Shown here piece after piece: positions 1-64,000 of a stretch of 64,000 bases of DNA (its first letter is position 1; each line of letters opens with the position of its first letter). Under the pieces are notes generated by a model. That model did not search any database. It saw only the letters and a program-made list of their open reading frames with translations, and had not been told where the DNA came from. Source of the stretch: Prevotella sp. (GTDB lineage Bacteria; Bacteroidota; Bacteroidia; Bacteroidales; Bacteroidaceae); the NCBI GenBank assembly GCA_017618275.1, contig JAFZUS010000067.1, forward strand, positions 1 to 64,000. The letters are read 5' to 3'. Made by a program: the position numbers and the translations under genes.

Positions 1-408
1 AATCCTTGGGATGTCTTCGAGGAGAAGTACACCGTTGGTTCTATCCACGAGGGTAAGATTACCGAACTGCTCGAGAAGGGCGCTGTGGTTGCTCTTGACG
101 AGAACGTGGAAGGCTTCGCTACTCCGAAGCACCTGCAGAAGGAGGATGGCTCACAGGCTCAGGCTGGTGAGACACTGCCCTTCAAGGTGATTGAGTTCAA
201 TAAGGACAGCAAGCGTATCATCCTCTCTCACAGCCGTACCTTCGAGGATCCCGCCCGTGAGGAGAAGAAGGCCGCTGCTGCCGCCAAGAAGGCACCTCGT
301 GCCAAGAAGGAAGAGGCTCCGAAGATTGAGAACGTGGCTGCCAGCACCACACTGGGCGACATCGACGTACTCGCTGAACTGAAGGCTAAGATGGAGAAGG
401 GCGAGTAA
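1..408 (+). CDS. rpsA: 30S ribosomal protein S1, C-terminal part
   Basis: The reading frame is open from the first base and ends at TAA 406-408, so only the last 135 residues are present. They hold most of one S1 (OB-fold) RNA-binding repeat: the segment GSIHEGKITELLEKGAVVAL is typical of S1 repeats and is followed by a loop with HLQKED and a closing strand FKVIEFNKDSKRIILSHSR. A lysine/alanine-rich linker and a short acidic tail follow, as in Bacteroidota S1 proteins. The protein binds mRNA on the 30S subunit during initiation. The N-terminal repeats lie upstream of the window. A strong hairpin terminator follows directly, shared with the convergent peptidase gene. Confidence 0.9.
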   Translation, partial: NPWDVFEEKYTVGSIHEGKITELLEKGAVVALDENVEGFATPKHLQKEDGSQAQAGETLPFKVIEFNKDSKRIILSHSRTFEDPAREEKKAAAAAKKAPRAKKEEAPKIENVAASTTLGDIDVLAELKAKMEKGE

Positions 409-431
409 TCCCCCACTCCATTCCAAATAAG

Positions 432-460
432 AATCCCAGCCGATGTGGCTGGGATTTTTT
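432..460 (+). terminator. Intrinsic terminator after rpsA, probably bidirectional
   Basis: A perfect 10-bp stem (432-441 with 447-456) encloses a 5-nt loop and runs into a T tract to 460. It lies between the convergent rpsA and C69 peptidase genes, and the peptidase stop codon is only a few bases away. The T tract favours the plus strand; the A residues on the left side are weaker support for use in the other direction. Confidence 0.85.
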
Positions 461-468
461 ATTGTCTG

Positions 469-2166
469 TTACTGTGGAACGGCCAAACGGTCGCTGATGA
501 TCTTGCGGGCGTAGCGTTCCGGATAACCTGGACGCTGGATGCGCGCTCCGCCACCGAACTTGTTGCGCTTGAAGGTACCGTTCTCGTCGGTGGGCTTCAC
601 GACGCTGTCATTGAACTTCACGATCAGATGGAAGGCCAGTTGCTGCCAACGGGCTATCATCTCGTCGCCCTTCTGACAACTGTAGTTGGTTAGGAACCTG
701 GCACGGGCATCGCCCTCCAAGGCCAGCGCCTGGATCTCGGTCTGGGCCTGCAGACGGTCGTAGGAGGCATCCAACGAGTCGCGAACAGCCTGTAAAGTGG
801 GGAACATCAGCGAATAACGGGGATAGACCATGTTGCTGACCCAGTTGCACACCCAGAAGGCATTGTCCATCGAGAAGGTGACATCATCAGCACCCTCACC
901 GGAGAAACACTTCGGTACACGAGTCATACAGTTGTACATCGGTGTGTAGGCTACCATATTACCGTCATCATTACCAAACCAGAAGCAGCCACCAATCTCA
1001 CGGGGCAGCGAACTACGCATCTGTGAGATAAACGACCAGGCGGTCTGGAAAGTGGAGACGGGACGCTCGTTAAAGTATTCCTTGCCATCGACCTTATAGG
1101 AAAGGGGCGACAGACGGTAGGGCATCTCGAACATACCGCCACCGATATCAGAGTCAAGGGCGAAAGGTGTACCTTCATAGTGGTCACGCATGGCATCACG
1201 CAACATCTGGAGGGTCACCTTCTTGTTGGGGATGATCCAGAGGGGCATAGGCTCCGTGTCTTTCTCTATACCTGCTGCGTATGGCAAATATTTCGAGAAA
1301 TCATCGGCGAAACGGTTGAAGAAACTCCACACACGGGCCTCACAATATCGGCGTCCGGAAAAGTCGGGCTCTGCATAGGCGGCATTGTAGGAAAAGTCGG
1401 CATCCTTACCATCGAACCAGCCCATCGTTCGTGCGTACCTTATTATATTATCTGAATAACAGACAAGGTTGGGAACGGGCTTCTTGCCATTTATCGGATA
1501 TTTCTTCAACAGGTCTTTCATCTTGACCTGCACATAACGGCCATCCAAGAAGTGAGTAATACGACTCTGGTTAGCGTGGGCGGCGATGGCATCATCCGGA
1601 ATGCGGACAGCCACCCAGACGGTACGGCCAACCTCCTTCGTACGGTCAGGACCGCAACCCATCATCTCAAGCATCCATGCTTCGTCCTTATCAGCAACTG
1701 AGAAGGTCTCGCCCTCAGAGTAATAGCCATATTCCTCAACCAACGAGGTCATGATCTGTAGGGCTTCACGGGCAGTCTTGGCACGTTGGAGGGTGATATA
1801 GATGAGTGAACCGTAATCGATGATACCTGTGGAATCCACCATCTCCTCACGACCTCCGAAGGTGGTCTCACCGATGGTGACCTGCCACTCGTTGGTGTTG
1901 CCGATGACATTCCAGGTCTCCGGAGCCTCAGCAATCTCACCTAAGTATTTGTTGGTGTCCCACTCATAAACCTTGCGCATGTCGCCAGGCTGGTGCTTGG
2001 CGGCAGGATAATGGTAGAGGGGCATGAAGGCACCATAGGAATCGGCATTATAGGTGACGAACACAGACCCGTCGGCACTCGCATTCTTACCCACAATGAA
2101 GTTGGTACATGCTGTCGCTGCTGTCGCAGCGATAAGCATGCTTATCAAAAATAGTTTTCGTTTCAT
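469..2166 (-). CDS. C69 family secreted dipeptidase
   Basis: This is a 565-residue peptidase of family C69 (dipeptidase A/U34 type, Ntn-hydrolase fold). The mature N-terminus is expected at Cys20, the nucleophile, in CTNFIVGKNASADGSVFV, just after a hydrophobic export segment that starts at MKRKLFL. In this family the cysteine is freed by removal of the leader. The conserved blocks NEWQVTIGETTFGGREE and DKDEAWMLEMMG fit Bacteroidota members, which act in the periplasm or at the surface on dipeptides. ATG at 2166 is preferred because it gives the signal peptide and sits 2 nt after nadC; an in-frame ATG at 2175 would overlap nadC. It is last in the cstA-nadC-peptidase group. The substrate is unknown. 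Confidence 0.85.
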   Translation of the reverse strand: MKRKLFLISMLIAATAATACTNFIVGKNASADGSVFVTYNADSYGAFMPLYHYPAAKHQPGDMRKVYEWDTNKYLGEIAEAPETWNVIGNTNEWQVTIGETTFGGREEMVDSTGIIDYGSLIYITLQRAKTAREALQIMTSLVEEYGYYSEGETFSVADKDEAWMLEMMGCGPDRTKEVGRTVWVAVRIPDDAIAAHANQSRITHFLDGRYVQVKMKDLLKKYPINGKKPVPNLVCYSDNIIRYARTMGWFDGKDADFSYNAAYAEPDFSGRRYCEARVWSFFNRFADDFSKYLPYAAGIEKDTEPMPLWIIPNKKVTLQMLRDAMRDHYEGTPFALDSDIGGGMFEMPYRLSPLSYKVDGKEYFNERPVSTFQTAWSFISQMRSSLPREIGGCFWFGNDDGNMVAYTPMYNCMTRVPKCFSGEGADDVTFSMDNAFWVCNWVSNMVYPRYSLMFPTLQAVRDSLDASYDRLQAQTEIQALALEGDARARFLTNYSCQKGDEMIARWQQLAFHLIVKFNDSVVKPTDENGTFKRNKFGGGARIQRPGYPERYARKIISDRLAVPQ

Positions 2167-2168
2167 AA

Positions 2169-3017
2169 TCAACATGCTTTAAACGACATATCGAGACCTT
2201 TTACAGAGTGCGTCAAGGCACCGACAGACACGAAATCTACACCCTGTTCGGCATAGTCGCGGATAGTGTCGAAGGTGATACCCCCACTCGACTCAGTCTC
2301 ATAGCGTCCAGCAATGATATCCACGGCCTTCTTGGTATCAGGTACGGAGAAGTTGTCGAGCATGATACGGTCCACACCTCCATGATCGAGAACCTGTTGC
2401 AGTTCGTCGAAGTTACGCACCTCGATCTCAATCTTCAGGTCGAGCCCCTTTTCTTTCAGATAGGCGTGACAACGGTCGATGGCATTCACAACACCTCCTG
2501 CGAAATCAACATGATTGTCCTTCAACAGGATCATATCGAAGAGTCCGATACGATGGTTACAGCCACCACCAATCTTCACGGCCTGCTTCTCCAGCATACG
2601 CATGCCCGGGGTGGTCTTACGGGTGTCGAGCACACGGGTATGGGTGCCCTTCAGGCGCTGAACATACTTGTCGGTCATCGTGGCGATGCCACTCATACGC
2701 TGCATGATGTTCAGCATCAGACGCTCTGTCTGCAACAGGGAGCGCACCTTTCCTGTAACGACCATTGCGATATCGCCTTTCTTCACACGACTGCCGTCGC
2801 CCATCAATACCTCCACCTGCATTTCAGGGTCGAAACGACGGAACACTTCCTTGGCAACCTCCACACCTGCCAGGATACCGTCTTCCTTGATGAGCAGGTG
2901 CGACTTACCCATCGCATCCTCGGGAATACAGCACAACGTGGTATGGTCGCCATCACCGATATCCTCGGCAAACGACAGATCTATCAGTCTGTCAACTAAT
3001 TCGTCTACACTTAACAT
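2169..3017 (-). CDS. nadC: Nicotinate-nucleotide pyrophosphorylase (carboxylating)
   Basis: Quinolinate phosphoribosyltransferase, the step that turns quinolinate and PRPP into nicotinate mononucleotide in de novo NAD synthesis. The 282 residues match the usual length. Visible signatures are EDIGDGDHTT near the N-terminus, the active-site block TRKTTPGMR at about residue 136, the substrate-binding run KIGGGCNHRIGLFDMILLKDNH at about 148-169, and the glycine-rich phosphate site VDFVSVGALTHSVKGLDMS near the end. It lies 3 nt after cstA and 2 nt before the peptidase, so the three genes look co-transcribed. nadA and nadB are not in the window. Confidence 0.95.
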   Translation of the reverse strand: MLSVDELVDRLIDLSFAEDIGDGDHTTLCCIPEDAMGKSHLLIKEDGILAGVEVAKEVFRRFDPEMQVEVLMGDGSRVKKGDIAMVVTGKVRSLLQTERLMLNIMQRMSGIATMTDKYVQRLKGTHTRVLDTRKTTPGMRMLEKQAVKIGGGCNHRIGLFDMILLKDNHVDFAGGVVNAIDRCHAYLKEKGLDLKIEIEVRNFDELQQVLDHGGVDRIMLDNFSVPDTKKAVDIIAGRYETESSGGITFDTIRDYAEQGVDFVSVGALTHSVKGLDMSFKAC

Positions 3018-3020
3018 ATC

Positions 3021-4478
3021 TTATTGTTTTTGATTTTCCTTTTTATACCAGAGAGTGAACCAGATAATGGCGATGATGAGACAGGCAATGCCACAGACAT
3101 AGCCAAGATCACCAAGTTGCAGCATCTGCTTCGACACGAAGAAATAGGTGGAGCACACCGTCGTCATAAACAGGGCCGGGATCAGGGTAATCCAGTAGCA
3201 CTTCTTGTTTCTTACCAGATAGACCGTCAGTGTCCACAATGTAAACACACTCAGCGCCTGGTTGCTCCAACCGAAATACTGCCAGATGGTGTTGAAACCA
3301 TCAGGATTCTCAATCTGCCATACGAGCATCGCAATCGAACAGGCAAACATCGGAACACAGATATACAGTCGCTTCGGGATGGGACGTTGGTCAAGTTTGA
3401 GCCATTCGGCCACAATCAGACGACCAGAACGGAAAGCAGTATCACCAGAGGTGATCGGCGCAGCCACCACACCCAACATGGCGAGGATGGCGCCAGCCAC
3501 ACCCAGCCAATCGTTGCAGACTAAATTCACCACAGCAGGAGCCGAGGTGTGAAAACCATTCGTGGCAGCCTCAATAAGCGTATAACCGGGAGCCGGATCG
3601 CCATAGAAAAACCAGGCGGAAACGGTAGCCCAGATCAAGGCGACCACACCCTCGGTGATCATGGCACCATAGAAGATGGGGCGACCCATTTTCTCACTCT
3701 TTACACAACGGGCCATCAACGGACTCTGTGTAGCATGGAAACCTGAGATGGCACCACAGGCCACCGTGATAAACAGAGCCGGGAAGATGGCATCCTTCCA
3801 GGTGTCGGGCTCTGTGGCAGCACCCATATTATAAAGGTTCGTCCAAAGTTCAGGCAACGTGGGCCAGTGGAGGAAGAGCCACACCATCAAGGCACCTGCC
3901 ATAAACAACAACGAGAAGGCAAACAACGGATACACCTTACCGATAATCTTGTCAATAGGCAGCATCGTGGCAATGATGTAATAGCAGAAGATAATGGCTA
4001 CCCACATCATGGTCTCACCACCGATGGAATGGAGAATCTCTGCGGGCGAATAGACGAACACCGTTCCCACCATGATCAGCAACAGCACGGTAAACACGAG
4101 CATCACACTCTTGGTGGCCTTGCCCAGATACTTACCGATGAGTTCTGGTAGACCTGCACCCCCATGTCGCATGGAGAGCATACCGGAGAGATAGTCGTGG
4201 ACGGCACCTGCGAAGATACAGCCAAAGACGATCCATAGGTAAGCCACAGGACCGAACTTGGCACCCATAATGGCACCGAAGATTGGACCCGTACCTGCAA
4301 TGTTCAGGAACTGAATCATAAAAATCTTCCAGTTGGGAAGCACGATGTAGTCAAGCCCGTCGGCTTTCGCCACAGCAGGCGTCACACGGTCATCAGGCCC
4401 AAAGACGCGTTCGATAAAGCGCCCGTAGAGCAGATAACCCAAGACAAGAGCCACAAGGCTCAACAGAAATGAAATCAT
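3021..4478 (-). CDS. cstA: CstA family carbon-starvation transporter
   Basis: An integral membrane protein of 485 residues with about 12 or more hydrophobic segments along its full length. The N-terminal half has the CstA family blocks GLDYIVLPNWKIFMIQFLNI, AGTGPIFGAIMGAKFGP and DYLSGMLSMRHGGAGLPEL. CstA proteins import peptides or pyruvate under carbon limitation; which one applies here cannot be read from the sequence. It is shorter than enterobacterial CstA (about 700 residues), as is usual for the short form in Bacteroidota. It is first in a minus-strand group with nadC and the C69 dipeptidase. A peptide transporter beside a dipeptidase would make sense, but that is inference. Confidence 0.88.
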   Translation of the reverse strand: MISFLLSLVALVLGYLLYGRFIERVFGPDDRVTPAVAKADGLDYIVLPNWKIFMIQFLNIAGTGPIFGAIMGAKFGPVAYLWIVFGCIFAGAVHDYLSGMLSMRHGGAGLPELIGKYLGKATKSVMLVFTVLLLIMVGTVFVYSPAEILHSIGGETMMWVAIIFCYYIIATMLPIDKIIGKVYPLFAFSLLFMAGALMVWLFLHWPTLPELWTNLYNMGAATEPDTWKDAIFPALFITVACGAISGFHATQSPLMARCVKSEKMGRPIFYGAMITEGVVALIWATVSAWFFYGDPAPGYTLIEAATNGFHTSAPAVVNLVCNDWLGVAGAILAMLGVVAAPITSGDTAFRSGRLIVAEWLKLDQRPIPKRLYICVPMFACSIAMLVWQIENPDGFNTIWQYFGWSNQALSVFTLWTLTVYLVRNKKCYWITLIPALFMTTVCSTYFFVSKQMLQLGDLGYVCGIACLIIAIIWFTLWYKKENQKQ

Positions 4479-4510
4479 AGTTGTTTATCGTTTTATTTTT
4501 AATTTCATCG

Positions 4511-4518
4511 CAAAATTA
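4511..4518 (-). promoter_or_regulatory. -7 element for the cstA group
   Basis: On the minus strand the bases read TAATTTTG, matching the Bacteroidota -7 consensus TAnnTTTG, 33 nt upstream of the cstA start. No clear TTTG -33 element lies at the expected distance, so the assignment rests on one box and on position. Confidence 0.45.
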
Positions 4519-4523
4519 CAAAT

Positions 4524-4551
4524 AATCTGCGATAATCTGTGAAATCTGTGG
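4524..4551. repeat. Short imperfect tandem repeat, 9-10 bp unit
   Basis: Three copies of an AATCTGTG-like unit (AATCTGCGAT, AATCTGTGAA, AATCTGTGG) begin at 4524, 4534 and 4543, in the space between the divergent cstA and glycoside-hydrolase-like genes. They lie between the two putative promoters, so they could be an operator or a scar of slippage; the sequence alone does not decide. Confidence 0.6.
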
Positions 4552-4560
4552 CTTTTTTTG

Positions 4561-4568
4561 TATCTTTG
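4561..4568 (+). promoter_or_regulatory. -7 element for the glycoside-hydrolase/hexuronate group
   Basis: TATCTTTG followed by CA is a good match to TAnnTTTG. It places the transcript start near 4574, about 20 nt before the TTG start at 4597, and rules out the upstream in-frame TTG at 4558. No convincing -33 element is present. Confidence 0.55.
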
Positions 4569-4596
4569 CACCAAAATTCATCAAAAAGGTATTATT

Positions 4597-6111
4597 TTGA
4601 AAACGATTATACGATTTGTTCTCCTATTAATCCTGACGCTGCCCACCCAGGCAAAGCCTTTACAATTACAGGCACCATCGCCAAAACATGAGGTGAGAGC
4701 AGTATGGCTGACCACCATCGGAGGCATCGACTGGCCACACAGTTACGGCGCAGCAACGCAGAAACGGGAACTCACACAGATTCTCAACCAGTTGCAGAAG
4801 GCGAATATCAACACCGTCTTGTTTCAGACTCGCGTAAGAGCCACCACCGTCTTTCCTTCAGACATGGAACCGTGGGACGGCTGTATGACAGGCAAGGCCG
4901 GCAACTCACCGGGCTATGATGCCCTGCAGTTCTGCATCGACGAGTGCCATAAACGGGGAATGGAGTGTCATGCGTGGATCGTGACTATCCCTGTGGGGAA
5001 ATGGAACGCCTACGGCTGTCAGCAACTGCGTAAGAAACAGCCAAAACTTATCGTGAAAGTAGGCGACGAGGGCTACATGAATCCGGAGAAGGCAGAGACT
5101 GGCGACTATCTGGCGAAGTTCTGCCGTGAGGTGACCCGCCGCTATGATGTGGATGGCATCCATCTGGACTACATCCGCTATCCGGAGACATGGAAACTGA
5201 AGGTGTCACGTGCTCAAGCTCGACAATACATCACGGACATTGTGAGAAAGATCAATAGGGCCGTAAAGAGTGAAAAACCTTGGGTGAAGATGTCTTGTTC
5301 ACCAATTGGTAAGTACGATGATCTGCCCCGCTATAAGAGTAGTGGCTGGAATGCCAACACCACCGTATGTCAGGACGCACAGGGCTGGATGCGCGACGGA
5401 CTGATGGATGCACTCTTCCCGATGATGTATTTCCAGGGGAACAACTTCTTTCCATTCGCCGTCAACTGGAAGGAGTTCTCATACGGACGTATCGTGGCCC
5501 CCGGACTGGCGGTGTATATGCTCCATCCCCGTGAGAAAAACTGGGATTTGAGTGTCATCCAACGCGAAATGTATGTGCTTCGTGAACTGGAAATCGGATG
5601 TACGTTTTTCCGCAGTAAGTTCTTTACAGACAATACGAAAGGTATATATACGTTCACGAAAGACTTCAACGTACTCCCTGCCTTGGTTCCACCGATGACA
5701 TGGGAAAAGAAGCAGGCACCTATGGCTCCCGTACAGTTGGATATACAACGGGGAATGACTGCAGACAGACTGGTATGGTGGGGAGCACGCGACCGCTCGG
5801 GAGGCGATTACCTATTATATAATTTATATGCCTCATCCGATTATCCGGTGAATATCGAAAAGGCAGAGTGTCTGGTGGCCTCACGCCTGAGGGGAGAGTC
5901 ATTGTCGATTCCCCATAACGGAAGACCGTTAAACTATGCCGTCACGGCAATGGATCGCTTTGGCAACGAGAGCAGTCCCGTCTACACATCAAAGATATCT
6001 CACACAAAACCGAAGGTAGACTTCCGAGAATTGATCATGGGAAAACCGAAGCCCAAGACAAAGACAACCACAAAATCGAATTCTAAATCAAAAAAAAGAA
6101 ATAAACGCTGA
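4597..6111 (+). CDS. Secreted glycoside-hydrolase-like protein (GHL10/DUF187 type)
   Basis: A 504-residue protein with a signal peptide (KTIIRFVLLLILTLPTQA) and a TIM-barrel domain of the GHL10/YngK type, seen in EVRAVWLTTIGGIDWPHS, the strand/loop ending in QTRVRATTVFPSDMEPW, GYDALQFCIDECHKRGMECH and VDGIHLDYIRYPE, where the aspartates are likely catalytic or structural. The C-terminal third looks like a beta-sandwich and ends in a Lys/Ser/Thr-rich tail. The family acts on polysaccharide or peptidoglycan-related glycans; the substrate here is unknown. Start TTG 4597 was chosen because the promoter -7 box lies upstream at 4561 and translation from there begins directly with the signal peptide. 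uxuA starts 3 nt downstream, so the two are probably co-transcribed. Confidence 0.75.
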   Translation: MKTIIRFVLLLILTLPTQAKPLQLQAPSPKHEVRAVWLTTIGGIDWPHSYGAATQKRELTQILNQLQKANINTVLFQTRVRATTVFPSDMEPWDGCMTGKAGNSPGYDALQFCIDECHKRGMECHAWIVTIPVGKWNAYGCQQLRKKQPKLIVKVGDEGYMNPEKAETGDYLAKFCREVTRRYDVDGIHLDYIRYPETWKLKVSRAQARQYITDIVRKINRAVKSEKPWVKMSCSPIGKYDDLPRYKSSGWNANTTVCQDAQGWMRDGLMDALFPMMYFQGNNFFPFAVNWKEFSYGRIVAPGLAVYMLHPREKNWDLSVIQREMYVLRELEIGCTFFRSKFFTDNTKGIYTFTKDFNVLPALVPPMTWEKKQAPMAPVQLDIQRGMTADRLVWWGARDRSGGDYLLYNLYASSDYPVNIEKAECLVASRLRGESLSIPHNGRPLNYAVTAMDRFGNESSPVYTSKISHTKPKVDFRELIMGKPKPKTKTTTKSNSKSKKRNKR

Positions 6112-6114
6112 ATT

Positions 6115-7368
6115 ATGGAAAGAACTTGGAGATGGTTTGGCAAGAAAGATAAGATCACACTTGCCATGTTGAGACAAATTGGTGTCGAGGGCATCGTCAC
6201 AGCCTTGCACGATGTACCCCTTGGCGAAGTATGGACAAGAGAGAAAATTCGCGACTTGCGCGAATACATCGAGAGTTACGGCATGCGCTGGAGCGTGGTG
6301 GAGAGTCTGCCTGTAGTTGAGACGATCAAATACGGTGGCCCAGACAGAGACCATCAGATAGAGGTCTATAAGGAGAGTTTGCGCAACCTCTCGGCAGAAG
6401 GCATCCACTGCATCTGCTACAACTTCATGCCTGTGCTCGACTGGGCACGCACAGACTTGTTGCACACCAATCCCAACGGCTCTACAAACCTCTACTTCAA
6501 CTATGCCGAGTTTGCCTATTTCGACATCTATATCCTGAAGCGTGAGGGAGCGCGTGAGGAATGGGCGAAGTTTGAGTTCCCTGCCGGTGTAGGCCAAGGT
6601 CGCAACGTTCTCGCTGAGTGTGACGAACTGGCCAAGACGATGACTCCTGAGAAGGAACATAAACTCGTGGAGAACATCATCATCAAAACCCAAGGTTTTG
6701 TCTCTGGCAACTTTAGTGAGAACGACGAGGCCCCCATCCAGAAGTTCCGTGACTTCCTCGATCTCTATAAAGGCATCGACAAAGACAAACTCCGTGCCAA
6801 CATGAAATATTTCCTCGAGGCCATTATGCCTACTTGTGAGGAGTGCAACATGAACATGTGTGTGCACCCGGATGATCCCCCTATTGAGATTCTCGGACTA
6901 CCTCGTATTGTCCGGACGGAAGAAGATATCCAGTGGTTCCTTGATGCCGTACCCAACAAGCACAATGGACTCACCTTCTGTGCTGGCAGCCTTTCTGCTG
7001 GAGCCTATAACAACGTGGTGGAGATGGCTCGTAAGTTTGCTTCTCGCACGCACTTTGTACACCTTCGCTCCTGTCACATTTTCCCCAATGGCGACTTCAC
7101 TGAAGCCAGCCATTTAGGTGGACGTGCCGACCTCATTGAACTGTGTCGTATCTTCGAACAGACTAACCCACAGTTGCCCATGCGTGTCGATCATGGTATG
7201 ACCTTCACTGACAATCCTGGTGGCATCATGGACGAGTCGAGTCACGGTCACAATGCCGGCTATACCCTCTTAGGTCGAATGTTCGCCCTCGGACAGGTAC
7301 AAGGTATCCTTGCCACCGTCGATCGCGAGTTAGGAATTGAATACAAACAACCCGGATTCTTTGATTAA
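6115..7368 (+). CDS. uxuA: D-mannonate dehydratase
   Basis: Converts D-mannonate to 2-keto-3-deoxygluconate in glucuronate breakdown. The 417-residue length and the opening MERTWRWFGKKDKITL, followed by QIGVEGIVTALHDVPLGEVW, are typical of UxuA. The metal-site region includes NMNMCVHPDDPP at about 247-258, then CAGSLSAG, FVHLRS and MRVDHG with the conserved Cys, His and Asp residues. It sits 3 nt after the glycoside-hydrolase-like gene and 1 nt before uxuB, in one hexuronate operon with uxuB and uxaB. The uronate isomerase and the KDG kinase and aldolase are not in the window. Confidence 0.95.
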   Translation: MERTWRWFGKKDKITLAMLRQIGVEGIVTALHDVPLGEVWTREKIRDLREYIESYGMRWSVVESLPVVETIKYGGPDRDHQIEVYKESLRNLSAEGIHCICYNFMPVLDWARTDLLHTNPNGSTNLYFNYAEFAYFDIYILKREGAREEWAKFEFPAGVGQGRNVLAECDELAKTMTPEKEHKLVENIIIKTQGFVSGNFSENDEAPIQKFRDFLDLYKGIDKDKLRANMKYFLEAIMPTCEECNMNMCVHPDDPPIEILGLPRIVRTEEDIQWFLDAVPNKHNGLTFCAGSLSAGAYNNVVEMARKFASRTHFVHLRSCHIFPNGDFTEASHLGGRADLIELCRIFEQTNPQLPMRVDHGMTFTDNPGGIMDESSHGHNAGYTLLGRMFALGQVQGILATVDRELGIEYKQPGFFD

Positions 7369-7369
7369 T

Positions 7370-8980
7370 ATGAAACTGAACGATATCATTAGCGGCCAGA
7401 TGAATGCCGCAGAATGGGAGAAAAAAGGTTATAAACTCCCAAAGTTTGACATCAAGGCCCTCCGTGAGAAGACGGCCAAGGAACCCACATGGGTACACTT
7501 CGGTGGTGGTAACATCTTCCGTGCCTTCCCGGCTGCCATCCTCAACGATGCCCTGAACACAGGCAAATACGATCGTGGCGTGATTGTGGCAGAGACCTTC
7601 GACTTCGAGGTCATCGACAAGGCGTACGCCCCTTACAACAATCTCTCGCTCTGCGTGAACCTCTGCTCTGACGGCTCTATCGAAAAGAAGGTCATCGCCA
7701 GCGTGACTGAAGCGCTGAAGGCCGATCCTCAGTTCCCTGACTGGCAACGTCTCGTGGAGATTTTTCGCAACCCGAGCCTCCAGATGATCTCCTTCACCAT
7801 CACCGAGAAAGGCTACACCTATAATGAGGCTGATCTCGCTCGTGGATTGAGCCCGATGTTTGCAATGGGTAAGGTCTGTGCCCTGCTCTATGAGCGCTGG
7901 AAAGCCGGATCATCCGAAACAACAGGTAATTCCGGCCTTCCCCTCACTGTGCAGAGTATGGACAACTGCTCGCACAATGGAGACAAGGTAAAGGCTGGTG
8001 TCTTCGCCTATGCTGAGCGTTGGGTGAAAGACGGACTGGTATCCACAGCCTTCCTCGACTATCTGAAGGACGAAACAAAAATCACCTTCCCTTGGTCGAT
8101 GATTGACAAGATTACGCCTCGTCCCCACGAGAAGGTAAAAGAGATGCTGGCAGCAGATGGCTTCGAGGACAACGACTATATCGAGACAGAGAAACACACC
8201 TTCACCGCTCCTTTCGTGAATGCTGAGGAGGTGCAGTATCTGGTCATTGAGGACAACTACACCAACGGCCGTCCCCCACTCGACTTGGGCGGTGCGCTCT
8301 ATACCACCCGTGAAACGGTGGACAAGGTGGAGACTATGAAGGTGACCACCTGTCTGAACCCGCTGCACACGGCGATGGCACTCTATGGTTGTATGCTGGG
8401 CTACACCCTCATCTCCGCAGAGATGACCGATGAAGACCTACGTCCCTTCATCCAGAAAATTGGATATATGGAGGCGATGCCAGTGGTCGTAGACCCTGGT
8501 GTACTGAATCCCTATGAGTTCATTGGAGCCGTCATCAACCGTCGCTTACCAAACCCCTTCATGCCTGATGCCCCGCAGCGCATCGCCTGTGACACCTCAC
8601 AGAAACTACCTATCCGTTTCGGTGAGACCTTGAAAAAATACGTGGCCCGCGGATTGGACAAGTCGAATCTGGTTCTCATCCCCCTCACCCTGGCAGGCTA
8701 TGCCCGTTACCTAAAGGGCATCAAGGACGACGGTACACCCTTTGAATGCTCTCCGGATCCCCTGCTCGAGGAAATGCAGGCTATCGTTGCCCCACTCGAG
8801 ATTGGCAAGCCCGATCAGGACTGGAGTTGTCTTAAACAACTCTACTCGCGCAAGGATATCTTCGCCCTCGACCTCTATGAGGCCGGACTCGGTGAACAGA
8901 TAGAAGGTATGGTTAAAGAACTGTACGCAGGTCCTGGTGCAGTCCGCAAGACCCTCCACAAATACGTTTCAGCAAGATAA
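7370..8980 (+). CDS. uxuB: Mannitol dehydrogenase family; probable fructuronate reductase
   Basis: A 536-residue polyol dehydrogenase of the long-chain mannitol dehydrogenase family. The N-terminal NAD(P)-binding domain has WVHFGGGNIFRAFPAAIL; the central block is ITPRPHEKVKEML; and the C-terminal catalytic domain carries TTCLNPLHTAMALYGCMLGY, where Asn-x-x-His fits the family Lys-Asn-His site. Placement directly between uxuA and uxaB supports D-mannonate oxidoreductase (fructuronate to mannonate). ATG 7370 is chosen over an in-frame start at 7337 because the latter would overlap the end of uxuA by 32 nt. Mannitol dehydrogenase is the main alternative. Confidence 0.85.
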   Translation: MKLNDIISGQMNAAEWEKKGYKLPKFDIKALREKTAKEPTWVHFGGGNIFRAFPAAILNDALNTGKYDRGVIVAETFDFEVIDKAYAPYNNLSLCVNLCSDGSIEKKVIASVTEALKADPQFPDWQRLVEIFRNPSLQMISFTITEKGYTYNEADLARGLSPMFAMGKVCALLYERWKAGSSETTGNSGLPLTVQSMDNCSHNGDKVKAGVFAYAERWVKDGLVSTAFLDYLKDETKITFPWSMIDKITPRPHEKVKEMLAADGFEDNDYIETEKHTFTAPFVNAEEVQYLVIEDNYTNGRPPLDLGGALYTTRETVDKVETMKVTTCLNPLHTAMALYGCMLGYTLISAEMTDEDLRPFIQKIGYMEAMPVVVDPGVLNPYEFIGAVINRRLPNPFMPDAPQRIACDTSQKLPIRFGETLKKYVARGLDKSNLVLIPLTLAGYARYLKGIKDDGTPFECSPDPLLEEMQAIVAPLEIGKPDQDWSCLKQLYSRKDIFALDLYEAGLGEQIEGMVKELYAGPGAVRKTLHKYVSAR

Positions 8981-8989
8981 TAGAAAATC

Positions 8990-10429
8990 ATGAAACCACT
9001 CAATAAACAGTTTGCTCCGAAGAGCGTGATGCCAGAGAAGGTGATCCAGTTCGGTGAGGGGAATTTCCTCCGTGCCTTTGTAGACTGGATTATTTGGAAC
9101 ATGGACCAGAAGACAGACTTTAACGGTTCTGTGGTGGTGGTACAGCCCATTGAAAAGGGAATGGCAGATATGCTGAACGGTCAGGACTGCCTGTACCACG
9201 TGAACCTCCAGGGTCGTGAGAACGGCAAACCCGTCAACACCTTGGAACGGATTGACGTAATCAATCGGGCCCTGAATCCTTACACACAAAATGCAGCCTT
9301 CATGGCACTGGCAGACCAACCAGAAATCCGGTTTGTCATCTCAAATACCACTGAGGCGGGTATCGCTTTCGATCCATCCTGTAAACTGGAGGATGCTCCT
9401 GCCAGCAGTTATCCGGGTAAATTAGTACAGTTACTATACCGTCGATACCAAACATTCAATGGAGATCCGACAAAAGGACTTATCATCTTCCCATGTGAAC
9501 TGATCTTCCTCAACGGTCATGTGCTAAAGGACTGCATTGTGAAATACATCGACTTGTGGAACCTGGGGGCCGACTTCAAAAAATGGTTTGAGGAGGCTTG
9601 TGGCGTATATGCCACACTGGTGGACCGTATCGTGCCAGGCTTCCCACGCAATGAGATAGCGCAGATTCAGGAAAAGATTTGCTACAGAGACAATCTGGTC
9701 GTTCAAGCCGAGAACTTCCACCTATGGGTCATTGAGGCTCCAAGGGAAGTGGCCAAGGAATTCCCAGCCGACAAGGCAGGTCTGCACGTGTTGTTCGTTC
9801 CCTCAGAGGAACCTTACCACAAACGTAAAGTGACGTTGCTCAACGGCCCACACACAGTCCTCTCACCTGTGGCCTTCTTGAGTGGGATTAACATCGTACG
9901 CGATGCCTGTCAGCATGAGGTCATCGGACAATACATCCACAAGGTGCAGTTTGATGAACTGATGCAGACACTCGACCTACCGATGGAGGAACTGGAGAAG
10001 TTTGCTACCGACGTGCTGGAGCGCTTCGACAACCCATACGTCGACCATCAGGTGACTTCAATCATGCTCAATTCATTCCCGAAGTTCCAGACGCGCGACC
10101 TGCCTGGTTTGAAGACCTTCCTCCAACGCAAAGGTGAACTGCCCAAAGGACTGGTGTTCGGTCTGGCAGCAATCATCACCTACTACAAGGGTGGCAAACG
10201 TGCTGATGGTACGGAAATCGTACCCAACGATGACCCGAAGATCATGGCACTGTTGAATAATCTCTGGGCCACAGGCAACACACAAATGGTGGCCATAGGC
10301 GTACTGGGCGCAGAGTTTATCTGGCAGGAAGACCTGAATCAGATTCCAGGTCTTACCGACCTCGTCCGTCAGTACCTCGACCTCATCCAGCACATTGGTA
10401 TGCTCGAGGCCGTCAAAAGTATTCTATGA
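8990..10429 (+). CDS. uxaB: Tagaturonate reductase (altronate oxidoreductase)
   Basis: A 479-residue member of the same dehydrogenase superfamily as the upstream gene but of the UxaB branch, which reduces tagaturonate to altronate in galacturonate breakdown. The nucleotide-binding block [17 protein letters not shown] lies at about residues 18-34, followed by [14 protein letters not shown] and [17 protein letters not shown]; the C-terminal block [20 protein letters not shown] at about 282-301 carries the catalytic Lys, Asn and His. It overlaps uvrA by 4 nt (ATGA), which suggests translational coupling. With uxuAB it gives the reductases of both branches of hexuronate catabolism. Confidence 0.9.
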
Positions 10430-13257
10430 GCGATGCGATAGAAATCAAGGGGGCACGAGTCAACAACCTGAAGAACATTGACATCAAAATCCCCCGTAAC
10501 CAGTTCGTGGTGATTGCCGGAGTCAGTGGTTCAGGCAAGTCGTCATTAGCCTTCGACACGCTCTATGCTGAAGGACAACGACGGTATGTGGAAAGTCTGT
10601 CGAGTTATGCCCGCCAGTTTCTGGGACGCATGAACAAACCAGAATGCGACTTTATCCGAGGCATTCCCCCCGCCATAGCCATCGAACAGAAGGTTATCTC
10701 GCGTAACCCACGAAGTACTGTAGGTACGACTACGGAGATTTATGAATACCTACGACTGTTATATGCAAGGATTGGACGAACCTATTCGCCTGTAAGTGGC
10801 TGTGAGGTACGGAAACATACTACAGAGGATGTGGTACAGCAAATGCTGGCGTTCTCGAAAGGCACGCGGTTTGTGGTCATGGCACCTGTTCATGTCCCCG
10901 AAGAACGTACCCTCGAGCAACAACTCAAGGCCTATATCTTCGAAGGCTATGCCCGCATCTTCGTAGATGGCGAATTTCAGCGAATAGATGATTTTCTCCT
11001 AGGACATCCTAGGAATGACCTAGGCATGCCTAAGGATTCCTTGGATATCTTCCTCGTCATCGATCGTCTCTCTGTCGACGACTCCAAAGACACTATCGCC
11101 CGCTTAGTAGACTCTGCCGAGACGGCTTTCTTCGAAGGTCATGGAGAGTGTCGTCTGATGTTCCAGCCCTCGAATATTGTTTATGATTTCTCGACTAGGT
11201 TCGAGGCCGACGGCATTACTTTCGAGGAACCCAATGACCAGATGTTTTCTTTCAACTCACCTGCTGGCGCCTGTCCCGAGTGCCAAGGGTTTGGTAAGAT
11301 TATCGGCATCGATGAACGATTGGTGATTCCCAACACAACCCTCTCCGTCTATGACGGTTGTGTGGTGTGTTGGCATGGTGAAAAAATGGGCGAATGGAAA
11401 GAGTGGTTCTGTCGTCATGCTGCAAAAGATGACTTTCCAATATTCGAACCGTATTTGAACCTCACCCAACAACAGAAAGATTGGCTCTGGCACGGGCTTC
11501 CCTCTGATATGGGAAAGAAAGAGAAACCATGCATCGACCAGTTCTTCGAGATGGTCAAAGAGAACCAGTACAAGATCCAATACCGAGTCATGATGGCCCG
11601 CTATCGGGGAAAGACGACCTGTCCCAAATGCCATGGCACACGCCTCAAACCCGAGGCGGACTATGTTAAGATTGGTGGCAGAAGTATCACAGACTTGGTG
11701 CAGATGCCTGTCGTACGACTGCAAGAATGGTTCCGTACGCTGGAACTCACAGAACAAGAGAAAGCCATCGGAAAACGACTCCTAACTGAGATACGGAGCA
11801 GACTGCAATTCCTTTTGGATGTGGGACTTGGCTACCTCACGCTCAACCGTCTCTCGAATACTCTTTCTGGCGGTGAGAGTCAGCGTATCAATCTCACCAC
11901 CAGCCTTGGAAGCAGTCTTGTGGGCTCTCTATATATCCTCGACGAGCCGAGTATCGGACTGCACTCCAGAGACACCGAACGACTCATTCATGTGTTGAAA
12001 GAATTGCAGGCTTTGGGCAACACTGTAGTCGTGGTGGAACATGACGAAGAGATCATGCGCGCCGCAGATCATCTCATCGATGTAGGCCCTGATGCAGGTC
12101 GCCTCGGTGGCGAAATCGTCTTCGACGGTGCCATCTCCGACCTCCATACCCCATTAAACCTATCAGACCCATCCTCCTCCCTCTCCCGAAGCCACACCCT
12201 CAAGTACCTCCTTGGCCTCGAAACCATCCCAGTACCTTCAAGTCGTCGCCCATGGAATCGCCATATTGACATCAAGGGTGCCCGCATGAACAACCTCAGG
12301 GGCATTGACGTACAGATCCCGCTGAATGTGATGACCGTGGTGACAGGAGTCTCTGGCTCAGGCAAGTCGAGTCTCATCAAGGGCATCCTCTACCCTGCTT
12401 TGAAGCGCCGTTTGGGAGAGGTATGCGATTTCCCTGGCGAATATATCGCACTTGAGGGCGACATTGATGCCATCAGTCGGGTGGAATTCGTCGACCAGAA
12501 TCCAATAGGTAAGTCTACCCGTTCCAATCCTGCTACGTATGTTAAGGCCTACGATGCCATCCGTGACCTCTATGCCGAGCAACCGCTCTCCCAACAGATG
12601 GGCTTCACTCCCCAATATTTCTCCTTTAATACGGAGGGAGGTCGCTGTGAGGAATGTAAGGGTGCAGGGGTCATCACTGTCGAGATGCAGTTTATGGCGG
12701 ACCTGGTCCTGGAATGCGAGGCCTGTCATGGTCACCGTTTCAAACACGATATCCTCGATGTACGCTACAAGGACAAGAACATCGATGATGTCCTAAATAT
12801 GACTATCTCTGAATCCATCGACTTTTTCGAGGGACAGTCCACGATTATCCGTCGTCTCAAAACTCTTGAAGACGTAGGCCTTGGTTACATCAAACTCGGC
12901 CAGAACTCCTCCACCCTTTCTGGCGGTGAGAATCAACGCGTAAAACTGGCGTATTTCATCGGCCAGGAAAAGCAGGAACCCACACTCTTCATCTTTGATG
13001 AACCGACGACCGGTCTCCATTTCCATGATATCCAAAAACTCCTGAATACCTTTGATGCCCTCATTAGCAGAGGACACACTATCCTGGTCATCGAACACAA
13101 CATGGAAGTCATCAAATGTGCCGACCATATCATTGACCTGGGTCCCGACGGTGGCGACCGTGGCGGCAACCTGGTCTGCGCAGGGACCCCCGAAGAGGTA
13201 GCAGCCTGCCAAGATAGTATCACAGGACAATATCTACTAAAAAAAGTTAATATTTGA
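10426..13257 (+). CDS. uvrA: Excinuclease ABC subunit A (UvrA paralogue)
   Basis: DNA-damage recognition ATPase of nucleotide excision repair, 943 residues. Two ABC ATPase modules are clear: Walker [10 protein letters not shown] at residues 32-40 and again at about 640; signature [11 protein letters not shown] near 480 and [12 protein letters not shown] near 831; and the DEPS and DEPT Walker B blocks. Zinc-site pairs seen are ACPECQ, TCPKCH, RCEECK and ECEACH. The first half of the usual first zinc finger (normally HCPxCG) is replaced by a cysteine-free stretch near FSTRFEADG. Bacteroidota often carry two UvrA copies, and this looks like the second type. It is coupled to uxaB by an ATGA overlap, an odd metabolic partner. 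Confidence 0.92.
10998..11035. repeat. CCTAGG motif repeated at 10-11 bp spacing inside uvrA
   Basis: The palindrome CCTAGG occurs at 10998-11003, 11008-11013 and 11019-11024, followed by CCTAAGG at 11029-11035. The spacing is one helical turn. The reading frame is not disturbed and encodes a loop near [17 protein letters not shown]. Confidence 0.7.
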
Positions 13258-13286
13258 ACAACGTATTGATATTTTTAGTAACTTTG
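13253..13286 (+). promoter_or_regulatory. Promoter of the primary sigma factor gene
   Basis: A TTTG -33 element at 13253-13256, overlapping the uvrA stop codon, and a TAACTTTG -7 element at 13279-13286 are separated by 22 nt. The transcript would start near 13292, leaving a leader of about 65 nt before ATG 13360. Confidence 0.75.
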
Positions 13287-13359
13287 CATCCGCTTTCAGG
13301 TAAAATTCAGGATATTAGTTTGATAATCAAACAGTTAAAGACGTTTTTAGGAAAAAAGG

Positions 13360-14232
13360 ATGAGACAACTTAAGATTCAGAAAAGTATTACAAACCGTTC
13401 AAGCGAGGCATTGGATAAATACCTCGTTGAGATTGGTCGTGCACCCCTTATCTCCATCGACGAGGAAATTGAACTCGCACAGAAGATCCGCAAAGGCGGT
13501 CCCGACGGGGAAAGGGCAAAGGAGAAACTGGTAACTGCCAACCTGCGCTTTGTCGTATCTGTGGCCAAACAATACCAGCACCAGGGGCTGACTCTGACCG
13601 ACCTTATCGACGAGGGTAACATCGGACTCATCAAGGCCGCTCAGAAGTTTGACGAGACCCGTGGATTTAAGTTTATCTCCTATGCCGTATGGTGGATTCG
13701 TCAGAGCATCCTTCAGGCCATTGCCGAACAGAGTCGCATCGTGCGCCTCCCGCTCAACCAGGTTGGTTCCCTCAATAAGATCAATCATGAGATTAACAAG
13801 TTCGAGCAGGAGAATCAGCGCCATCCGAGTGTGTCAGAACTGAGTGAAGCCATCAACATCGATGAGGAAAAGATTGGTCAGTCCATGATGGCCGATGGTC
13901 ACCATGTCAGTATTGATGCCCCGTTCCAAGATGGTGAGGACAACTGCATGCTCGATGTGATGGCTTCTGGTGATGAAAGCCGTACTGACAAGTTGGTCGA
14001 TCACGAATCAATGGCCATGGAACTCAATACCGTCCTCAACAAGGTTTTGAAGGAGCGCGAGATTACCATCATTCGCGAGTGCTTCGGTATCGGTTGTCAT
14101 GAGAAGGGTCTCGAGGAGATTGGCGACCAACTGGGACTCACGCGCGAACGTGTCCGTCAGATTCGCGAAAAGAGCATTGCCAAACTGCGCGACAGCGGCA
14201 ATGCGAAAATTCTCATGAAATATTTGGGATAA
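13360..14232 (+). CDS. rpoD: Primary RNA polymerase sigma factor (sigma-ABfr type)
   Basis: A sigma-70 group 1 factor of 290 residues without region 1.1, as in Bacteroidota. Region 1.2 is seen in LDKYLVEIGRAPLISIDEE; region 2 in DLIDEGNIGLIKAAQKFDE followed by GFKFISYAVWWIRQSI; region 3 in LPLNQVGSLNKINHEINKF; and region 4 in EEIGDQLGLTRERVRQIREK, the helix-turn-helix that reads the -33 element. It directs housekeeping transcription from TTTG/TAnnTTTG promoters such as those listed here. It has its own promoter overlapping the end of uvrA. The two residues after MKYL end the protein, as in relatives. Confidence 0.95.
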   Translation: MRQLKIQKSITNRSSEALDKYLVEIGRAPLISIDEEIELAQKIRKGGPDGERAKEKLVTANLRFVVSVAKQYQHQGLTLTDLIDEGNIGLIKAAQKFDETRGFKFISYAVWWIRQSILQAIAEQSRIVRLPLNQVGSLNKINHEINKFEQENQRHPSVSELSEAINIDEEKIGQSMMADGHHVSIDAPFQDGEDNCMLDVMASGDESRTDKLVDHESMAMELNTVLNKVLKEREITIIRECFGIGCHEKGLEEIGDQLGLTRERVRQIREKSIAKLRDSGNAKILMKYLG

Positions 14233-14245
14233 AACCCCAAAAAGC

Positions 14246-14270
14246 GTACCTTTGGCTTCGCCGAAAGTAC
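14246..14270 (+). terminator. Hairpin after rpoD, possible terminator or dispersed repeat
   Basis: Arms 14246-14256 and 14260-14270 (GTACCTTTGGC and GCCGAAAGTAC) pair over 11 bp with two mismatches around a TTC loop. There is no T tract, so a classical terminator is doubtful. A second weak stem (CTTGC at 14278, GCAAG at 14295) and a duplicated CAAGC follow. The element could be an intergenic repeat rather than a terminator. Confidence 0.4.
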
Positions 14271-14331
14271 TCACGTTCTTGCGTCCCTATGGTAGCAAGC
14301 GGCAAGCCGAGCGCGAAAAATCCATAAAATA

Positions 14332-14363
14332 TTTGGATTTTTGCTCACTAATGCGTACTTTTG
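14332..14363 (+). promoter_or_regulatory. Promoter of the DUF5686 gene
   Basis: TTTG at 14332-14335 and TACTTTTG at 14356-14363 with exactly 20 nt between them match the Bacteroidota consensus. The predicted transcript start, about 14368-14371, coincides with the in-frame GTG at 14369, so the mRNA may be leaderless or nearly so. Confidence 0.75.
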
Positions 14364-14368
14364 CATTC

Positions 14369-16402
14369 GTGAATTGCAAGACGCTGATATTCTATATAGT
14401 GCTGGGCATACTCACGGGTATGCCCAGTATTGTTTGTGGGAAGGGGAAAAAAGATTCCCTGATCCTCCAGCGTATCTATGCGTTTAAGGAGGCACACCCC
14501 ACTAGTCCGGACAGCATCATGGACAATGTCTACGCAAAATACCGGTTCAATGTTGAGCGCCGCAACCCTACCCTCTGGCTCATCCCCACGATGTATGTGA
14601 TGGCAAAGGACGAAAGGGAGTATATCCGCGAATCATACAATCTGTTGTCTTATGATGATTATGACCACCATAAGATCGACGTCAAGAGTCAGGTGCTCTC
14701 AGGCACCATCCGACATAATCGCAGGGCCATGCCCACACTGAGGGACCTGATGATTCCGAACGTCTATGAGGCCACCCTCTACGACGGTCATGTCCTCTCG
14801 CCCTTCAGCCGATATAACCGTCGGCATTATAAGTACACACAATCGCTACTGTCCGATGGCACCACCCGCCTGGACTTCCGACCGAAATTCTATAACACCC
14901 AACTCATTAATGGCTATGCCATTGTGGATACGGAGAGTGGACATATCATCCGTACCGTCATGAACGGTGAGTTCGACATGATCTCCTTCCGTACGGAAAT
15001 CTACCAGAGCGATGAGAACTGGCCTTTGCCCACTCCCAAACGGTGCACCACGGCTGCAACATTCAAGTTCTTTGGCAACAGGATATCAGCGGTGATTGAT
15101 AGCCATTTCAATTGCGACGACGCCCTCTCGGATACGCTCGGCAGGATTTCTGACCGTGAAATGATGGACTCCCTGCGCGTGGTACCACTCTCTGAAACGG
15201 ACAAACACATCTATGCGGAATACGACCAGAGACACCAACGGCCGGATACGGTGGAGATCGATACCACGCCCAAGAAAACCAACGTGTTGAAAAAAATCTT
15301 CTGGGACACCATTGGTGAAAACTTGGTCACTCCAATTGCGGCAGAATCGGAACATGCATCTTTCCGCCTGTCTCCACTACTCGATCCCCTCCAACTGAGT
15401 TGGAGCGACACACGTGGTTTCCGCTACAAAATCAACCTCAAGTCACGTTACACCTTCTCTCCGCACCGTTACCTCACCTTCAACCCGCGCTTCGGCTACA
15501 ACTTCAAGTTCCGTGAGTTCTACTTCACCCTACCCCTGCGAATGACCTATAATCCGAAACGCAACGGTTATGCGGAGATTGTCTATGGAAATGGCAACCG
15601 CATCTCCAACAGTCAGGTGGTGGATGTCATCAACCACCAACATGGCGACTCCTTGAATCTCGATGAAACGGACATCGACAAGTTCACGGACTACGAACTG
15701 AGAGTCTTCAATAATATCATGGTTTTCGACTGGCTCGATATCGAGTCTGGCTTCAACTTTCACCAGAGGGTAGCCCTCAACAAGGATTTTATGCGCCAGT
15801 ACGAGATGCCTACCGAATACCGCAGTTTTGCCCCTATGATTGGTTTGAAGATTCGTCCGTGGAAGTCTGGGCCGCTCTTCTCCATCGACTGGGAAAGAGG
15901 CATCACTGGTGTCAACAAGTCAGACATCAAATACGAACGCTGGGAGTTCGATGGCTCCTGGAAACTCAAACTCCCGGGACTGCGCGTCGTCAATATGCGG
16001 GCTGGTGGAGGTTTCTACGGACACAAGAACCAGAACTACTTTGTGGATTACTCAAACTTCCGCGACAACAACCTGCCCGAAGGATGGGAAGACGATTGGA
16101 GCGGTAACTTCGAACTGCTTAAGAGCCGTGTTTACAATGAGTCCAACTATTACCTTCGAGCAAATTTGTCCTACGACTCCCCAATGATGATAGGTAGTTG
16201 GGTACCCTACTTGGGCAAGTATATTGAAAGGGAACGTTTCTACTTTAGCACAGCCATTGTGGAACGCTCAAAACCGTATTACGAACTGGGCTACAGTTTT
16301 ACAAACCGCTATATCTCCTTCGCTGTCTTTGCAGGCTTCAACGGCAGGACATACAAGGAGGTTGGCATTGACTTTGACATAGAACTTTTCAAAAGATGGT
16401 AA
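14369..16402 (+). CDS. DUF5686 family outer-membrane protein
   Basis: About 677 residues. An export signal (NCKTLIFYIVLGILTGMPS) is followed by a soluble region and a C-terminal half rich in alternating beta strands with aromatic girdles (RYLTFNPRFGYNFKFREFYF, FYFSTAIVERSKPYYELGYS), ending in a charged residue plus Trp, as in outer-membrane barrels. DUF5686 proteins are common in Bacteroidota and have no established function; relatives lack the N-terminal carboxypeptidase-like beta domain only in shorter versions such as this one. Start: ATG 14351 lies inside the promoter, so GTG 14369 is preferred; ATG 14420 would lose most of the signal. It overlaps the helicase gene downstream by 7 nt. Confidence 0.7.
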   Translation: MNCKTLIFYIVLGILTGMPSIVCGKGKKDSLILQRIYAFKEAHPTSPDSIMDNVYAKYRFNVERRNPTLWLIPTMYVMAKDEREYIRESYNLLSYDDYDHHKIDVKSQVLSGTIRHNRRAMPTLRDLMIPNVYEATLYDGHVLSPFSRYNRRHYKYTQSLLSDGTTRLDFRPKFYNTQLINGYAIVDTESGHIIRTVMNGEFDMISFRTEIYQSDENWPLPTPKRCTTAATFKFFGNRISAVIDSHFNCDDALSDTLGRISDREMMDSLRVVPLSETDKHIYAEYDQRHQRPDTVEIDTTPKKTNVLKKIFWDTIGENLVTPIAAESEHASFRLSPLLDPLQLSWSDTRGFRYKINLKSRYTFSPHRYLTFNPRFGYNFKFREFYFTLPLRMTYNPKRNGYAEIVYGNGNRISNSQVVDVINHQHGDSLNLDETDIDKFTDYELRVFNNIMVFDWLDIESGFNFHQRVALNKDFMRQYEMPTEYRSFAPMIGLKIRPWKSGPLFSIDWERGITGVNKSDIKYERWEFDGSWKLKLPGLRVVNMRAGGGFYGHKNQNYFVDYSNFRDNNLPEGWEDDWSGNFELLKSRVYNESNYYLRANLSYDSPMMIGSWVPYLGKYIERERFYFSTAIVERSKPYYELGYSFTNRYISFAVFAGFNGRTYKEVGIDFDIELFKRW

Positions 16403-19149
16403 AACCGCTGACAGTCTATAAGGCATCCGCAGGGAGCGGAAAAACGTTTACCCTCGCCACTGAGTACATCCGGTTGGTAGTAGAAAACCCCTCGTGCTTC
16501 AGGAGCATCCTCGCAGTGACCTTCACGAACAAGGCCACTGAGGAGATGAAAAGACGCATCCTCAGTCAGTTGTATGGTATCTGGAAAGGACTCCCCGACT
16601 CTATGGTCTACCAGAAGATTATCTGTAGGCGCACGGGTCTATCTGAGGAAATGGTCCGCCAAAGGGCAGGAACGGCCCTCCATAACCTCATCTATAACTA
16701 CAGCGACTTCCGTGTGATGACCATTGACACCTTCTTTCAGGGGGTACTGCGCAACTTGGCCCGCGAACTCGACCTCACGGCTAACCTCCGAATTGGTCTC
16801 AACGATACAGAGGTGGAGGAACTGGCTGTCGACCAGATGATTGACGACCTGAAAGTCACTGATATCATGCTCCAGTGGCTCATGAGTTATATCCTTGACA
16901 ACATCTCCGATGATAGGAGTTGGAACGTTATCGGACAAATCAAACAGTTCGGTCGAACCATCTTTAAAGACAAGTACAAGGCTGTCAGCGCAGAGATTCA
17001 ACAGAAGATGGCCGAGCCAGGATTCTTCGAACGATACACAACCCAGTTAAAGGAAGTCCGTCGACAGGCTCTTGAACGGATGAAAGAAATCGCAGAGACC
17101 TTCTTCGACAGCCTTGATGCCGAACAACTGACCGTCGAGGACTTCGCCTATGGCCGTACAGGTGTCTGCAATTTCTTCCTTAAACTCCGCGAGGGAATCT
17201 TTGATGAGAGCATTGTAGGCAAGCGCGTCACCGATGCCCTTGGCGACCCATCGAAATGGTACAAAAAGACGCACCCTCAACGTGAGATCATCCACACTTT
17301 GGTGGACTCAACCCTCAACGATATCCTACACTATGCCATTGAGGAGCGCCCCAGGCAATGGCGTCTCTATCAATCGGCCGACCTCACACTCCGCCATCTG
17401 AACCAACTCCGTCTTTTGGGCAGCATCGAACAGAAGGTACGTCAACTCAACGAAGAGGCCAACCGTTTCCTGTTGAGTGATACACAACACTTACTCCATA
17501 CTCTCATCGACGGCAGCGACTCACCATTCATTTTCGAGAAAATCGGTACCCAGTTAGAACAGGTGATGATCGATGAGTTTCAGGACACCTCCACCGTGCA
17601 GTGGCAGAACTTTAAGATACTCCTGGCCGAGGCCATGAGCCACCAACAGTCCGGCAACCTGATAGTAGGCGATGTCAAACAGAGTATCTACCGGTGGCGC
17701 TCTGGCGACTGGCGTTTGCTTAACGATATTGAGGCCCAATTCCCACGCCCTCATGAGCAACTGGACATCCAAACGCTGGACACGAATTACCGATCCGATC
17801 GTCACATCATTACTTTTAACAACGCCTTCTTCCATCAGGCAGCAGAACTGGAGTATCTCTCTTTAGACGAGTTACCAGAGGCAGAACAGTTACGAAAGGC
17901 TTATGCCGATGTAGAGCAACAGATACCAACTGACAGACCAGACGAGGGTTTTGTGAGCATCAGTCTCCTGCCACAGGAAAACTATCAGGAACAGACCCTT
18001 CAGCAATTGGTGGAGGGTGTCAAGACGCTTTGTCAACAAGGGACCCAGCCCTCTCAGATAGCCATTCTTGTGCGCACCAATGCCTATATCCCCCTGATTG
18101 CCCAGCGATTTACGGAGGTTTTCCCAGAGGTTGACATCGTGTCCGACGAGGCTTTCCGGTTAGATGCCTCTTCTGCCGTCTGTCTGCTCATTCAGGCCAT
18201 GCGCCTGCTCACCCGTCCCGATGACCGTCTCACCAGGGCTTGTTTGGCCACACTCTACCAACGGCAGGTACTCGGTAATGAAATGTCTGATGAACAGTTG
18301 TTGCTCTGTACGAACAACTCGTTTGACGACCTCCTACCCAATGATTATATCCAGTCCTTCGAGGAATTGCGCGCCATGCCGCTCTATGAACTGACGGAAC
18401 GCCTCTTTGCCATCTTTGGTCTGGAACGACTTGAAAGTCAGAGTGCCTATATCTGTGCGTTCTTCGACCAACTCACCGATTATCTAAGTGAACATCCGGC
18501 ACCTATCGCGGCTTTCCTTCGCGAATGGGATGAGACCCTCTGCAGCAAGACCATCCAAAGCGATGTAGTCAGTGGTATCCGACTCATCTCCATCCACAAG
18601 TCCAAAGGACTGGAGTTCGACCATGTGTTTATTCCCTTCTGCGACTGGCAACTCGAAAAACAAGGCGACATTCTTTGGTGTCAACCTCATGAATCGCCAT
18701 TCGATGCTCTGCCTTTGGCCCCCATCGATTACAGTGCCAAGCAACTCCTCGGCACCATCTACGAACCCGCCTACTACCACGAGCATCTGCAAGCGACGGT
18801 CGACAATCTCAACCTCCTCTATGTGGCCTTTACGCGAGCCTCCAAATCACTCCATGTCTTTGGCAAGCGCAATGCCAGGAACACCCGCTCCACCCTTATC
18901 GAACAGGCTCTCCCGCTCATCGTGGATACCCTGTCTGGTGCAAGTATCAAAGGACTCGACGACGAGACCTCCTCACTCACCTTCACCTATGGTACGCAGG
19001 AAGAGACACCACTTTCCACTTCTTCAATGACAGTATCTTCTAATCCTTTCCTCCAATCACCGGAGATCCTCCCCATCAGAATAACGACCTACCAGAATAA
19101 GGTAAAGTTCGTCCAGAGTAACCGCAGCCGAGAGTTTCTAAAAAACTAA
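16396..19149 (+). CDS. UvrD/RecB-type helicase (AddA-like), nuclease domain absent
   Basis: A 917-residue superfamily 1A helicase of the AddA/RecB group, which unwinds DNA at double-strand breaks. Walker A is ASAGSGKTFTLA at about residue 9; motif Ia VTFTNKATEEMKRRI; motif II DEFQDTSTVQWQNF near 391; motif III GDVKQSIYRWRSGD; motif V SIHKSKGLEFDHVFIPF near 733; motif VI LLYVAFTRASKSL near 806. Relatives in Bacteroidota normally continue for about 150 residues past the SNxSRDF-like block into a PD-(D/E)XK nuclease. Here the protein stops right after QSNRSREFLKN, 5 nt before the AddB-like gene. The partner downstream keeps its nuclease. Overlap with the upstream gene is 7 nt. Confidence 0.85.
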   Translation: MVKPLTVYKASAGSGKTFTLATEYIRLVVENPSCFRSILAVTFTNKATEEMKRRILSQLYGIWKGLPDSMVYQKIICRRTGLSEEMVRQRAGTALHNLIYNYSDFRVMTIDTFFQGVLRNLARELDLTANLRIGLNDTEVEELAVDQMIDDLKVTDIMLQWLMSYILDNISDDRSWNVIGQIKQFGRTIFKDKYKAVSAEIQQKMAEPGFFERYTTQLKEVRRQALERMKEIAETFFDSLDAEQLTVEDFAYGRTGVCNFFLKLREGIFDESIVGKRVTDALGDPSKWYKKTHPQREIIHTLVDSTLNDILHYAIEERPRQWRLYQSADLTLRHLNQLRLLGSIEQKVRQLNEEANRFLLSDTQHLLHTLIDGSDSPFIFEKIGTQLEQVMIDEFQDTSTVQWQNFKILLAEAMSHQQSGNLIVGDVKQSIYRWRSGDWRLLNDIEAQFPRPHEQLDIQTLDTNYRSDRHIITFNNAFFHQAAELEYLSLDELPEAEQLRKAYADVEQQIPTDRPDEGFVSISLLPQENYQEQTLQQLVEGVKTLCQQGTQPSQIAILVRTNAYIPLIAQRFTEVFPEVDIVSDEAFRLDASSAVCLLIQAMRLLTRPDDRLTRACLATLYQRQVLGNEMSDEQLLLCTNNSFDDLLPNDYIQSFEELRAMPLYELTERLFAIFGLERLESQSAYICAFFDQLTDYLSEHPAPIAAFLREWDETLCSKTIQSDVVSGIRLISIHKSKGLEFDHVFIPFCDWQLEKQGDILWCQPHESPFDALPLAPIDYSAKQLLGTIYEPAYYHEHLQATVDNLNLLYVAFTRASKSLHVFGKRNARNTRSTLIEQALPLIVDTLSGASIKGLDDETSSLTFTYGTQEETPLSTSSMTVSSNPFLQSPEILPIRITTYQNKVKFVQSNRSREFLKN

Positions 19150-19154
19150 TTCCT

Positions 19155-21650
19155 ATGTCATCTTTCCTCAATAGCGTCGCACATCAACTCCTCACCACCT
19201 ACGGCACCGACCTGTCGCGCGTCACGGTTGTCTTCCCAAACAAACGTACCGCCCTGTTTATGGGTGAAGAACTGAACCGTCTGTCTGGGCGCCCCACCCG
19301 GTCACCTGCCTATACAACCATCAGTGACCTCTTCCGGAGCCTATCCGACTTAGAAGTTGCCGACCCAATCAAACTGGTATGCGACCTTCACAAAAGTTTC
19401 GTCAAGTGTACGGGTATAAATGATTCACTCGACCATTTCTATGGTTGGGGACAAATCCTCATTGCTGACTTCGACGATGTAGACAAACATCTCGTATCTG
19501 CTGACAGGGTCTTTGCGAATCTACGCGATGTTCACGAATATGACGATATCACATATCTCACTCAGCAACAAAAAGATATTATCCGGAAGTTCTTCAGTAA
19601 CTTTAATGAAGACCATAACACTGAACTCAAACAACGGTTTCTCTCTATCTGGAGTCATCTCAGTGAGATATATCATGATTTCAATGAACGGCTGATGACT
19701 CAGGGACTGGCCTACGAAGGCGCCCTCTATCGCTCTGTCATAGAGAACGGGACACTTCTTTCAAAAAGTTCTGGTTCCTTATCAAATGACTACGTCTTTG
19801 CCGGCTTCAACCTCCTTCAACCTGTTGAACAGGCCCTCATCCGTCATTTCGAAACCGAAGGAAAGGCACAACTCATTCAGGATACCGACGAGGAGCCCCC
19901 AAAGGAAATCACCTTCGTCTCCGCCTCCACCAACAACATCCAAGCCCGCTACGTATCCACCTGGCTCAAGGAACAAAACCGCATCAACGCAGGTAGCAAG
20001 ACCGCTATTGTCCTGGCCGATGAGTCACTGCTCCAAACAGTCATCCATTGTCTTCCCCCCGAAGTTTCCAAGGTCAACATCACTACCGGTTATCCCCTCT
20101 CCCAAACCGCCATCGCCTCCACCGTCCTTCAACAATTAGCACTTGAGACACCTGAGTTGGCGGAAATTATAAAAACCAGTGCCCAGAGGCAGACCGATCC
20201 ATTGGAGATAGAGGCTCATTTCCACATGTACACCCTCATCACCCGTCTGCAAGAGTTGGTAGATAGCGGTGATCTTCAGGTGACACCCCAGACTCTCCAG
20301 CGTCTACTGACCCAGTTGGTCAACACGACTACCATTCCCTTTCACGGAGAGCCACTCGAAGGTCTGCAGATCATGGGTGTCCTCGAAACCCGTAACCTCG
20401 ATTTTGGCCATGTACTGTTGCTCTCCTGCAATGAGGGGAACCTCCCCAAGGGCATCAATGACACATCCTTTATCCCCCACAGTCTCCGCAAAGCCTATGG
20501 TCTGACAACCATCGACAACAAGGTATCCATCTATGCCAACTATTTCCACAGACTCCTACAGCGAACTCATGATGTCACCCTCGTCTATAACAATGCTACG
20601 ACCGACGGTAAGACAGGAGAGATGTCACGGTTTATGTTACAGATGATGGTTGAAGGACGATACCCCATCACCTACAAGACCTTACAGGCAGGTCAAACAC
20701 CGGTCCTGCGCCATCCTCGTCAGATAACCAAGACCGAGGCCGTCATACAGCGCATGAAGTCCATCAGAACCCTTTCGCCCTCAGCCTTAGCGCTATACCT
20801 CCGCTGTCCCCTGCAGTTCTTCTACCACTATATTGCGCAACTTGAGGAATATGAGGATGAAGACAAACACGTCGACAACCGTCTTTTTGGAAACATCTTC
20901 CACAAGGCCGCCCAGATTCTCTACCAAAAGATGATGAGTCCCCATTCATCCCGCATCACAGCGGAAGCCATCGAGGATCGTCTAAAGACTAAAGTAGACA
21001 TTGAACGGGCCGTCGACGAGGCCATCAAAATCGAACTCTTCCATATTGAAGACCCAATGGCCAAGATGCCCCCACTGACAGGTCTGCAAATTATCAACCG
21101 TGAAGTCATCATCCGCTATGTCCGTCAACTCTTGGAGATTGACTACCGCCTCGCCCCCTTCACTATCCTCGGCCTCGAAAAGAAAGTTTCCGCTCCTCTT
21201 TCTATGGTCCATATCGGTGGCATCATAGACCGCCTTGACAAAATCACTCTCCCTGACGGTTCGGAACGCATCCGGGTAGTGGATTACAAAACAGGCAGTG
21301 GTCGTCTAAAGCCGCTGCCAGATGTCGCCTCTATCTTTGACCCCTCCTATCTGAAAAACCATAGCGACTACTATCTTCAGACCTTCCTCTATTCCATCAT
21401 AGAAGGGAAGACGGGTAGTCCCGTCTCTCCATGCCTGCTCTTCATCCAGCATGCCGGAATCGACGACTACGACCCCACCCTCTTGTTAGGTAAAACCCCT
21501 GTTACCGACATCAATGAGGTTAAAGATGAGTTCATGGAGCATCTCAACACCCTTCTGGGCGAACTGTTCAATCCCGACGTTCCATTCCTTCCGACAGAAG
21601 AAAAGGCAAGATGCAAATCCTGTCCTTTTTCCTCCCTCTGTGGAATATAA
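19155..21650 (+). CDS. AddB-like PD-(D/E)XK nuclease
   Basis: An 831-residue partner of the AddA-like helicase. The N-terminal two thirds are a degenerate helicase-like scaffold (VVFPNKRTALFMGEELNRLS near the start). The C-terminal nuclease shows LRCPLQFFYHYI with the first cluster cysteine, GNIFHKAAQILY (motif I His), GGIIDRLDKI and IRVVDYKTGSG (catalytic Asp and D-x-K), YYLQTFLYSII (Gln), and the end CKSCPFSSLCGI, whose three cysteines complete an iron-sulfur site typical of AddB. It is 5 nt downstream of the helicase, and the pair should form an AddAB-type end-resection machine with only this nuclease active. It ends at a shared terminator. Confidence 0.85.
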   Translation: MSSFLNSVAHQLLTTYGTDLSRVTVVFPNKRTALFMGEELNRLSGRPTRSPAYTTISDLFRSLSDLEVADPIKLVCDLHKSFVKCTGINDSLDHFYGWGQILIADFDDVDKHLVSADRVFANLRDVHEYDDITYLTQQQKDIIRKFFSNFNEDHNTELKQRFLSIWSHLSEIYHDFNERLMTQGLAYEGALYRSVIENGTLLSKSSGSLSNDYVFAGFNLLQPVEQALIRHFETEGKAQLIQDTDEEPPKEITFVSASTNNIQARYVSTWLKEQNRINAGSKTAIVLADESLLQTVIHCLPPEVSKVNITTGYPLSQTAIASTVLQQLALETPELAEIIKTSAQRQTDPLEIEAHFHMYTLITRLQELVDSGDLQVTPQTLQRLLTQLVNTTTIPFHGEPLEGLQIMGVLETRNLDFGHVLLLSCNEGNLPKGINDTSFIPHSLRKAYGLTTIDNKVSIYANYFHRLLQRTHDVTLVYNNATTDGKTGEMSRFMLQMMVEGRYPITYKTLQAGQTPVLRHPRQITKTEAVIQRMKSIRTLSPSALALYLRCPLQFFYHYIAQLEEYEDEDKHVDNRLFGNIFHKAAQILYQKMMSPHSSRITAEAIEDRLKTKVDIERAVDEAIKIELFHIEDPMAKMPPLTGLQIINREVIIRYVRQLLEIDYRLAPFTILGLEKKVSAPLSMVHIGGIIDRLDKITLPDGSERIRVVDYKTGSGRLKPLPDVASIFDPSYLKNHSDYYLQTFLYSIIEGKTGSPVSPCLLFIQHAGIDDYDPTLLLGKTPVTDINEVKDEFMEHLNTLLGELFNPDVPFLPTEEKARCKSCPFSSLCGI

Positions 21651-21674
21651 AAACCCCGCTTACTGAGCGGGGTT
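21646..21674 (-). terminator. Terminator between the AddB-like and CapD-like genes
   Basis: An 8-bp stem AACCCCGC/GCGGGGTT (21652-21659 with 21667-21674) with a 7-nt loop. On the minus strand it is followed by a T run, so it best serves the CapD-like gene, whose stop codon (21660-21662) lies in the loop. It also lies just past the plus-strand AddB stop. Confidence 0.8.
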
Positions 21675-23663
21675 CTGTATATCTTTGTCCAATTCCTCGT
21701 AAATGGAATTGTTCGATTTGTATTCCGGTACAATTTCTTTCATCTTCCGTACCGTCGCCATATCATCATATTTTTTGGAAATGTCTATCAGTTCATCAAT
21801 GTCCTTGCATACCTGATCGTAGTCATATTCCCGTACCTCTGCAATGCGGATCTTCTCGTGGAACGTCGGTTTCGTGCCTTCCTGTTCATTGAGCACCTCC
21901 TCATACAGTTTCTCACCCGGGCGGAGCCCCGTATACTGAATATCAATGTTCTTGGCCCCGGAGAGTTTGATCATACGCTTTGCCAAGTCAGCAATCTTCA
22001 CGGGATTACCCATGTCGAATACGAAAATCTCACCGCCGTTACCCTTCGTACCGGCCTCCAATACCAGTTTGCATGCTTCTGGGATCAACATAAAATACCG
22101 CACAATCCGCTCATCAGTCACAGTCACAGGGCCGCCACGCTTGATCTGTTCACGGAACAGCGGAATCACCGAACCATTTGATCCCAAAACATTACCAAAT
22201 CGTGTGGTCACGAACTGTGTCCCCAAGTATTCATTTTTTCCGACCTTCCATGATTCACCTTTTCTGCTATTCAGTTCTTCTTTCTTAATTTCCCTGTCTA
22301 ATGACTGGACATATATCTCACAGATACGCTTGGAACAGCCCATCACGTTCGTCGGGTTCACAGCCTTGTCGGTCGACACCATCACGAATTTTTTCACCCC
22401 GTATTTCAATGAGAGGTCTGCAATAATCTTCGTACCATATATATTATTCAGGACAGCCTCCGAAGGATTGTCCTCCATCATCGGCACATGCTTATAGGCA
22501 GCCGCATGGAAGACATAATCCGGACGCAAAGCATTGAAAATGGCTTCCATTCTACGCTGGCGACTGATACTTGTCACAATCACCTCCGCATTGATATCAG
22601 GGAACTCTGTGGCCATCATCAGACGGATATCGTGCTGTGGTGTCTCCGCCTGGTCTATCAGAATCATCTTTGCCGGTTTGTAGACCGCAATCTGCCTGAC
22701 CAGTTCCGAGCCAATACTACCTGCTGAGCCTGTGATCAGGACGCGCTTACCCTGTAACAACTCACCCACCGACTTCATATCCACGCGAATCTCTTGTCTT
22801 GGTAGCAGTTCCTCTACCGACACCTCTTTCAGTTGGAGGTTCTTATAATTCGTATCGGGCTGATCAATATCCTCTTCGTCCATCTCTTTGGCACCCTGCG
22901 CCATATATATCTTCGCACCGGCCCCAATGATAATATCCTGTATCTTCTGGTTGTTTCGGAATTCCTTGATACGATAAGGGGACACCAATACGCCATCGAT
23001 ATCTTTCTTCTTGATAACAGACTCTATATCATCATCTATCGAATACACCCTCTCACCCATAATCATCTGGTGTCTTGCCTTCTTATAATGCGTGATGAAG
23101 CCCTTTACGACAAAACGTCTGGGTCGTTGACTCTGGATATTCTTTGCCAAACCCACCCCCTCCTGCATGGCACCATATATCAAGACACGGATGGCACGTG
23201 TCGTACTGGAAAAAGCCACGTCATAGAGCGTCTTCACAAAGATACGCAATGCCCACATCAGCAGCGTAGCGAAAATATATAGTAGGAAAATACCGGTTGT
23301 GGTAAAGTACACGAACATATCTCCCGGCAAATATCCCATGCCATATTCAGCCAGCAGAGCCAATCCCAAACTGACCAGATTGCCATAGACCACGCGCATC
23401 AAGTCTATAAAACTCGAGAAGCGCATAAATCCTGCATAGGTATGGAATAATCTGAATCCGGGGATACTCAGCAGTGCAAATATCAGCACTGTGTTCAACA
23501 CCTTCAATGTATTTTCATATACTGTCTCTGTATTGTTGAAAATCCAGTAGGACATCGCTCCACTGAACATCACAATCAGACAGTCAATCAAGAAGATACA
23601 CCAATAAGGTAGTGAATTCTTGGTAAAATACCAGTTTAATATCTTATCAAGGGGATTTCTCAT
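21660..23663 (-). CDS. CapD/WbpM-type membrane nucleotide-sugar 4,6-dehydratase
   Basis: A 667-residue inner-membrane enzyme. About four hydrophobic helices fill residues 20-150, a first Rossmann-like domain follows, and the catalytic SDR domain begins near 306 with VLITGSAGSIGSELVRQ. The catalytic stretch STDKAVNPTNVMGCSKR has Met-x-x-x-Lys in place of Tyr-x-x-x-Lys, the hallmark of WbpM/FlaA1-type dehydratases. These convert UDP-GlcNAc to a UDP-4-keto-6-deoxy sugar, the precursor of amino sugars such as QuiNAc, FucNAc or bacillosamine. The 4-keto product would be the substrate for a DegT aminotransferase such as the one at 30003. It is last in the operon with the epimerase, nucleotidyltransferase and kinase; spacing to the epimerase is 1 nt. 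Confidence 0.9.
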   Translation of the reverse strand: MRNPLDKILNWYFTKNSLPYWCIFLIDCLIVMFSGAMSYWIFNNTETVYENTLKVLNTVLIFALLSIPGFRLFHTYAGFMRFSSFIDLMRVVYGNLVSLGLALLAEYGMGYLPGDMFVYFTTTGIFLLYIFATLLMWALRIFVKTLYDVAFSSTTRAIRVLIYGAMQEGVGLAKNIQSQRPRRFVVKGFITHYKKARHQMIMGERVYSIDDDIESVIKKKDIDGVLVSPYRIKEFRNNQKIQDIIIGAGAKIYMAQGAKEMDEEDIDQPDTNYKNLQLKEVSVEELLPRQEIRVDMKSVGELLQGKRVLITGSAGSIGSELVRQIAVYKPAKMILIDQAETPQHDIRLMMATEFPDINAEVIVTSISRQRRMEAIFNALRPDYVFHAAAYKHVPMMEDNPSEAVLNNIYGTKIIADLSLKYGVKKFVMVSTDKAVNPTNVMGCSKRICEIYVQSLDREIKKEELNSRKGESWKVGKNEYLGTQFVTTRFGNVLGSNGSVIPLFREQIKRGGPVTVTDERIVRYFMLIPEACKLVLEAGTKGNGGEIFVFDMGNPVKIADLAKRMIKLSGAKNIDIQYTGLRPGEKLYEEVLNEQEGTKPTFHEKIRIAEVREYDYDQVCKDIDELIDISKKYDDMATVRKMKEIVPEYKSNNSIYEELDKDIQNPAQ

Positions 23664-23664
23664 C

Positions 23665-24732
23665 TCAGTTATTCTTTAGATAGTATTCTTTGTACCATTG
23701 GGCGAAATCTCTCAACCCTTCCCTCAGCGTAATCTTCGGTGTAAACCCGAAGTCACGCTCCAATGCTTCTGCATCCGCATACGTTGTAGGAACATCTCCC
23801 GGCTGCATCGGCACCAGTTTCTTGTGTGCCTCGAAATCATAATCCTGCGGCAGCACCCCTGCACGGAGCAGTTCCTCCTGCAATATCTGCACAAAGTCCA
23901 ACAAGTTCTCCGGTTGACCGCCACCAATATTGTAGACCGCATACGGTGGCACGGGCAAGCCGTCCTCCCCGACATTCTTCTCTGGTGCTCCCTGCATCAC
24001 ACGAACCACCCCTTCTACGATATCATCCACGTATGTAAAGTCCCTGCGGCAATTGCCATAGTTGAAGATTTGAATGGTCTCTCCACGCAGCAACTTATTC
24101 GTAAACCCGAAGTAGGCCATATCCGGTCTTCCTGCCGGACCGTACACTGTAAAGAATCGCAGTCCCGTTGAAGGGATATTATACAACTTGGAATAGCAAT
24201 GAGCCATCAATTCATTGCTTTTCTTTGTGGCGGCATAGAGTGAGACTGGGTTGTCCACCCTATCCTCCGTACTAAATGGTACTTTTTTGTTACCGCCATA
24301 CACACTTGAACTGGAAGCATATACCAGATGCTCCACAGGGTAATGACGACAGGCTTCCAGTATATTGTAGAATCCGATCATGTTACTTTGGATGTAAGCA
24401 TCCGGATTCTCGATGGAGTAGCGTACACCAGCCTGGGCTGCCAAGTTCACGACCACATCAAACCTATACACCTCAAAGAGATTGTCAAGCGTCTCTTTGT
24501 CTGCGATATCGCCTTTCACGAACTTCCAGGTAATACTCTCGGGAACGCTTTTGTCCAACACATCCAATCTGTACTCCTTAAGGCTCACATCGTAGTAGGC
24601 GTTCATATTGTCGATTCCCACGATAGTACCGCCTCTCATATCCTGAAAAAGGCGTTTCACCAAGTTACTGCCAATAAATCCTGCAGCACCGGTGACAAGT
24701 ATAGTTTTACCGTTTAAGTCTATTCTTTCCAT
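23665..24732 (-). CDS. UDP-glucuronate 4-epimerase-like NAD-dependent epimerase
   Basis: A 355-residue extended SDR. The NAD site is TGAAGFIGSNLVKRL near residue 14. Blocks NAYYDVSLKEYRLD, NLAAQAGVRYSIENPDAYI, YASSSSVYGGNKKVPF and the catalytic SLYAATKKSNELMAH (Tyr-x-x-x-Lys), with RFFTVYGPAGRPDMA and FNYGNCRRDFTYVDDIVEG, match UDP-glucuronate 4-epimerases, which form UDP-galacturonate. The UDP-glucuronate would come from the Ugd encoded at 28667. It lies 1 nt from the nucleotidyltransferase and from the CapD-like gene. The same product could be made by salvage through the kinase and nucleotidyltransferase of the same operon. Confidence 0.85.
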   Translation of the reverse strand: MERIDLNGKTILVTGAAGFIGSNLVKRLFQDMRGGTIVGIDNMNAYYDVSLKEYRLDVLDKSVPESITWKFVKGDIADKETLDNLFEVYRFDVVVNLAAQAGVRYSIENPDAYIQSNMIGFYNILEACRHYPVEHLVYASSSSVYGGNKKVPFSTEDRVDNPVSLYAATKKSNELMAHCYSKLYNIPSTGLRFFTVYGPAGRPDMAYFGFTNKLLRGETIQIFNYGNCRRDFTYVDDIVEGVVRVMQGAPEKNVGEDGLPVPPYAVYNIGGGQPENLLDFVQILQEELLRAGVLPQDYDFEAHKKLVPMQPGDVPTTYADAEALERDFGFTPKITLREGLRDFAQWYKEYYLKNN

Positions 24733-24733
24733 A

Positions 24734-25471
24734 TCATTTCAACGCTGCAAAGGTTCTCTTCACTTCTTCGTAACTCTGTAGGTTACCGATATCATAGCGT
24801 TTTCCCGGCATCTCCCAGGCATACACGTTGGTCTGACCGCAGAGCCATGCAATAAAACTTCCTGGTGCATCCGTGCCGCACCCGTTTTCTATTCCTTTCT
24901 GAATCAGGCGGCTATCCTCCTTCGTATAATAGTAAAACGCAGGAACGCACCAATGACTCTTTGGTTGGGCGGGTTTCTCTTCCATCGCGATAAGTCGGTC
25001 ATCAGCGGCCACCTCAGCCACACCTGTTTTATGTAACCTGGCTTCATCAGCCTCATAATAACGCATCACGCAGGTGGCATTCTTTTCTTTGCCATATTGG
25101 ATAAAGCCTGCCAGACTGAAGTCCAACAGATTATCCCCGGCCATCACAAGCAGGTCGTCGTCCAACTGTAACTGTTCAATGGCATACTGTATGTCTTTCA
25201 CAGCCCCCAGTCTATTGTCATTACTCGTTGTTCCGTCGTCAATGACACGGATGACGACCTTGTCGTTCTTGGCTGCCCACTCCCTGAAGATTGAAGCGAA
25301 CTTATGGTTGCTGATCACAATATACTCTTCCACCATTCCCGTTTGAGCCATATCATCAATCAGCCAGTCCAGAATTGGCTTACCAGCCACTTCCAACAAT
25401 GGCTTCGGGAAATTCTCTGTCAATGGGTACAGCCTCGTAGCATACCCCGCTGCTAATATCAAACATTTCAT
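24734..25471 (-). CDS. RmlA-like sugar-1-phosphate nucleotidyltransferase
   Basis: A 245-residue single-domain enzyme that activates a sugar 1-phosphate with an NTP. The nucleotide site is KCLILAAGYATRLYPLTENF followed by PKPLLEVAGKPILDW; MAGDNLLDFSLAGF carries the metal-binding Asp; and VAEVAADDRLIAMEEKP and YDIGNLQSYEEVK are typical of the family. It lacks the left-handed helix found in GlmU. Between a GHMP sugar kinase and a UDP-glucuronate epimerase, it is likely a UTP-dependent enzyme that makes UDP-galacturonate, but this is inference. ATG 25471 is chosen because it follows the tandem repeat at 25476-25515 and starts the conserved fold directly. Confidence 0.8.
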   Translation of the reverse strand: MKCLILAAGYATRLYPLTENFPKPLLEVAGKPILDWLIDDMAQTGMVEEYIVISNHKFASIFREWAAKNDKVVIRVIDDGTTSNDNRLGAVKDIQYAIEQLQLDDDLLVMAGDNLLDFSLAGFIQYGKEKNATCVMRYYEADEARLHKTGVAEVAADDRLIAMEEKPAQPKSHWCVPAFYYYTKEDSRLIQKGIENGCGTDAPGSFIAWLCGQTNVYAWEMPGKRYDIGNLQSYEEVKRTFAALK

Positions 25472-25475
25472 ACTT

Positions 25476-25515
25476 CTCACTTTCTCACCTTCTCACTTTC
25501 TCACCTTTTCACTTT
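25476..25515 (-). repeat. 8-bp tandem repeat at the kinase/nucleotidyltransferase junction
   Basis: Five 8-bp units (on plus: CTCACTTT or CTCACCTT alternating, the last TTCACTTT) fill 25476-25515. On the coding strand they read AAAGTGAG/AAGGTGAG, so each second copy resembles the GGTGA part of a ribosome-binding site. The array contains the kinase stop codon and ends 4 nt before the nucleotidyltransferase ATG, so copy number would set the spacing between the two genes. Confidence 0.85.
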
Positions 25516-26678
25516 ACCCCATCCGCACTCTCGCAGATGAAAACCTCGTATTTCCCTGTCATTTCAGGGAAAGAGGCCAAGTATTGCTCAGTCACACGAC
25601 GAGAAATACTTTCCTCGAAGGCTGGGTCGATCAACGCCATGCAACAGCCCTTGAAACCAGCGCCACTGAATCGTCCGCCATAGATGCCCTCAGTCTGGGT
25701 CATAATCTCATACAGTCTTATCTGTTCAGGCGCCCCACTCTCCCAGTTATGGATACTGCTCCAGCCTGACTCAAAAGAGAGTTTGCCGTATGCCTCGATA
25801 TCACCACGTCGCCAGGCCTCTGCACCTTTCTCTACACGCTCAAACTCCGTATACCAGTGCTCGCAGCGTCTGGCCCAGGGTTCCGGCAGACGACTCTTGT
25901 ACCGCTCATATACTTCACGAGGCACATGCCTTGCATTGGCCTCATTGAACTTGCCGTACTCCATACCGGCAAGGGCCTGAAGGGCATATACCCCCGAACG
26001 GAGTTCATCCACACGCATATTATACTTAGAACCAGCCAGGCTATGCTCCAGTCCACTGAAGAAGATGGCTATCTTATATGGCTTCATCTGTGCAGGCTGC
26101 GGAATCAACTCGTAATGTCCATCGAGCGTGTCAAGATAGAGCAAGTGGTCCTTTTGGCTCAGCACCTCACAACTCTGATCCAATTTGCCCACACTCACAC
26201 CCACATAGTTCAATTCTGCATCGTATGCCACATCAATGATCTCCTGTTGTCCCAACTGGATGTTGTTGACCTTGCAGAGTGCTGTCAGGAAACTGATAAT
26301 CACCGCTGCACTCGAAGAGAGTCCCCCAATGGGCAATGAACCTTCTATGACACCACACAGGCCGACATGTAGTTGATGCTGTTTGGACAAGGCCCAGGTA
26401 GCGCCCCTCAGATAGTCCGCCCAGTCGTTCTGCTTCTGTGAAGGTACAGAAGCGATATGCCACTGGGCGCGCTTCGGGAACTGAAGGGAAGCCATCTCCA
26501 CCACTCCATTCTGCTTTGGAGCGTATGCAATGTGTATGCCCTTGTCGATGGCCAATCCCGTAATCTTACCTAAGTTATGGTCGGAATGGGCACCTATCGG
26601 ACAGATACGGTAAGGGCAGAATGCCGTGCCTTCAGCATTCCGCCCGTAAATCTGATTAAATCTATCTTCGCAATTCAT
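25509..26678 (-). CDS. GHMP sugar kinase; candidate galacturonokinase
   Basis: A 389-residue kinase of the galactokinase branch of the GHMP family. Residues 22-35 read PYRICPIGAHSDHN: Arg24, His31 and Asp33 match the galactokinase Arg, His and Asp, but the Glu that contacts the sugar O6 in galactokinases (in GEHTDYN) is Ala30. The ATP loop is LPIGGLSSSAAV near 116, the catalytic Asp lies in VGKLDQSCE, and motif 3 is RFSGAGFKGCCMALID. From memory, plant galacturonokinase shares PYRICPLGAHIDH, SGLSSSAAV and ARFSGAGFRGCC. Loss of that Glu would fit a C6 carboxylate. The operon partners (nucleotidyltransferase, UDP-glucuronate 4-epimerase) fit a UDP-galacturonate pathway. Galactokinase remains the alternative. 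Confidence 0.8.
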   Translation of the reverse strand: MNCEDRFNQIYGRNAEGTAFCPYRICPIGAHSDHNLGKITGLAIDKGIHIAYAPKQNGVVEMASLQFPKRAQWHIASVPSQKQNDWADYLRGATWALSKQHQLHVGLCGVIEGSLPIGGLSSSAAVIISFLTALCKVNNIQLGQQEIIDVAYDAELNYVGVSVGKLDQSCEVLSQKDHLLYLDTLDGHYELIPQPAQMKPYKIAIFFSGLEHSLAGSKYNMRVDELRSGVYALQALAGMEYGKFNEANARHVPREVYERYKSRLPEPWARRCEHWYTEFERVEKGAEAWRRGDIEAYGKLSFESGWSSIHNWESGAPEQIRLYEIMTQTEGIYGGRFSGAGFKGCCMALIDPAFEESISRRVTEQYLASFPEMTGKYEVFICESADGVK

Positions 26679-26694
26679 GCTCTCAAAATTTCGG

Positions 26695-26702
26695 CAAAGA
26701 TA
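26695..26702 (-). promoter_or_regulatory. -7 element for the kinase-to-CapD operon
   Basis: The minus strand reads TATCTTTG, an exact TAnnTTTG match, 17 nt upstream of the kinase ATG. No clear -33 TTTG is found at 19-22 nt, so the call rests on this box and its position. Confidence 0.5.
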
Positions 26703-26777
26703 CGAATTATTTCTTTAATTCAGTCATTTTTGCCAAAAAAAATGATGAGCAGACCTATTTTGTCTTTTTGTTGGAAG

Positions 26778-27584
26778 TCAGAAAGTGATAAAATGTTCGC
26801 CAAGCCACGTGGTATTGATGTTGATAGTGGAGATGGTGGAAGAGGAAGTAGAGGAACCGTTGAAGAATGCCCCGGAGAGCCAGGTAATCTGGTTCTGATA
26901 GAGAGGCACATCGAACGACCGTTCATTGAGCACGTTATCATGGTCATCGAGAGCCGTCACCGTGAGGTGGATGGTGCCCTCAATGTCATGCAGGAACGTA
27001 TAGAGGTCGAATTGTTTCTGCCCGTCACTGACATCAAAGATCATCGTCTGTTTGCTGTTGACGCAGCCTAATCCCGTATAGGCATCGAAGGCCCCACTCC
27101 CACCGGTATAGTAGAACTTCATCTTTTTTACGTCAGCCGGATAGTCGTCGGTAGTGACGAAACGACAGAGAGCCACAATACGTTCGAGTGTGACATTCAT
27201 GTCTAAAGGCTCGTTCCCGATGGTGATGTTGCCACTACACAAGAAAGTGTCGCTGTAACCCTGTGCATTGGTAAATTTGATGCAGGTCGGGTCGGCCATC
27301 GTGGGGTTGCCATCGCTACTGTGCGCCACAACCACCAGATAGTAGTCGCCCTCGGCAAGTTGGAAGGAGGCCGTACCGAAGTTAGGATCATCTATCTGTT
27401 GATTGATCTGTTTGACACGTGTACCCGCCATATCATATACCGCATAATTAATACGTGTACAGGCGTTCGTAGTCACCGCGCGCGTAATAAGGTTGCCCTT
27501 GGGTTCATTCTGTTCAATCGACACCGTCTCACAAGAGAGCAACGTAAGCATTACCATGAATGCAATATAAAAATTCTTTTTCAT
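26778..27584 (-). CDS. FimB/Mfa2-like fimbria-associated lipoprotein
   Basis: About 268 residues. The start MKKNFYIAFMVMLTLLSC gives a lipoprotein signal with lipobox Cys; an in-frame TTG at 27608 is less likely. The body is beta-rich with TRINYAVYDMAGTRVKQIN, EGDYYLVVVAHSSDG and NVTLERIVALCRFVTTDD, which fit the FimB/Mfa2 family of fimbrial anchor and accessory lipoproteins in Bacteroidota. It is a diverged paralogue of the gene upstream: both end in a strand followed by a Trp-Leu pair (TTWLGEHF here, TSWLSDNT there). The genes are 13 nt apart and share a promoter. No fimbrillin gene lies next to them, so the role is uncertain; other surface lipoproteins share this fold. Confidence 0.6.
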   Translation of the reverse strand: MKKNFYIAFMVMLTLLSCETVSIEQNEPKGNLITRAVTTNACTRINYAVYDMAGTRVKQINQQIDDPNFGTASFQLAEGDYYLVVVAHSSDGNPTMADPTCIKFTNAQGYSDTFLCSGNITIGNEPLDMNVTLERIVALCRFVTTDDYPADVKKMKFYYTGGSGAFDAYTGLGCVNSKQTMIFDVSDGQKQFDLYTFLHDIEGTIHLTVTALDDHDNVLNERSFDVPLYQNQITWLSGAFFNGSSTSSSTISTININTTWLGEHFITF

Positions 27585-27597
27585 AGTACTAACGATT

Positions 27598-28491
27598 TTA
27601 AATTTCAATTGTGTTATCTGAAAGCCAAGAGGTTTCTACGCTGAACGATGCAGAACCTGGGGCTGAGGTATAGAGAGAACCTTTCAGGATGGTCCTCTGG
27701 TTGCGTCTGAGCGGCACATTGTTGACCACCTTATGTGAGAGGACATTTTCGTCTTCATCGAGGACGTCAACGGTGACATCCATTGTCTGTTGGTCGCTAT
27801 TGAGGAAGATATAACTGGCTGTCGACGACGTACTCCCGACAGCACTTTGGATATCCACCACATTGCTGAAGCCCGTGTTGGTGGTGGAGAATCCCGTCAT
27901 AGGATTCAGGCCCTGACCACCAGCAGAGAAGGTGACACTAATTTGGGCGGCATTGGCTGTACGCCCATCGGTAGAGACAACGCCCAACATGGCTATCACA
28001 CGACTCAGTGTTGCGTTAAGTGCAAGAGCATCGGTATTAGTCACATTCACTGTTTCGGTGTAGACGAATGTCTCACGCACGCGCTCGCCAGTAGGAAAGG
28101 TGGCAGAGGTTTTACTATTGAGTGTCATAGCACTCGTGCTGCCGTAGCCAAGGACAACCATCGTGTAACTGCCCATAGGCAAAGAACAGGCAAACTCACC
28201 GAATGTAGTGTAAGTGCTCTGGTCAGCCCGGAGTTGCGTGGTTTTGTAGACCTCCGTGTCCCCAGAATAGAAAGCAAGGGAAATCGCTTTGACACCATTG
28301 TAGTCGGCTACAGAACTCGTCGCTCTGGTAGTACCACCAGACAAGTCTTCCATTGTCATGGAGAAATCACTAACCTGCACTGTCACCGGTGCCAGTTTCT
28401 TTACTACCTGTTCATTTAACTCGTTGTCGTTGCTGCAACTTGAACTTGCAGCGAGCAGGATTACACCTACAATTAAAGCTGAATGTTTCAT
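27598..28491 (-). CDS. FimB/Mfa2-like fimbria-associated lipoprotein
   Basis: A 297-residue exported lipoprotein: signal and lipobox MKHSALIVGVILLAASSSC. It has beta-strand blocks VKAISLAFYSGDTEVYKTTQ, GSYTMVVLGYGSTS and ALNATLSRVIAMLGVVSTDG, where the last corresponds to the LERIVALCRF block of the downstream paralogue. The C-terminal half repeats the strand/turn pattern DVTVDVLDEDENVLSH and NNVPLRRNQRTILKGSLY. The pair resembles FimB/Mfa2 accessory proteins, which sit on the outer membrane at the base of type V fimbriae. It is first in the two-gene unit and has a well-formed promoter. Confidence 0.62.
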   Translation of the reverse strand: MKHSALIVGVILLAASSSCSNDNELNEQVVKKLAPVTVQVSDFSMTMEDLSGGTTRATSSVADYNGVKAISLAFYSGDTEVYKTTQLRADQSTYTTFGEFACSLPMGSYTMVVLGYGSTSAMTLNSKTSATFPTGERVRETFVYTETVNVTNTDALALNATLSRVIAMLGVVSTDGRTANAAQISVTFSAGGQGLNPMTGFSTTNTGFSNVVDIQSAVGSTSSTASYIFLNSDQQTMDVTVDVLDEDENVLSHKVVNNVPLRRNQRTILKGSLYTSAPGSASFSVETSWLSDNTIEI

Positions 28492-28532
28492 TTAGCATTA
28501 AATTTAAAATTAGACAATAAAATTATCGATTG

Positions 28533-28565
28533 CAAATATATACATTTGTCCCGAAACATTGCAAA
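28533..28565 (-). promoter_or_regulatory. Promoter of the FimB/Mfa2-like pair
   Basis: On the minus strand a TTTG -33 element (28565-28562) and a TATATTTG -7 element (28540-28533) are 21 nt apart, a full consensus match. The transcript would begin near 28527, about 36 nt before ATG 28491. Confidence 0.8.
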
Positions 28566-28594
28566 ATTCTACAACACTTTTGTGTTTTTTTAAC

Positions 28595-28637
28595 AAAAAA
28601 AAGAGTTTCCCGAGGCACCCCCCGAAAAACTCTTTTT
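28595..28637 (-). terminator. Terminator of the polymer locus after ugd
   Basis: Arms AAAAAGAGTTT (28598-28608) and AAACTCTTTTT (28627-28637) form an 11-bp stem around a C/G-rich loop. On the minus strand the stem runs into eight T residues. It lies 30 nt past the ugd stop and closes the long minus-strand locus. Confidence 0.8.
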
Positions 28638-28666
28638 CCCTTTCTTTCTTATAGAAAGAACGATAA

Positions 28667-29980
28667 TTACTTCTCGCCTATACGAGAATAAATGAATCCC
28701 AGAGATTCAAGTTCAGCACGGTCATAAATGTTACGGCCGTCGATGACAACATTTCCTGTCATCACTTTCTTAATGACATTCCATGAAGGCATACGGAACT
28801 GTCTCCATTCCGTCATGAGTGCGAACACATCCGCCCCATCCGATGCATCATATATGTTCTTGCAGTATGTGACCACATCCCCGATGCGACGCTTGCACTC
28901 CTCCATAGCGATGGGATCAAAGACACGTATCTTCGCACCATCGGCAAGGAGTTTTTCAATGACGACTAAAGCCGGAGCCTCACGCATATCATCGGTCTCA
29001 GGCTTAAAGGCCAGGCCCAGGATGGCAATGGTCTTACCCTTGACATCACCCACGGCCTTGATAATCTTGTCGTAGACGATAGATTTCTGTCTCTCGTTGA
29101 CGCGCTCCACAGCCTCAATCACTTCCATGTGGTAGCCATTATCGATACCAGTGTGCATCAAGGCCTTCACATCTTTGGGGAAGCAGGAACCGCCATAGCC
29201 ACAACCGGCATAGAGGAATTTCTTTCCGATACGCGTATCAGTACCAATACCACGACGTACGTTGTCCACATTTGCCCCTACGCGCTCGCACAGGTTCGCA
29301 ATATCGTTCATAAACGAGATACGGGTGGCCAACATGGCATTAGCAGCATATTTCGTCATCTCCGCTGAAGGGATGTCCATAAAGATAACACGGAAGTTCT
29401 GTAGCATCAAGGGACGATAAAGCCTGGTCATCACCTCCTCAGCCTTTTCGGACTCGGTACCCACGACAACACGATCAGGCGACATGAAGTCCTTGATGGC
29501 AGCACCTTCCTTCAGGAACTCAGGATTTGAGGCAACATCGAACGGGATGTCTACCCCACGCTTGTCCAACTCCTCCTGAATGGCAGCCTTCACTTTTTTG
29601 GCCGTTCCAACGGGAACAGTCGACTTCGTAACCAAAATAGTGTATTTGTTGATGTTCTGTCCGAACTGATGGGCGACGGCCAACACATATTTCAAGTCAG
29701 CAGAGCCATCCTCGTCAGGAGGGGTACCAACGGCAGAAAACACCACCTCAACATCATCCAGAACCTCTGTGAGATCGGTCGTAAACTGCAGGCGCTCACA
29801 TTCGACATTACTCTTGACCATTTCCTCCAGACCTGGCTCATAGATGGGCATGATGCCATTCTTCAATTTCTCTATTTTCTGTGCGTCCACATCGACACAG
29901 GCCACATGTGCTCCCATCTCTGCGAAGCACGTTCCACTCACCAGGCCCACATAACCTGTTCCAACAATTGCTATATTCAT
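28667..29980 (-). CDS. ugd: UDP-glucose 6-dehydrogenase
   Basis: Oxidises UDP-glucose to UDP-glucuronate with two NAD. The 437 residues show the NAD site MNIAIVGTGYVGLVSGTCFA, the central block VTKSTVPVGTAKKV, SNPEFLKEGAAIKDFMSPDR, the catalytic Cys in GCGYGGSCFPKDVKAL near residue 262, and AILGLAFKPETDDMREAPA in the C-terminal domain. It is the last gene of the polymer locus, 22 nt after the DegT aminotransferase, and is followed by a terminator. Its product feeds the UDP-glucuronate 4-epimerase at 23665. Confidence 0.95.
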   Translation of the reverse strand: MNIAIVGTGYVGLVSGTCFAEMGAHVACVDVDAQKIEKLKNGIMPIYEPGLEEMVKSNVECERLQFTTDLTEVLDDVEVVFSAVGTPPDEDGSADLKYVLAVAHQFGQNINKYTILVTKSTVPVGTAKKVKAAIQEELDKRGVDIPFDVASNPEFLKEGAAIKDFMSPDRVVVGTESEKAEEVMTRLYRPLMLQNFRVIFMDIPSAEMTKYAANAMLATRISFMNDIANLCERVGANVDNVRRGIGTDTRIGKKFLYAGCGYGGSCFPKDVKALMHTGIDNGYHMEVIEAVERVNERQKSIVYDKIIKAVGDVKGKTIAILGLAFKPETDDMREAPALVVIEKLLADGAKIRVFDPIAMEECKRRIGDVVTYCKNIYDASDGADVFALMTEWRQFRMPSWNVIKKVMTGNVVIDGRNIYDRAELESLGFIYSRIGEK

Positions 29981-30002
29981 AATGTAATCCTATTAATATC
30001 TA

Positions 30003-31250
30003 TTATATGATGGCTGCCTTAATATTTTCAACGATATACTTAACATCTTCATCACTCACACACGGCCCGGCAGGCAGGCACAAACTTTTCCTAAATATGG
30101 CCTCACTCACTCCATTGACATACGCTGGAGCATCCTTATAAACTGGCTGCTTGTGCATCGGTTTCCAAACAGGTCGAGCCTCGATTTCAGCTTTATTCAG
30201 AAATACTCGCAGTGCTTCTACGTTGTCATTCGGCTGACAGTCTGTTGTAGCCGAAGAAGCCACATGTATCACACCAGCCGCACCACCAACGGCACTGGTT
30301 ACTATGGTCTTATAAGCATCCTCCTGACCTTTGATTCTAACGTTCTCATCAATGAGAATAGTGCATAACCAATAGTTAGAGTCATACTCTCCCGTTGCTG
30401 GCTGACTATGTACATGTATGCCTGGGACATCAGCCAACAATTCTTCATAAAGAGCCTGTACATGCTTATGATGCGCAAGATGATCATTCACGATAGTCAT
30501 CTGCCCACGCCCAATGCCGGCACAGATATTACTCATACGATAATTATACCCTATCTTCTCGTGCTGGTAGTAAGGATAACTCTCACGATACTGTGTAGCG
30601 TACATCATAATCTCGCGCCATTCAGCATCATTGGCAGTAATCAGTGCACCACCACCAGAGGTCGTAATCATCTTGTTACCATTAAATGAGAGTACCCCAT
30701 ACTTGCCAAATGTACCAAGAATCTGACCATTATATCTGGAACCAAGTCCTTCTGCGGCATCCTCAATCACTGGTATCTCATAGCGATTTGCAATTTCCAT
30801 GATACGGTCAATCTTGTACGGCATACCATACAGAGCCACCGGTACAATCGCCTTGGGCTTCTTGCCAGTCTTGGCAATGCGGTCTTTGATCGCCTCCTCC
30901 AGCAATCCCGGATCCATATTCCATGTATCCTTTTCGGAGTCCACAAACACGGGGGTTGCTCCCAAATAGGTAATTGGGTGTGATGAAGCACAGAACGTAA
31001 AACTTTGCACCACCACCTCGTCTCCAGGGCCAACGCCGCAGGCAATCAGCGACAGATGCACAGCCGCCGTACCAGCGCTCAGTGCCACCACGCGTTTATT
31101 CTGACCGACGAAATTCTCTAAATCCTTCTCAAACTTATCCACATTCGGTCCAAGAGGCGCCACCCAGTTGGTATCAAACGCCTCCTTGATATACTTCTGT
31201 TCCAATCCAGCCTCACTCATGTGAGCCAAGCAAAGATAAATTTTATGCAT
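30003..31250 (-). CDS. DegT/DnrJ/EryC1/StrS nucleotide-sugar aminotransferase
   Basis: A 415-residue PLP enzyme that aminates a keto sugar on a nucleotide carrier. Signs are NKRVVALSAGTAAVHLSLIA, GDEVVVQSFTFCASSHPITY, IEDAAEGLGSRYNG (the aspartate that contacts the pyridine nitrogen), and SFNGNKMITTSGGGALIT with the PLP lysine at about residue 192, followed by YNYRMSNICAGIGRGQM. In the locus it would take the 4-keto product of the CapD-like enzyme and give a UDP-4-amino sugar, like PglE or WbpE. It has a long insert around YKTIVTSAVGGAAGVIHVAS compared with the core family. It lies upstream of ugd and after an apparent gene remnant. Confidence 0.9.
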   Translation of the reverse strand: MHKIYLCLAHMSEAGLEQKYIKEAFDTNWVAPLGPNVDKFEKDLENFVGQNKRVVALSAGTAAVHLSLIACGVGPGDEVVVQSFTFCASSHPITYLGATPVFVDSEKDTWNMDPGLLEEAIKDRIAKTGKKPKAIVPVALYGMPYKIDRIMEIANRYEIPVIEDAAEGLGSRYNGQILGTFGKYGVLSFNGNKMITTSGGGALITANDAEWREIMMYATQYRESYPYYQHEKIGYNYRMSNICAGIGRGQMTIVNDHLAHHKHVQALYEELLADVPGIHVHSQPATGEYDSNYWLCTILIDENVRIKGQEDAYKTIVTSAVGGAAGVIHVASSATTDCQPNDNVEALRVFLNKAEIEARPVWKPMHKQPVYKDAPAYVNGVSEAIFRKSLCLPAGPCVSDEDVKYIVENIKAAII

Positions 31251-31277
31251 ATGATATAATTAAAACGTATAATAATC

Positions 31278-31518
31278 TCATTTGTAAAAAGCAGATACTC
31301 CAAACTGCTTCTCATATTCAGTCAGTTGCAACATATTGGTCTGCCCATGAATAGAAGTCTGCGACTTTTCGAGTCTTTGTTCCTTCTTTACGTACAGATG
31401 CTTGTACTTCACGAGCCCGCAGGAACACATTATCCTCTATAGGCTTTATTTTCTGCAGGATACCTGTTCCAGATTTGTTTATAAGTTGGGCTATATTAAT
31501 ATCGTTCTTTTTCCTTTT
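31278..31518 (-). pseudogene. Possible remnant of a lost protein-coding gene
   Basis: The 346-nt gap 31251-31596 holds no intact gene. On the minus strand an open stretch from 31518 to a TGA at 31318 encodes 66 residues without a start codon, including IEDNVFLRAREVQASVRK and TKTRKVADFYSWADQYV, and then in another frame an 18-residue continuation LTEYEKQFGVSAFYK ending at 31278. The composition looks protein-like and the two pieces join naturally if one base is lost, which suggests the decayed C-terminus of a gene. I do not recognise the family. Confidence 0.35.
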
Positions 31519-31596
31519 TTATTGTTCGGAAATAGTCTTATTTTCAATTCTAACCCTGCATCAAAAATCATAGTTTCTTAAAGATAATCAATTGTT

Positions 31597-32658
31597 TTAT
31601 CCAAAGATTTCTTCACTTTCAAGAATAATCGGCTCTACATCTACGTCACGGAGGAAGATGTATGGTTTTTCATAATGATAATAAGGTGCACGTTCCACCC
31701 GATCCGCATTACCATCTTCCATAATCTTTATGGTATCTTCTATCAGGTCGAAACCAACATGTGCCATTACACCAGCGTATGCCATATGGCGAATATTCAC
31801 TTCGGTCACCTTCAGATTTCCGTTTTTGTCCTCTTTCAAGTCGAAACTTAAAATACCATGGGCTGGTACATTCAACTTCTTCTCTAAATATTTGATGCAA
31901 CGATCACAAAACTCGTTGATACGATCCTCGTTCAAGAAACGGCCAAAAGCAGTGTTTCCTGTTACATGCGATGGAGCCGTATTCGCCATTACATATTCTG
32001 CGCATTCCAATGCGGCACCCTTCACATACTCACCATTATAATAAAGCATCTCGTTGGCCAGATGACGTCCCGTCAAGAACTCACTCACAGTAAATTCAGG
32101 GATATTGCTGTTAATAAACAGCCATGATTTATAACTACTCAGGTCTTCCAACTTAAGTGATCCTAAGCCACCTGTACCTTCTGTTGCTCGGATCCAGCAA
32201 GGGAAACCAATCTCTTTTTCCACATCCTCGTAACGTGGATTCTCCTGTGTCACCTTAATGGTCTTAGGGATAAAGTCTGTACCTTCTAACAAATCAGCCA
32301 TGATGCTCTTGTCCTTCAATGAAACAGAAAGTAACTTAGAGCCCATAAACACAGGACAGGGATAACGACCATTCTTTTCATAGTAATCACCCCACTCCAC
32401 TATTTCACTTTCTGGTTGCACAAAAGCATAGTCTATATGTTTTTCAGCCACCAATTTCTCTATAAACGGGAAATAGGCTTTATCTGTACAGCGAGGACAA
32501 ACATAGTATTCATCTAGCAGTCCCTTCATAAAGAAGCCCACTGCCTTTTTGTTCACATCCATGCCTATCAGATGATAGTCTGGATGATTCTCGCGTATAA
32601 TACCAGTAATTGACCGAGGAGTAAGTCCTCCGATACCAGTTATTAGAATTGTCTTCAT
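31597..32658 (-). CDS. ATP-grasp carboxylate ligase
   Basis: A 353-residue ATP-grasp protein. The N-terminal preATP-grasp domain begins MKTILITGIGGLTPRSITG; the central part has DKSIMADLLEGTDFIPKTI, IGFPCWIRATEGTGGLGS (the nucleotide loop), and VSEFLTGRHLANEMLYYNGE; and the metal site is ILSFDLKEDKNGNLKVTEVN with Asp, Glu and Asn in the expected order. Such enzymes join a carboxylate to an amine or thiol through an acyl phosphate. The start overlaps the sugar transferase stop (ATGA), so the two are translated together. Its substrate is unknown; addition of an amino acid or acyl group to a sugar is a reasonable guess. Confidence 0.8.
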   Translation of the reverse strand: MKTILITGIGGLTPRSITGIIRENHPDYHLIGMDVNKKAVGFFMKGLLDEYYVCPRCTDKAYFPFIEKLVAEKHIDYAFVQPESEIVEWGDYYEKNGRYPCPVFMGSKLLSVSLKDKSIMADLLEGTDFIPKTIKVTQENPRYEDVEKEIGFPCWIRATEGTGGLGSLKLEDLSSYKSWLFINSNIPEFTVSEFLTGRHLANEMLYYNGEYVKGAALECAEYVMANTAPSHVTGNTAFGRFLNEDRINEFCDRCIKYLEKKLNVPAHGILSFDLKEDKNGNLKVTEVNIRHMAYAGVMAHVGFDLIEDTIKIMEDGNADRVERAPYYHYEKPYIFLRDVDVEPIILESEEIFG

Positions 32659-33371
32659 AAATTTTCCACCTTGCTATTGTTTGTATTTTTAAATAATCTA
32701 TAAGGCATTGATTCCTTACGTGCTTCTTCGATTTTGTCATATAGGCCTTGTGCAGCCCATTGTTCCTCCCGATAAATATAAAAACCAGAAACTCCAGTAT
32801 TTTCTACTCCAACATTCTCCCTTTTAAAAACCTTATAAACTGTCAGGAATAATATCTTCATGTCCAATAAGAAGGACATATTCCTTACGTACTCAACATC
32901 ATAGGCTAATTTTTTACCCCAAGTAATAGATGTTCTACCATTCACTTGAGCAAGACCTGTTATGCCTGGGCGGACATCATGCCGATGCTTTTCTTCCTCA
33001 TTATAATAAGGTAGATAACTGGCAGACAATGGCCTTGGACCAACAATTGACATATCACCTTTCAGCACATTAATTAATTGTGGCAGTTCATCAATAGATG
33101 TTGAACGCACAAATCTACCAATTTTAGTCAGTCTTTCTGCATCTGGAAGTAACTTGCCATTTTCATCCTTTTCATCTGTCATAGACTTAAATTTCATAAA
33201 CTTAAAAAGTTTTCCATCCTTTCCTGGTCGTAAAGGAGAAAAGAACACACCAGATCCCTTATTCGCTATATACAGCCATATCATTACAATAGACAACAAA
33301 GGTGATAAAATAACCAAAGCCAAGAAAGAGACGACTATGTCAATAAAACGTTTAAAAAAATGCTTATACAT
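32655..33371 (-). CDS. Initiating sugar-phosphate transferase (PglC-like)
   Basis: A 238-residue monotopic phosphoglycosyl transferase that moves a sugar 1-phosphate from a UDP-sugar to undecaprenyl phosphate, the first step of repeat-unit assembly. It has one hydrophobic segment (FIDIVVSFLALVILSPLLSI), then FMKFKSMTDEKDENGKLLPD, SIDELPQLINVLKGDMSIVG with the catalytic Asp-Glu pair, PRPL and RPGITGLAQVNGRTSITW. The short form without extra membrane helices suits PglC/WecP-like enzymes, which take UDP-bacillosamine or a similar amino sugar. It overlaps the ATP-grasp gene by 4 nt and the aminotransferase by 8 nt. Confidence 0.92.
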   Translation of the reverse strand: MYKHFFKRFIDIVVSFLALVILSPLLSIVMIWLYIANKGSGVFFSPLRPGKDGKLFKFMKFKSMTDEKDENGKLLPDAERLTKIGRFVRSTSIDELPQLINVLKGDMSIVGPRPLSASYLPYYNEEEKHRHDVRPGITGLAQVNGRTSITWGKKLAYDVEYVRNMSFLLDMKILFLTVYKVFKRENVGVENTGVSGFYIYREEQWAAQGLYDKIEEARKESMPYRLFKNTNNSKVENL

Positions 33372-34449
33372 GATTAACTAATTTAACAATTGACGACATG
33401 TCCTCCAGATTATATCGTTGGTCACATATCAACGAGAGAACATGATCATATATATAAGAATTATCTGCATCCATGACTGTTCTGACCTGAGTTGGCATAG
33501 GCCAGTGAACTGGGCAATAGATGTTGTGAGAAGCCAACTCCTTCTGAAGAGTGCCTCGATTATCCTTGACATAGATAGGGAAATAAAGAGGAGTAGCCTT
33601 ATTGTCGTTCAAAGGAATACAGGGTTCTACAACTTTATTGCACAAATTCTGGCGCAGATAAGTAGCATTCTCCCTTCTTCTTCTGATAATCTCGTCAAAG
33701 TCTGTCTTAGCCAAGACTGAGCATGATATATTGCTTATACGATGTGGCGCGTCATCTTGTTGCAGCAAGTCCTTAGCATTCACATAATGCTGCCTAAACT
33801 CCTGTTTGTCAGCAGGATTATGTGTCTGGAAGTATCGTTCTTTGCCTTCTGAAGCCTTAACAAACTCTACAACAATCTTATCCGATTCGCCATATTGTGG
33901 TATTTGGCCTAAAACATGTTTATTGCTCATCAAAGCCCCACCATCTGGCAACTGAAGCCACTTGCGCAGCGATACTACTGAATAGTCGGCTTCTGTAGTA
34001 TTAAAATCTGATAGCCACGAGTGCGTGATATCTTCAACAACGATGATATTCTTATCCTGTAGATCATGATAATAAGGTCTAACTGAGGCGAGCGTATCAA
34101 AGCCATAGTACGACTGGAAATAGATAGAATCAGGGTGTTCCCTTTCTATCAAGTCCATCAACCCATCAATATCTACTTCCAATTGTTTGTTGATTGGATA
34201 ATATATACATTCAATGCCAAGACTCTCTATAGGATTAATCACAGAACTGCATGTATATATAGGCAGCAAAACCCGCTTTACCTGCGGCAGTTGTTGAAAC
34301 AACAGTTTGATTGCTCCACGTCCTGAAGAAGTCAATACACAATATTTCCACTTATCCAAACCATAGACACTTCCCTTTAATGGAATCAGATCTCTGGTTT
34401 CCTCACTTGTCAGCCAAAAGTTGCTTCCAATTTCTAATTTTCTACTCAT
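33364..34449 (-). CDS. DegT-like PLP-dependent aminotransferase, divergent
   Basis: A 361-residue fold-type I PLP enzyme related to DegT/EryC1 proteins but divergent. Recognisable parts are KYCVLTSSGRGAIKLLFQQL, VLLPIYTCSSVINPIES, VEDITHSWLSDF (with the Asp for the cofactor) and SLRKWLQLPDGGALMSN, where the Lys at about residue 163 should bind PLP. It is short and lacks part of the usual C-terminal domain. It lies between an ATP-grasp gene (4-nt overlap) and the initiating transferase (8-nt overlap), so the four genes 31597-35660 form a tight unit. An amino-acid or sugar substrate is possible; I cannot choose. Confidence 0.75.
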   Translation of the reverse strand: MSRKLEIGSNFWLTSEETRDLIPLKGSVYGLDKWKYCVLTSSGRGAIKLLFQQLPQVKRVLLPIYTCSSVINPIESLGIECIYYPINKQLEVDIDGLMDLIEREHPDSIYFQSYYGFDTLASVRPYYHDLQDKNIIVVEDITHSWLSDFNTTEADYSVVSLRKWLQLPDGGALMSNKHVLGQIPQYGESDKIVVEFVKASEGKERYFQTHNPADKQEFRQHYVNAKDLLQQDDAPHRISNISCSVLAKTDFDEIIRRRRENATYLRQNLCNKVVEPCIPLNDNKATPLYFPIYVKDNRGTLQKELASHNIYCPVHWPMPTQVRTVMDADNSYIYDHVLSLICDQRYNLEDMSSIVKLVNHV

Positions 34450-35660
34450 GATTTCCTAATCACTGGAGTGATGAGTTGCTCAACTATTTCCAGATAATAC
34501 TGCTGAGTATCAGCATCGCCAAAGTCAAATACTAACCGTGCAATAGAATCACCAGCATTCATACCGATAACAACTTCCTCTCCCACATGTCTCACATCAG
34601 TTCTCTCTATTAGATAACGACTAATGCCCTCATCTATATCCAACCTTTCTAAGATGCCGAATTCTCGGCTAAACACCACATACTGAGTGATATAACGTTG
34701 CATAGATTCTTTATTCTTCACAACATCGAAATAACTCATATTACCAACTGCGGTGGTTACAAGAAGTTTGTCAAAATCGATGCCAGAATGCAATTCGATC
34801 AAGTGAGGAATATTGTTTCCTCCCTGACGCGCATTTATTTCTATCACAAATAATTCACCTTTATCCGTGAAATACATCTCCACATTGTATTGTCCATGTA
34901 TAATTCCTGCCTTTTCAAACAACCTTCGGATATGGTCTTTTACAATCAAGAAATCCTCGTTGGATATATGAATAGGAAAAGACTCCATCATGGGCAGCAT
35001 CGGAGCATAGTGACTGCGGTAACAGGTGAAAAAACCATTCCATAAAAGTTCCTTTCCACTGACAAATACATCACCGTCAATCACTTTCAATGAGTTCATC
35101 GTGACATACTCCTCTACAGAAACCTTACCATTGACAGAAAAGTGACGACATTCTTCAAAAGCTTTTTGTAATGATTCAATGTCTTCTCTTCGATCAATAC
35201 GAGTTGTGCCTCTTGTACCACTGCTCTCACAGGGTTTTACGATGACGGGAAAAGCCAGTGCACCGATCCCCTGTCGGAATTCTTCCCATGAATCACACTC
35301 AAAGTTATTAGGAGCATAAATGCCACACTTACGTTGTAATTCTCTAAACCTTGTCTTCGAGGTCAGTTGTTCGATACCATCAACACTATTCCCAGGAAGA
35401 TTGAGCCGTTCTGCCACGTATGCAACAATGGGCATGGCTGCTTCAGAATTGGAGATAACGCCGTCAACATGTTCCTTTTGGGCAATTGCCAAGACTTTCT
35501 CTTCGTTTCTGTAATCCTGTTGATAAAATTGATGGCATGCCATCCGGGCAGCGCATTCTTCTTTATGATTACAAACCACTGTATAGATACCGGCATTCTT
35601 TGCGGCTTCCACCAACCGTAACTGATTAGGACTTCCTCCTAAGACAAGCAGTTTCTTCAT
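34446..35660 (-). CDS. ATP-grasp amino-acid ligase-like protein
   Basis: A 404-residue ATP-grasp enzyme of the carbamoyl-phosphate-synthase/biotin-carboxylase-like group. The N-terminal domain starts MKKLLVLGGSPNQLRLVEAA; the middle has SKTRFRELQRKCGIYAP and FPVIVKPCESSGTRGTTRI (nucleotide loop), VSVEEYVTMNSLKVIDGDVF; and the metal-binding end is VEMYFTDKGELFVIEINARQ with Glu, Glu-x-Asn. It may form an amide or ester between an amino acid or carboxylate and an amine. It overlaps the divergent aminotransferase by 4 nt. It is a different subfamily from the ATP-grasp gene at 31597, so two distinct ligations are likely. Confidence 0.82.
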   Translation of the reverse strand: MKKLLVLGGSPNQLRLVEAAKNAGIYTVVCNHKEECAARMACHQFYQQDYRNEEKVLAIAQKEHVDGVISNSEAAMPIVAYVAERLNLPGNSVDGIEQLTSKTRFRELQRKCGIYAPNNFECDSWEEFRQGIGALAFPVIVKPCESSGTRGTTRIDRREDIESLQKAFEECRHFSVNGKVSVEEYVTMNSLKVIDGDVFVSGKELLWNGFFTCYRSHYAPMLPMMESFPIHISNEDFLIVKDHIRRLFEKAGIIHGQYNVEMYFTDKGELFVIEINARQGGNNIPHLIELHSGIDFDKLLVTTAVGNMSYFDVVKNKESMQRYITQYVVFSREFGILERLDIDEGISRYLIERTDVRHVGEEVVIGMNAGDSIARLVFDFGDADTQQYYLEIVEQLITPVIRKS

Positions 35661-35665
35661 AGAAC

Positions 35666-36823
35666 TTATTTCTTAACAAAACAATAATACAGTTCCTTAA
35701 GGATTTCTGTGTCGAGTGTATGTCCGGAATTACAACCATTGCAAATCACTATAAATCCATATTTCTCTTCAGGATTAAAAAACATCGTACTATGGATTCC
35801 GTATGCACCACCTTGATGTCCAATCAGGTCAATGCCTTTTAGTTTGAAATTAGCATGCATAAATCCCATTCCATACTTAGTCTTCGAACTAATCTTCCAC
35901 AACTCTTCTTCCGACTCCTTTGTGAGAATTCTCACCCCATTATATGTTCCATAATTCATATGCATCATCATGTACTTCGCTAAATCAAGTACTGACAGTT
36001 TCATGCCTCCAGCGGGTGAAAACAATGCGGTAGATTCACCAAGAATATAATTATCTGTTTCCTTTATAAAAGGTTTATACATTTGAGGTGACTTTGTGTA
36101 TTTCTTTTTCTTCTTGTCATAGTGATAAGCCCAGACAAATCTCAAACTGTCAATCTTTGACACATTGTAACCTCCATATATTCCCAATGGAATGAGGATG
36201 TTATTTTCTATATATTCATCAAAGCGCACCTGTGACACATTCTCTATAATGGCTCCTAGCAAACTATAGCCATAGTTGCTATATTTGTACTTTGCTCCAG
36301 GTCTGTAGTTTTCAAAAAAATTATAAATATCTTTACCAGCCTCTGGATTAAACATAGCCAAACTATTTCTATACTTTTCATATTGATAATCAGTTATACT
36401 TGAATGATGGTTTAGGAGCATCCTAACTGTTATCGGTAATTCGGGATAACGCGGATTCCTCACATTAAAATTCAGATATCTGTTGATATCTTCATCAAGG
36501 TTAATCAACCCCTTTTCAACCAATTGCATAATGGCTGTGGCAACAAAAGTCTTGGAGATAGAGGCAATGCGATAAATATCGTCACTTCCTATCGGATTTC
36601 TTTTCTCTGGATTATTATAGTCAGGATTATATCCGAATGATTCTTGGTAGCATAATTTGTTGTCCTTTACAGCAACTACTGATACGCCTATAGCATCAGA
36701 CTCCTTCATTAAGTCACAAATCCTACTATGCAATTTTCCACATTCATTTTGTCCCTTACATGAAAAAACGAATATAGTGGCTAATGCAACCCAAAAGAGT
36801 TTTAATCTATCTATACGAATCAT
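35666..36823 (-). CDS. Serine hydrolase of the class C beta-lactamase fold
   Basis: A 385-residue exported lipoprotein (signal KLFWVALATIFVFSC). The penicillin-binding/beta-lactamase fold is shown by the nucleophile motif SISK in DDIYRIASISKTFVATAIMQ near residue 89, the YSN motif in YKYSNYGYSLLGAII, and GHQGGAYG near the end in place of the KTG triad. Such proteins act as esterases, D-aminoacyl hydrolases or transferases rather than resistance enzymes. It begins the block with the ATP-grasp and DegT genes, 5 nt upstream of the ATP-grasp gene, and follows a repeat-rich spacer. A role in trimming or transferring an acyl or amino-acid group on the polymer is possible. Confidence 0.8.
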   Translation of the reverse strand: MIRIDRLKLFWVALATIFVFSCKGQNECGKLHSRICDLMKESDAIGVSVVAVKDNKLCYQESFGYNPDYNNPEKRNPIGSDDIYRIASISKTFVATAIMQLVEKGLINLDEDINRYLNFNVRNPRYPELPITVRMLLNHHSSITDYQYEKYRNSLAMFNPEAGKDIYNFFENYRPGAKYKYSNYGYSLLGAIIENVSQVRFDEYIENNILIPLGIYGGYNVSKIDSLRFVWAYHYDKKKKKYTKSPQMYKPFIKETDNYILGESTALFSPAGGMKLSVLDLAKYMMMHMNYGTYNGVRILTKESEEELWKISSKTKYGMGFMHANFKLKGIDLIGHQGGAYGIHSTMFFNPEEKYGFIVICNGCNSGHTLDTEILKELYYCFVKK

Positions 36824-36844
36824 AACACAATATGTAGGCAGTAC

Positions 36845-36874
36845 ACTCGAGTGCGCTTAGGAGCGCACTCGAGT
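36845..36874. repeat. Perfect 12-bp inverted repeat, 6-nt loop
   Basis: ACTCGAGTGCGC (36845-36856) and GCGCACTCGAGT (36863-36874) are exact inverted copies around TTAGGA. Each arm contains the palindrome ACTCGAGT. A partial third copy (GGCGCACT) follows near 36884. No T tract on either side, so this is not a typical terminator. It lies just upstream of the serine hydrolase and opens a 406-nt spacer (36824-37229) that contains no gene. Confidence 0.85.
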
Positions 36875-37017
36875 TCGCCAGTAGGCGCACTATAATAAGT
36901 TACCGATGAGCAACGATAATAAAAAGAAGTTATACCCAAAAGTCTGTCAACATACACCTCGACCTTTTCGAAACCCTTTGCATATCGAGGTTTGAGATAA
37001 GGTACATGTTGCTTCAT

Positions 37018-37127
37018 CATATACCTAACATGTACCTGTCATGTACCTCAACATGTAACTAATTTTTTCAACTTATTCCCAAGGTATATGATAAGGTATA
37101 TGTTAGGTATATGATAGGTACATGTTT
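37018..37127. repeat. Array of 11-12 bp repeats in two opposed blocks
   Basis: The left block (37018-37060) has four units of the form CATrTACCT or close; the right block (37081-37127) has four units AGGTATATGAT/AGGTACATGTT in the opposite sense, at 37081, 37093, 37105 and 37116. The blocks can fold against each other, and one isolated unit each appears near 37001 and 37182. Unit spacing is 11-12 bp, about one helical turn. The array separates the acyltransferase module from the serine hydrolase module. Nothing else was found in this spacer. Confidence 0.85.
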
Positions 37128-37229
37128 GTCATACATATACCTTCGCGGGAAGCCTTTGTATAAAGATGTTTCCAACGATGACGGTATATGACAGGGGGCC
37201 TTCAGCGAATTCTTTTTGCATTTGTTCAT

Positions 37230-37835
37230 TCACTGCTTTTTTTGTTCACGTATGCACTTTACAAGTCTCTTCAGGACTGCAGAAACTTCATAGTCTCCTT
37301 TTGCCTTATGTTCAAAATACTCGTTACGCAACATAGAACTGATTGAGACATCATAATAACGTCCATTTTTGTATACTGCCTGCCTCATGGTTCCCTCTGT
37401 AATATTAAACATGGCGGTACGCATGGCAATTGTCATTTTATGGTCATTGATGGCACGTCCATAAAGACGATTCAAATTAAGTCTTTCAAAAACATACTCA
37501 TAAACGAACAGATATGATTCAATCCATGCTATGCCGTCTTGATATTTTTTGTCTCCTATAAGGATACCACTAAAATTAGCAGAACTATTAATATAATGGA
37601 TATCTGTCAAACATGCATAGCCAATCATTTTGCCCGAATCTTTTGCACAAATAGCCCAAAACACTCGATAATCATGATGCCTCATCCGGGTTTTGACCCA
37701 ATCGAGTGCCTCTTCCTTACACATTCTTCTGTTCAGCCCTGTACTTAATGTTTTAAGTTCATCATCATTCTTCCATAGATATATCTGTTCTGCATCTTCT
37801 TCTTCAAATGCACGAAAGTATACTGTTCTTTCCAT
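37230..37835 (-). CDS. GNAT family N-acetyltransferase
   Basis: A 201-residue GNAT acyltransferase of the RimJ/RimL or PseH-like kind: VYFRAFEEEDAEQIYLWKND at the N-terminus, KMIGYACLTDIHYINSSANF in the central sheet, GIAWIESYLFVYEYVFERLN and GTMRQAVYKNGRYYDVSISS near the end. Members near sugar genes acetylate or acylate amino sugars from acyl-CoA or, less often, acyl-ACP. It is the last gene of the acyl/phosphonate block before the repeat spacer. A terminal 4-amino group made by the DegT aminotransferase is a plausible acceptor. Confidence 0.8.
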   Translation of the reverse strand: MERTVYFRAFEEEDAEQIYLWKNDDELKTLSTGLNRRMCKEEALDWVKTRMRHHDYRVFWAICAKDSGKMIGYACLTDIHYINSSANFSGILIGDKKYQDGIAWIESYLFVYEYVFERLNLNRLYGRAINDHKMTIAMRTAMFNITEGTMRQAVYKNGRYYDVSISSMLRNEYFEHKAKGDYEVSAVLKRLVKCIREQKKQ

Positions 37836-37905
37836 CTTAGCTATTCCATTTAATTACACATTAATTTCCACGTATTATTGTATTTCATAAATTAAATCAT
37901 AATTA

Positions 37906-38340
37906 CTATGAAACACGCTCTCCTGCCTTAATAATCTTTGCTTTCTTAAGAATAATCCCGGTTTTCACTATTCTAGCAGGATTTCCTGCAACCAAACTGT
38001 TAGGTGGCACATCTTTTGAAACGACTGCTCCTGCCGCTACAATAGAAGAATCACCTATGGTTACACCAGGAAGAATAATTGAACGTGCTCCGATCAAACA
38101 ATCTTTACCAATATACGTATTTGTTTTTAATCTTCGACATGCATCGTGAGCCAATATCATAGCACCATTTACGATATGGGTACCATCACCAATATGGATG
38201 CCTTTCGGATTAATTGATTTATCCAAATGTGCTTTCCATGAAATCTGCACATCCCAACCAATATCCATCTTATAAACATGACGTAAATACCAAGGATATG
38301 CCCTAACAAATCTACGCCAAAGAACAGCTCGAATTTTCAT
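37906..38340 (-). CDS. Left-handed beta-helix (hexapeptide) acyltransferase
   Basis: A 144-residue trimeric LbH acyltransferase. The hexapeptide repeats run from SINPKGIHIGDGTHIVNGAM through NTYIGKDCLIGARSIILPGV to TIGDSSIVAAGAVVSKDVPP, ending NSLVAGNPARIVKTG, as in maltose/galactoside O-acetyltransferase relatives. It lacks the N-terminal helical domain, so it is a minimal version. A family member beside an ACP and reductase gene could take acyl-ACP as LpxA and LpxD do, but acetyl-CoA is more common. It lies 28 nt from the SDR gene. Confidence 0.82.
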   Translation of the reverse strand: MKIRAVLWRRFVRAYPWYLRHVYKMDIGWDVQISWKAHLDKSINPKGIHIGDGTHIVNGAMILAHDACRRLKTNTYIGKDCLIGARSIILPGVTIGDSSIVAAGAVVSKDVPPNSLVAGNPARIVKTGIILKKAKIIKAGERVS

Positions 38341-38368
38341 AAATTATCGTACTATTAAAGTATTTGGA

Positions 38369-39124
38369 TTAATAAAGGGTTTTGCCACCATCTATAATTA
38401 ATGAATGACCCGTTACAAAAGATGAAGCATCAGACAGCAAATAGACAATACCCAATGCGACCTCTTGAGGCTCTCCATAACGTTTCATTGGATAAGTTTG
38501 CATATCCTTTTGACGATCCTCCTCTGAATAAGTCCCATTTTTTACCAGCCCTGTATTAATCATGCCTGGATTAACACTATTGCAACGAATACCACTCATG
38601 GCAGACTCCAACGCGACATTCTTCATAAACACCTGAAGGGCACCTTTCGATGAACCATACATGGCATTGCCAAAGGCCGTTGTATAGACACCACCTATGG
38701 ATACCGTAAAGACTATTGATGAACTTTTAGAGAATTTTTTCTTTCTCAATAGTTTTTGAGTCAGGAACATTGGAGCCATCGCATTGATAGACATAATACG
38801 GCTCAGGTCTTCACGATTAATAAATTTCACTGGAGCAGGTTTTGTTACCCCGGCATTGCTGACAAAACCATCAAGTTTGTCTATCTCACCAACCAACTTG
38901 TCTATCTCTTCATCAGCAGTAAGGTTTGCTACTATATATCGATGAGCCTCCTGATTCTCCAATTGCTCAAGGGTTAATTTTAGGCCTTCCTCATTGATAT
39001 CTGTCAGTATGAGGTGAGCGCCAAGTTTAGAACACTCAATAGCCGTAGCCCTACCTATACCACCTGCAGCACCAGTAATCAGGATGACCTTACCTTCAAG
39101 GGAAAACGGATTATATCCTATCAT
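38369..39124 (-). CDS. SDR oxidoreductase, FabG-like
   Basis: A 251-residue classical short-chain dehydrogenase. The cofactor site is VILITGAAGGIGRATAIECS, NAG is in DGFVSNAGVTKPAPV, the catalytic Ser lies in FTVSIGGVYTTAFGNAMYG and the Tyr-x-x-x-Lys in MYGSSKGALQVFMKNVALES, and the end SFVTGHSLIIDGGKTLY is typical of FabG-type reductases. Its start codon overlaps the stop codon of the carrier protein gene at 39124 (TAATG), so it most likely reduces a 3-oxoacyl group on that carrier protein. It is one of two SDRs in this module. Confidence 0.85.
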   Translation of the reverse strand: MIGYNPFSLEGKVILITGAAGGIGRATAIECSKLGAHLILTDINEEGLKLTLEQLENQEAHRYIVANLTADEEIDKLVGEIDKLDGFVSNAGVTKPAPVKFINREDLSRIMSINAMAPMFLTQKLLRKKKFSKSSSIVFTVSIGGVYTTAFGNAMYGSSKGALQVFMKNVALESAMSGIRCNSVNPGMINTGLVKNGTYSEEDRQKDMQTYPMKRYGEPQEVALGIVYLLSDASSFVTGHSLIIDGGKTLY

Positions 39125-39354
39125 TATGCCTTTGCCTTTACTGCATTGAACAGATCTTCCACGGTTGTGGAATTCCTAATGTCTTCACCCTTGAGTGTAA
39201 CTTCATACTCTTCATCCACCATTGCAATCACAGAGAGTGCAATCAATGAAGACCACTCATCAAGTTCTTTAAATACAGTTTCTGCATTAATTACACTTAC
39301 ATCAGTATCATCAAACTGTTCAGCAAACTTCTCAATAAAATCTTTAATTTCCAT
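39124..39354 (-). CDS. Acyl carrier protein
   Basis: A 76-residue acidic four-helix carrier protein, MEIKDFIEKFAEQFDDTDV. The 4'-phosphopantetheine serine is Ser36 in LDEWSSLIALSVIAMVDEEY, in the place of the usual DSL motif, and the end VEDLFNAVKAKA is typical. ATG 39354 is chosen over an in-frame ATG upstream at 39435 because the extra residues there are not ACP-like and overlap the LicD gene. It carries acyl intermediates for the adjacent SDR, with which it overlaps by one base. It is not the housekeeping AcpP. Confidence 0.85.
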   Translation of the reverse strand: MEIKDFIEKFAEQFDDTDVSVINAETVFKELDEWSSLIALSVIAMVDEEYEVTLKGEDIRNSTTVEDLFNAVKAKA

Positions 39355-39394
39355 AATTTCACCAATTTGTATATTAATTTCACATTCTATGATT

Positions 39395-40189
39395 TTATTC
39401 AGTATAATATGCTTTATAATTATGCTTGGGAACACGCTCCGATTCTGGAGGGAATTTCATATAATCTCCGTATGTGATTTTTAGAAACTCATCGTACCCT
39501 TTAATTATTTTTGATTTAAACTCCTCAAAATCAACATCTATAATTTCATCTAACAAATTGTTAGGGAAGTATCGAAACTTCATATATGGTGTTCCATACC
39601 ATATACAGACGCGCTTAGTTTGTTGACTATTATACGCTGTAAGGCAATTCTCAACCCTATCATAAATCCAAAATGAAGAAAATGGGAGTAATAATAGTCT
39701 AATTGTTCTTTTGACTACTCGTCTCATTAGACTTTGTCCAACAAGGTTCTGAATTTTTAAACGGTATATTTTTACCCAAAAATCACGCTTCATCTCCCAT
39801 AGTTTCAATTTCTGATCAGGTGCATTGTCATACGGGAAAATGGAGACCCAAACCCCAAAATAACTTTTGGAACGATTTTTTAAAAATACACATGTTTTCT
39901 TATCGAATATTTTTGTATTTAGATACAAATGGTTCTTGTCTACTTTTGGCGTATATATAGCATATTGGGGATCATTATAAACTTTCAAGAAACGGTTATG
40001 ATCTTCGCGTGACATCATCAAATCAATATCATCATCCCAAGGAATAAAGCCATGATGACGAATGGCTCCAATCATAGTTCCCCAACAAAGAGAATATTTA
40101 ATATTATTCTCACGGCAACATCTGTCAATACTTTCTAAAGTCTTGACCATGATTTGTTTGGACTCTTCAAACGATACCTCTCTCATCAT
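39395..40189 (-). CDS. LicD family phospho-/phosphonotransferase
   Basis: A 264-residue LicD protein. The catalytic metal-binding block GFIPWDDDIDLMM lies at residues 47-59 (Asp52, Asp53, Asp54, Asp56) after SLCWGTMIGAIRHH; further hallmarks are NRFLKVYND and the C-terminal GYDEFLKITYGDYMKFPPE. LicD enzymes move phosphocholine from CDP-choline to a sugar. No choline kinase or uptake gene is here; instead the locus makes a phosphonate with fused cytidylyltransferase domains, so a CMP-phosphonate is the more likely donor. The gene is AT-rich, more so than the PEP mutase genes. It lies between the two carrier-protein genes. Confidence 0.88.
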   Translation of the reverse strand: MMREVSFEESKQIMVKTLESIDRCCRENNIKYSLCWGTMIGAIRHHGFIPWDDDIDLMMSREDHNRFLKVYNDPQYAIYTPKVDKNHLYLNTKIFDKKTCVFLKNRSKSYFGVWVSIFPYDNAPDQKLKLWEMKRDFWVKIYRLKIQNLVGQSLMRRVVKRTIRLLLLPFSSFWIYDRVENCLTAYNSQQTKRVCIWYGTPYMKFRYFPNNLLDEIIDVDFEEFKSKIIKGYDEFLKITYGDYMKFPPESERVPKHNYKAYYTE

Positions 40190-40212
40190 TTATTATTATA
40201 AAATAGAGAACT

Positions 40213-40452
40213 TTAAATCGTGATTTCGTACTTCTTCAGTATTTCCTTAGCATTATCGTATGATGAAAATCCAAGGATATCCTCTGCATCAAGCATGATA
40301 TCAAACTCATCCTCAACTGCACTTGTCAGGCTCAACTGATGAACACTATCCCATGTGTCTACGTTCTCATTATCAAAATTTGATCCAAGGACAGAAACAT
40401 CCACAGAGAACACCTCCGCAAAGATGTTATTCAGTTTTTCTAAATTTGTCAT
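40213..40452 (-). CDS. Acyl carrier protein
   Basis: A 79-residue acidic carrier protein, MTNLEKLNNIFAEVFSVDVS, with the phosphopantetheine serine at Ser36 in NVDTWDSVHQLSLTSAVEDE and a conserved C-terminal helix. The sequence differs clearly from the second carrier at 39124, so the two may hold different substrates. It lies 12 nt after the acyl-adenylate ligase stop codon, which suggests that the ligase charges this carrier. Confidence 0.85.
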   Translation of the reverse strand: MTNLEKLNNIFAEVFSVDVSVLGSNFDNENVDTWDSVHQLSLTSAVEDEFDIMLDAEDILGFSSYDNAKEILKKYEITI

Positions 40453-40464
40453 AATATTCTGTAT

Positions 40465-41844
40465 TTATTGATTAATTACTTTTCCCGCTTCATTCCTTAA
40501 GATTTTGTCCACCACAACAATCTCAATATTCTTATGGAAGAGATGTGTCTTTTCTTCAATAAAGGCTGGCAAGGCCTCGGAAATCTCACTATTTGTTATT
40601 AACACAGTTAATTTTTCATCTGTTCCCTTGCAATAGCAATCAACATTATAAGTTGACTTTATAATGTTCTCTACTTCATCAAGACCAATTCTCAATCCAA
40701 AAATTTTCAAGAACCTCTTCAACCGCCCGACAATATAGTAACATCCGTCAGCGTCGCGCCTTGCCAAATCTCCTGTATGCATAACGCCATGGTTCTCGTC
40801 ACCTATGATTAGGTCTTCTATACAATTGGCATAGCCAAGAGTAACATTCTCTCCACGATATACCATCTCACCCAATGCTTCACCCTCAAATGTTTCGTTG
40901 CCATTATTATCAATAATCGACAATTGTCCTCCTGGCTCAGCCTTTCCTATACTACACGTCTTCTCTATTGCTAATTCTGCAGGGAGATAAGCCATACGAG
41001 CAGTACATTCCGACTGACCGTATGTCGGAATAAACTTTTTCCCTTTCTCCTGAGCATACTTAGCCAATGCAACAAACAAATCTTCTGTCAGTTTTCCACC
41101 TCCTTGGGTAATGATTTTCAAATTGGGCAAATCCATGCGTGTAAAGCGCATTTTCATCAAAATTTCATAACTATAGGGGACACCTGTAAAACTTGTAGCC
41201 TCCTTTAACATCTCCCAGAAGCCTTTGTCAAGGAGAGATCTTCCAGAAAGAAGTAATGTCGCTCCTGCTAAAAGATGAGAAGCGATAACAGAAAGTCCCA
41301 TAGTATAATGCATCGGTAATATTGCCATTGCCTTCTCTGATGGAGTTAGTTTGAACATCCTCAAAACATTATATGCATTTGCTTCAATATTTCGATACGA
41401 ATGACGCACCAATTTCGGACTGCCAGTAGAGCCAGAGGTGGGTAATAACAAGGACAGTTCCTTATATAATGACTTCGGAGCATTACCTGTTCTTAGAAGC
41501 GTAAAGCCATAATCAGAAAACACAATCTCACACCCTAATTGTGACACCATCTCATCAGGAGCCCACAAATACTCTGGTTTATACTGATTGAAGAGATTCT
41601 CATAGAGACTCTTTTCTGTTTTCGCACTCAGTATCAAAGGAACAATTCTATTACTCAGTGACGATGTATAACCCAACAATGAGCCAATACGGTTCTCCGC
41701 CAATATAAAAATCAGAGAACGTTCTGGCAGATATTCCACAAATTTCTGAGAGAAATCGCAGATATCGCCATATGTTAGGGATGTCCCGCTATCGTCAATG
41801 ACAGCAACGGATGTTCTCTCTTTTTTATCTAGTTCAAGAAACAT
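40465..41844 (-). CDS. Acyl-adenylate-forming ligase (AMP-binding)
   Basis: A 459-residue ANL-superfamily enzyme, somewhat short. The phosphate-binding loop is LLLPTSGSTGSPKL near residue 130; later motifs are FIPTYGQSECTARMA, GVMHTGDLARRDADG (ADP-binding Asp) and the C-terminal RNEAGKVINQ with the catalytic Lys of motif A10. It activates a carboxylic acid as acyl-AMP and should load it onto a carrier protein thiol, with the ACP gene 12 nt downstream as the obvious partner. It lies 3 nt after the ketosynthase gene. The acid is unknown. Confidence 0.85.
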   Translation of the reverse strand: MFLELDKKERTSVAVIDDSGTSLTYGDICDFSQKFVEYLPERSLIFILAENRIGSLLGYTSSLSNRIVPLILSAKTEKSLYENLFNQYKPEYLWAPDEMVSQLGCEIVFSDYGFTLLRTGNAPKSLYKELSLLLPTSGSTGSPKLVRHSYRNIEANAYNVLRMFKLTPSEKAMAILPMHYTMGLSVIASHLLAGATLLLSGRSLLDKGFWEMLKEATSFTGVPYSYEILMKMRFTRMDLPNLKIITQGGGKLTEDLFVALAKYAQEKGKKFIPTYGQSECTARMAYLPAELAIEKTCSIGKAEPGGQLSIIDNNGNETFEGEALGEMVYRGENVTLGYANCIEDLIIGDENHGVMHTGDLARRDADGCYYIVGRLKRFLKIFGLRIGLDEVENIIKSTYNVDCYCKGTDEKLTVLITNSEISEALPAFIEEKTHLFHKNIEIVVVDKILRNEAGKVINQ

Positions 41845-41847
41845 GTT

Positions 41848-42927
41848 TTACTCTTCTGTATTTTCTGAATGGAGAATAGCCAACTCTGGCACAACAAGGT
41901 TCTCCGTTTTAAACAACATGGTTCCCCAAGTAAGACCCAAACCAAATGCAGATGCCATCAGACATAACTTATTATTTTTCAAGTCATCAGCAATCTCCGA
42001 TACCATCAGCATAGGAATCGATGCACCTCCAAGATTTGCAAATTTATGGAGATTCGAAGGTGTCTTTGCGATATCAAGTCCGGACTTTTTCACCACCTTA
42101 TCAACAATCATCTTATTTGCCTGATGAATCAAGAAATAATCAATATCCTTGTCTTTATCAACGCCATATTGTTCAAGCAATGCCTTGATTGATTTTGGTG
42201 GTCTGGTGATAGCGAAAGCAAATACATCCATTCCCTGAATAAGAGAGTGCACTGGTGCACGAACCACCCCATTTCCGAAATCTTCATATTCAAACGACTC
42301 TGGTGTCACTTGATGACGGAATCCACTATGAGGTGTTATCAAAGCCTCATAGCCTTTACCGAATGAATTCATATCTATAATGATATCGTCTGCATTTTCT
42401 TCAAACTCCAAGGCAACGGCTGTACCACAATCTCCAAATAAAGGAAGACGACTTTTGTCTTTTGGCGACCCCATCCTGGTGATGGTATCACCTATTAACA
42501 ATATAGCACGCTTTACATCTCCTGTCTGCATCATCTTTCCGACGATGCAAACGGAATAAATAAAACCGCAACAACCCATAGGCAGGTCGAAAGTCATACA
42601 ACTCGAAGGTAGACCTAATCTATCCTGAAGAATACATGATGTAGGTGGGGTACGATAATCTGCTGTTACCGATTCAAAAGAAAGAATACCTATACTTTCT
42701 TTTTCCCAGCCCAAGCCTTCTATCAAATTCTCTGCAGCAAGTTTACAAAGATCAGAGGCACATTCGCCATTCTGAGCTACATACCTATTCTCTATACCCA
42801 CAGTCTTGATAAATGTCTCAGCATCATCACGACTGAAAAAGTCATAGTCGTATGTAGATACTTTTGTCTCTGGTACAACAGCAGAGACACCCTTAATTTT
42901 AACATTCTTAATTGTAAATAAAGCCAT
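41848..42927 (-). CDS. 3-oxoacyl-ACP synthase III-like ketosynthase
   Basis: A 359-residue FabH-type enzyme. The catalytic triad is visible: Cys at about 119-120 in FDLPMGCCGFIYSVC, His at about 267 in FLIHQANKMIVDKVV, and Asn at about 297 in FANLGGASIPMLM. Two adjacent cysteines replace the common single Cys, so the nucleophile needs proof. FabH-type enzymes condense an acyl-CoA or acyl-ACP with malonyl-ACP or transfer an acyl group. With the ligase, two carriers and two SDRs it forms a short acyl-building line. It is longer than FabH (about 320), like ketosynthase III paralogues of surface-sugar loci. Confidence 0.88.
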   Translation of the reverse strand: MALFTIKNVKIKGVSAVVPETKVSTYDYDFFSRDDAETFIKTVGIENRYVAQNGECASDLCKLAAENLIEGLGWEKESIGILSFESVTADYRTPPTSCILQDRLGLPSSCMTFDLPMGCCGFIYSVCIVGKMMQTGDVKRAILLIGDTITRMGSPKDKSRLPLFGDCGTAVALEFEENADDIIIDMNSFGKGYEALITPHSGFRHQVTPESFEYEDFGNGVVRAPVHSLIQGMDVFAFAITRPPKSIKALLEQYGVDKDKDIDYFLIHQANKMIVDKVVKKSGLDIAKTPSNLHKFANLGGASIPMLMVSEIADDLKNNKLCLMASAFGLGLTWGTMLFKTENLVVPELAILHSENTEE

Positions 42928-42937
42928 ATTTTCTTTT

Positions 42938-43669
42938 TTATATTATTGCAGCGCCGTCAACACCAAGTACTTGTCCCGTAACGTATGAAGACATATCAGA
43001 AGCCAAATAAAGCGCTGTGTTTGCGATATCCTTAGGTTCTGCCAATCTACCAAATGGAATATCATTAATCTTCTGACTAAATTTCTCCTCCAATACAGCC
43101 TTGAACCGTTCCGTTCCTACCATACCCGGTGCTATAGCATTCACACGAATATGGTTATTTGCAAGTTCTTTCGCTGCTGATTTTGTAGCAGACACCACAG
43201 CGCCTTTGGTCGCTGAGTATGATAATTGACCTGCAGCACCCTTAACCCCAACCATGCTGGCCATATTAATGATAGAACCATCCTGTTGACGTGACATGAC
43301 ACGTGCCACCAACTGCATCAGATGAATCAGAGAAACCACATTAACTTCTATCATTTTACGGAATTTGTCATAGTCAATCATGCTCATCATTTCGTAGGAT
43401 ATCAATCCTGCGTTATTCACCAACACATCAATGTGCCCATGCTCTTTTTTGATAGACATAACACAATTCTTCACGGCTGCAAAATCACAGATATCAACGC
43501 AAAATCCGAAGACAGATTTGCTCCCTTCCGTCCATATCAAATCCTCTTTCCGTATATCCAAAGCATAAACCACTGCTCCTTCTTGAACAAATGTCTCTGC
43601 GATGGAGCGTCCGATACCACGGCCAGCTCCTGTAACAATACAAACCTTATTTTGAAGTATATTCTCCAT
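42938..43669 (-). CDS. SDR oxidoreductase, FabG-like
   Basis: A 243-residue classical SDR: VCIVTGAGRGIGRSIAETFV at the NAD(P) site, VLVNNAGLISYEMM, INMASMVGVKGAAGQLSYSA with the catalytic Ser, then SYSATKGAVVSATKSAAKEL carrying Tyr-x-x-x-Lys, and YVTGQVLGVDGAAII at the end. It is the closest in form to a 3-oxoacyl-ACP reductase. It lies between the iron alcohol dehydrogenase (6 nt) and the ketosynthase (10 nt), joining the phosphonate and acyl modules without a break. It differs from the SDR at 38369, so two reductions or two substrates are likely. Confidence 0.86.
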   Translation of the reverse strand: MENILQNKVCIVTGAGRGIGRSIAETFVQEGAVVYALDIRKEDLIWTEGSKSVFGFCVDICDFAAVKNCVMSIKKEHGHIDVLVNNAGLISYEMMSMIDYDKFRKMIEVNVVSLIHLMQLVARVMSRQQDGSIINMASMVGVKGAAGQLSYSATKGAVVSATKSAAKELANNHIRVNAIAPGMVGTERFKAVLEEKFSQKINDIPFGRLAEPKDIANTALYLASDMSSYVTGQVLGVDGAAII

Positions 43670-43675
43670 AAAAAA

Positions 43676-44818
43676 TTAATTATGCACTAATAGTTTCTTA
43701 TATAAGAACTTGATTGTTTCATCATCCAACTCAATAGGATTGTTCTTTAACCGAATAGGGTTTACGGATGATGATAAAAGCAAGATGTCAGATAGAAGAT
43801 TATCTGAGACCGGGTTAGACAACTCCATCTGTTTCATCATGTTACTGAAAATAGAAACGGCTTCTGAAGGTGTATTAGCCCCCATCGAATGAGCAATCTC
43901 GTCAAATACGCCCATCAGATACTCACTTCCCCGCTTGTCAGTGCACCTCTCTGGATGTTCCAACATATATTCCCAAATTACAGGCAGACAAACTGCCACA
44001 GCATGCCCATGAGGGAAACCGTATAAGGAAGTGATTTTGTAACTCATCGCATGGGCTGCAGTAGTGGCTGTGATATTGATGGCTCGCCCGCCATAATTCG
44101 CACCCAACATGATATTGGCAGCAGACTCGTCATCATTTTCAAAGATATACTTTTGCCAGTTGGCCATAATGAGTTCTATAGTCTTACGACTATACTCATA
44201 ACTTTCATCTGTAGAATTGACTGACCACCAGGACTCAATGCCCTGGCAAAGCGCATCCATCATCGTACACTTCTTCTGATAGAGCGGGAGGGTTTTTAAT
44301 ACAGATGGCTCCAAAATGGCGACATCAGGAAGTATACCATCATTAGTAACTGTCTGTTTGGAACCTTCATAATACATGACGGCATTATGCGTTGATTCAC
44401 TACCTGTACCTGCTGTAGTGGGAATGGCTATAAAAGGGATTCTTGTTCCATCACATTCTACCCTGGTGTTTACCAAAGGAGGGATAATGGCGTCATTGCC
44501 TTCTTTTGCCAAGACAGCAAGTTTGATACATTTGGCGACATCTATGGCGCTGCCGCCACCTACTGCCAAAAGTGTATCACATTTCGTGATATGGAAAAGA
44601 TCTATGCCCTTACAAACATCTTCATAGACTGGATTTGGGGAGAAATCAGTGAATACCACATGGGGAACACCCATATTCTCAATATCGGTCTTGATGTTGA
44701 GATAAGGGAAACTACTGTCACAGACCAGAAAAACTTTCTTTGAGTCTTTCAAGGTTTCACTCAAATGGGATATGCCGTTTAATATAACTTGATTTGTCAT
44801 TTTTACATTTAATTCCAT
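43676..44818 (-). CDS. Iron-dependent alcohol dehydrogenase; probable phosphonoacetaldehyde reductase
   Basis: A 380-residue group III alcohol dehydrogenase. The NAD site GGGSAIDVAKCIKLAVLAKE lies near residue 88, PTTAGTGSESTHNAVMYY follows, and the metal site is built from DALCQGIES (near 188), AAHAMSY (near 254) and PHGHAVAV (near 270); a Gln stands where many relatives have a His. It follows phosphonopyruvate decarboxylase by 14 nt, which supports reduction of phosphonoacetaldehyde to 2-hydroxyethylphosphonate, the PhpC-type reaction. No transaminase of the 2-aminoethylphosphonate pathway lies next to it. ATG 44818 is used; ATG 44800 is also possible. Confidence 0.82.
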   Translation of the reverse strand: MELNVKMTNQVILNGISHLSETLKDSKKVFLVCDSSFPYLNIKTDIENMGVPHVVFTDFSPNPVYEDVCKGIDLFHITKCDTLLAVGGGSAIDVAKCIKLAVLAKEGNDAIIPPLVNTRVECDGTRIPFIAIPTTAGTGSESTHNAVMYYEGSKQTVTNDGILPDVAILEPSVLKTLPLYQKKCTMMDALCQGIESWWSVNSTDESYEYSRKTIELIMANWQKYIFENDDESAANIMLGANYGGRAINITATTAAHAMSYKITSLYGFPHGHAVAVCLPVIWEYMLEHPERCTDKRGSEYLMGVFDEIAHSMGANTPSEAVSIFSNMMKQMELSNPVSDNLLSDILLLSSSVNPIRLKNNPIELDDETIKFLYKKLLVHN

Positions 44819-44832
44819 CAATTAGCCGTTAA

Positions 44833-45969
44833 TTAATCTTTCAAGAAAGACATAAGGGCTTCTTTGTTTTGGATGGGGGTTGTGGTGGGACGACCAAGGT
44901 CTTTGCGATTGCCCTTCTTTACGCGAATCTCAATGAAGGTTGCACCTTCAGAAGGAAGAGGTAAAATGGAAGATGGAAGAAGTTTTACCAAATCTTCTTT
45001 ATTATCTACGCTATAGACATGTTTATAACCTACAGCAGATGCGATTGCAAGTAAGTTGATTTTCAGACCGACAGTGGGCTGACCGCCTACACTGTCGTGG
45101 GCACCGTTGTTGAAGACGACGTGGATGTAGTTCTTAGGGGCCTTGTTAGCAACAATGGCCATACTACCCATGTGCATGATAGATGCGCCATCACCATCGA
45201 AGCACCATACTTTGCGGTCTGGTTTTGCCAAAGCAATGCCGAGAGCAATCTGGGAAGCATGCCCCATTGAACCTACAGTCAGGAAGTCACGCTCATGACC
45301 CTCGTTCATCGCTGTGCGATACTCGAAGAGTTCACGGGAAATCATACCAGTGGTAGAAACAATGACATCTTTCTCACCTAACGCTGCAGCAACTGTCTGA
45401 ATGGCCTCCTCACGTGACATCGTAAAATCGTTCTTCTCCACGTTCTGAAGGATATAGGCATCAAAAGTATCTTTTTCAATGACCAGAGCATAACACTGCT
45501 TGGTTGCCTGCATATAGGCTACCGCCTTCTTAATCTGGGCTTCAGCCTTATCCTCTTCTTTTGATAGCACGGTATAGTCAATGCCCATCACATTCAGGAG
45601 ACCTGTAGTAACCTTGCCCTGCTTGACATGCTGAGGTTCATCATGAACACCAGGTTTACCACGCCAGCCAATGACCAGCAAAACAGGGATATTATAGACA
45701 TCAGGATCTGTCAATGAGGCCAGAGGGTTGATGATGTTGCCCTCACCAGAGTTCTGCATATAGACAACAGGAATCTGGCTGGTGGCCAGATAATGACCTG
45801 CCGCCAGGCCCATGGCACCTCCTTCATTGGCTGCGATGATGTTATGGGCAGCATCTGCGTGATCTGTGATATAGGCACAGAGATTCTTCAGCAAGGAGTC
45901 TGGTACACCAGCGTAGAAGTCAATGCCATAGTTGGCTAATGTATCATATAAAAATTGAGGTCTTATCAT
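44833..45969 (-). CDS. aepY: Phosphonopyruvate decarboxylase
   Basis: A thiamine-diphosphate enzyme of 378 residues that decarboxylates phosphonopyruvate to phosphonoacetaldehyde, pulling the unfavourable PEP mutase reaction forward. Hallmarks are YGIDFYAGVPDSLLKNLCAY, ANEGGAMGLAAGHYLAT (with the cofactor Glu), YMQNSGEGNIINPLASL, and the TPP site DGDGASIMHMGSMAIVANKA through VFNNGAHDSVGGQP near residues 254-289. Its start codon overlaps the PEP mutase stop by one base. Sulfopyruvate decarboxylase is excluded by the neighbour. Confidence 0.95.
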   Translation of the reverse strand: MIRPQFLYDTLANYGIDFYAGVPDSLLKNLCAYITDHADAAHNIIAANEGGAMGLAAGHYLATSQIPVVYMQNSGEGNIINPLASLTDPDVYNIPVLLVIGWRGKPGVHDEPQHVKQGKVTTGLLNVMGIDYTVLSKEEDKAEAQIKKAVAYMQATKQCYALVIEKDTFDAYILQNVEKNDFTMSREEAIQTVAAALGEKDVIVSTTGMISRELFEYRTAMNEGHERDFLTVGSMGHASQIALGIALAKPDRKVWCFDGDGASIMHMGSMAIVANKAPKNYIHVVFNNGAHDSVGGQPTVGLKINLLAIASAVGYKHVYSVDNKEDLVKLLPSSILPLPSEGATFIEIRVKKGNRKDLGRPTTTPIQNKEALMSFLKD

Positions 45970-47978
45970 TATTCTTCAGGTATAAGGGTTATTATTTCCT
46001 TGATGGACATACACTTGTCATCGCACTCCTTGGCACGATGGTTCTCGAGAATGGTACGTGCTGCATCCTGCATGGCAGGGAAGCCCGTACGAGTGAGTTG
46101 GTTGGCGTAGATGACAACATTCACGCCCCTGTCCTTGAACTCTTGTTCGGTAACAGTATTGAAAGAAGTGGGAACCACCACGATAGGCGTAGTGGAATTT
46201 TTCTCACGGAACTTCTCAACGAACTCAAAAATTTCAGCCGGGTCTTTCTTGCGGCTATGAATCATGATGGCATCAGCACCAGCCTCGCTGAAGGCGAAGG
46301 CTCGGGTAAGAGCATCTTCCATACCCCGCTCCAGAATAAGGCTCTCAATACGGGCACAAATCATAAACTCCTTGGTCTTCTGAGCATGTTTACCTGCCTG
46401 AATCTTGGCGCAGAAGTTCTCGATGCTGTCCTGAGTCTGCTTCACCTCCGTTCCAAAAAGCGAGTTTTTCTTCAATCCCGTTTTGTCCTCAATGATGACC
46501 ATGCTCACTCCCATACGCTCCAGACTGCGGACGGTATAGACGAAGTGTTCCGTCAGGCCACCAGTGTCTCCATCAAAGATGATAGGCTTGGTAGTCACCT
46601 CCATGATGTCATCAATGGTGCGGAAGCGTGAGGTCATATCCACGAGTTCGATATCTGGTTTACCCTTGGCAGTAGAGTCGCAGAGTGAACTCACCCACAT
46701 AGCATCAAACTGATAGGTCTTACCATCCTGCAGCACCTTGGTCTTCTCAACAATCAGGCCGGTGATACCGCTATGAGCCTCCATTGCTGTCACCAAGCCC
46801 TTCATATTAATGAGTTTACGCAGACGACCACGGCGCACGTCAGGCATGGAAGCCTCAGCACGATGGGCTGCATCCAGTTCCTTATACATGGGATTGTTGC
46901 TATAGGGATATTCTATCAACTTTCCACCAAATTCATTCAACACATCAATGACCTCTTGGCGAATGGGCTGTTGGAAGCCCTCACACCAGTCGTTGCCATG
47001 CACCACATAGTCCGGTTTCAGTTCACGAAGGTTCTTGGCATAACTCAGGGTTTCCTGTGTCACCACACGCTCCACACCCGCCAGATTCTCAAACAAAGCC
47101 TTACGCTCAGCATAAGGAATCAAAGGATAGCGCTTAAAACTGGCCACAGCCTCATCAGAAAGGATACCGATGGTTAAACGACCTAAACGTCTCGCCTTGT
47201 TAATAATGGCAATGTGGCCACTGTGAATATACTCCGTGCTGAAACACATATACACCTTGCGGTCGTTAATCTCTGCTACACGTTTGCTCACAACCTCCAG
47301 GTCCTCAGGCGTATCTATCTCGGCACAGAGCATATCCTTCACATCACAAGGATAAATCTTACACTGGTCAGATACCTCGTTAAAGGCATTCTCAGCATAG
47401 CATTTACGATTGTCTGCCTCACAGAATTTCTCAATGTTCTCCAGCCATACCAGCCAGTCCTCCTTTTTAATTTTATAAAGAGGCTGGGCAGCCATGGCAT
47501 CATCGAAGAACTCTATGCCAACTTTTTCTATCTTGCCATTTTTGATAACAGCCTTAAAGTCCTTCTCTGGAAGAGAAAGTGTGCTACTGACGGCCATGCA
47601 ACTTGTCTCGGAGTTGATGATAGCCTCCATCACCAAACTCTCAAACACCAGGTCGCCATGCATCAGGATGATGTCGTCATCCTTCAACTGTTTCTTGGCA
47701 CAATAAATGGAGTAAATATAATTGGTTGTGGCATACTCAGGGTTGTTAACAAAAGTGAACTTCAAAGGCAGATGCAGTGCATCACAATAGTCTACCAAAA
47801 TCTGATCGTAATAACCTGTTGTCATCACGACCTCCTCTATACCAAACGATACCAACAGTCTGAGTTGACGACTCAGAATCGTATTTCGATACGAAATCTC
47901 CGTCATGCACTTCGGGTGTTCCTTGGTAATCACACCCATTCTATGGCCTAAGCCTGAGTTTAATATTAAGGCTTTCAT
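45969..47978 (-). CDS. pepM: Three-domain PEP mutase with two nucleotidyltransferase domains
   Basis: A 669-residue fusion. Domain 1 (about 1-230) is a LicC-like nucleotidyltransferase: MKALILNSGLGHRMGVITKE, HPKCMTEI and ILMHGDLVFE. Domain 2 (about 240-375) is a TagD/RfaE-type cytidylyltransferase with the HSGH motif near residue 251 in FSTEYIHSGHIAIINKARRL. Domain 3 (about 385-669) is PEP mutase: SGITGLIVEKTKVL, IIFDGDTGGLTEHF near 467, the defining EDKTGLKKNSLFG near 496, and ICARIESLI. The enzyme rearranges PEP to phosphonopyruvate and probably also charges the finished phosphonate with CMP. Both fused domains could use CTP; their division of labour is unknown. Composition is near 50 percent GC, richer than its neighbours. 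Confidence 0.92.
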   Translation of the reverse strand: MKALILNSGLGHRMGVITKEHPKCMTEISYRNTILSRQLRLLVSFGIEEVVMTTGYYDQILVDYCDALHLPLKFTFVNNPEYATTNYIYSIYCAKKQLKDDDIILMHGDLVFESLVMEAIINSETSCMAVSSTLSLPEKDFKAVIKNGKIEKVGIEFFDDAMAAQPLYKIKKEDWLVWLENIEKFCEADNRKCYAENAFNEVSDQCKIYPCDVKDMLCAEIDTPEDLEVVSKRVAEINDRKVYMCFSTEYIHSGHIAIINKARRLGRLTIGILSDEAVASFKRYPLIPYAERKALFENLAGVERVVTQETLSYAKNLRELKPDYVVHGNDWCEGFQQPIRQEVIDVLNEFGGKLIEYPYSNNPMYKELDAAHRAEASMPDVRRGRLRKLINMKGLVTAMEAHSGITGLIVEKTKVLQDGKTYQFDAMWVSSLCDSTAKGKPDIELVDMTSRFRTIDDIMEVTTKPIIFDGDTGGLTEHFVYTVRSLERMGVSMVIIEDKTGLKKNSLFGTEVKQTQDSIENFCAKIQAGKHAQKTKEFMICARIESLILERGMEDALTRAFAFSEAGADAIMIHSRKKDPAEIFEFVEKFREKNSTTPIVVVPTSFNTVTEQEFKDRGVNVVIYANQLTRTGFPAMQDAARTILENHRAKECDDKCMSIKEIITLIPEE

Positions 47979-47994
47979 AAATGAAAAATTATCT

Positions 47995-48924
47995 TTATTT
48001 ATCTACTCTTTTCTTGATTGATTCTATTAACTCAATATAGTAATTAGACCCTTTTTCTATTGAGATGATATTGGTGAAATAATAATAAAAACACTTTAAT
48101 CCCACTGCTCGATTTTTCTTAAATCTTTTATAACTATACCAAAGGCAAGACTGGAAAAATCTGCCTCTTCCACATTTCCAGTTCCACTCTGGATGTCCCA
48201 TATAACTATATAGTTTTGCCCTACGTCGCAGTACATTGAAATGGGCTAAGCATTTGGTTTTAGTGAGTTTACTAAAAGTAATGCTGCCTTCCGTATAAGT
48301 TAACGTATAGACACTCCTCTTATCGACTTTCCATTTCTTGCAAAAATAACTTGTCAGGAGTGAGAACAAATGGTCATTGTCTTTAGGTATCTCTTCGAAC
48401 TGAAAGCCATAGGACTTCACGTAGTCTGTAAGGAGCATCTTACGCCATGGGCCAAAAGCCAAAAAGAGAAGGTTGTTGGAAGCCTCTTCAGAGCCATCAT
48501 AATTTAAGACAAATTTTCTATGAGATGAAACTCGGAAGTACCGATCCTGAGATAAGGTTTCTCCATTAACAGATTCGATGGAGTATATCAACATCTCAAT
48601 ATCATCATCTTTATATTCATCTAATATTGAGATGAAATTGGGACAATAAAAATCATCCGCATCAGCAAAGAGCAACCATTTGCCAGTGGCTGCTTCAATT
48701 CCAACATTGCGGGCATGACCGGCACCTCTTGTATGTTCTTTGTCAATAAAAATAGTCTTGACATCAGGCCTAGTGATATTAGCCTTTTTATCTTCGTCGC
48801 TGTTGTCATCGACAACTATTATCTCAATATCCTCACGCTGCGGAATGGAATCTATGAGACGCTGTAACAAATCTGGCGTATTGTGATGGGGTATAATAAA
48901 AGAATAATTAATCATTGACATCAT
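47995..48924 (-). CDS. Family 2 glycosyltransferase
   Basis: About 309 residues, GT-A fold. The N-terminal part is SFIIPHHNTPDLLQRLIDSI, EIIVVDDNSDED, RGAGHARNVGIEAATGKWLL and FADADDFYCPNF with the Asp-x-Asp metal site. The C-terminal part is basic and aromatic. It adds one sugar to the lipid-linked repeat unit. It is the only clear glycosyltransferase in the locus apart from the initiating transferase. Start is uncertain among ATG 48924, 48921 and 48915; an in-frame TTG at 48936 is less likely. Confidence 0.85.
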   Translation of the reverse strand: MMSMINYSFIIPHHNTPDLLQRLIDSIPQREDIEIIVVDDNSDEDKKANITRPDVKTIFIDKEHTRGAGHARNVGIEAATGKWLLFADADDFYCPNFISILDEYKDDDIEMLIYSIESVNGETLSQDRYFRVSSHRKFVLNYDGSEEASNNLLFLAFGPWRKMLLTDYVKSYGFQFEEIPKDNDHLFSLLTSYFCKKWKVDKRSVYTLTYTEGSITFSKLTKTKCLAHFNVLRRRAKLYSYMGHPEWNWKCGRGRFFQSCLWYSYKRFKKNRAVGLKCFYYYFTNIISIEKGSNYYIELIESIKKRVDK

Positions 48925-48958
48925 TTCAACAAACAAATATTAGTTGCTCATACATATA

Positions 48959-50143
48959 TTAATACATTTTTTTACTGGCACGCATTCTACCGTGTTCCAT
49001 AAAACCTTTTTCTCTTTTCTTGTCTATTTTTCTCTCTATCACTGATGAATAAGGATAAAAACGAGCCAATTGTTGATATCTTGAAAAACCTATCATGAAA
49101 AAGAAAGGAATGAAAATAATAAAGGTTCGTACAAAAGTCACTCCTCTACTCAAACTACTACTCCGTTTAATAAGACTTATAAATAGTTCTGAGAAGAACA
49201 ATATGAAATAGATTTTAAAATAATCTACATATCTATAGACAATATACAAATTTAACTCCATGACCACAAAGATAACACCGAAAAGCAAAAAAGGCTCCAA
49301 TATTAATAAAGGATTTTTATTATCATACTTTTTAAAAAATAACAAAGAAGCGATACTGTATATGATATACGGAAAATACATCACAGCCATGAATTTCAAA
49401 TTATGAGTCTGATCACCATATTTTTCTGAATTCAAATATAGGTCGACCTTTTCTGCCCCAGATTCGCTCACAGCACTTAGCATCATTATATATTGGCCGA
49501 AAATCTTATTCACAAAAATAGCAAATATAAAAGCGCCAAAGACAATTGCGATTCCTAATTTATTCAATCTTAAGAATAAAAAAAATGGAAGCACAAACAT
49601 AACGATGGTCTGCAAATGAAACATCAAGGCTAAACATAATAGCAGATATCCTTTAAACCACTTTTTATCAAGAAAATAATCATAAGCAAACAGGCAAATC
49701 ACAACACTGATACTTGCTCGCATGATTTCCATATTAAAAGAATAATAGAAAGAGAGATAATACAAGAAAATACATGTAAAAAAACAACTACTATGTTTCT
49801 TTATATACTTAAATATCAATACGTTTACTATTGAAGCCTGAATCAATTGAACTATAAAGAATCTTCCACCAAATGTCTTAACAACAGAATTAATCAAAAC
49901 ATAGAAAGGATCTTTTCCTAAACCATATTCCGTAAAAGAGAATTTGTCTAAAGTCGGATGCCAATAATAAAAATATTCGAGATAATTCGGCGTGTCAACT
50001 CCTAGCCGCCACCTTAATCCCGCAATTAATATAAAAACAACCAACACAAACCGATACCAAAAGACAAAATTCTTTGTCTTTCCCTGAATATCGTAGCGGA
50101 GAGAAAGAAAAATAAGGAGAAATAAGACAATTAAGTAAATCAT
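48959..50143 (-). CDS. EpsG/Wzy-type polysaccharide polymerase
   Basis: A 394-residue membrane protein with about ten hydrophobic segments. The N-terminal block FVFWYRFVLVVFILIAGLRW followed by RLGVDTPNYLEYFYYW carries the GLRxxxGxDxxNY pattern of EpsG-family polymerases, and FNMEIMRASISVVICLFAYD gives the conserved Arg in a helix. The family joins lipid-linked repeat units in the periplasm in Wzx/Wzy systems. Its place right after the flippase supports this. It is among the most AT-rich genes of the window. Confidence 0.8.
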   Translation of the reverse strand: MIYLIVLFLLIFLSLRYDIQGKTKNFVFWYRFVLVVFILIAGLRWRLGVDTPNYLEYFYYWHPTLDKFSFTEYGLGKDPFYVLINSVVKTFGGRFFIVQLIQASIVNVLIFKYIKKHSSCFFTCIFLYYLSFYYSFNMEIMRASISVVICLFAYDYFLDKKWFKGYLLLCLALMFHLQTIVMFVLPFFLFLRLNKLGIAIVFGAFIFAIFVNKIFGQYIMMLSAVSESGAEKVDLYLNSEKYGDQTHNLKFMAVMYFPYIIYSIASLLFFKKYDNKNPLLILEPFLLFGVIFVVMELNLYIVYRYVDYFKIYFILFFSELFISLIKRSSSLSRGVTFVRTFIIFIPFFFMIGFSRYQQLARFYPYSSVIERKIDKKREKGFMEHGRMRASKKMY

Positions 50144-50149
50144 TTACTT

Positions 50150-51688
50150 TTATGAATGAAGTCTTTTATTTACAAGAGAATTCACTTTGTTTATTACAAA
50201 ACTTCTTTCTCCACTCTTCATACCTAACAGCATGATAACTAACGTTGAGGCAATCAGACACAGAAGTGTTGACGCTATAAATCCAACAAATGTAGATTTG
50301 AGAGACATTGAAATCATATGGCTCAATCCATAGGACACTGCAAACACTACAAGACAACGTAGCACCACATGAATGAAATATTCTCTGAATTGGTAACCTT
50401 CGACATATCGGTTTATCAGCCAAAAACGGAAACATAAAGCCACAGAATAGGTAAGCAGGGATGGCCACATAGCAGCATAAGGAGGGTATCCTAAATCAAG
50501 CAGTACCCATGCCATTGGCAGTTCACTAAGCATAATAATACTAACGCCTATCTGGAACCACTTGATACGCCCCGTAGCCTGGATTGCCTTTGTAACACAT
50601 TCCGACAGCGCATATAACAACGACGTTATAAGGGTGAATAAAACGAACTGAGCCGTGTATTGCGGGACTACGCCAAGCCAAAGTTTCAGAATATAGTCGA
50701 TATTTATAATGACTGGTAAAGTAATCAGTGTCAGGAGATAGAAGGTATATCGACTGCCAGCATATACCAACTTGCGACTGGCTTCCAAGTTTCCTGCTGC
50801 ATATTGTTTGGTAATCTGCGGATTTAAAGCCATCGTAAAGCTATGAGCAAAAGTTTTCACATGTGAAGAGACATGCATCGCCACACCCCTTGCCGCATTA
50901 ACCGACGGGCCGAAGAACAGGTTGATAATGATATTTGACAATTGATTCTTGAAAGAAAAGCCTAAGTTGCCGATAATGCTCCACCCAGCAAATGAGAACA
51001 TCTCAATAAATAATGGCTTATCGTAAATAAAATGATAGGAACACTCTGAAAAATGACGCTTGCAATAAATAGTATAGCATAGTCGAATCAGCGACACGAC
51101 ACATACCATAAGAATGCTGTATACAATTAACTTGTCAAACGGGAAAACTACAAGCAGGTAAACAATCAATAGTTTTAATACGACATCAAGTATACTGATA
51201 TATGCAAAAGCCGACATTTTTTCATGAGCAACAATAGCCGAATTATAAGGCACACTCATCACATTGATTATAAATGTCACTATTGATGCCTGATAGACCC
51301 AATTGGCTGCTATCATACGATCTTCAGGAATAACAAGTTTCGCATTGACAAACCACAGACCAATTGTTTCGGCAAGAACAAATGCGACCAGACAAATCGT
51401 TGCGTGGATATTGATAGACGTACAGAACACCTTTTTCAATCTTTCATAATCATCTCTGCCAAGTTCAAACGATAGAAAGCGCTGGGATGCTGCCACCATT
51501 GCAGAATTGAGAAATGATGCCATCGTAATAATTCCTGCCACAACATTATAAATACCATAGTCTGTAATGCCTAATGTATTCAGCACTACCCTACTGGTGT
51601 ATAATCCAACAATGGTAGTGATGAACATCCTGAAATACAGCATCAGAGTGTTCTTGGCTATGCGCTTATTATTTGCTGTTTTATCCAT
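50150..51688 (-). CDS. Wzx-type polysaccharide flippase
   Basis: A 512-residue membrane protein with about 12-14 predicted helices, of the MOP/PST exporter superfamily: RIAKNTLMLYFRMFITTIVG, SRVVLNTLGITDYGIYNVVA and VAASQRFLSFELGRDD in the first third are typical of Bacteroidota Wzx proteins. It moves the undecaprenyl-linked repeat unit across the inner membrane. ATG 51688 is used; the in-frame TTG at 51700 has no support. It lies 6 nt upstream of the EpsG-like gene and 171 nt downstream of Wzz, with a repeat array between. Confidence 0.88.
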   Translation of the reverse strand: MDKTANNKRIAKNTLMLYFRMFITTIVGLYTSRVVLNTLGITDYGIYNVVAGIITMASFLNSAMVAASQRFLSFELGRDDYERLKKVFCTSINIHATICLVAFVLAETIGLWFVNAKLVIPEDRMIAANWVYQASIVTFIINVMSVPYNSAIVAHEKMSAFAYISILDVVLKLLIVYLLVVFPFDKLIVYSILMVCVVSLIRLCYTIYCKRHFSECSYHFIYDKPLFIEMFSFAGWSIIGNLGFSFKNQLSNIIINLFFGPSVNAARGVAMHVSSHVKTFAHSFTMALNPQITKQYAAGNLEASRKLVYAGSRYTFYLLTLITLPVIINIDYILKLWLGVVPQYTAQFVLFTLITSLLYALSECVTKAIQATGRIKWFQIGVSIIMLSELPMAWVLLDLGYPPYAAMWPSLLTYSVALCFRFWLINRYVEGYQFREYFIHVVLRCLVVFAVSYGLSHMISMSLKSTFVGFIASTLLCLIASTLVIMLLGMKSGERSFVINKVNSLVNKRLHS

Positions 51689-51753
51689 TTTTATGGCCAA
51701 AATACATCTTTAGAGGTAAATCTCATAAGTAGTTCTCTCATTTTTCATTCGCT

Positions 51754-51851
51754 CTTCGCACGTACTTCGCACGTCTAAAGGGTTTGCTTAGACGAGCCTA
51801 GGACTTGGGTAGGACTTGGGTAAGACTTGGGTAAGACTTGGGTAGGACTTG
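51754..51851. repeat. Tandem 11-bp repeats between wzz-like and wzx-like genes
   Basis: Five 11-bp copies (CCTAGGACTTG, GGTAGGACTTG, GGTAAGACTTG twice, GGTAGGACTTG) run from 51797 to 51851. To their left are two copies of CTTCGCACGT(A/C) at 51754-51775, also 11 bp, and a stem CGTCTAA/TTAGACG (51772-51778 with 51788-51794). Apart from these, the 170-nt spacer (51701-51870) contains no gene. In the minus-strand transcript they would form the untranslated region before the flippase gene. Confidence 0.9.
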
Positions 51852-51870
51852 CTTATGTCACTATTTGGAA

Positions 51871-52968
51871 TTAATCTATGCCTAATAATGGTTTGAGGTC
51901 TTCTTCTTTATAGAATATCCATGCAGTGGTAGCGAGAAAGGCAAGGAAGAGGAATACAAGGCACCACTTGGCGCGAACCGGACCTGCTTTCTGGACTGGG
52001 ACTGTTGCTCTTTGTAATGTGGTGAAGGCCGGTGTCTCCTCCTGCACCCTTGCCTCGGCAGCCATCAATTGTGCCGCAACCGTGGTATAGGCATTATATT
52101 GCAACTGCATCTCGTTTTCCAAGTCAGTCTGCTTCTGGCGGACAGTCTGCAAGACAAGATCTTGGTTGCCGTCAACGAACTCGGCATATTTCTGGCGAAC
52201 CTTCTCATAACGGGCTTTTGACTCCTGATAGAGTTTCTTGTTATATTCCAAGTCACCCCTCGCCTTGCTGGTATGGTAGTCCGTGATGAAGGTCTGAAGA
52301 CGGGTCTTTACCGTATCCGCCATCGTGGCACAGATAAGCGGGTTCTGGTCGGTCACCTCAATGGAAATAATCAAGTTATTCTGGTCAACATCACACACAA
52401 CCTTATTTTCAATCACTTTTACAATACCATCCTGTTCCATAGTCAGACGGAAAGGATTGACTGTTGAGGGTTTCGGCTTTTCCTCCTTAAACAGGCTGAC
52501 GAGCCACTTCTTCATACCGCCAAAAGCAGCACTCCACCAGGTTTTCTTCTGCTCATTCTTCAGATAGTCGTAGTATGACATTGTGCGGTCAGGTTCACCT
52601 TTCTCCTCGTCGCCCTCGATGGTGACAGGGACATTGAACAAAGAGGTCTTGAAGTCCACCGAATTAATCAGGTCGGGGTACAAGTTGGGGAACAATGCCT
52701 CACTTCCACTACTTTCGGTTCCGAGTTTCAGACCGAAATTATTGGCTAAGGAAAGAAGGGAGTTGGCGCTACTGACACGGGACAGTTCAGGTGCTAAGAG
52801 CACTTCACACTTATAGTAATTGGGGAGACTCAATAGCAAAATAGCGGAAACAACAAAGGTTATTGGTAATACTTTATAGTAAAGTCTCTTATGCTTTAGA
52901 ATATCTTTCCAAAGTTTTCCGAAACTAATAGGAGCCACTCCTTTGCGTTTATTTAATTCTCCATTCAT
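51871..52968 (-). CDS. Wzz-type chain-length determinant
   Basis: A 365-residue inner-membrane protein with one helix near each end (FVVSAILLLSLPNYYKCEVL and CLVFLFLAFLATTAWIFYKE) and a large periplasmic part with a coiled-coil segment around KARGDLEYNKKLYQESKARY. The proline-rich block ATVPVQKAGPVRAKW before the last helix fits the Wzz/PCP family. It sets polymer length and works with the Wza-like exporter, whose stop lies 5 nt upstream. No tyrosine kinase domain is attached, so it is a PCP-1-like form. Confidence 0.87.
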   Translation of the reverse strand: MNGELNKRKGVAPISFGKLWKDILKHKRLYYKVLPITFVVSAILLLSLPNYYKCEVLLAPELSRVSSANSLLSLANNFGLKLGTESSGSEALFPNLYPDLINSVDFKTSLFNVPVTIEGDEEKGEPDRTMSYYDYLKNEQKKTWWSAAFGGMKKWLVSLFKEEKPKPSTVNPFRLTMEQDGIVKVIENKVVCDVDQNNLIISIEVTDQNPLICATMADTVKTRLQTFITDYHTSKARGDLEYNKKLYQESKARYEKVRQKYAEFVDGNQDLVLQTVRQKQTDLENEMQLQYNAYTTVAAQLMAAEARVQEETPAFTTLQRATVPVQKAGPVRAKWCLVFLFLAFLATTAWIFYKEEDLKPLLGID

Positions 52969-52973
52969 AAGGC

Positions 52974-55424
52974 TTACAATTTAGTTAATGCGACAACAAG
53001 AGTAGCGAGGGAAACCAGGCTGGATGCGCCCCGGAAGACATTTATCCAGTCGATCGGATCGCGACGCTTCTTACTCGGTACGATAATCTCACAGCCAGGC
53101 TCAGGCTTGGCACCTTTCTTGGCCATGCCTATGGTGCCGTTCTGATACACGATAAAGGTCTTCGACTTCTTGGCCTGATTGCCGAAGCCACCCGCCTGCT
53201 CAATATAATTCTTATAATTCTTGCCATCAATATAAGACACTGTATTGGGAAACATTACATCACCAGAGATCTTTACCGTTCCATTGTATTCTGGAACAAA
53301 TATCTGATCACCCTCCCGGAGAATCATGTCATAGTCGCATCCAGGATTGGCCACAGCCTTGTCGAGTTCGATACCGATGGTGTAGGTATTTGAGTTCTGA
53401 AGTCCAGTCATATCAATAGAGTCGCCACGCTCGGTCAGTATATTACGGATGGCCTCCATGGAAGCCCGCATGCGGATGCGCTCCTCATCGTTCATCGTAC
53501 GGGTGAGTCGGGCACCACGCAGATAGGCGGCATCCGTAAATCCTCCTGCCATCGCCAAGGCATCCGTCAGACGCATGTTCTTGTTCTCTAACGTGAAGTT
53601 GCCTTCGTAGTTCACCTCACCCGTCACCCGGATGTTACGAGGCGTATGGAAGGCCGGACTTCTACGCACATGTACAATGTCGTATGGCTCCAGAATAAAA
53701 CTACGCGCACCGTCAATCACCAAACCGTCCTTGAGTTCAAAGGTGAAGGACTTGGCAATCTCTTTGTTCTTCGTCGTGGCTTTGGGATCACGAATCCGAC
53801 GGCTTACATCGACCTTTGTCAATGAAGCCTGATCGGTCAGACCGCCTGCCATCACAATCAGGTCCTCAATGGTTGTATTGTCAGCGAACTCGTATGTACC
53901 AGGACTCATCACCTCACCAGTGATAGTCAGCGTACGCTCCTGGCGCAAGTCTTCCTGCGTCATGACAAACAGCACGTCCTCATTCTTCAGAGGAATGTCG
54001 GCAACCGTACCATCCATGATACCCTGCAGGTCGACCGGTACTACCTCTAAAGTACGGTCAGCCTTCAGGCGGTGCAGTACGGCATGGCTTGCGAAGGCAT
54101 CCTCAGTCAGTCCATCGGCAGCAAGAACCAGATTCCTCACGGTCGTGACATTGCCACCCAACTGGAACTGTCCCGGACGGAACACGGCACCCTTCACCTC
54201 AACCATATTCTCATAGCGGTTGAGCATACCGTCGACCGTCAGCACATCACCGTCCTCCAACGTAAAGGTAGAGAAATCAAACTCTCCGACATTGTAGACC
54301 TCGTAGCGCTCACCCGACTGACGCTGCAGACGGATGGAACTCTTATGGGCACCACTGGTAAAGCCGCCGGCATAGCCTAACAAGGTGGCGACACTCTCGC
54401 CCTTCTTCATCTCATAGAACATCGGGCGCTTCACATTTCCAGAGATACCCACCACATTCTCATAGGGACCTACCTGAATCACATCATCGTCCTGAAGACG
54501 GATATTCCCCGTCATCTTACCTGTCAGGATAAAGTCGTAAATATCAACATGAGAAATGACACGTCCCCCACGGACAACCTTGATGTTACGAAGCGTACCC
54601 AACTGGCTGATACCACCTGCCTGGTAAAGGGCATAGAATACCGTAGCGAAGGAACTGAGGTGATAGGTACCAGGATGCGATACAGCGCCCATGACATTGA
54701 TCATGATGGTACGATGCTGGGAAACTGTCAACTTCAGGTTGCTGCTCTGATAGCGGGCTCCCAACGTGGCACGAAGCCTCGACTGGGCGGCAGCCACTGT
54801 AAGACCGCTCACTGACACAGGCCCTACGTCGGGGATACGGACCGTACCTTCAGGAGATACGGTCAGGGACATGGCACGCTGAGAGGCGCCATAGATATCA
54901 ACCACCAGGACATCACCAGGTCCCAGAACATAATTCTGAGGAGCGGGAAGGTTACTATTGGGCTCGAATGTCAGTCCCCGAGTACGGAAAATATCATGGC
55001 CAAAAATACGTTTGCCATTGATATCGCCTGCTACAGTACTCTCCGACTGTACGTCGAGTTCTGCATCATCATGATCCTCATCGGCATCAGCATAGACCTC
55101 ACCCGTCGTGTTCACCTTCGCCGTATTCAGTTGCTGATACTCCGTGCCATCGTTGTTGGCATTCAGTCTTGTGTTGTCACGATCCTCTGAGGCAGAGAGC
55201 AACTTACCCTCATCAGTCATCTGGTCCTGATACTGGTCGCGCAGGCGGCGAATCTGGTCGATCTTCACGCCACGCTGCATCAGACCCGTCACTATCTGAC
55301 TCTGGCTGGCACCAGCCTTTTGATGTGACTTCATATAGTCTAATACTTGTGAGTCGCTCATGCCTTGAGCATTGATTGCCAAAGACATTAATGACGATAG
55401 AAACAATAAAAGAATTTTTTTCAT
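52974..55424 (-). CDS. Wza-type polysaccharide export protein with SLBB repeats
   Basis: An 816-residue exported protein. The signal is MKKILLLFLSSLMSLAINA; the polysaccharide biosynthesis/export domain begins at NYVLGPGDVLVVDIYGASQR with VSPEGTVRIPDVGPVSVSGL; and several SLBB repeats follow (GAVSHPGTYHLSSFATVFYA, GNVKRPMFYEMKKGESVATL, GEVMSPGTYEFADNTTIEDL, GEVNYEGNFTLENKNMRLTD, GDVMFPNTVSYIDG). A hydrophobic stretch near the C-terminus may anchor it. The protein forms the outer-membrane export pore. ATG 55424 is used, as the longer in-frame start at 55448 would put eight polar residues before the signal. Confidence 0.9.
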   Translation of the reverse strand: MKKILLLFLSSLMSLAINAQGMSDSQVLDYMKSHQKAGASQSQIVTGLMQRGVKIDQIRRLRDQYQDQMTDEGKLLSASEDRDNTRLNANNDGTEYQQLNTAKVNTTGEVYADADEDHDDAELDVQSESTVAGDINGKRIFGHDIFRTRGLTFEPNSNLPAPQNYVLGPGDVLVVDIYGASQRAMSLTVSPEGTVRIPDVGPVSVSGLTVAAAQSRLRATLGARYQSSNLKLTVSQHRTIMINVMGAVSHPGTYHLSSFATVFYALYQAGGISQLGTLRNIKVVRGGRVISHVDIYDFILTGKMTGNIRLQDDDVIQVGPYENVVGISGNVKRPMFYEMKKGESVATLLGYAGGFTSGAHKSSIRLQRQSGERYEVYNVGEFDFSTFTLEDGDVLTVDGMLNRYENMVEVKGAVFRPGQFQLGGNVTTVRNLVLAADGLTEDAFASHAVLHRLKADRTLEVVPVDLQGIMDGTVADIPLKNEDVLFVMTQEDLRQERTLTITGEVMSPGTYEFADNTTIEDLIVMAGGLTDQASLTKVDVSRRIRDPKATTKNKEIAKSFTFELKDGLVIDGARSFILEPYDIVHVRRSPAFHTPRNIRVTGEVNYEGNFTLENKNMRLTDALAMAGGFTDAAYLRGARLTRTMNDEERIRMRASMEAIRNILTERGDSIDMTGLQNSNTYTIGIELDKAVANPGCDYDMILREGDQIFVPEYNGTVKISGDVMFPNTVSYIDGKNYKNYIEQAGGFGNQAKKSKTFIVYQNGTIGMAKKGAKPEPGCEIIVPSKKRRDPIDWINVFRGASSLVSLATLVVALTKL

Positions 55425-55444
55425 ATTGTTTGATAATTGATTAT

Positions 55445-56062
55445 TCATATCAGTTCGATATCCTGAGGCGAAACACGGGTAATGGCAACACCTAAGATAG
55501 AGAGGCGGATGAGGATATGGGTCTCGCCAAGTTGACGAGTGACCTCACCTTCGAAGCCCTTGAGCGATCCACGAACGATGCGGATGCGATCGCCTGCACG
55601 AAATGGCGTCGAAACAATATCGACGGGCGAGTCTGCATTGCAGAGCATAAAACGAAGCATCTGCATCTCATGATCGGGAATGACCGCCAACGGATGAACA
55701 CCATAGGCATTGGCTGTCCTGGCCTTGTCGGTGATGAAGTAGTTGATATAGGGCAGATGAACTACCTCACGACGCTCCTCTTCCGTAAGACGGATGAAGA
55801 TACGTGCCGAAATAACCACACGCTCTACCTTCTTCTTACGACCATTGGCCCAACGGTGCTCTTCCTTCTGTGTAGCCACATAAGCCTCATACCCCTTCTG
55901 CAAGAGTTTTTCACGGATAAGTTTCTCGGAATTTCGCTTGACAACAGCCAGGTACCAAACACGGTTTTCTGATGTGCCTGATTGCGCATCAGATATGCCT
56001 ACGGCGTCGTCAACGCCAAGCGCTGTCGTACAATATTCAGGATTTTCCAGCATGTCACTCAT
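55445..56062 (-). CDS. UpxY-family NusG-like transcription antiterminator
   Basis: A 205-residue NusG paralogue. The NGN domain starts RVWYLAVVKRNSEKLIREKL near residue 34 and the KOW motif is DRIRIVRGSLKGFEGEVTRQ near 153. Proteins of this kind are the first gene of capsule loci in Bacteroides, where they let RNA polymerase pass through the long operon. It is first in the locus here, and the Wza-like gene starts 20 nt downstream. No UpxZ inhibitor gene accompanies it. Its leader is short, with the promoter about 25 nt upstream. Confidence 0.88.
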   Translation of the reverse strand: MSDMLENPEYCTTALGVDDAVGISDAQSGTSENRVWYLAVVKRNSEKLIREKLLQKGYEAYVATQKEEHRWANGRKKKVERVVISARIFIRLTEEERREVVHLPYINYFITDKARTANAYGVHPLAVIPDHEMQMLRFMLCNADSPVDIVSTPFRAGDRIRIVRGSLKGFEGEVTRQLGETHILIRLSILGVAITRVSPQDIELI

Positions 56063-56084
56063 GTAAATCTACAATAAGCGGTTG

Positions 56085-56116
56085 CAAAGGTAGTAAATTA
56101 TTATGAATTAGCCAAG
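56085..56116 (-). promoter_or_regulatory. Promoter of the polymer locus
   Basis: On the minus strand CTTG (56116-56113) and TACCTTTG (56092-56085) are 20 nt apart, a near-consensus promoter. The transcript would begin about 18 nt before the UpxY ATG. No flanking inverted repeats were seen, so a phase-variable promoter is not supported. Confidence 0.65.
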
Positions 56117-56120
56117 TATA

Positions 56121-56153
56121 AAACAAAAAAAAACCGCCAAACGGCGGTTTTTT
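56121..56153 (-). terminator. Terminator after the PpiD-like gene
   Basis: An 8-bp stem AAACCGCC/GGCGGTTT (56131-56138 with 56143-56150) with a 4-nt loop. On the minus strand it is followed by a run of about nine T residues; the plus strand also ends in T residues. It lies 19 nt past the PpiD-like stop and directly upstream of the polymer-locus promoter, isolating the two units. Confidence 0.85.
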
Positions 56154-56171
56154 ATATTATCTTTATTTTTC

Positions 56172-58307
56172 TTAGAAGAACAGGTAGCGGTTGTCTACCA
56201 CATTAGCCTTCTGATAAAGTTCCTGCATGAAACGACTGGCGGCCTGGGCAGCGCGCTGAGACAACTGCAATTCCTCCTGCTTGGCATCGAACTTGGCACC
56301 CTCGCGAGCAGCCTGTTTCAGCACCTGGAAGACGTATGCGCCAGCATTACCTTTAATTGGGGCCTTGCTGAACTCACCCTGTTTCACCGTTGCCACAGCA
56401 CCTGACAGAGCAGGCTCGGAAGCACCAGCGGAAGAGAGGAATACGGGTGCACCAAAGGTGACCTGTTTCACGGTGTCGATCTTGGCACCAGCCTTCTCAG
56501 CATCAGCAATGCTCTTCACACCTGCCAACTTACCCTTCAACTGCTCGAACTTCTTGTCGCGCAACACCTCTTGCTTCAGTTCGTCCTTCACGGCATTGAG
56601 GTCACGGTAACCTACCGGATGTATCTTAGTCATGGCACAAACCATCAGGTGATCATTATTGCCACACTCATACAGAGGTGACACCTCACCCTCGCGTGCA
56701 TCGAAGATCCACTTCATGGTCTCACGGGTAGAACGGAGGCCGGCAACATTATGCTCGCTATTGAGCATGTCCTTGCGCTCCTTGACGACATATCCGAACT
56801 TAGCGGCGTTCTTCTCTATATCGGCCAGGGTCTTGTTCTCACTGACAAACTGGCTGAACTTATTGTAAGCGTCTGAATAGGTCTGCTTGGAGAAGTCGAT
56901 AGTGTGCTTCACCACAGCCACATCATATTTGGTAACCATTGCCTTACGGTCAGTCACCTGCAAGATGATGTTACCAGAGGTAAACTCAAGGTTCTTAAAG
57001 TCGTTGACGGCCAATGTCTGGAGACTGTTCAGATAGTTCTTCGACTCCTCATCCATTGAAGTGGAATTCTCGTACATCTCAGAGGTGAGCCACTGTTTTT
57101 GTCCTGTCTGACCGTACTTCTTGGCCAAAGCCTCAAAGTCGGCACCTGCCTTCAGTGCAGTAAAGATACTGTCGGCAGTCTTCTTGACAGCCTCAGGGGT
57201 AGCAGCGCTTACCTGAATCTGACGGTACTCGATAGAGTCAGGAGCCTGTGTCTTCGAGATCAGTTTCACGACGTTAAAGGTGTTATCCGACTTGGTATCG
57301 AAAGGACGAGTGGTCTGTCCCACTGCCAGTGAGTCGAGCATCGGTACAATATCCATAGGATAAGCCTTCTTGGTAGCAGCAATACCCGTGTAGGGGAACT
57401 GGCTCTGGGCCTTGCGAACCACCTCGGCAGGATTGGCACCGCTGGCAAGTTTGGCATAGGCATCCTCCATCGTCTTCATCAGTTCTGCACGGTCAGCAGC
57501 AGAGGCCTCCACCTGGAAGTCGACATATTTGATATCGCGGGTCTCAACAGTCTGCTTGAACTGTTCCTTTTCCTCACCATACTTAGCCTTCAGATCGGCA
57601 TCGCTCACTTGCACATCATTGTCGTTGATGCTGCTGTAAGGAAGACTGGCCAGAAGAATATCACTCTCAGTGCTCTGACCGTCGAAGGCCATCTTGGCTG
57701 AGATGGGGTTAGAGAGCAGGGCGTTACCGAGGAGAGCCTGATACTTCTGGTTCAGGGTCTGGGAGCGCAACTGCTTCTCAATGTACTGCCAGTAATTGTA
57801 CAGACGCTTATACTGCTCTGCCACCTGCGGGTTGCCGGCATTCTTCTTATAATCGGCCAAGAACTTGGTGAGTTGGGTGACATCGAAACGACCGGTCTGC
57901 TGGTTCACGAAAGGTGAACGCATCAGCAGGGGGTTCGTACCTTCCTTCATGATGTTCTGTAACTCTTCATCGGTCACGGTCAGACCAATCTTTGCTGTCT
58001 CTGCTTCAATGAGTTGGTTGGACACATACTGACTCCAAACCTGATCCTTGATCTGGTTGAGTTCCTCCTCACTGAAATTGTCACGACCCTGGGTCATCTT
58101 CATGACTTCCTCGTACTCTTCAACGAGACTCTGGAATTCCTGGACATTGACTTTGTTTCCTAACACCTCACCTATCTGCTGGCGCTGCTGGTTCTTCGTT
58201 GCCTCGCAACTGCGAACAGCCTCCTCAGCAATAAAGGCGAACAGGCCGAGACCGATGACAATAACAAGGGTCACGCCTCTTTTTCTGATTTTTCCTAATG
58301 CTGCCAT
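56172..58307 (-). CDS. PpiD/SurA-like periplasmic peptidyl-prolyl isomerase
   Basis: A 711-residue protein anchored by one N-terminal helix (GVTLVIVIGLGLFAFIAEEA). An SurA-N-like segment (KVNVQEFQSLVEEYEEVMKM, QVWSQYVSNQLIEAETAKIG, GLTVTDEELQNIMKEGTNP) is followed by a parvulin-like domain around SIEYRQIQVSAATPEAVKKT and GADFEALAKKYGQTGQ and a further C-terminal region. PpiD-type chaperones help outer-membrane and secreted proteins fold at the Sec exit. It follows the CorC-like gene by 97 nt and ends at its own terminator. Confidence 0.88.
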   Translation of the reverse strand: MAALGKIRKRGVTLVIVIGLGLFAFIAEEAVRSCEATKNQQRQQIGEVLGNKVNVQEFQSLVEEYEEVMKMTQGRDNFSEEELNQIKDQVWSQYVSNQLIEAETAKIGLTVTDEELQNIMKEGTNPLLMRSPFVNQQTGRFDVTQLTKFLADYKKNAGNPQVAEQYKRLYNYWQYIEKQLRSQTLNQKYQALLGNALLSNPISAKMAFDGQSTESDILLASLPYSSINDNDVQVSDADLKAKYGEEKEQFKQTVETRDIKYVDFQVEASAADRAELMKTMEDAYAKLASGANPAEVVRKAQSQFPYTGIAATKKAYPMDIVPMLDSLAVGQTTRPFDTKSDNTFNVVKLISKTQAPDSIEYRQIQVSAATPEAVKKTADSIFTALKAGADFEALAKKYGQTGQKQWLTSEMYENSTSMDEESKNYLNSLQTLAVNDFKNLEFTSGNIILQVTDRKAMVTKYDVAVVKHTIDFSKQTYSDAYNKFSQFVSENKTLADIEKNAAKFGYVVKERKDMLNSEHNVAGLRSTRETMKWIFDAREGEVSPLYECGNNDHLMVCAMTKIHPVGYRDLNAVKDELKQEVLRDKKFEQLKGKLAGVKSIADAEKAGAKIDTVKQVTFGAPVFLSSAGASEPALSGAVATVKQGEFSKAPIKGNAGAYVFQVLKQAAREGAKFDAKQEELQLSQRAAQAASRFMQELYQKANVVDNRYLFF

Positions 58308-58404
58308 TTGTTATTTATTATTTATTTATTTTTTATTGTCAAAAAATCGCGTGCAACATTACTAAAAAGGATTGAAACAACGAAATATTTTAGTAAATTT
58401 TCGC

Positions 58405-59664
58405 TTAATCTGTGACTTTTAGGCGGACCAACTCGATTTTTGTGGCGGTATTCTTGAGTATTTTGAACTCAAAATGGCCAATACGCACCACTTCATTAAG
58501 TTTCGGGAACGACTGATACTCATGAAGAATTAGTCCCCCTAATGTCATATATTCTTCGCTCTCAGGAAGGTCCAAGACGAATTGTTCGTTGATCTTCTCA
58601 ATCTCCAATCGTGCAGAAAGGACATATTCACGGTCACCCACCTGTTTCGACACTAAATTCGTATTGTCGTGCTCATCCTCTATCTCACCCGTAATCTCCT
58701 CGACGATATCCTCCAAAGACACCAGGCCAGAGGTACCGCCAAACTCGTCGACCACTACTGCCAGAGAGCGTTTCTCGGACATGAGGGTCTTCATCAGTTT
58801 CGAAGCCAACATCGTTTCGGGCACAAACGAAATTTCACGGACCAGATCTGCGCAAAACTCCGATTTGGCCGAAAACATATCTGAAGAATGAACATATCCG
58901 ATGATATGGTCGATATCCTCGTGATAGACAATGATTTTGGAGTGACCGGATTCGATGAAGGTCTGTTTGAGTTGTTCGATGGTAGTGGTATCTTCTACGG
59001 CATCAATCTCCGTACGTGGCACCATACAGTCGCGTACCTTCGTCTCTGAGAAATCGAGTGCATTCTGGAAGATACGCACCTCCTCCCCTATCTCATCCTC
59101 ATCCTTGGCATTGTCGATAGAGGACTGCACCAAATAATCCAAGTCCACCTTTGTAAACTCCCGTTCTCCGCTGTTCTTGTCCATACGAACCCCAAAAAGG
59201 CGCAGGATTCCCTTGGATAGTAAGGTGGCAAAACGCGACACAGGCCACAGCACCACATAACAAATCCATGCAGGAAGGGCGAAGAAGGTCAGCATCCGGT
59301 TGGGATTGCTTTTGAAGAATGTCTTCGGCAGGAACTCCCCTGTAAACAACACCACCAAGGTAGACAAGAGCGTATCGCACACCACCCGCATACCCTCATT
59401 CAATGGCGCAAATAGGGTCTGGTCGAAGATCTGGGCAAAAAGGATACCGTAGATTACCAGTGATACATTATTGCCCACGAGCATCGTGGACACGAAGTTG
59501 CTTGGATGGGCATAGAAGATATCAAGGGCCCTCTGCGAAACGACATGCTTCTCACGGTCCATCTCAGCCAACATCCTGTTGGATGAAACAAACGCGATCT
59601 CCATTCCCGAGAAAAAGGCGGAAAACAGCATGGCAATTATAATCCCAATGATCAATGTGGACAT
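58405..59664 (-). CDS. CorC/HlyC-family (DUF21-CBS) membrane protein
   Basis: A 419-residue hemolysin-family protein. DUF21 with about four helices fills the first 190 residues (IGIIIAMLFSAFFSGMEIAF, EMDREKHVVSQRAL), followed by paired CBS domains (KVRDCMVPRTEIDAVEDTTT, SEKRSLAVVVDEFGGTSGLV) and a CorC_HlyC domain ending EVVRIGHFEFKILKNTATKI. Members take part in divalent-metal transport or, as GldE in Bacteroidota, in gliding; neither is settled here. ATG 59664 is preferred to an in-frame TTG at 59673. A 7-bp repeat lies between it and lptC. Confidence 0.85.
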   Translation of the reverse strand: MSTLIIGIIIAMLFSAFFSGMEIAFVSSNRMLAEMDREKHVVSQRALDIFYAHPSNFVSTMLVGNNVSLVIYGILFAQIFDQTLFAPLNEGMRVVCDTLLSTLVVLFTGEFLPKTFFKSNPNRMLTFFALPAWICYVVLWPVSRFATLLSKGILRLFGVRMDKNSGEREFTKVDLDYLVQSSIDNAKDEDEIGEEVRIFQNALDFSETKVRDCMVPRTEIDAVEDTTTIEQLKQTFIESGHSKIIVYHEDIDHIIGYVHSSDMFSAKSEFCADLVREISFVPETMLASKLMKTLMSEKRSLAVVVDEFGGTSGLVSLEDIVEEITGEIEDEHDNTNLVSKQVGDREYVLSARLEIEKINEQFVLDLPESEEYMTLGGLILHEYQSFPKLNEVVRIGHFEFKILKNTATKIELVRLKVTD

Positions 59665-59691
59665 AATCTTCAATCTTCAACGTTCAACGTC
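59664..59691. repeat. 7-bp imperfect tandem repeat at the lptC/corC-like junction
   Basis: Four 7-bp units TAATCTT, CAATCTT, CAACGTT and CAACGTC cover 59664-59691. They include the lptC stop codon and the region where the ribosome would enter the next gene, as at 25476-25515. Confidence 0.6.
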
Positions 59692-60327
59692 CGTCGTCTT
59701 CGCGTGTTTGGTGGCTTGAGGACGCATCGGAACCTCCACCTGACTCGTATCTGGCGGCGTATTCTGCTTCTCGTCCTTTTGTTCCATCGACTCCGTGGTG
59801 AAGGAGCCCTTGGAGTTACTCACCGTATAATGCGTCATACGCTCGTCCGAGAGGAAATAAGTGCCTTGGAGGGTACGCTCAGGAGTCGTGACCTTTGAAA
59901 ACACATTGGAATAGAGTTCATGCCTCAGTCCGTCCCAGAAGAGTTCCTGCGACTCATAGAGCAACCCGTTCACATTCCTGATCCTGACACGTCCACGCAG
60001 GTGCCACAGTTTCTTCTGGTCGTAATACCAAGCAGTATCAGCCTGAATATAGGCCTCGGTATGGAACTTCTCATCGAACTGTTCAAAGAAAACGCCCTTC
60101 TCGAAAGTCCATCGGGAAGGTTGGCGGACCGTATTGACATCCCAGCGTTCCGTGACAATACGGTACTTGATGACCCCAGAGTCGCTGACCAGCGTATTAA
60201 CCCCATAGGAGGTCATGACCGACGCAGAATCCCTGTCATAAATGGCCGGAGCCGTATGCTCCTGCACCTCAGTACAACTGACGATCGCCATCGCTGCAAC
60301 GATGGCAACGATTATTCGACCTTCCAT
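59677..60327 (-). CDS. lptC: LPS transport protein LptC
   Basis: A 216-residue periplasmic protein with a lipoprotein-like signal (GRIIVAIVAAMAIVSC). The LptC/OstA-like beta-jellyroll is seen in VIKYRIVTERWDVNTV, FTEAYIQADTAWYYDQKKLW-like strands after FDEKFHTEA, WHLRGRVRIRNVNGLLYESQ and VTTPERTLQGTYFLSDERM. It bridges the inner-membrane LptB2FG transporter to LptA in lipopolysaccharide export. ATG 60327 is chosen over 60339; both overlap the end of the upstream outer-membrane protein gene. The C-terminal tail is polar. Confidence 0.85.
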   Translation of the reverse strand: MEGRIIVAIVAAMAIVSCTEVQEHTAPAIYDRDSASVMTSYGVNTLVSDSGVIKYRIVTERWDVNTVRQPSRWTFEKGVFFEQFDEKFHTEAYIQADTAWYYDQKKLWHLRGRVRIRNVNGLLYESQELFWDGLRHELYSNVFSKVTTPERTLQGTYFLSDERMTHYTVSNSKGSFTTESMEQKDEKQNTPPDTSQVEVPMRPQATKHAKTTDVER

Positions 60328-61634
60328 TTGGCGAACCATCTCTCATTGAAGGTAAGACCGATATTAATCCGGAAGATGTTCTCCTTAATCATGCCTGAGG
60401 CTTGATTGTTCACGTACTGGGCACTGATGTTCAAGAACGGGAAGAACAAAGAAGTGCGACTGATGTAACTGTTGGCAATGGGAATGCCAAAGCCGACAGT
60501 GGCACTGATTTGACGGGGGCCCGTCTGACCATTTATTTTATAATAAGGTGTAGTATACCCCGCACCGAAACGATAATGGATGCGCTGGAAGATATTCCGG
60601 GCATTCCATCGGGGGCAGTACTCACCACCCAGCGTGAACTTATAACTATTGTCAAGCAGGTCACTGCGAAGGGCATACTGGCCGTTCACATAGTCAGGGA
60701 ACTTGGTCTTGTTCCAGAATTGTGCCTGCACATCAGCACCCAACAGCCATTTCGTACCATGCGAATAAGAGAAGCCTGCTCCAACCGTATGAGGCAATTC
60801 GAGAGCATTTTTCACCGTCAATAACGTGGTGTCATTCTTTGATACGGATGAATTGGAAGAGACAACCCGGCACTCGGCATCGGTGCTCAACTTATGACCC
60901 AGCCCATAGGTAAGACCAAGCGTCAGAAGATCAGACTTGCCAATACGGTGGTCATACTGCATACCGAAATCGAGGGTGTAATTGTTGACCGAGGCAGTAT
61001 AATACTTCGCAAGACGGTTGACGGTGGAACCACTACTGGCCACGATGCTACGTTTATAACCGCCCCAGATATATCCGACATTGACACCCACGGAGAGGGG
61101 TTTCAAAGGACGGGCACCTAAACCTACGAAGATCTGGTGAAGACCGCCGTCACCTTCATAGGTCGTAGCCACGGTGGTCTCCTCATCCAACCGACTAGAA
61201 GTACTATATTTATACCCTACATTCGTCAAGGGCATGATACCGAAGGTAAGACCCATATTATCAGCCAAACGAAAAGATCCCAGGACATACTCGAAATTGG
61301 CGGTCTGGGTCTTGTCTTTCTTTCCATGATCACTGAAATTAGTGATCTGACCGGACAGGCCTACATCAAAAAGCATCGTCAGGGAATCGACCGAAGCATA
61401 TGAAGCAGGATTCAAGGGGTTGACCAAGTAACTGCGATGGACACCGACACCAAGACCATTCATGCCCTGGTTCAGACCACCGCCCCGCTGGGCTATCTCA
61501 CCCAATCCATACTGACTGTAGGGAGAGACGGTTCCCCCTTGGGCAAAGGAGGACAGTGAGAACAGCAGAAGGGAAAAAAGGAAAGTTAAACGTGAAAACT
61601 TTCCAATGGGACAATATGATGACTTTCGTTTCAT
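60312..61634 (-). CDS. Outer-membrane beta-barrel protein
   Basis: A 440-residue exported protein: signal FSRLTFLFSLLLFSLSSFAQ, then GGTVSPYSQYGLGEIAQRGG and many amphipathic strands such as FVGLGARPLKPLSVGVNVGY, LLTLGLTYGLGHKL and YKFTLGGEYCPRWN, ending INIGLTFNERWFAKWKVE. The pattern fits a FadL/OmpP1-like or PorV-like barrel in Bacteroidota, but I cannot name the family with certainty. It is first in an operon with lptC, the CorC-like gene and the PpiD-like gene, which suggests a role in envelope building. Confidence 0.75.
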   Translation of the reverse strand: MKRKSSYCPIGKFSRLTFLFSLLLFSLSSFAQGGTVSPYSQYGLGEIAQRGGGLNQGMNGLGVGVHRSYLVNPLNPASYASVDSLTMLFDVGLSGQITNFSDHGKKDKTQTANFEYVLGSFRLADNMGLTFGIMPLTNVGYKYSTSSRLDEETTVATTYEGDGGLHQIFVGLGARPLKPLSVGVNVGYIWGGYKRSIVASSGSTVNRLAKYYTASVNNYTLDFGMQYDHRIGKSDLLTLGLTYGLGHKLSTDAECRVVSSNSSVSKNDTTLLTVKNALELPHTVGAGFSYSHGTKWLLGADVQAQFWNKTKFPDYVNGQYALRSDLLDNSYKFTLGGEYCPRWNARNIFQRIHYRFGAGYTTPYYKINGQTGPRQISATVGFGIPIANSYISRTSLFFPFLNISAQYVNNQASGMIKENIFRINIGLTFNERWFAKWKVE

Positions 61635-61661
61635 TCAAATTAAGTTTTTTAATTCAGGGTG

Positions 61662-61669
61662 CAAAATTA
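61662..61669 (-). promoter_or_regulatory. -7 element for the barrel-lptC-corC-ppiD group
   Basis: The minus strand reads TAATTTTG, a TAnnTTTG match 28 nt upstream of the barrel gene ATG. The -33 element is unclear. It faces away from the promoter at 61715. Confidence 0.5.
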
Positions 61670-61714
61670 TCGAAAAAAAATCGAAATAATGGCTTTTTCC
61701 TCGAAAATATAAGT

Positions 61715-61722
61715 TATTTTTG
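61715..61722 (+). promoter_or_regulatory. -7 element for the DUF4105 gene
   Basis: TATTTTTG fits TAnnTTTG; the -33 region is a run of T at 61694-61698. The GTG start at 61727 lies five bases after the box, about where the transcript should begin, so the mRNA may be leaderless. Confidence 0.5.
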
Positions 61723-61726
61723 CATC

Positions 61727-62902
61727 GTGAAACATTTAGAAAAGGTTACAAAGAGACTGTTTCTGCTGGTTATCATCCTGACAATCAGTATATTGAACGG
61801 TTTTTCACAGGATCCTGACCCCATGGACTCAGTGGAGGTAAGTCTCATCACTTGTTCACCACATGAGGAGATTTACAGTCTCTACGGCCATTCTGCCATC
61901 CGATGGCACGACCTCCGACAAGGCGGACCGGAAAAAGGACAGGACTTGGTGTTCAACTGGGGTATGTTCAGTTTCAGCAAACCGTTCTTCGCCCTCCGAT
62001 TCGTGTTCGGACTGACAGATTATGAATTGGTATGCATGAATGCTGATACGTTCTGGCCTTATTACAAAAAATGGGGCAGTAGCGTGACGGAACAAGTGCT
62101 CAACCTGACAGCCGACGAGAAAAGGAAGGTGCAACAGGCCCTAGCGGAGAACCTCAGGCCAGAGAACAGGATTTACCGCTACAACTTCTTCTACGACAAC
62201 TGTTCTACACGCCCCAGAGATATCATCGAACGGAACCTGAACGGGAAGGTGATATGGCCGGAACAGGAAGGAAGACAGGCTTCCTTCCGCGAAATGGTAC
62301 GCGAATGCAACAGGAACCACCTCTGGTCGAAGGCAGGAAATGACATACTACTTGGACTGAAGGCGGATAAGGAGACCAACCGCATCGAACAGGAGTTTCT
62401 GCCTGTCAACCTCATGATAGACATGGCAAAGGCACAAGTCTATGAGAACGGTATTTACCGGCCGTTGGTCATGGAACAGCGTACCATCGTACCTCCAGGG
62501 GTACAGTTTATCGAACCAGACTGGATAATGACTCCGACGCAGTTGGCCATTCTCCTGCTCATCCTCTCGGTGGCCATCTCCTGGATAGAATGGAGAAGAA
62601 AAAAAACATTCAAGTGGTTGGATGTCTTCTTGATGACAATCCAAGGACTGGCAGGCATCGCCCTGACAGCCATGCTCTTCTCGCAGCACCCCACCACCAC
62701 ACTGAACCTGAATTACCTGCTTTTCAACCCCCTGCCCTTCTTCTTCATTCCGAGTGTCATACGACGGAAAAAGATCTGGTGGTCCGTGCAGATGGTCATG
62801 CTCGTCCTCTATGCCATAGGGGCCTTTTTCCAGAGTTATCCCGAAGGAATGGGTTTTCTGGCATTATGTTTGCTTATAAGAATACTGATTAATGAGAAAT
62901 AG
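61727..62902 (+). CDS. DUF4105 family membrane protein
   Basis: A 391-residue protein with a signal peptide or first helix (RLFLLVIILTISILNGFSQ), a periplasmic DUF4105 domain, and four to five hydrophobic segments at the C-terminus (LAILLLILSVAISWIEW and onward). The domain shows the paired hallmarks YSLYGHSAIRWHD (His) and NFFYDNCSTRPRDIIE (Cys), which suggest a thiol catalytic pair. I recall that a DUF4105 protein of Bacteroides was reported as a lipoprotein N-acyltransferase; if so, this gene would matter for the many lipoproteins of the cell. GTG 61727 is chosen from the signal peptide and promoter. It overlaps the next gene by 11 nt. Confidence 0.75.
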   Translation: MKHLEKVTKRLFLLVIILTISILNGFSQDPDPMDSVEVSLITCSPHEEIYSLYGHSAIRWHDLRQGGPEKGQDLVFNWGMFSFSKPFFALRFVFGLTDYELVCMNADTFWPYYKKWGSSVTEQVLNLTADEKRKVQQALAENLRPENRIYRYNFFYDNCSTRPRDIIERNLNGKVIWPEQEGRQASFREMVRECNRNHLWSKAGNDILLGLKADKETNRIEQEFLPVNLMIDMAKAQVYENGIYRPLVMEQRTIVPPGVQFIEPDWIMTPTQLAILLLILSVAISWIEWRRKKTFKWLDVFLMTIQGLAGIALTAMLFSQHPTTTLNLNYLLFNPLPFFFIPSVIRRKKIWWSVQMVMLVLYAIGAFFQSYPEGMGFLALCLLIRILINEK

Positions 62903-64000
62903 ATATATTTATATAATGGTGCTGGCGGTGCTGGGGTTTCAGATGGAAGCCTCAGGACAGGAGAAAATCCAGTACGCTCCAAGGTTAGTGGTGAACATCA
63001 CCATCGATCAATTACGTACGGACTATCTGAAGGCTTTTGCCCCACTCTATGGTGCTGACGGTTTTAAAAGGCTACTGGCACAGGGCATGGTCTACGAGAA
63101 TGCCTCCTACCCTTTTAGCAACATCGACCGAGCCTCTGCCATCTCGTCAGTCATTACAGGCGTATCACCCTATTACCATAGTATTATCGGTGAAAGATGG
63201 CTTGACAAGGAGACGCTCAGACCTGTATGGTGTACAGATGACCCCAAACAAAGCGCACTTGACTCACCCAACCAATTGTTGGTGTCGACCCTTGGGGATG
63301 AGTTGAAGGTAGCCACTGAGGGGCAGTCAAAGATTTTCGCATTCGCTCCTACTAAGGATGCTGCCATCCTTTCTGCCGGTCATGCGGCTGATGCCGCCTT
63401 TTGGCTAGACACCCAGACAGGACAATGGAGAACCAGCACGTATTACTTGAACGCATTACCGACATGGATACTGAGTGTCAATGAATTAAGGTCGCCATCA
63501 GCCAATATCAGCAAGGTGATTTGGGAACCAGTCATCGAACTTTCAGGTACATTCAACTACTACCAGCATACGGGTGACCAAAAGCCTTTCAAACATCTCT
63601 TTAAGGGTGAAAGAAAATTCATCGAATATCAGTCTTCTGGTCTGGTGAATTCAGATATCACAGAGATGGCCCAACAATGCGTCACCAACCATGGTGTGGG
63701 CTATGACCGGGTGACAGACCTGCTCTGTCTGACCTACTATGCCGGTACCTTCGACCACAAACCCGTGTCAGATTGTCAGTTGGAACTGCAGGATACGTAT
63801 GTCAGATTAGATCAAGAACTGTCAAAGTTAATCAGAAGTCTAGAAAGAATACTGGGAGCGGAACATGTGCTGTTTGTCGTTACCAGTACAGGCTATTGTG
63901 ACGAAGACAATACCGACTATGCCCAATACCGTATTCCAACGGGAACCTTTTATATTGACCGCACTGCCAACCTGCTCAATATGTACTTCGGAGCAATCTG
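62892..64000 (+). CDS. Alkaline-phosphatase-fold protein, partial, key residues altered
   Basis: The frame is open from ATG 62892 to the window end: 369 residues. A signal (YIYIMVLAVLGFQMEASGQ) is followed by VVNITIDQLRTDYLKAFAPL, with the family Asp, and YGADGFKRLLAQGMVYEN, then YYHSIIGERW and YDRVTDLLCLTYYAGTFDHK, all in the order of PafA-type phosphatases of Bacteroidota. Compared with PafA as I remember it, the nucleophile Thr position holds an Arg (in DRASAISSVITG), the Asp/His pair of STDYVGH is missing (YYAGTFDHK), and SADHG reads VTSTGY. It may be a non-catalytic relative. Confidence 0.75.
   Translation, partial: MRNRYIYIMVLAVLGFQMEASGQEKIQYAPRLVVNITIDQLRTDYLKAFAPLYGADGFKRLLAQGMVYENASYPFSNIDRASAISSVITGVSPYYHSIIGERWLDKETLRPVWCTDDPKQSALDSPNQLLVSTLGDELKVATEGQSKIFAFAPTKDAAILSAGHAADAAFWLDTQTGQWRTSTYYLNALPTWILSVNELRSPSANISKVIWEPVIELSGTFNYYQHTGDQKPFKHLFKGERKFIEYQSSGLVNSDITEMAQQCVTNHGVGYDRVTDLLCLTYYAGTFDHKPVSDCQLELQDTYVRLDQELSKLIRSLERILGAEHVLFVVTSTGYCDEDNTDYAQYRIPTGTFYIDRTANLLNMYFGAI

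Follow-up and report, generated by a model that had tools for sequence, protein, structure and literature searches.

Which phosphonate does this operon make, and where does it go? The window, that is, the whole stretch of 64,000 nucleotides from Prevotella sp. that was analyzed, comes from a bacterium of gut or rumen origin (genome 92% complete, 4.9% contamination). The phosphonates known from the surfaces of gut bacteria are mostly 2-aminoethylphosphonate (AEP), as in the capsule of Bacteroides fragilis cited in Rice 2019 (PMC6697681; used here and below from part of its text), which belongs to the same phylum and carries its phosphonate on a capsular polysaccharide, but as AEP and not as 2-hydroxyethylphosphonate (HEP). 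The sequence-only reading had placed a PEP mutase (PepM), a phosphonopyruvate decarboxylase (Ppd) and an iron-type alcohol dehydrogenase (Fe-ADH) in succession, with a LicD gene in the same locus. This was borne out: the three genes are consecutive, LicD lies further down the capsule operon, and all four are on the minus strand where that reading had put them. The features of the operon are as follows.

50150..51700, minus strand: Wzx-like flippase (MatE match)
48959..50143, minus strand: EpsG/Wzy-like polymerase (PF14897)
47995..48936, minus strand: glycosyltransferase family 2 (family match)
45969..47978, minus strand: triple fusion, 669 aa (PF12804 + PF01467 + TIGR02320)
44833..45969, minus strand: Ppd (TIGR03297, 506.4 bits, cut-off 312.5)
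43676..44821, minus strand: Fe-ADH, predicted phosphonoacetaldehyde reductase (to 2-HEP), ORF from a TTG start
42938..43669, minus strand: SDR / FabG-like reductase, acyl-group module (family match)
41848..42927, minus strand: KAS III-like ketosynthase, acyl-group module (family match)
40465..41844, minus strand: AMP-binding ligase, acyl-group module (family match)
39395..40189, minus strand: LicD-family transferase, candidate HEP-phosphonate transferase from CMP-HEP to glycan (PF04991, 139.9 vs 22.6)
39124..39435, minus strand: probable acyl carrier protein (ACP; EWSSL string and gene context)
38369..39124, minus strand: second SDR (family match)
37906..38340, minus strand: hexapeptide-repeat acyltransferase (family match)
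37230..37835, minus strand: GNAT acetyltransferase (family match)
32655..33371, minus strand: initiating sugar-phosphate transferase (PF02397, Bac_transf)
30003-31250 and 33364-34449: two DegT-family genes of the same operon (family match)

Flippase (MatE), polymerase (EpsG) and initiating transferase (Bac_transf) are all present, as in a Wzx/Wzy-type locus. We consider it likely that the operon produces HEP and decorates a surface polysaccharide of the Wzx/Wzy type with it, via CMP-HEP and LicD. In the proposed pathway, the PepM domain would convert PEP to phosphonopyruvate, Ppd would decarboxylate the latter to phosphonoacetaldehyde and so pull the mutase reaction forward, and Fe-ADH would reduce the aldehyde to HEP. 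The triple fusion would then activate HEP to CMP-HEP with its N-terminal, PntC-like domain, and from CMP-HEP the LicD-family transferase would pass the HEP-phosphonate on to a sugar of the repeat. What each enzyme does, the use of a CMP donor, the transfer by LicD and the polymer itself are all predicted from the genes.

Within the triple fusion, residues 1-235 form a PntC/LicC-like cytidylyltransferase (PF12804, matched at 3-117), residues 236-378 a Fom1-like CyTase (PF01467, matched at 251-342) and residues 386-668 the PEP mutase (408.8 bits with TIGR02320, whose cut-off is 319.55). The protein, encoded by the only PepM gene in the source genome, contains EDKTGLKKNS, which fits the PepM motif EDKxxxxxNS given in Rice 2019 (PMC6697681). 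The same source had already inventoried triple fusions (42 proteins, 2.8% of PepM) and, in the text available, draws no link between fusion type and partner gene; the word "dehydrogenase" is absent from its main text.

In a whole-class sample of 395 genomes, the PepM cut-off was passed only by the window's own genome; this sample was too sparse, and sampling was therefore moved to the family. Set A comprised the best 80 of 212 related loci, ranked by likeness to the window. Set B came from a TIGR02320 search of 399 genomes of the window's family, with sampling blind to the fusion, from which 18 triple fusions and 44 CyT-PepM (double-fusion) proteins were fetched. Because 17 of the 18 triple-fusion loci in set B duplicate a set-A protein, the 99 aligned triple-fusion rows amount to 82 distinct ones (81 plus the window). 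Locus partners were counted within 6 kb of the PepM gene.

Many Bacteroidota and Bacillota of the gut carry the core of PepM fusion, Ppd and Fe-ADH, which is the gene set of a HEP pathway with a PhpC-type phosphonoacetaldehyde reductase. A search for the same gene order in other genomes, suggested by the sequence-only reading as a check, returned Ppd and Fe-ADH within 6 kb at 73 of the best 80 of 212 loci, so the triad is more than chance; both partners were also present at 17 of the 18 fetched triple fusions of set B. Four triple fusions that are not cut directly behind the gene had neither Ppd nor Fe-ADH within 6 kb, namely L073 and L081, with flanks of 10 kb on either side, and L052 and L066, where only 3.3 and 4.1 kb lie behind the gene. 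Among the 44 CyT-PepM loci, 25 carried Ppd, transaminase and a standalone PntC, one carried Fe-ADH (L158) and none carried both; the transaminase was absent within 6 kb at 19 of them, some at contig ends. Fusion genes were found as well: Ppd and Fe-ADH share one open frame in L050, and Fe-ADH and LicD share one in L080, reaching the contig end. Each is a single MAG instance, in which a stop lost by sequencing error is possible.

The Fe-ADH matched PF00465 (118 bits) and PF25137 (77 bits), both over the Pfam cut-off, and reached no NCBIfam equivalog (best 139.9 bits); against the phosphonate-linked PsrA model TIGR03405 it scored 139.5 bits (cut-off 423.7). Among solved structures, a methanol dehydrogenase is the closest to it in sequence. 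Asp189, Gln193, His257 and His271 occupy what we take to be the usual metal-ligand places, and position 193 is Gln in 76/91 and His in 15/91. The odd ligand Gln193 was dropped as a peculiarity of this enzyme; the aligned methanol dehydrogenase has Gln there too.

No AEP transaminase had been noticed in the sequence at first, and this held for the source genome, where the best TIGR03301 match reached 35.8 bits (cut-off 360.8). Nor was one found within 6 kb of the triple fusions, either in set A (0 of the best 80 of 212) or in set B (0/18). The pathway could still end in AEP if a DegT-type aminotransferase of the locus replaced the usual transaminase and Fe-ADH acted elsewhere, which we regard as very unlikely. 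Two DegT-family genes do share the operon, but relatives of the stronger one occur in 15 of the best 80 of 212 loci, while Fe-ADH stays beside the triple fusion and Ppd across two phyla, in two different gene orders, and L050 has it fused to Ppd. DegT-family enzymes are known as sugar aminotransferases.

The substrate pocket also argues against an AEP end. In the Treponema enzyme (Tde-PntC), Glu104 and Glu196 contact the AEP amine (Rice 2019, PMC6697681). When 31 PntC-bearing CyT-PepM loci were compared (transaminase present in 25/31), the first position was Glu in 31/31 and the second in 30/31 (1 gap). Both are replaced, by His and Ala, in 99/99 triple-fusion rows (82 distinct), with His107 and Ala195 as the window equivalents. 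The residue after this Ala is an invariant Glu, so the amine pocket could be rearranged and not stripped of acid. The route from PEP through phosphonopyruvate and phosphonoacetaldehyde to HEP, as first proposed, is strongly supported by the conserved context, the lack of a transaminase, this active-site switch and the Ppd-Fe-ADH fusion.

CMP activation had been assigned to the fused domains, which seems to hold for the first of them only. The PF12804 domain at the N terminus appears fit for catalysis, with equivalents of Arg15 and Lys25 (catalytic) and Asp106 (metal) kept in 99/99 triple-fusion rows (82 distinct), as they are in the PntCs of CyT-PepM loci. The middle PF01467 domain lacks one signature motif: in the window, HSGH is kept and the ISSTR region is replaced. 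Since the Fom1-type domain has lost this motif, CMP-HEP is probably made by the N-terminal domain, and the middle domain probably has no catalytic role, being a remnant or a spacer.

It is improbable, in our judgment, that HEP is cytidylylated by the middle domain, in the manner of Fom1, with the N-terminal domain activating something else. The best PDB match of the middle domain is indeed 5x3d (E=4e-40), presumably the Fom1 domain acting on HEP, and HxGH is kept in 98/99 triple-fusion rows; however, that alignment ends ahead of the GISSTR stretch, and the ISSTR stretch is absent from the triple fusions, which keep the N-terminal Arg, Lys and Asp throughout. In contrast, L158, with Fe-ADH present and no PntC seen nearby, retains GISSTR and thus both CyT motifs, and L181 and L183, which have no N-terminal domain, have a radical-SAM protein joined to an intact CyT. 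That each locus has a single intact cytidylyltransferase is a tendency that fits triple fusions, PntC loci, L158 and L181/L183, with exceptions in L127, L160 and L167, where Ppd is present, CyT is degenerate and no PntC was seen within 6 kb. The PF01467 domain was rejected as a marker of the HEP pathway because PepM proteins of transaminase-type loci also carry it.

For the attachment step, LicD was present at 39 of the best 80 of 212 set-A loci, at 11/18 triple-fusion loci of set B and at 35/44 CyT-PepM loci, against 0/40 control capsule-type loci, which came from PepM-free genomes of mostly other genera and several of which end at contig ends. LicD as such occurred in 39/64 PepM-free genomes. 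At 25 of the best 80 of 212 triple-fusion loci, Bacillota included, it was either part of a fusion with a pathway gene or lay on the same strand less than 300 nt from one. On the LicD tree, locus types sorted with 10 label changes against 31.8 when shuffled (0/500 shuffles as low), the label "AEP" meaning origin from a CyT-PepM locus and including a few without transaminase (L160, L181-L183); the window LicD grouped with rows from triple-fusion loci. The sequence-only reading had LicD attach the phosphonate, in a locus free of choline genes. The latter agrees with the source genome, where choline kinase PF01633 gave no match at E <= 0.001. The former is plausible in view of the enrichment, the tree and the one Fe-ADH-LicD fusion; against it, the window LicD is separated from the triad by the SDR, KAS III and AMP ligase genes and a 275-nt gap, LicD was not in the fetched stretch at 41 of the best 80 of 212 triple-fusion loci, and two further LicD genes lie elsewhere in the source genome.

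There is some room, though we think it unlikely, for HEP and CMP-HEP being made as proposed while LicD serves another substituent or the acyl module, the attachment of HEP falling to a different enzyme. The ACP gene has LicD as its neighbor both in the window and in L030, the closest relative, and LicD is found at just those 39 of 80 loci; C180, a LicC-like nucleotidyltransferase encoded outside the window, could supply it with another CDP compound, and L040 has a LicC/PntC-like domain fused to LicD beside the triple fusion. The adjacency to pathway genes, including the fusion in L080, the sorting by locus type and the lack of LicD in the control loci speak against this. LicD is a plausible HEP transferase by inference from its context.

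HEP might also be a precursor of a further phosphonate or small molecule, or go on a lipid instead of this polysaccharide, but this has a low probability in our estimate. HEP is an intermediate for fosfomycin and methylphosphonate (Rice 2019, PMC6697681; PMC9381506; PMC8931226, each from part of its text). The window triad, however, is set among polymerase/flippase and sugar-nucleotide genes, and relatives of the window flippase, polymerase, GT2 or initiating transferase occur at 27 of the best 80 of 212 loci, with no such gene recognized at the other 53 using single window queries. Moreover, no methylphosphonate-synthase or radical-SAM family was found by Pfam among 30 window proteins.

The AEP-type Pnt pathway of Treponema denticola and Atopobium rimae (PMC6697681, in part) shares PepM, Ppd, a PF12804 cytidylyltransferase, LicD-like transferases and the surface-glycan context; the window differs in having Fe-ADH in place of the AEP transaminase and His/Ala in place of Glu104/Glu196 of Treponema PntC. 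Fom1 of fosfomycin synthesis is likewise a CyTase-PepM fusion, with HEP as its cytidylylation substrate (Rice 2019, PMC6697681, in part), whereas the window protein has an extra N-terminal PF12804 domain and a CyT without the ISSTR stretch, and the scanned proteins of the window include no fosfomycin genes. LicC-like activation and LicD-like transfer are common to the Lic phosphocholine pathway, from which the window differs in that its source genome has no choline kinase (LicA) match and its substrate would come from PEP. Yu et al. in 2014 reportedly described HEP phosphonoglycans of Glycomyces and Stackebrandtia, with HEP on a secreted polysaccharide; the likeness lies in HEP on polysaccharide, and those hosts are actinomycetes. 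No HEP pathway in gut Bacteroidota appeared by title or abstract opening among the matches listed, in which few subscription journals were covered.

We lean towards a broader reading in which the triple fusion is the hallmark of a HEP-tailoring pathway that is widespread among the Bacteroidota and Bacillota of the gut and has been shared horizontally. On this reading, the task of cytidylylating HEP has passed from the Fom1-type domain to a PntC that became fused and had its amine pocket rewritten (Glu to His and Glu to Ala), and LicD has split into HEP- and AEP-using clades. If so, glycans bearing HEP would be frequent but overlooked among the surface polymers of the gut, and the fusion sequence alone would tell which phosphonate is made. 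The switch of residues in the PntC domain of the fusion offers a simple sequence test for HEP versus AEP pathways in genomes. Without an amine, HEP would make a polymer anionic instead of zwitterionic, and zwitterionic charge underlies known immune effects of Bacteroides capsules; a second, amine-free phosphonate on capsules would alter polymer charge. Matched LicD pairs and the natural Fe-ADH-LicD fusion make the CMP-phosphonate transferase question directly testable.

The SDR, KAS III and AMP ligase genes between the triad and LicD, for which the sequence-only reading gave no interpretation, look like a separate acyl-group module. This module, together with the ACP, was rejected as a part of the phosphonate pathway because KAS III relatives (>100 bits) occur at 5 of the best 80 of 212 triple-fusion loci and 0/44 CyT-PepM loci. 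The probable ACP has no match in Pfam or NCBIfam; its EWSSL is, we assume, the acyl carrier protein motif, and its relatives were found in the KAS III-bearing loci L002, L019, L030 and L047.

The capsule-type operon occupies the minus strand of the window, and the coordinates given for the phosphonate locus in the sequence-only reading were exact: the gene order has the PepM triple fusion, phosphonopyruvate decarboxylase (Ppd) and iron alcohol dehydrogenase (Fe-ADH) in succession, with LicD in the same operon.

50150-51700, minus strand: flippase, first in transcription order, followed by an EpsG-type polymerase and one GT2
45969-47978, minus strand: PepM triple fusion, 3' of the GT2, followed by Ppd, Fe-ADH, SDR, KAS III and AMP ligase
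38369-43669, minus strand: acyl-group module (SDR, KAS III, AMP ligase, ACP-like protein, SDR), interrupted by LicD
39395-40189, minus strand: LicD, after the AMP ligase, followed by a probable ACP, SDR, hexapeptide acyltransferase and GNAT
35666-36823, minus strand: beta-lactamase-family (PF00144) serine hydrolase, after GNAT, inside the capsule operon and adjoining an ATP-grasp gene
downstream of the serine hydrolase, in order: ATP-grasp, DegT, initiating transferase, second ATP-grasp-like gene, second DegT
reaching 21660, minus strand: sugar-nucleotide genes, last in this order

The PepM and Ppd of the window score above the curated equivalog cut-offs; the Fe-ADH is certainly a member of its family and matches none of the equivalogs. 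Only one glycosyltransferase (47995-48936) was recognised in the scanned operon genes besides the initiating transferase (32655-33371), which may reflect a very short repeat unit or glycosyltransferases of the operon that escaped recognition.

The 399 genomes of the window's family were searched with TIGR02320, a selection blind to fusion type, and PepM was found in 61 of them (63 genes), from which 62 loci were fetched, the window's own gene being left out. Triple fusions, in which PepM is joined to a PF12804 (PntC-like) and a PF01467 (Fom1-like cytidylyltransferase, CyT) domain, account for 18 of the 62; 17 of these have Ppd and Fe-ADH, the other (L184) is cut by a contig end, and none of the 18 has the aminoethylphosphonate (AEP) transaminase. 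The CyT-PepM proteins of the remaining 44 loci lack the N-terminal domain: 25 of these loci hold Ppd, AEP transaminase and a standalone PntC, one (L158) holds Ppd and Fe-ADH, and 18 have neither Fe-ADH nor transaminase within 6 kb, while Fe-ADH together with transaminase was seen at none of the 44. Given the proportions of 17/18 triple fusions with Fe-ADH versus 25/44 CyT-PepM with transaminase, each of the two PepM architectures is accompanied by a third enzyme of its own within this one family. Because the proteins of 17 of these 18 triple fusions recur in the set of 80 described below, this sample provides an unbiased count and no new sequences.

Triple fusions had already been inventoried, with 42 counted (Rice 2019, PMC6697681). 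A scan of genome contigs yielded 212 relatives, and in the best 80 of these 212 the same association recurred: Ppd and Fe-ADH both lie within 6 kb of PepM in 73 of the 80, and the AEP transaminase lies within 6 kb in none. Among the seven loci lacking the full triad, three (L045, L048, L053) are cut by contig ends, L052 and L066 lack both genes but have just 3.3 and 4.1 kb remaining behind the gene, and true exceptions are L073 and L081, where no Ppd or Fe-ADH lies within 6 kb despite 10 kb on either side. These last four are all from Bacillota, and at L073 and L081 the triple fusion is followed by putative dTDP-rhamnose genes. The order PepM-Ppd-FeADH is found in 42 of the 44 Bacteroidota loci and PepM-FeADH-Ppd in 29 of the 36 Bacillota loci of this best 80 of 212; the other nine comprise one Bacillota locus with the Bacteroidota order, one Bacteroidota locus (L050) with Ppd and Fe-ADH as one gene, and the seven incomplete ones. 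The PepM domain of the window is 83-93% identical to those of Bacillota and 55-92% (median 58) to the 44 CyT-PepM of its own family, with L181-L183 at the top. Since it is thus closer to Bacillota than to most CyT-PepM of its own family, we infer that the triple fusion was probably transferred between phyla. Contamination of metagenome-assembled genomes could produce such a cross-phylum likeness; it is unlikely, because the triple fusion also occurs in genomes of isolates, for example the rumen strain Ruminococcus sp. FC2018 (L057). In another cultured rumen strain, Xylanibacter ruminicola D31d, the triad is present twice (L003 and L009).

The absence of a 2-AEP transaminase, noticed at first in the window, extends to the own genome (3.6 Mb scanned, 92% complete), as does that of a choline kinase: TIGR03301 peaks at 35.8 bits, where the cut-off is 360.8 (the transaminase of L131, as a yardstick, scores 478), and choline kinase PF01633 has zero matches. 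This genome has one PepM copy.

In the Treponema PntC, Glu196 and Glu104 are placed to hydrogen-bond the AEP amine, and Arg15, Lys25 and Lys153 are important for activity (Rice et al. 2019, PMC6697681). The alignment of this protein took in 31 standalone PntCs, each from a CyT-PepM locus (transaminase at 25), plus 99 triple-fusion rows (82 distinct), the window's among them. The Glu104 position is Glu in 31/31 standalone PntCs versus His in 99/99 triple-fusion rows, the Glu196 position Glu in 30/31 (a gap in L135, at a contig end) versus Ala in 99/99, and the Trp218 position Trp in 30/31 versus Cys in 98/99 (one gap); the window equivalents are His107, Ala195 and Cys218. Arg15, Lys25 and Asp106 are the same in every aligned row of both groups, and Lys153 is lost in both (Thr or Val; Ile or Val). 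Because both glutamates are replaced in all triple-fusion rows, the alignment provides evidence, independent of gene context, that the fused domain would lack the known mode of AEP binding. An invariant Glu196 (window numbering) directly follows Ala195, so the acid could conceivably have shifted within the pocket instead of being lost.

The middle domain matches PDB chain 5x3d (E=4e-40), deposited as PEP phosphomutase, which we take to be the Fom1 cytidylyltransferase domain, and the match breaks off immediately ahead of the GISSTR stretch. Catalysis in this superfamily needs both HxGH and this stretch. Triple fusions retain HxGH in 98/99 rows and have the GISSTR stretch replaced (PYSNNPMYKEL in the window), and 40 of the 44 CyT-PepM present the reverse pattern: they read HPGL rather than HPGH, and their GIxSS-like stretch varies in form. 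Both motifs are retained (HTGH and GISSSM) in L158, a locus with Fe-ADH where no PntC was seen nearby. The simplest reading would be that the PF12804 domain took over activation and the middle domain decayed. The proposed CMP activation by the fused domains is thus likely for the PF12804 domain, which keeps Arg15, Lys25 and Asp106, and unlikely for the middle domain, which is without the GISSTR stretch.

Loci L181-L183 have a PepM like that of the triple fusions without the N-terminal domain, and a CyT-bearing protein alongside. At L181 (8545-10005, minus strand) and L183 (10874-12358, plus strand) this is a radical-SAM/SPASM protein fused to a Fom1-type CyT domain with both motifs, HPGH and GVSST (the L181 protein confirmed by Pfam), encoded between PepM and Ppd; L182 has a CyT-bearing gene at the matching place. 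Neither Fe-ADH nor AEP transaminase was found within 6 kb at L181 and L183, which possibly represent a new type of phosphonate pathway acting on CMP-phosphonate. L127, L160 and L167 encode CyT-PepM and Ppd with no transaminase, Fe-ADH or PntC seen nearby, contradicting a strict rule of one intact cytidylyltransferase per locus. A gene resembling NAD-dependent dehydratases/epimerases comes next (the one scanned, in L127, is a weak dTDP-glucose dehydratase match), and a third phosphonate product is possible at these loci.

Proteins joined by gene fusion usually act in the same pathway. L050 (Bacteroidales MAG, 12038-14281) encodes Ppd and Fe-ADH in a single 747-aa frame, L080 (Lachnospiraceae MAG, 13318-15450) Fe-ADH and LicD in a 711-aa frame open to the contig end, and the transaminase-type locus L171 (8096-9976, minus strand) Ppd and PntC in a 626-aa frame. 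By profile match in this analysis, the protein of L040 (8309-9985), which recurs as L185, combines a LicC/PntC-like domain with LicD. These are single cases in draft genomes, and a stop codon lost by sequencing error is possible.

Cytidylyl activation of phosphonates, 2-hydroxyethylphosphonate (HEP) as an intermediate and AEP capsules in Bacteroides are already known, and HEP phosphonoglycans exist in actinomycetes. Among the matches listed, which cover the literature in part and leave absence unproven, there was no report of a HEP-tailoring pathway in gut Bacteroidota or Bacillota, of a fusion type tied to Fe-ADH or transaminase, or of the Glu-to-His/Ala switch.

LicD was detected with a profile built in this analysis and applied to the fetched stretches. 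It is present in 39/80 triple-fusion loci (best 80 of 212), 11/18 of the family sample and 35/44 CyT-PepM loci, no more than 5 kb from PepM in 37, 10 and 26 of those loci, respectively, and less than 300 nt from, or fused to, a same-strand pathway gene in 25/80, 5/18 and 17/44. Control loci from PepM-free genomes, anchored on the initiating transferase, have none (0/40; 729 kb); genome-wide, LicD occurs in 59/60 PepM-bearing versus 39/64 PepM-free genomes. In a tree built from 97 LicDs, 10 changes of the triple-fusion label suffice (shuffled mean 31.8; 0/500 shuffles as low). One clade of 26 is purely from CyT-PepM loci (100/99), a clade of 16 has eight members from each locus type, and the LicD of the window stands beside that of L030 in a group of 32 with 29 triple-fusion and 2 CyT-PepM members (93/91, not starred). 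Host kinship may lie behind part of this sorting. Clustering and tree sorting make LicD a good candidate for the transferase of HEP-phosphonate, and the proposed attachment of the phosphonate by LicD is plausible.

In its SDR, KAS III, AMP ligase, ACP and acyltransferase, the module around LicD resembles a Flavobacterium psychrophilum module believed to supply the 3,5-dihydroxyhexanoyl group for the O-polysaccharide in a manner akin to type II fatty acid synthesis, although the excerpted text makes no mention of an AMP ligase for the latter (PMC6519341). L030 carries a close copy, L002 the same gene kinds, more distant and split around the triad, and L008, L019 and L047 carry parts; ACP and KAS III relatives occur in 4-5 of the best 80 of 212 related loci. 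We take the module to build a decoration of its own, perhaps on an amino sugar.

Two further LicDs are found in the own genome. One, on contig C180 (L229), lies about 7 kb from a LicC-like nucleotidyltransferase gene (the two genes at 9494-10381 and 17405-18157) in a lipopolysaccharide-type locus that also has EptA/sulfatase-family and lipid A acyltransferase-family genes, which suggests a separate phosphoryl decoration of lipopolysaccharide.
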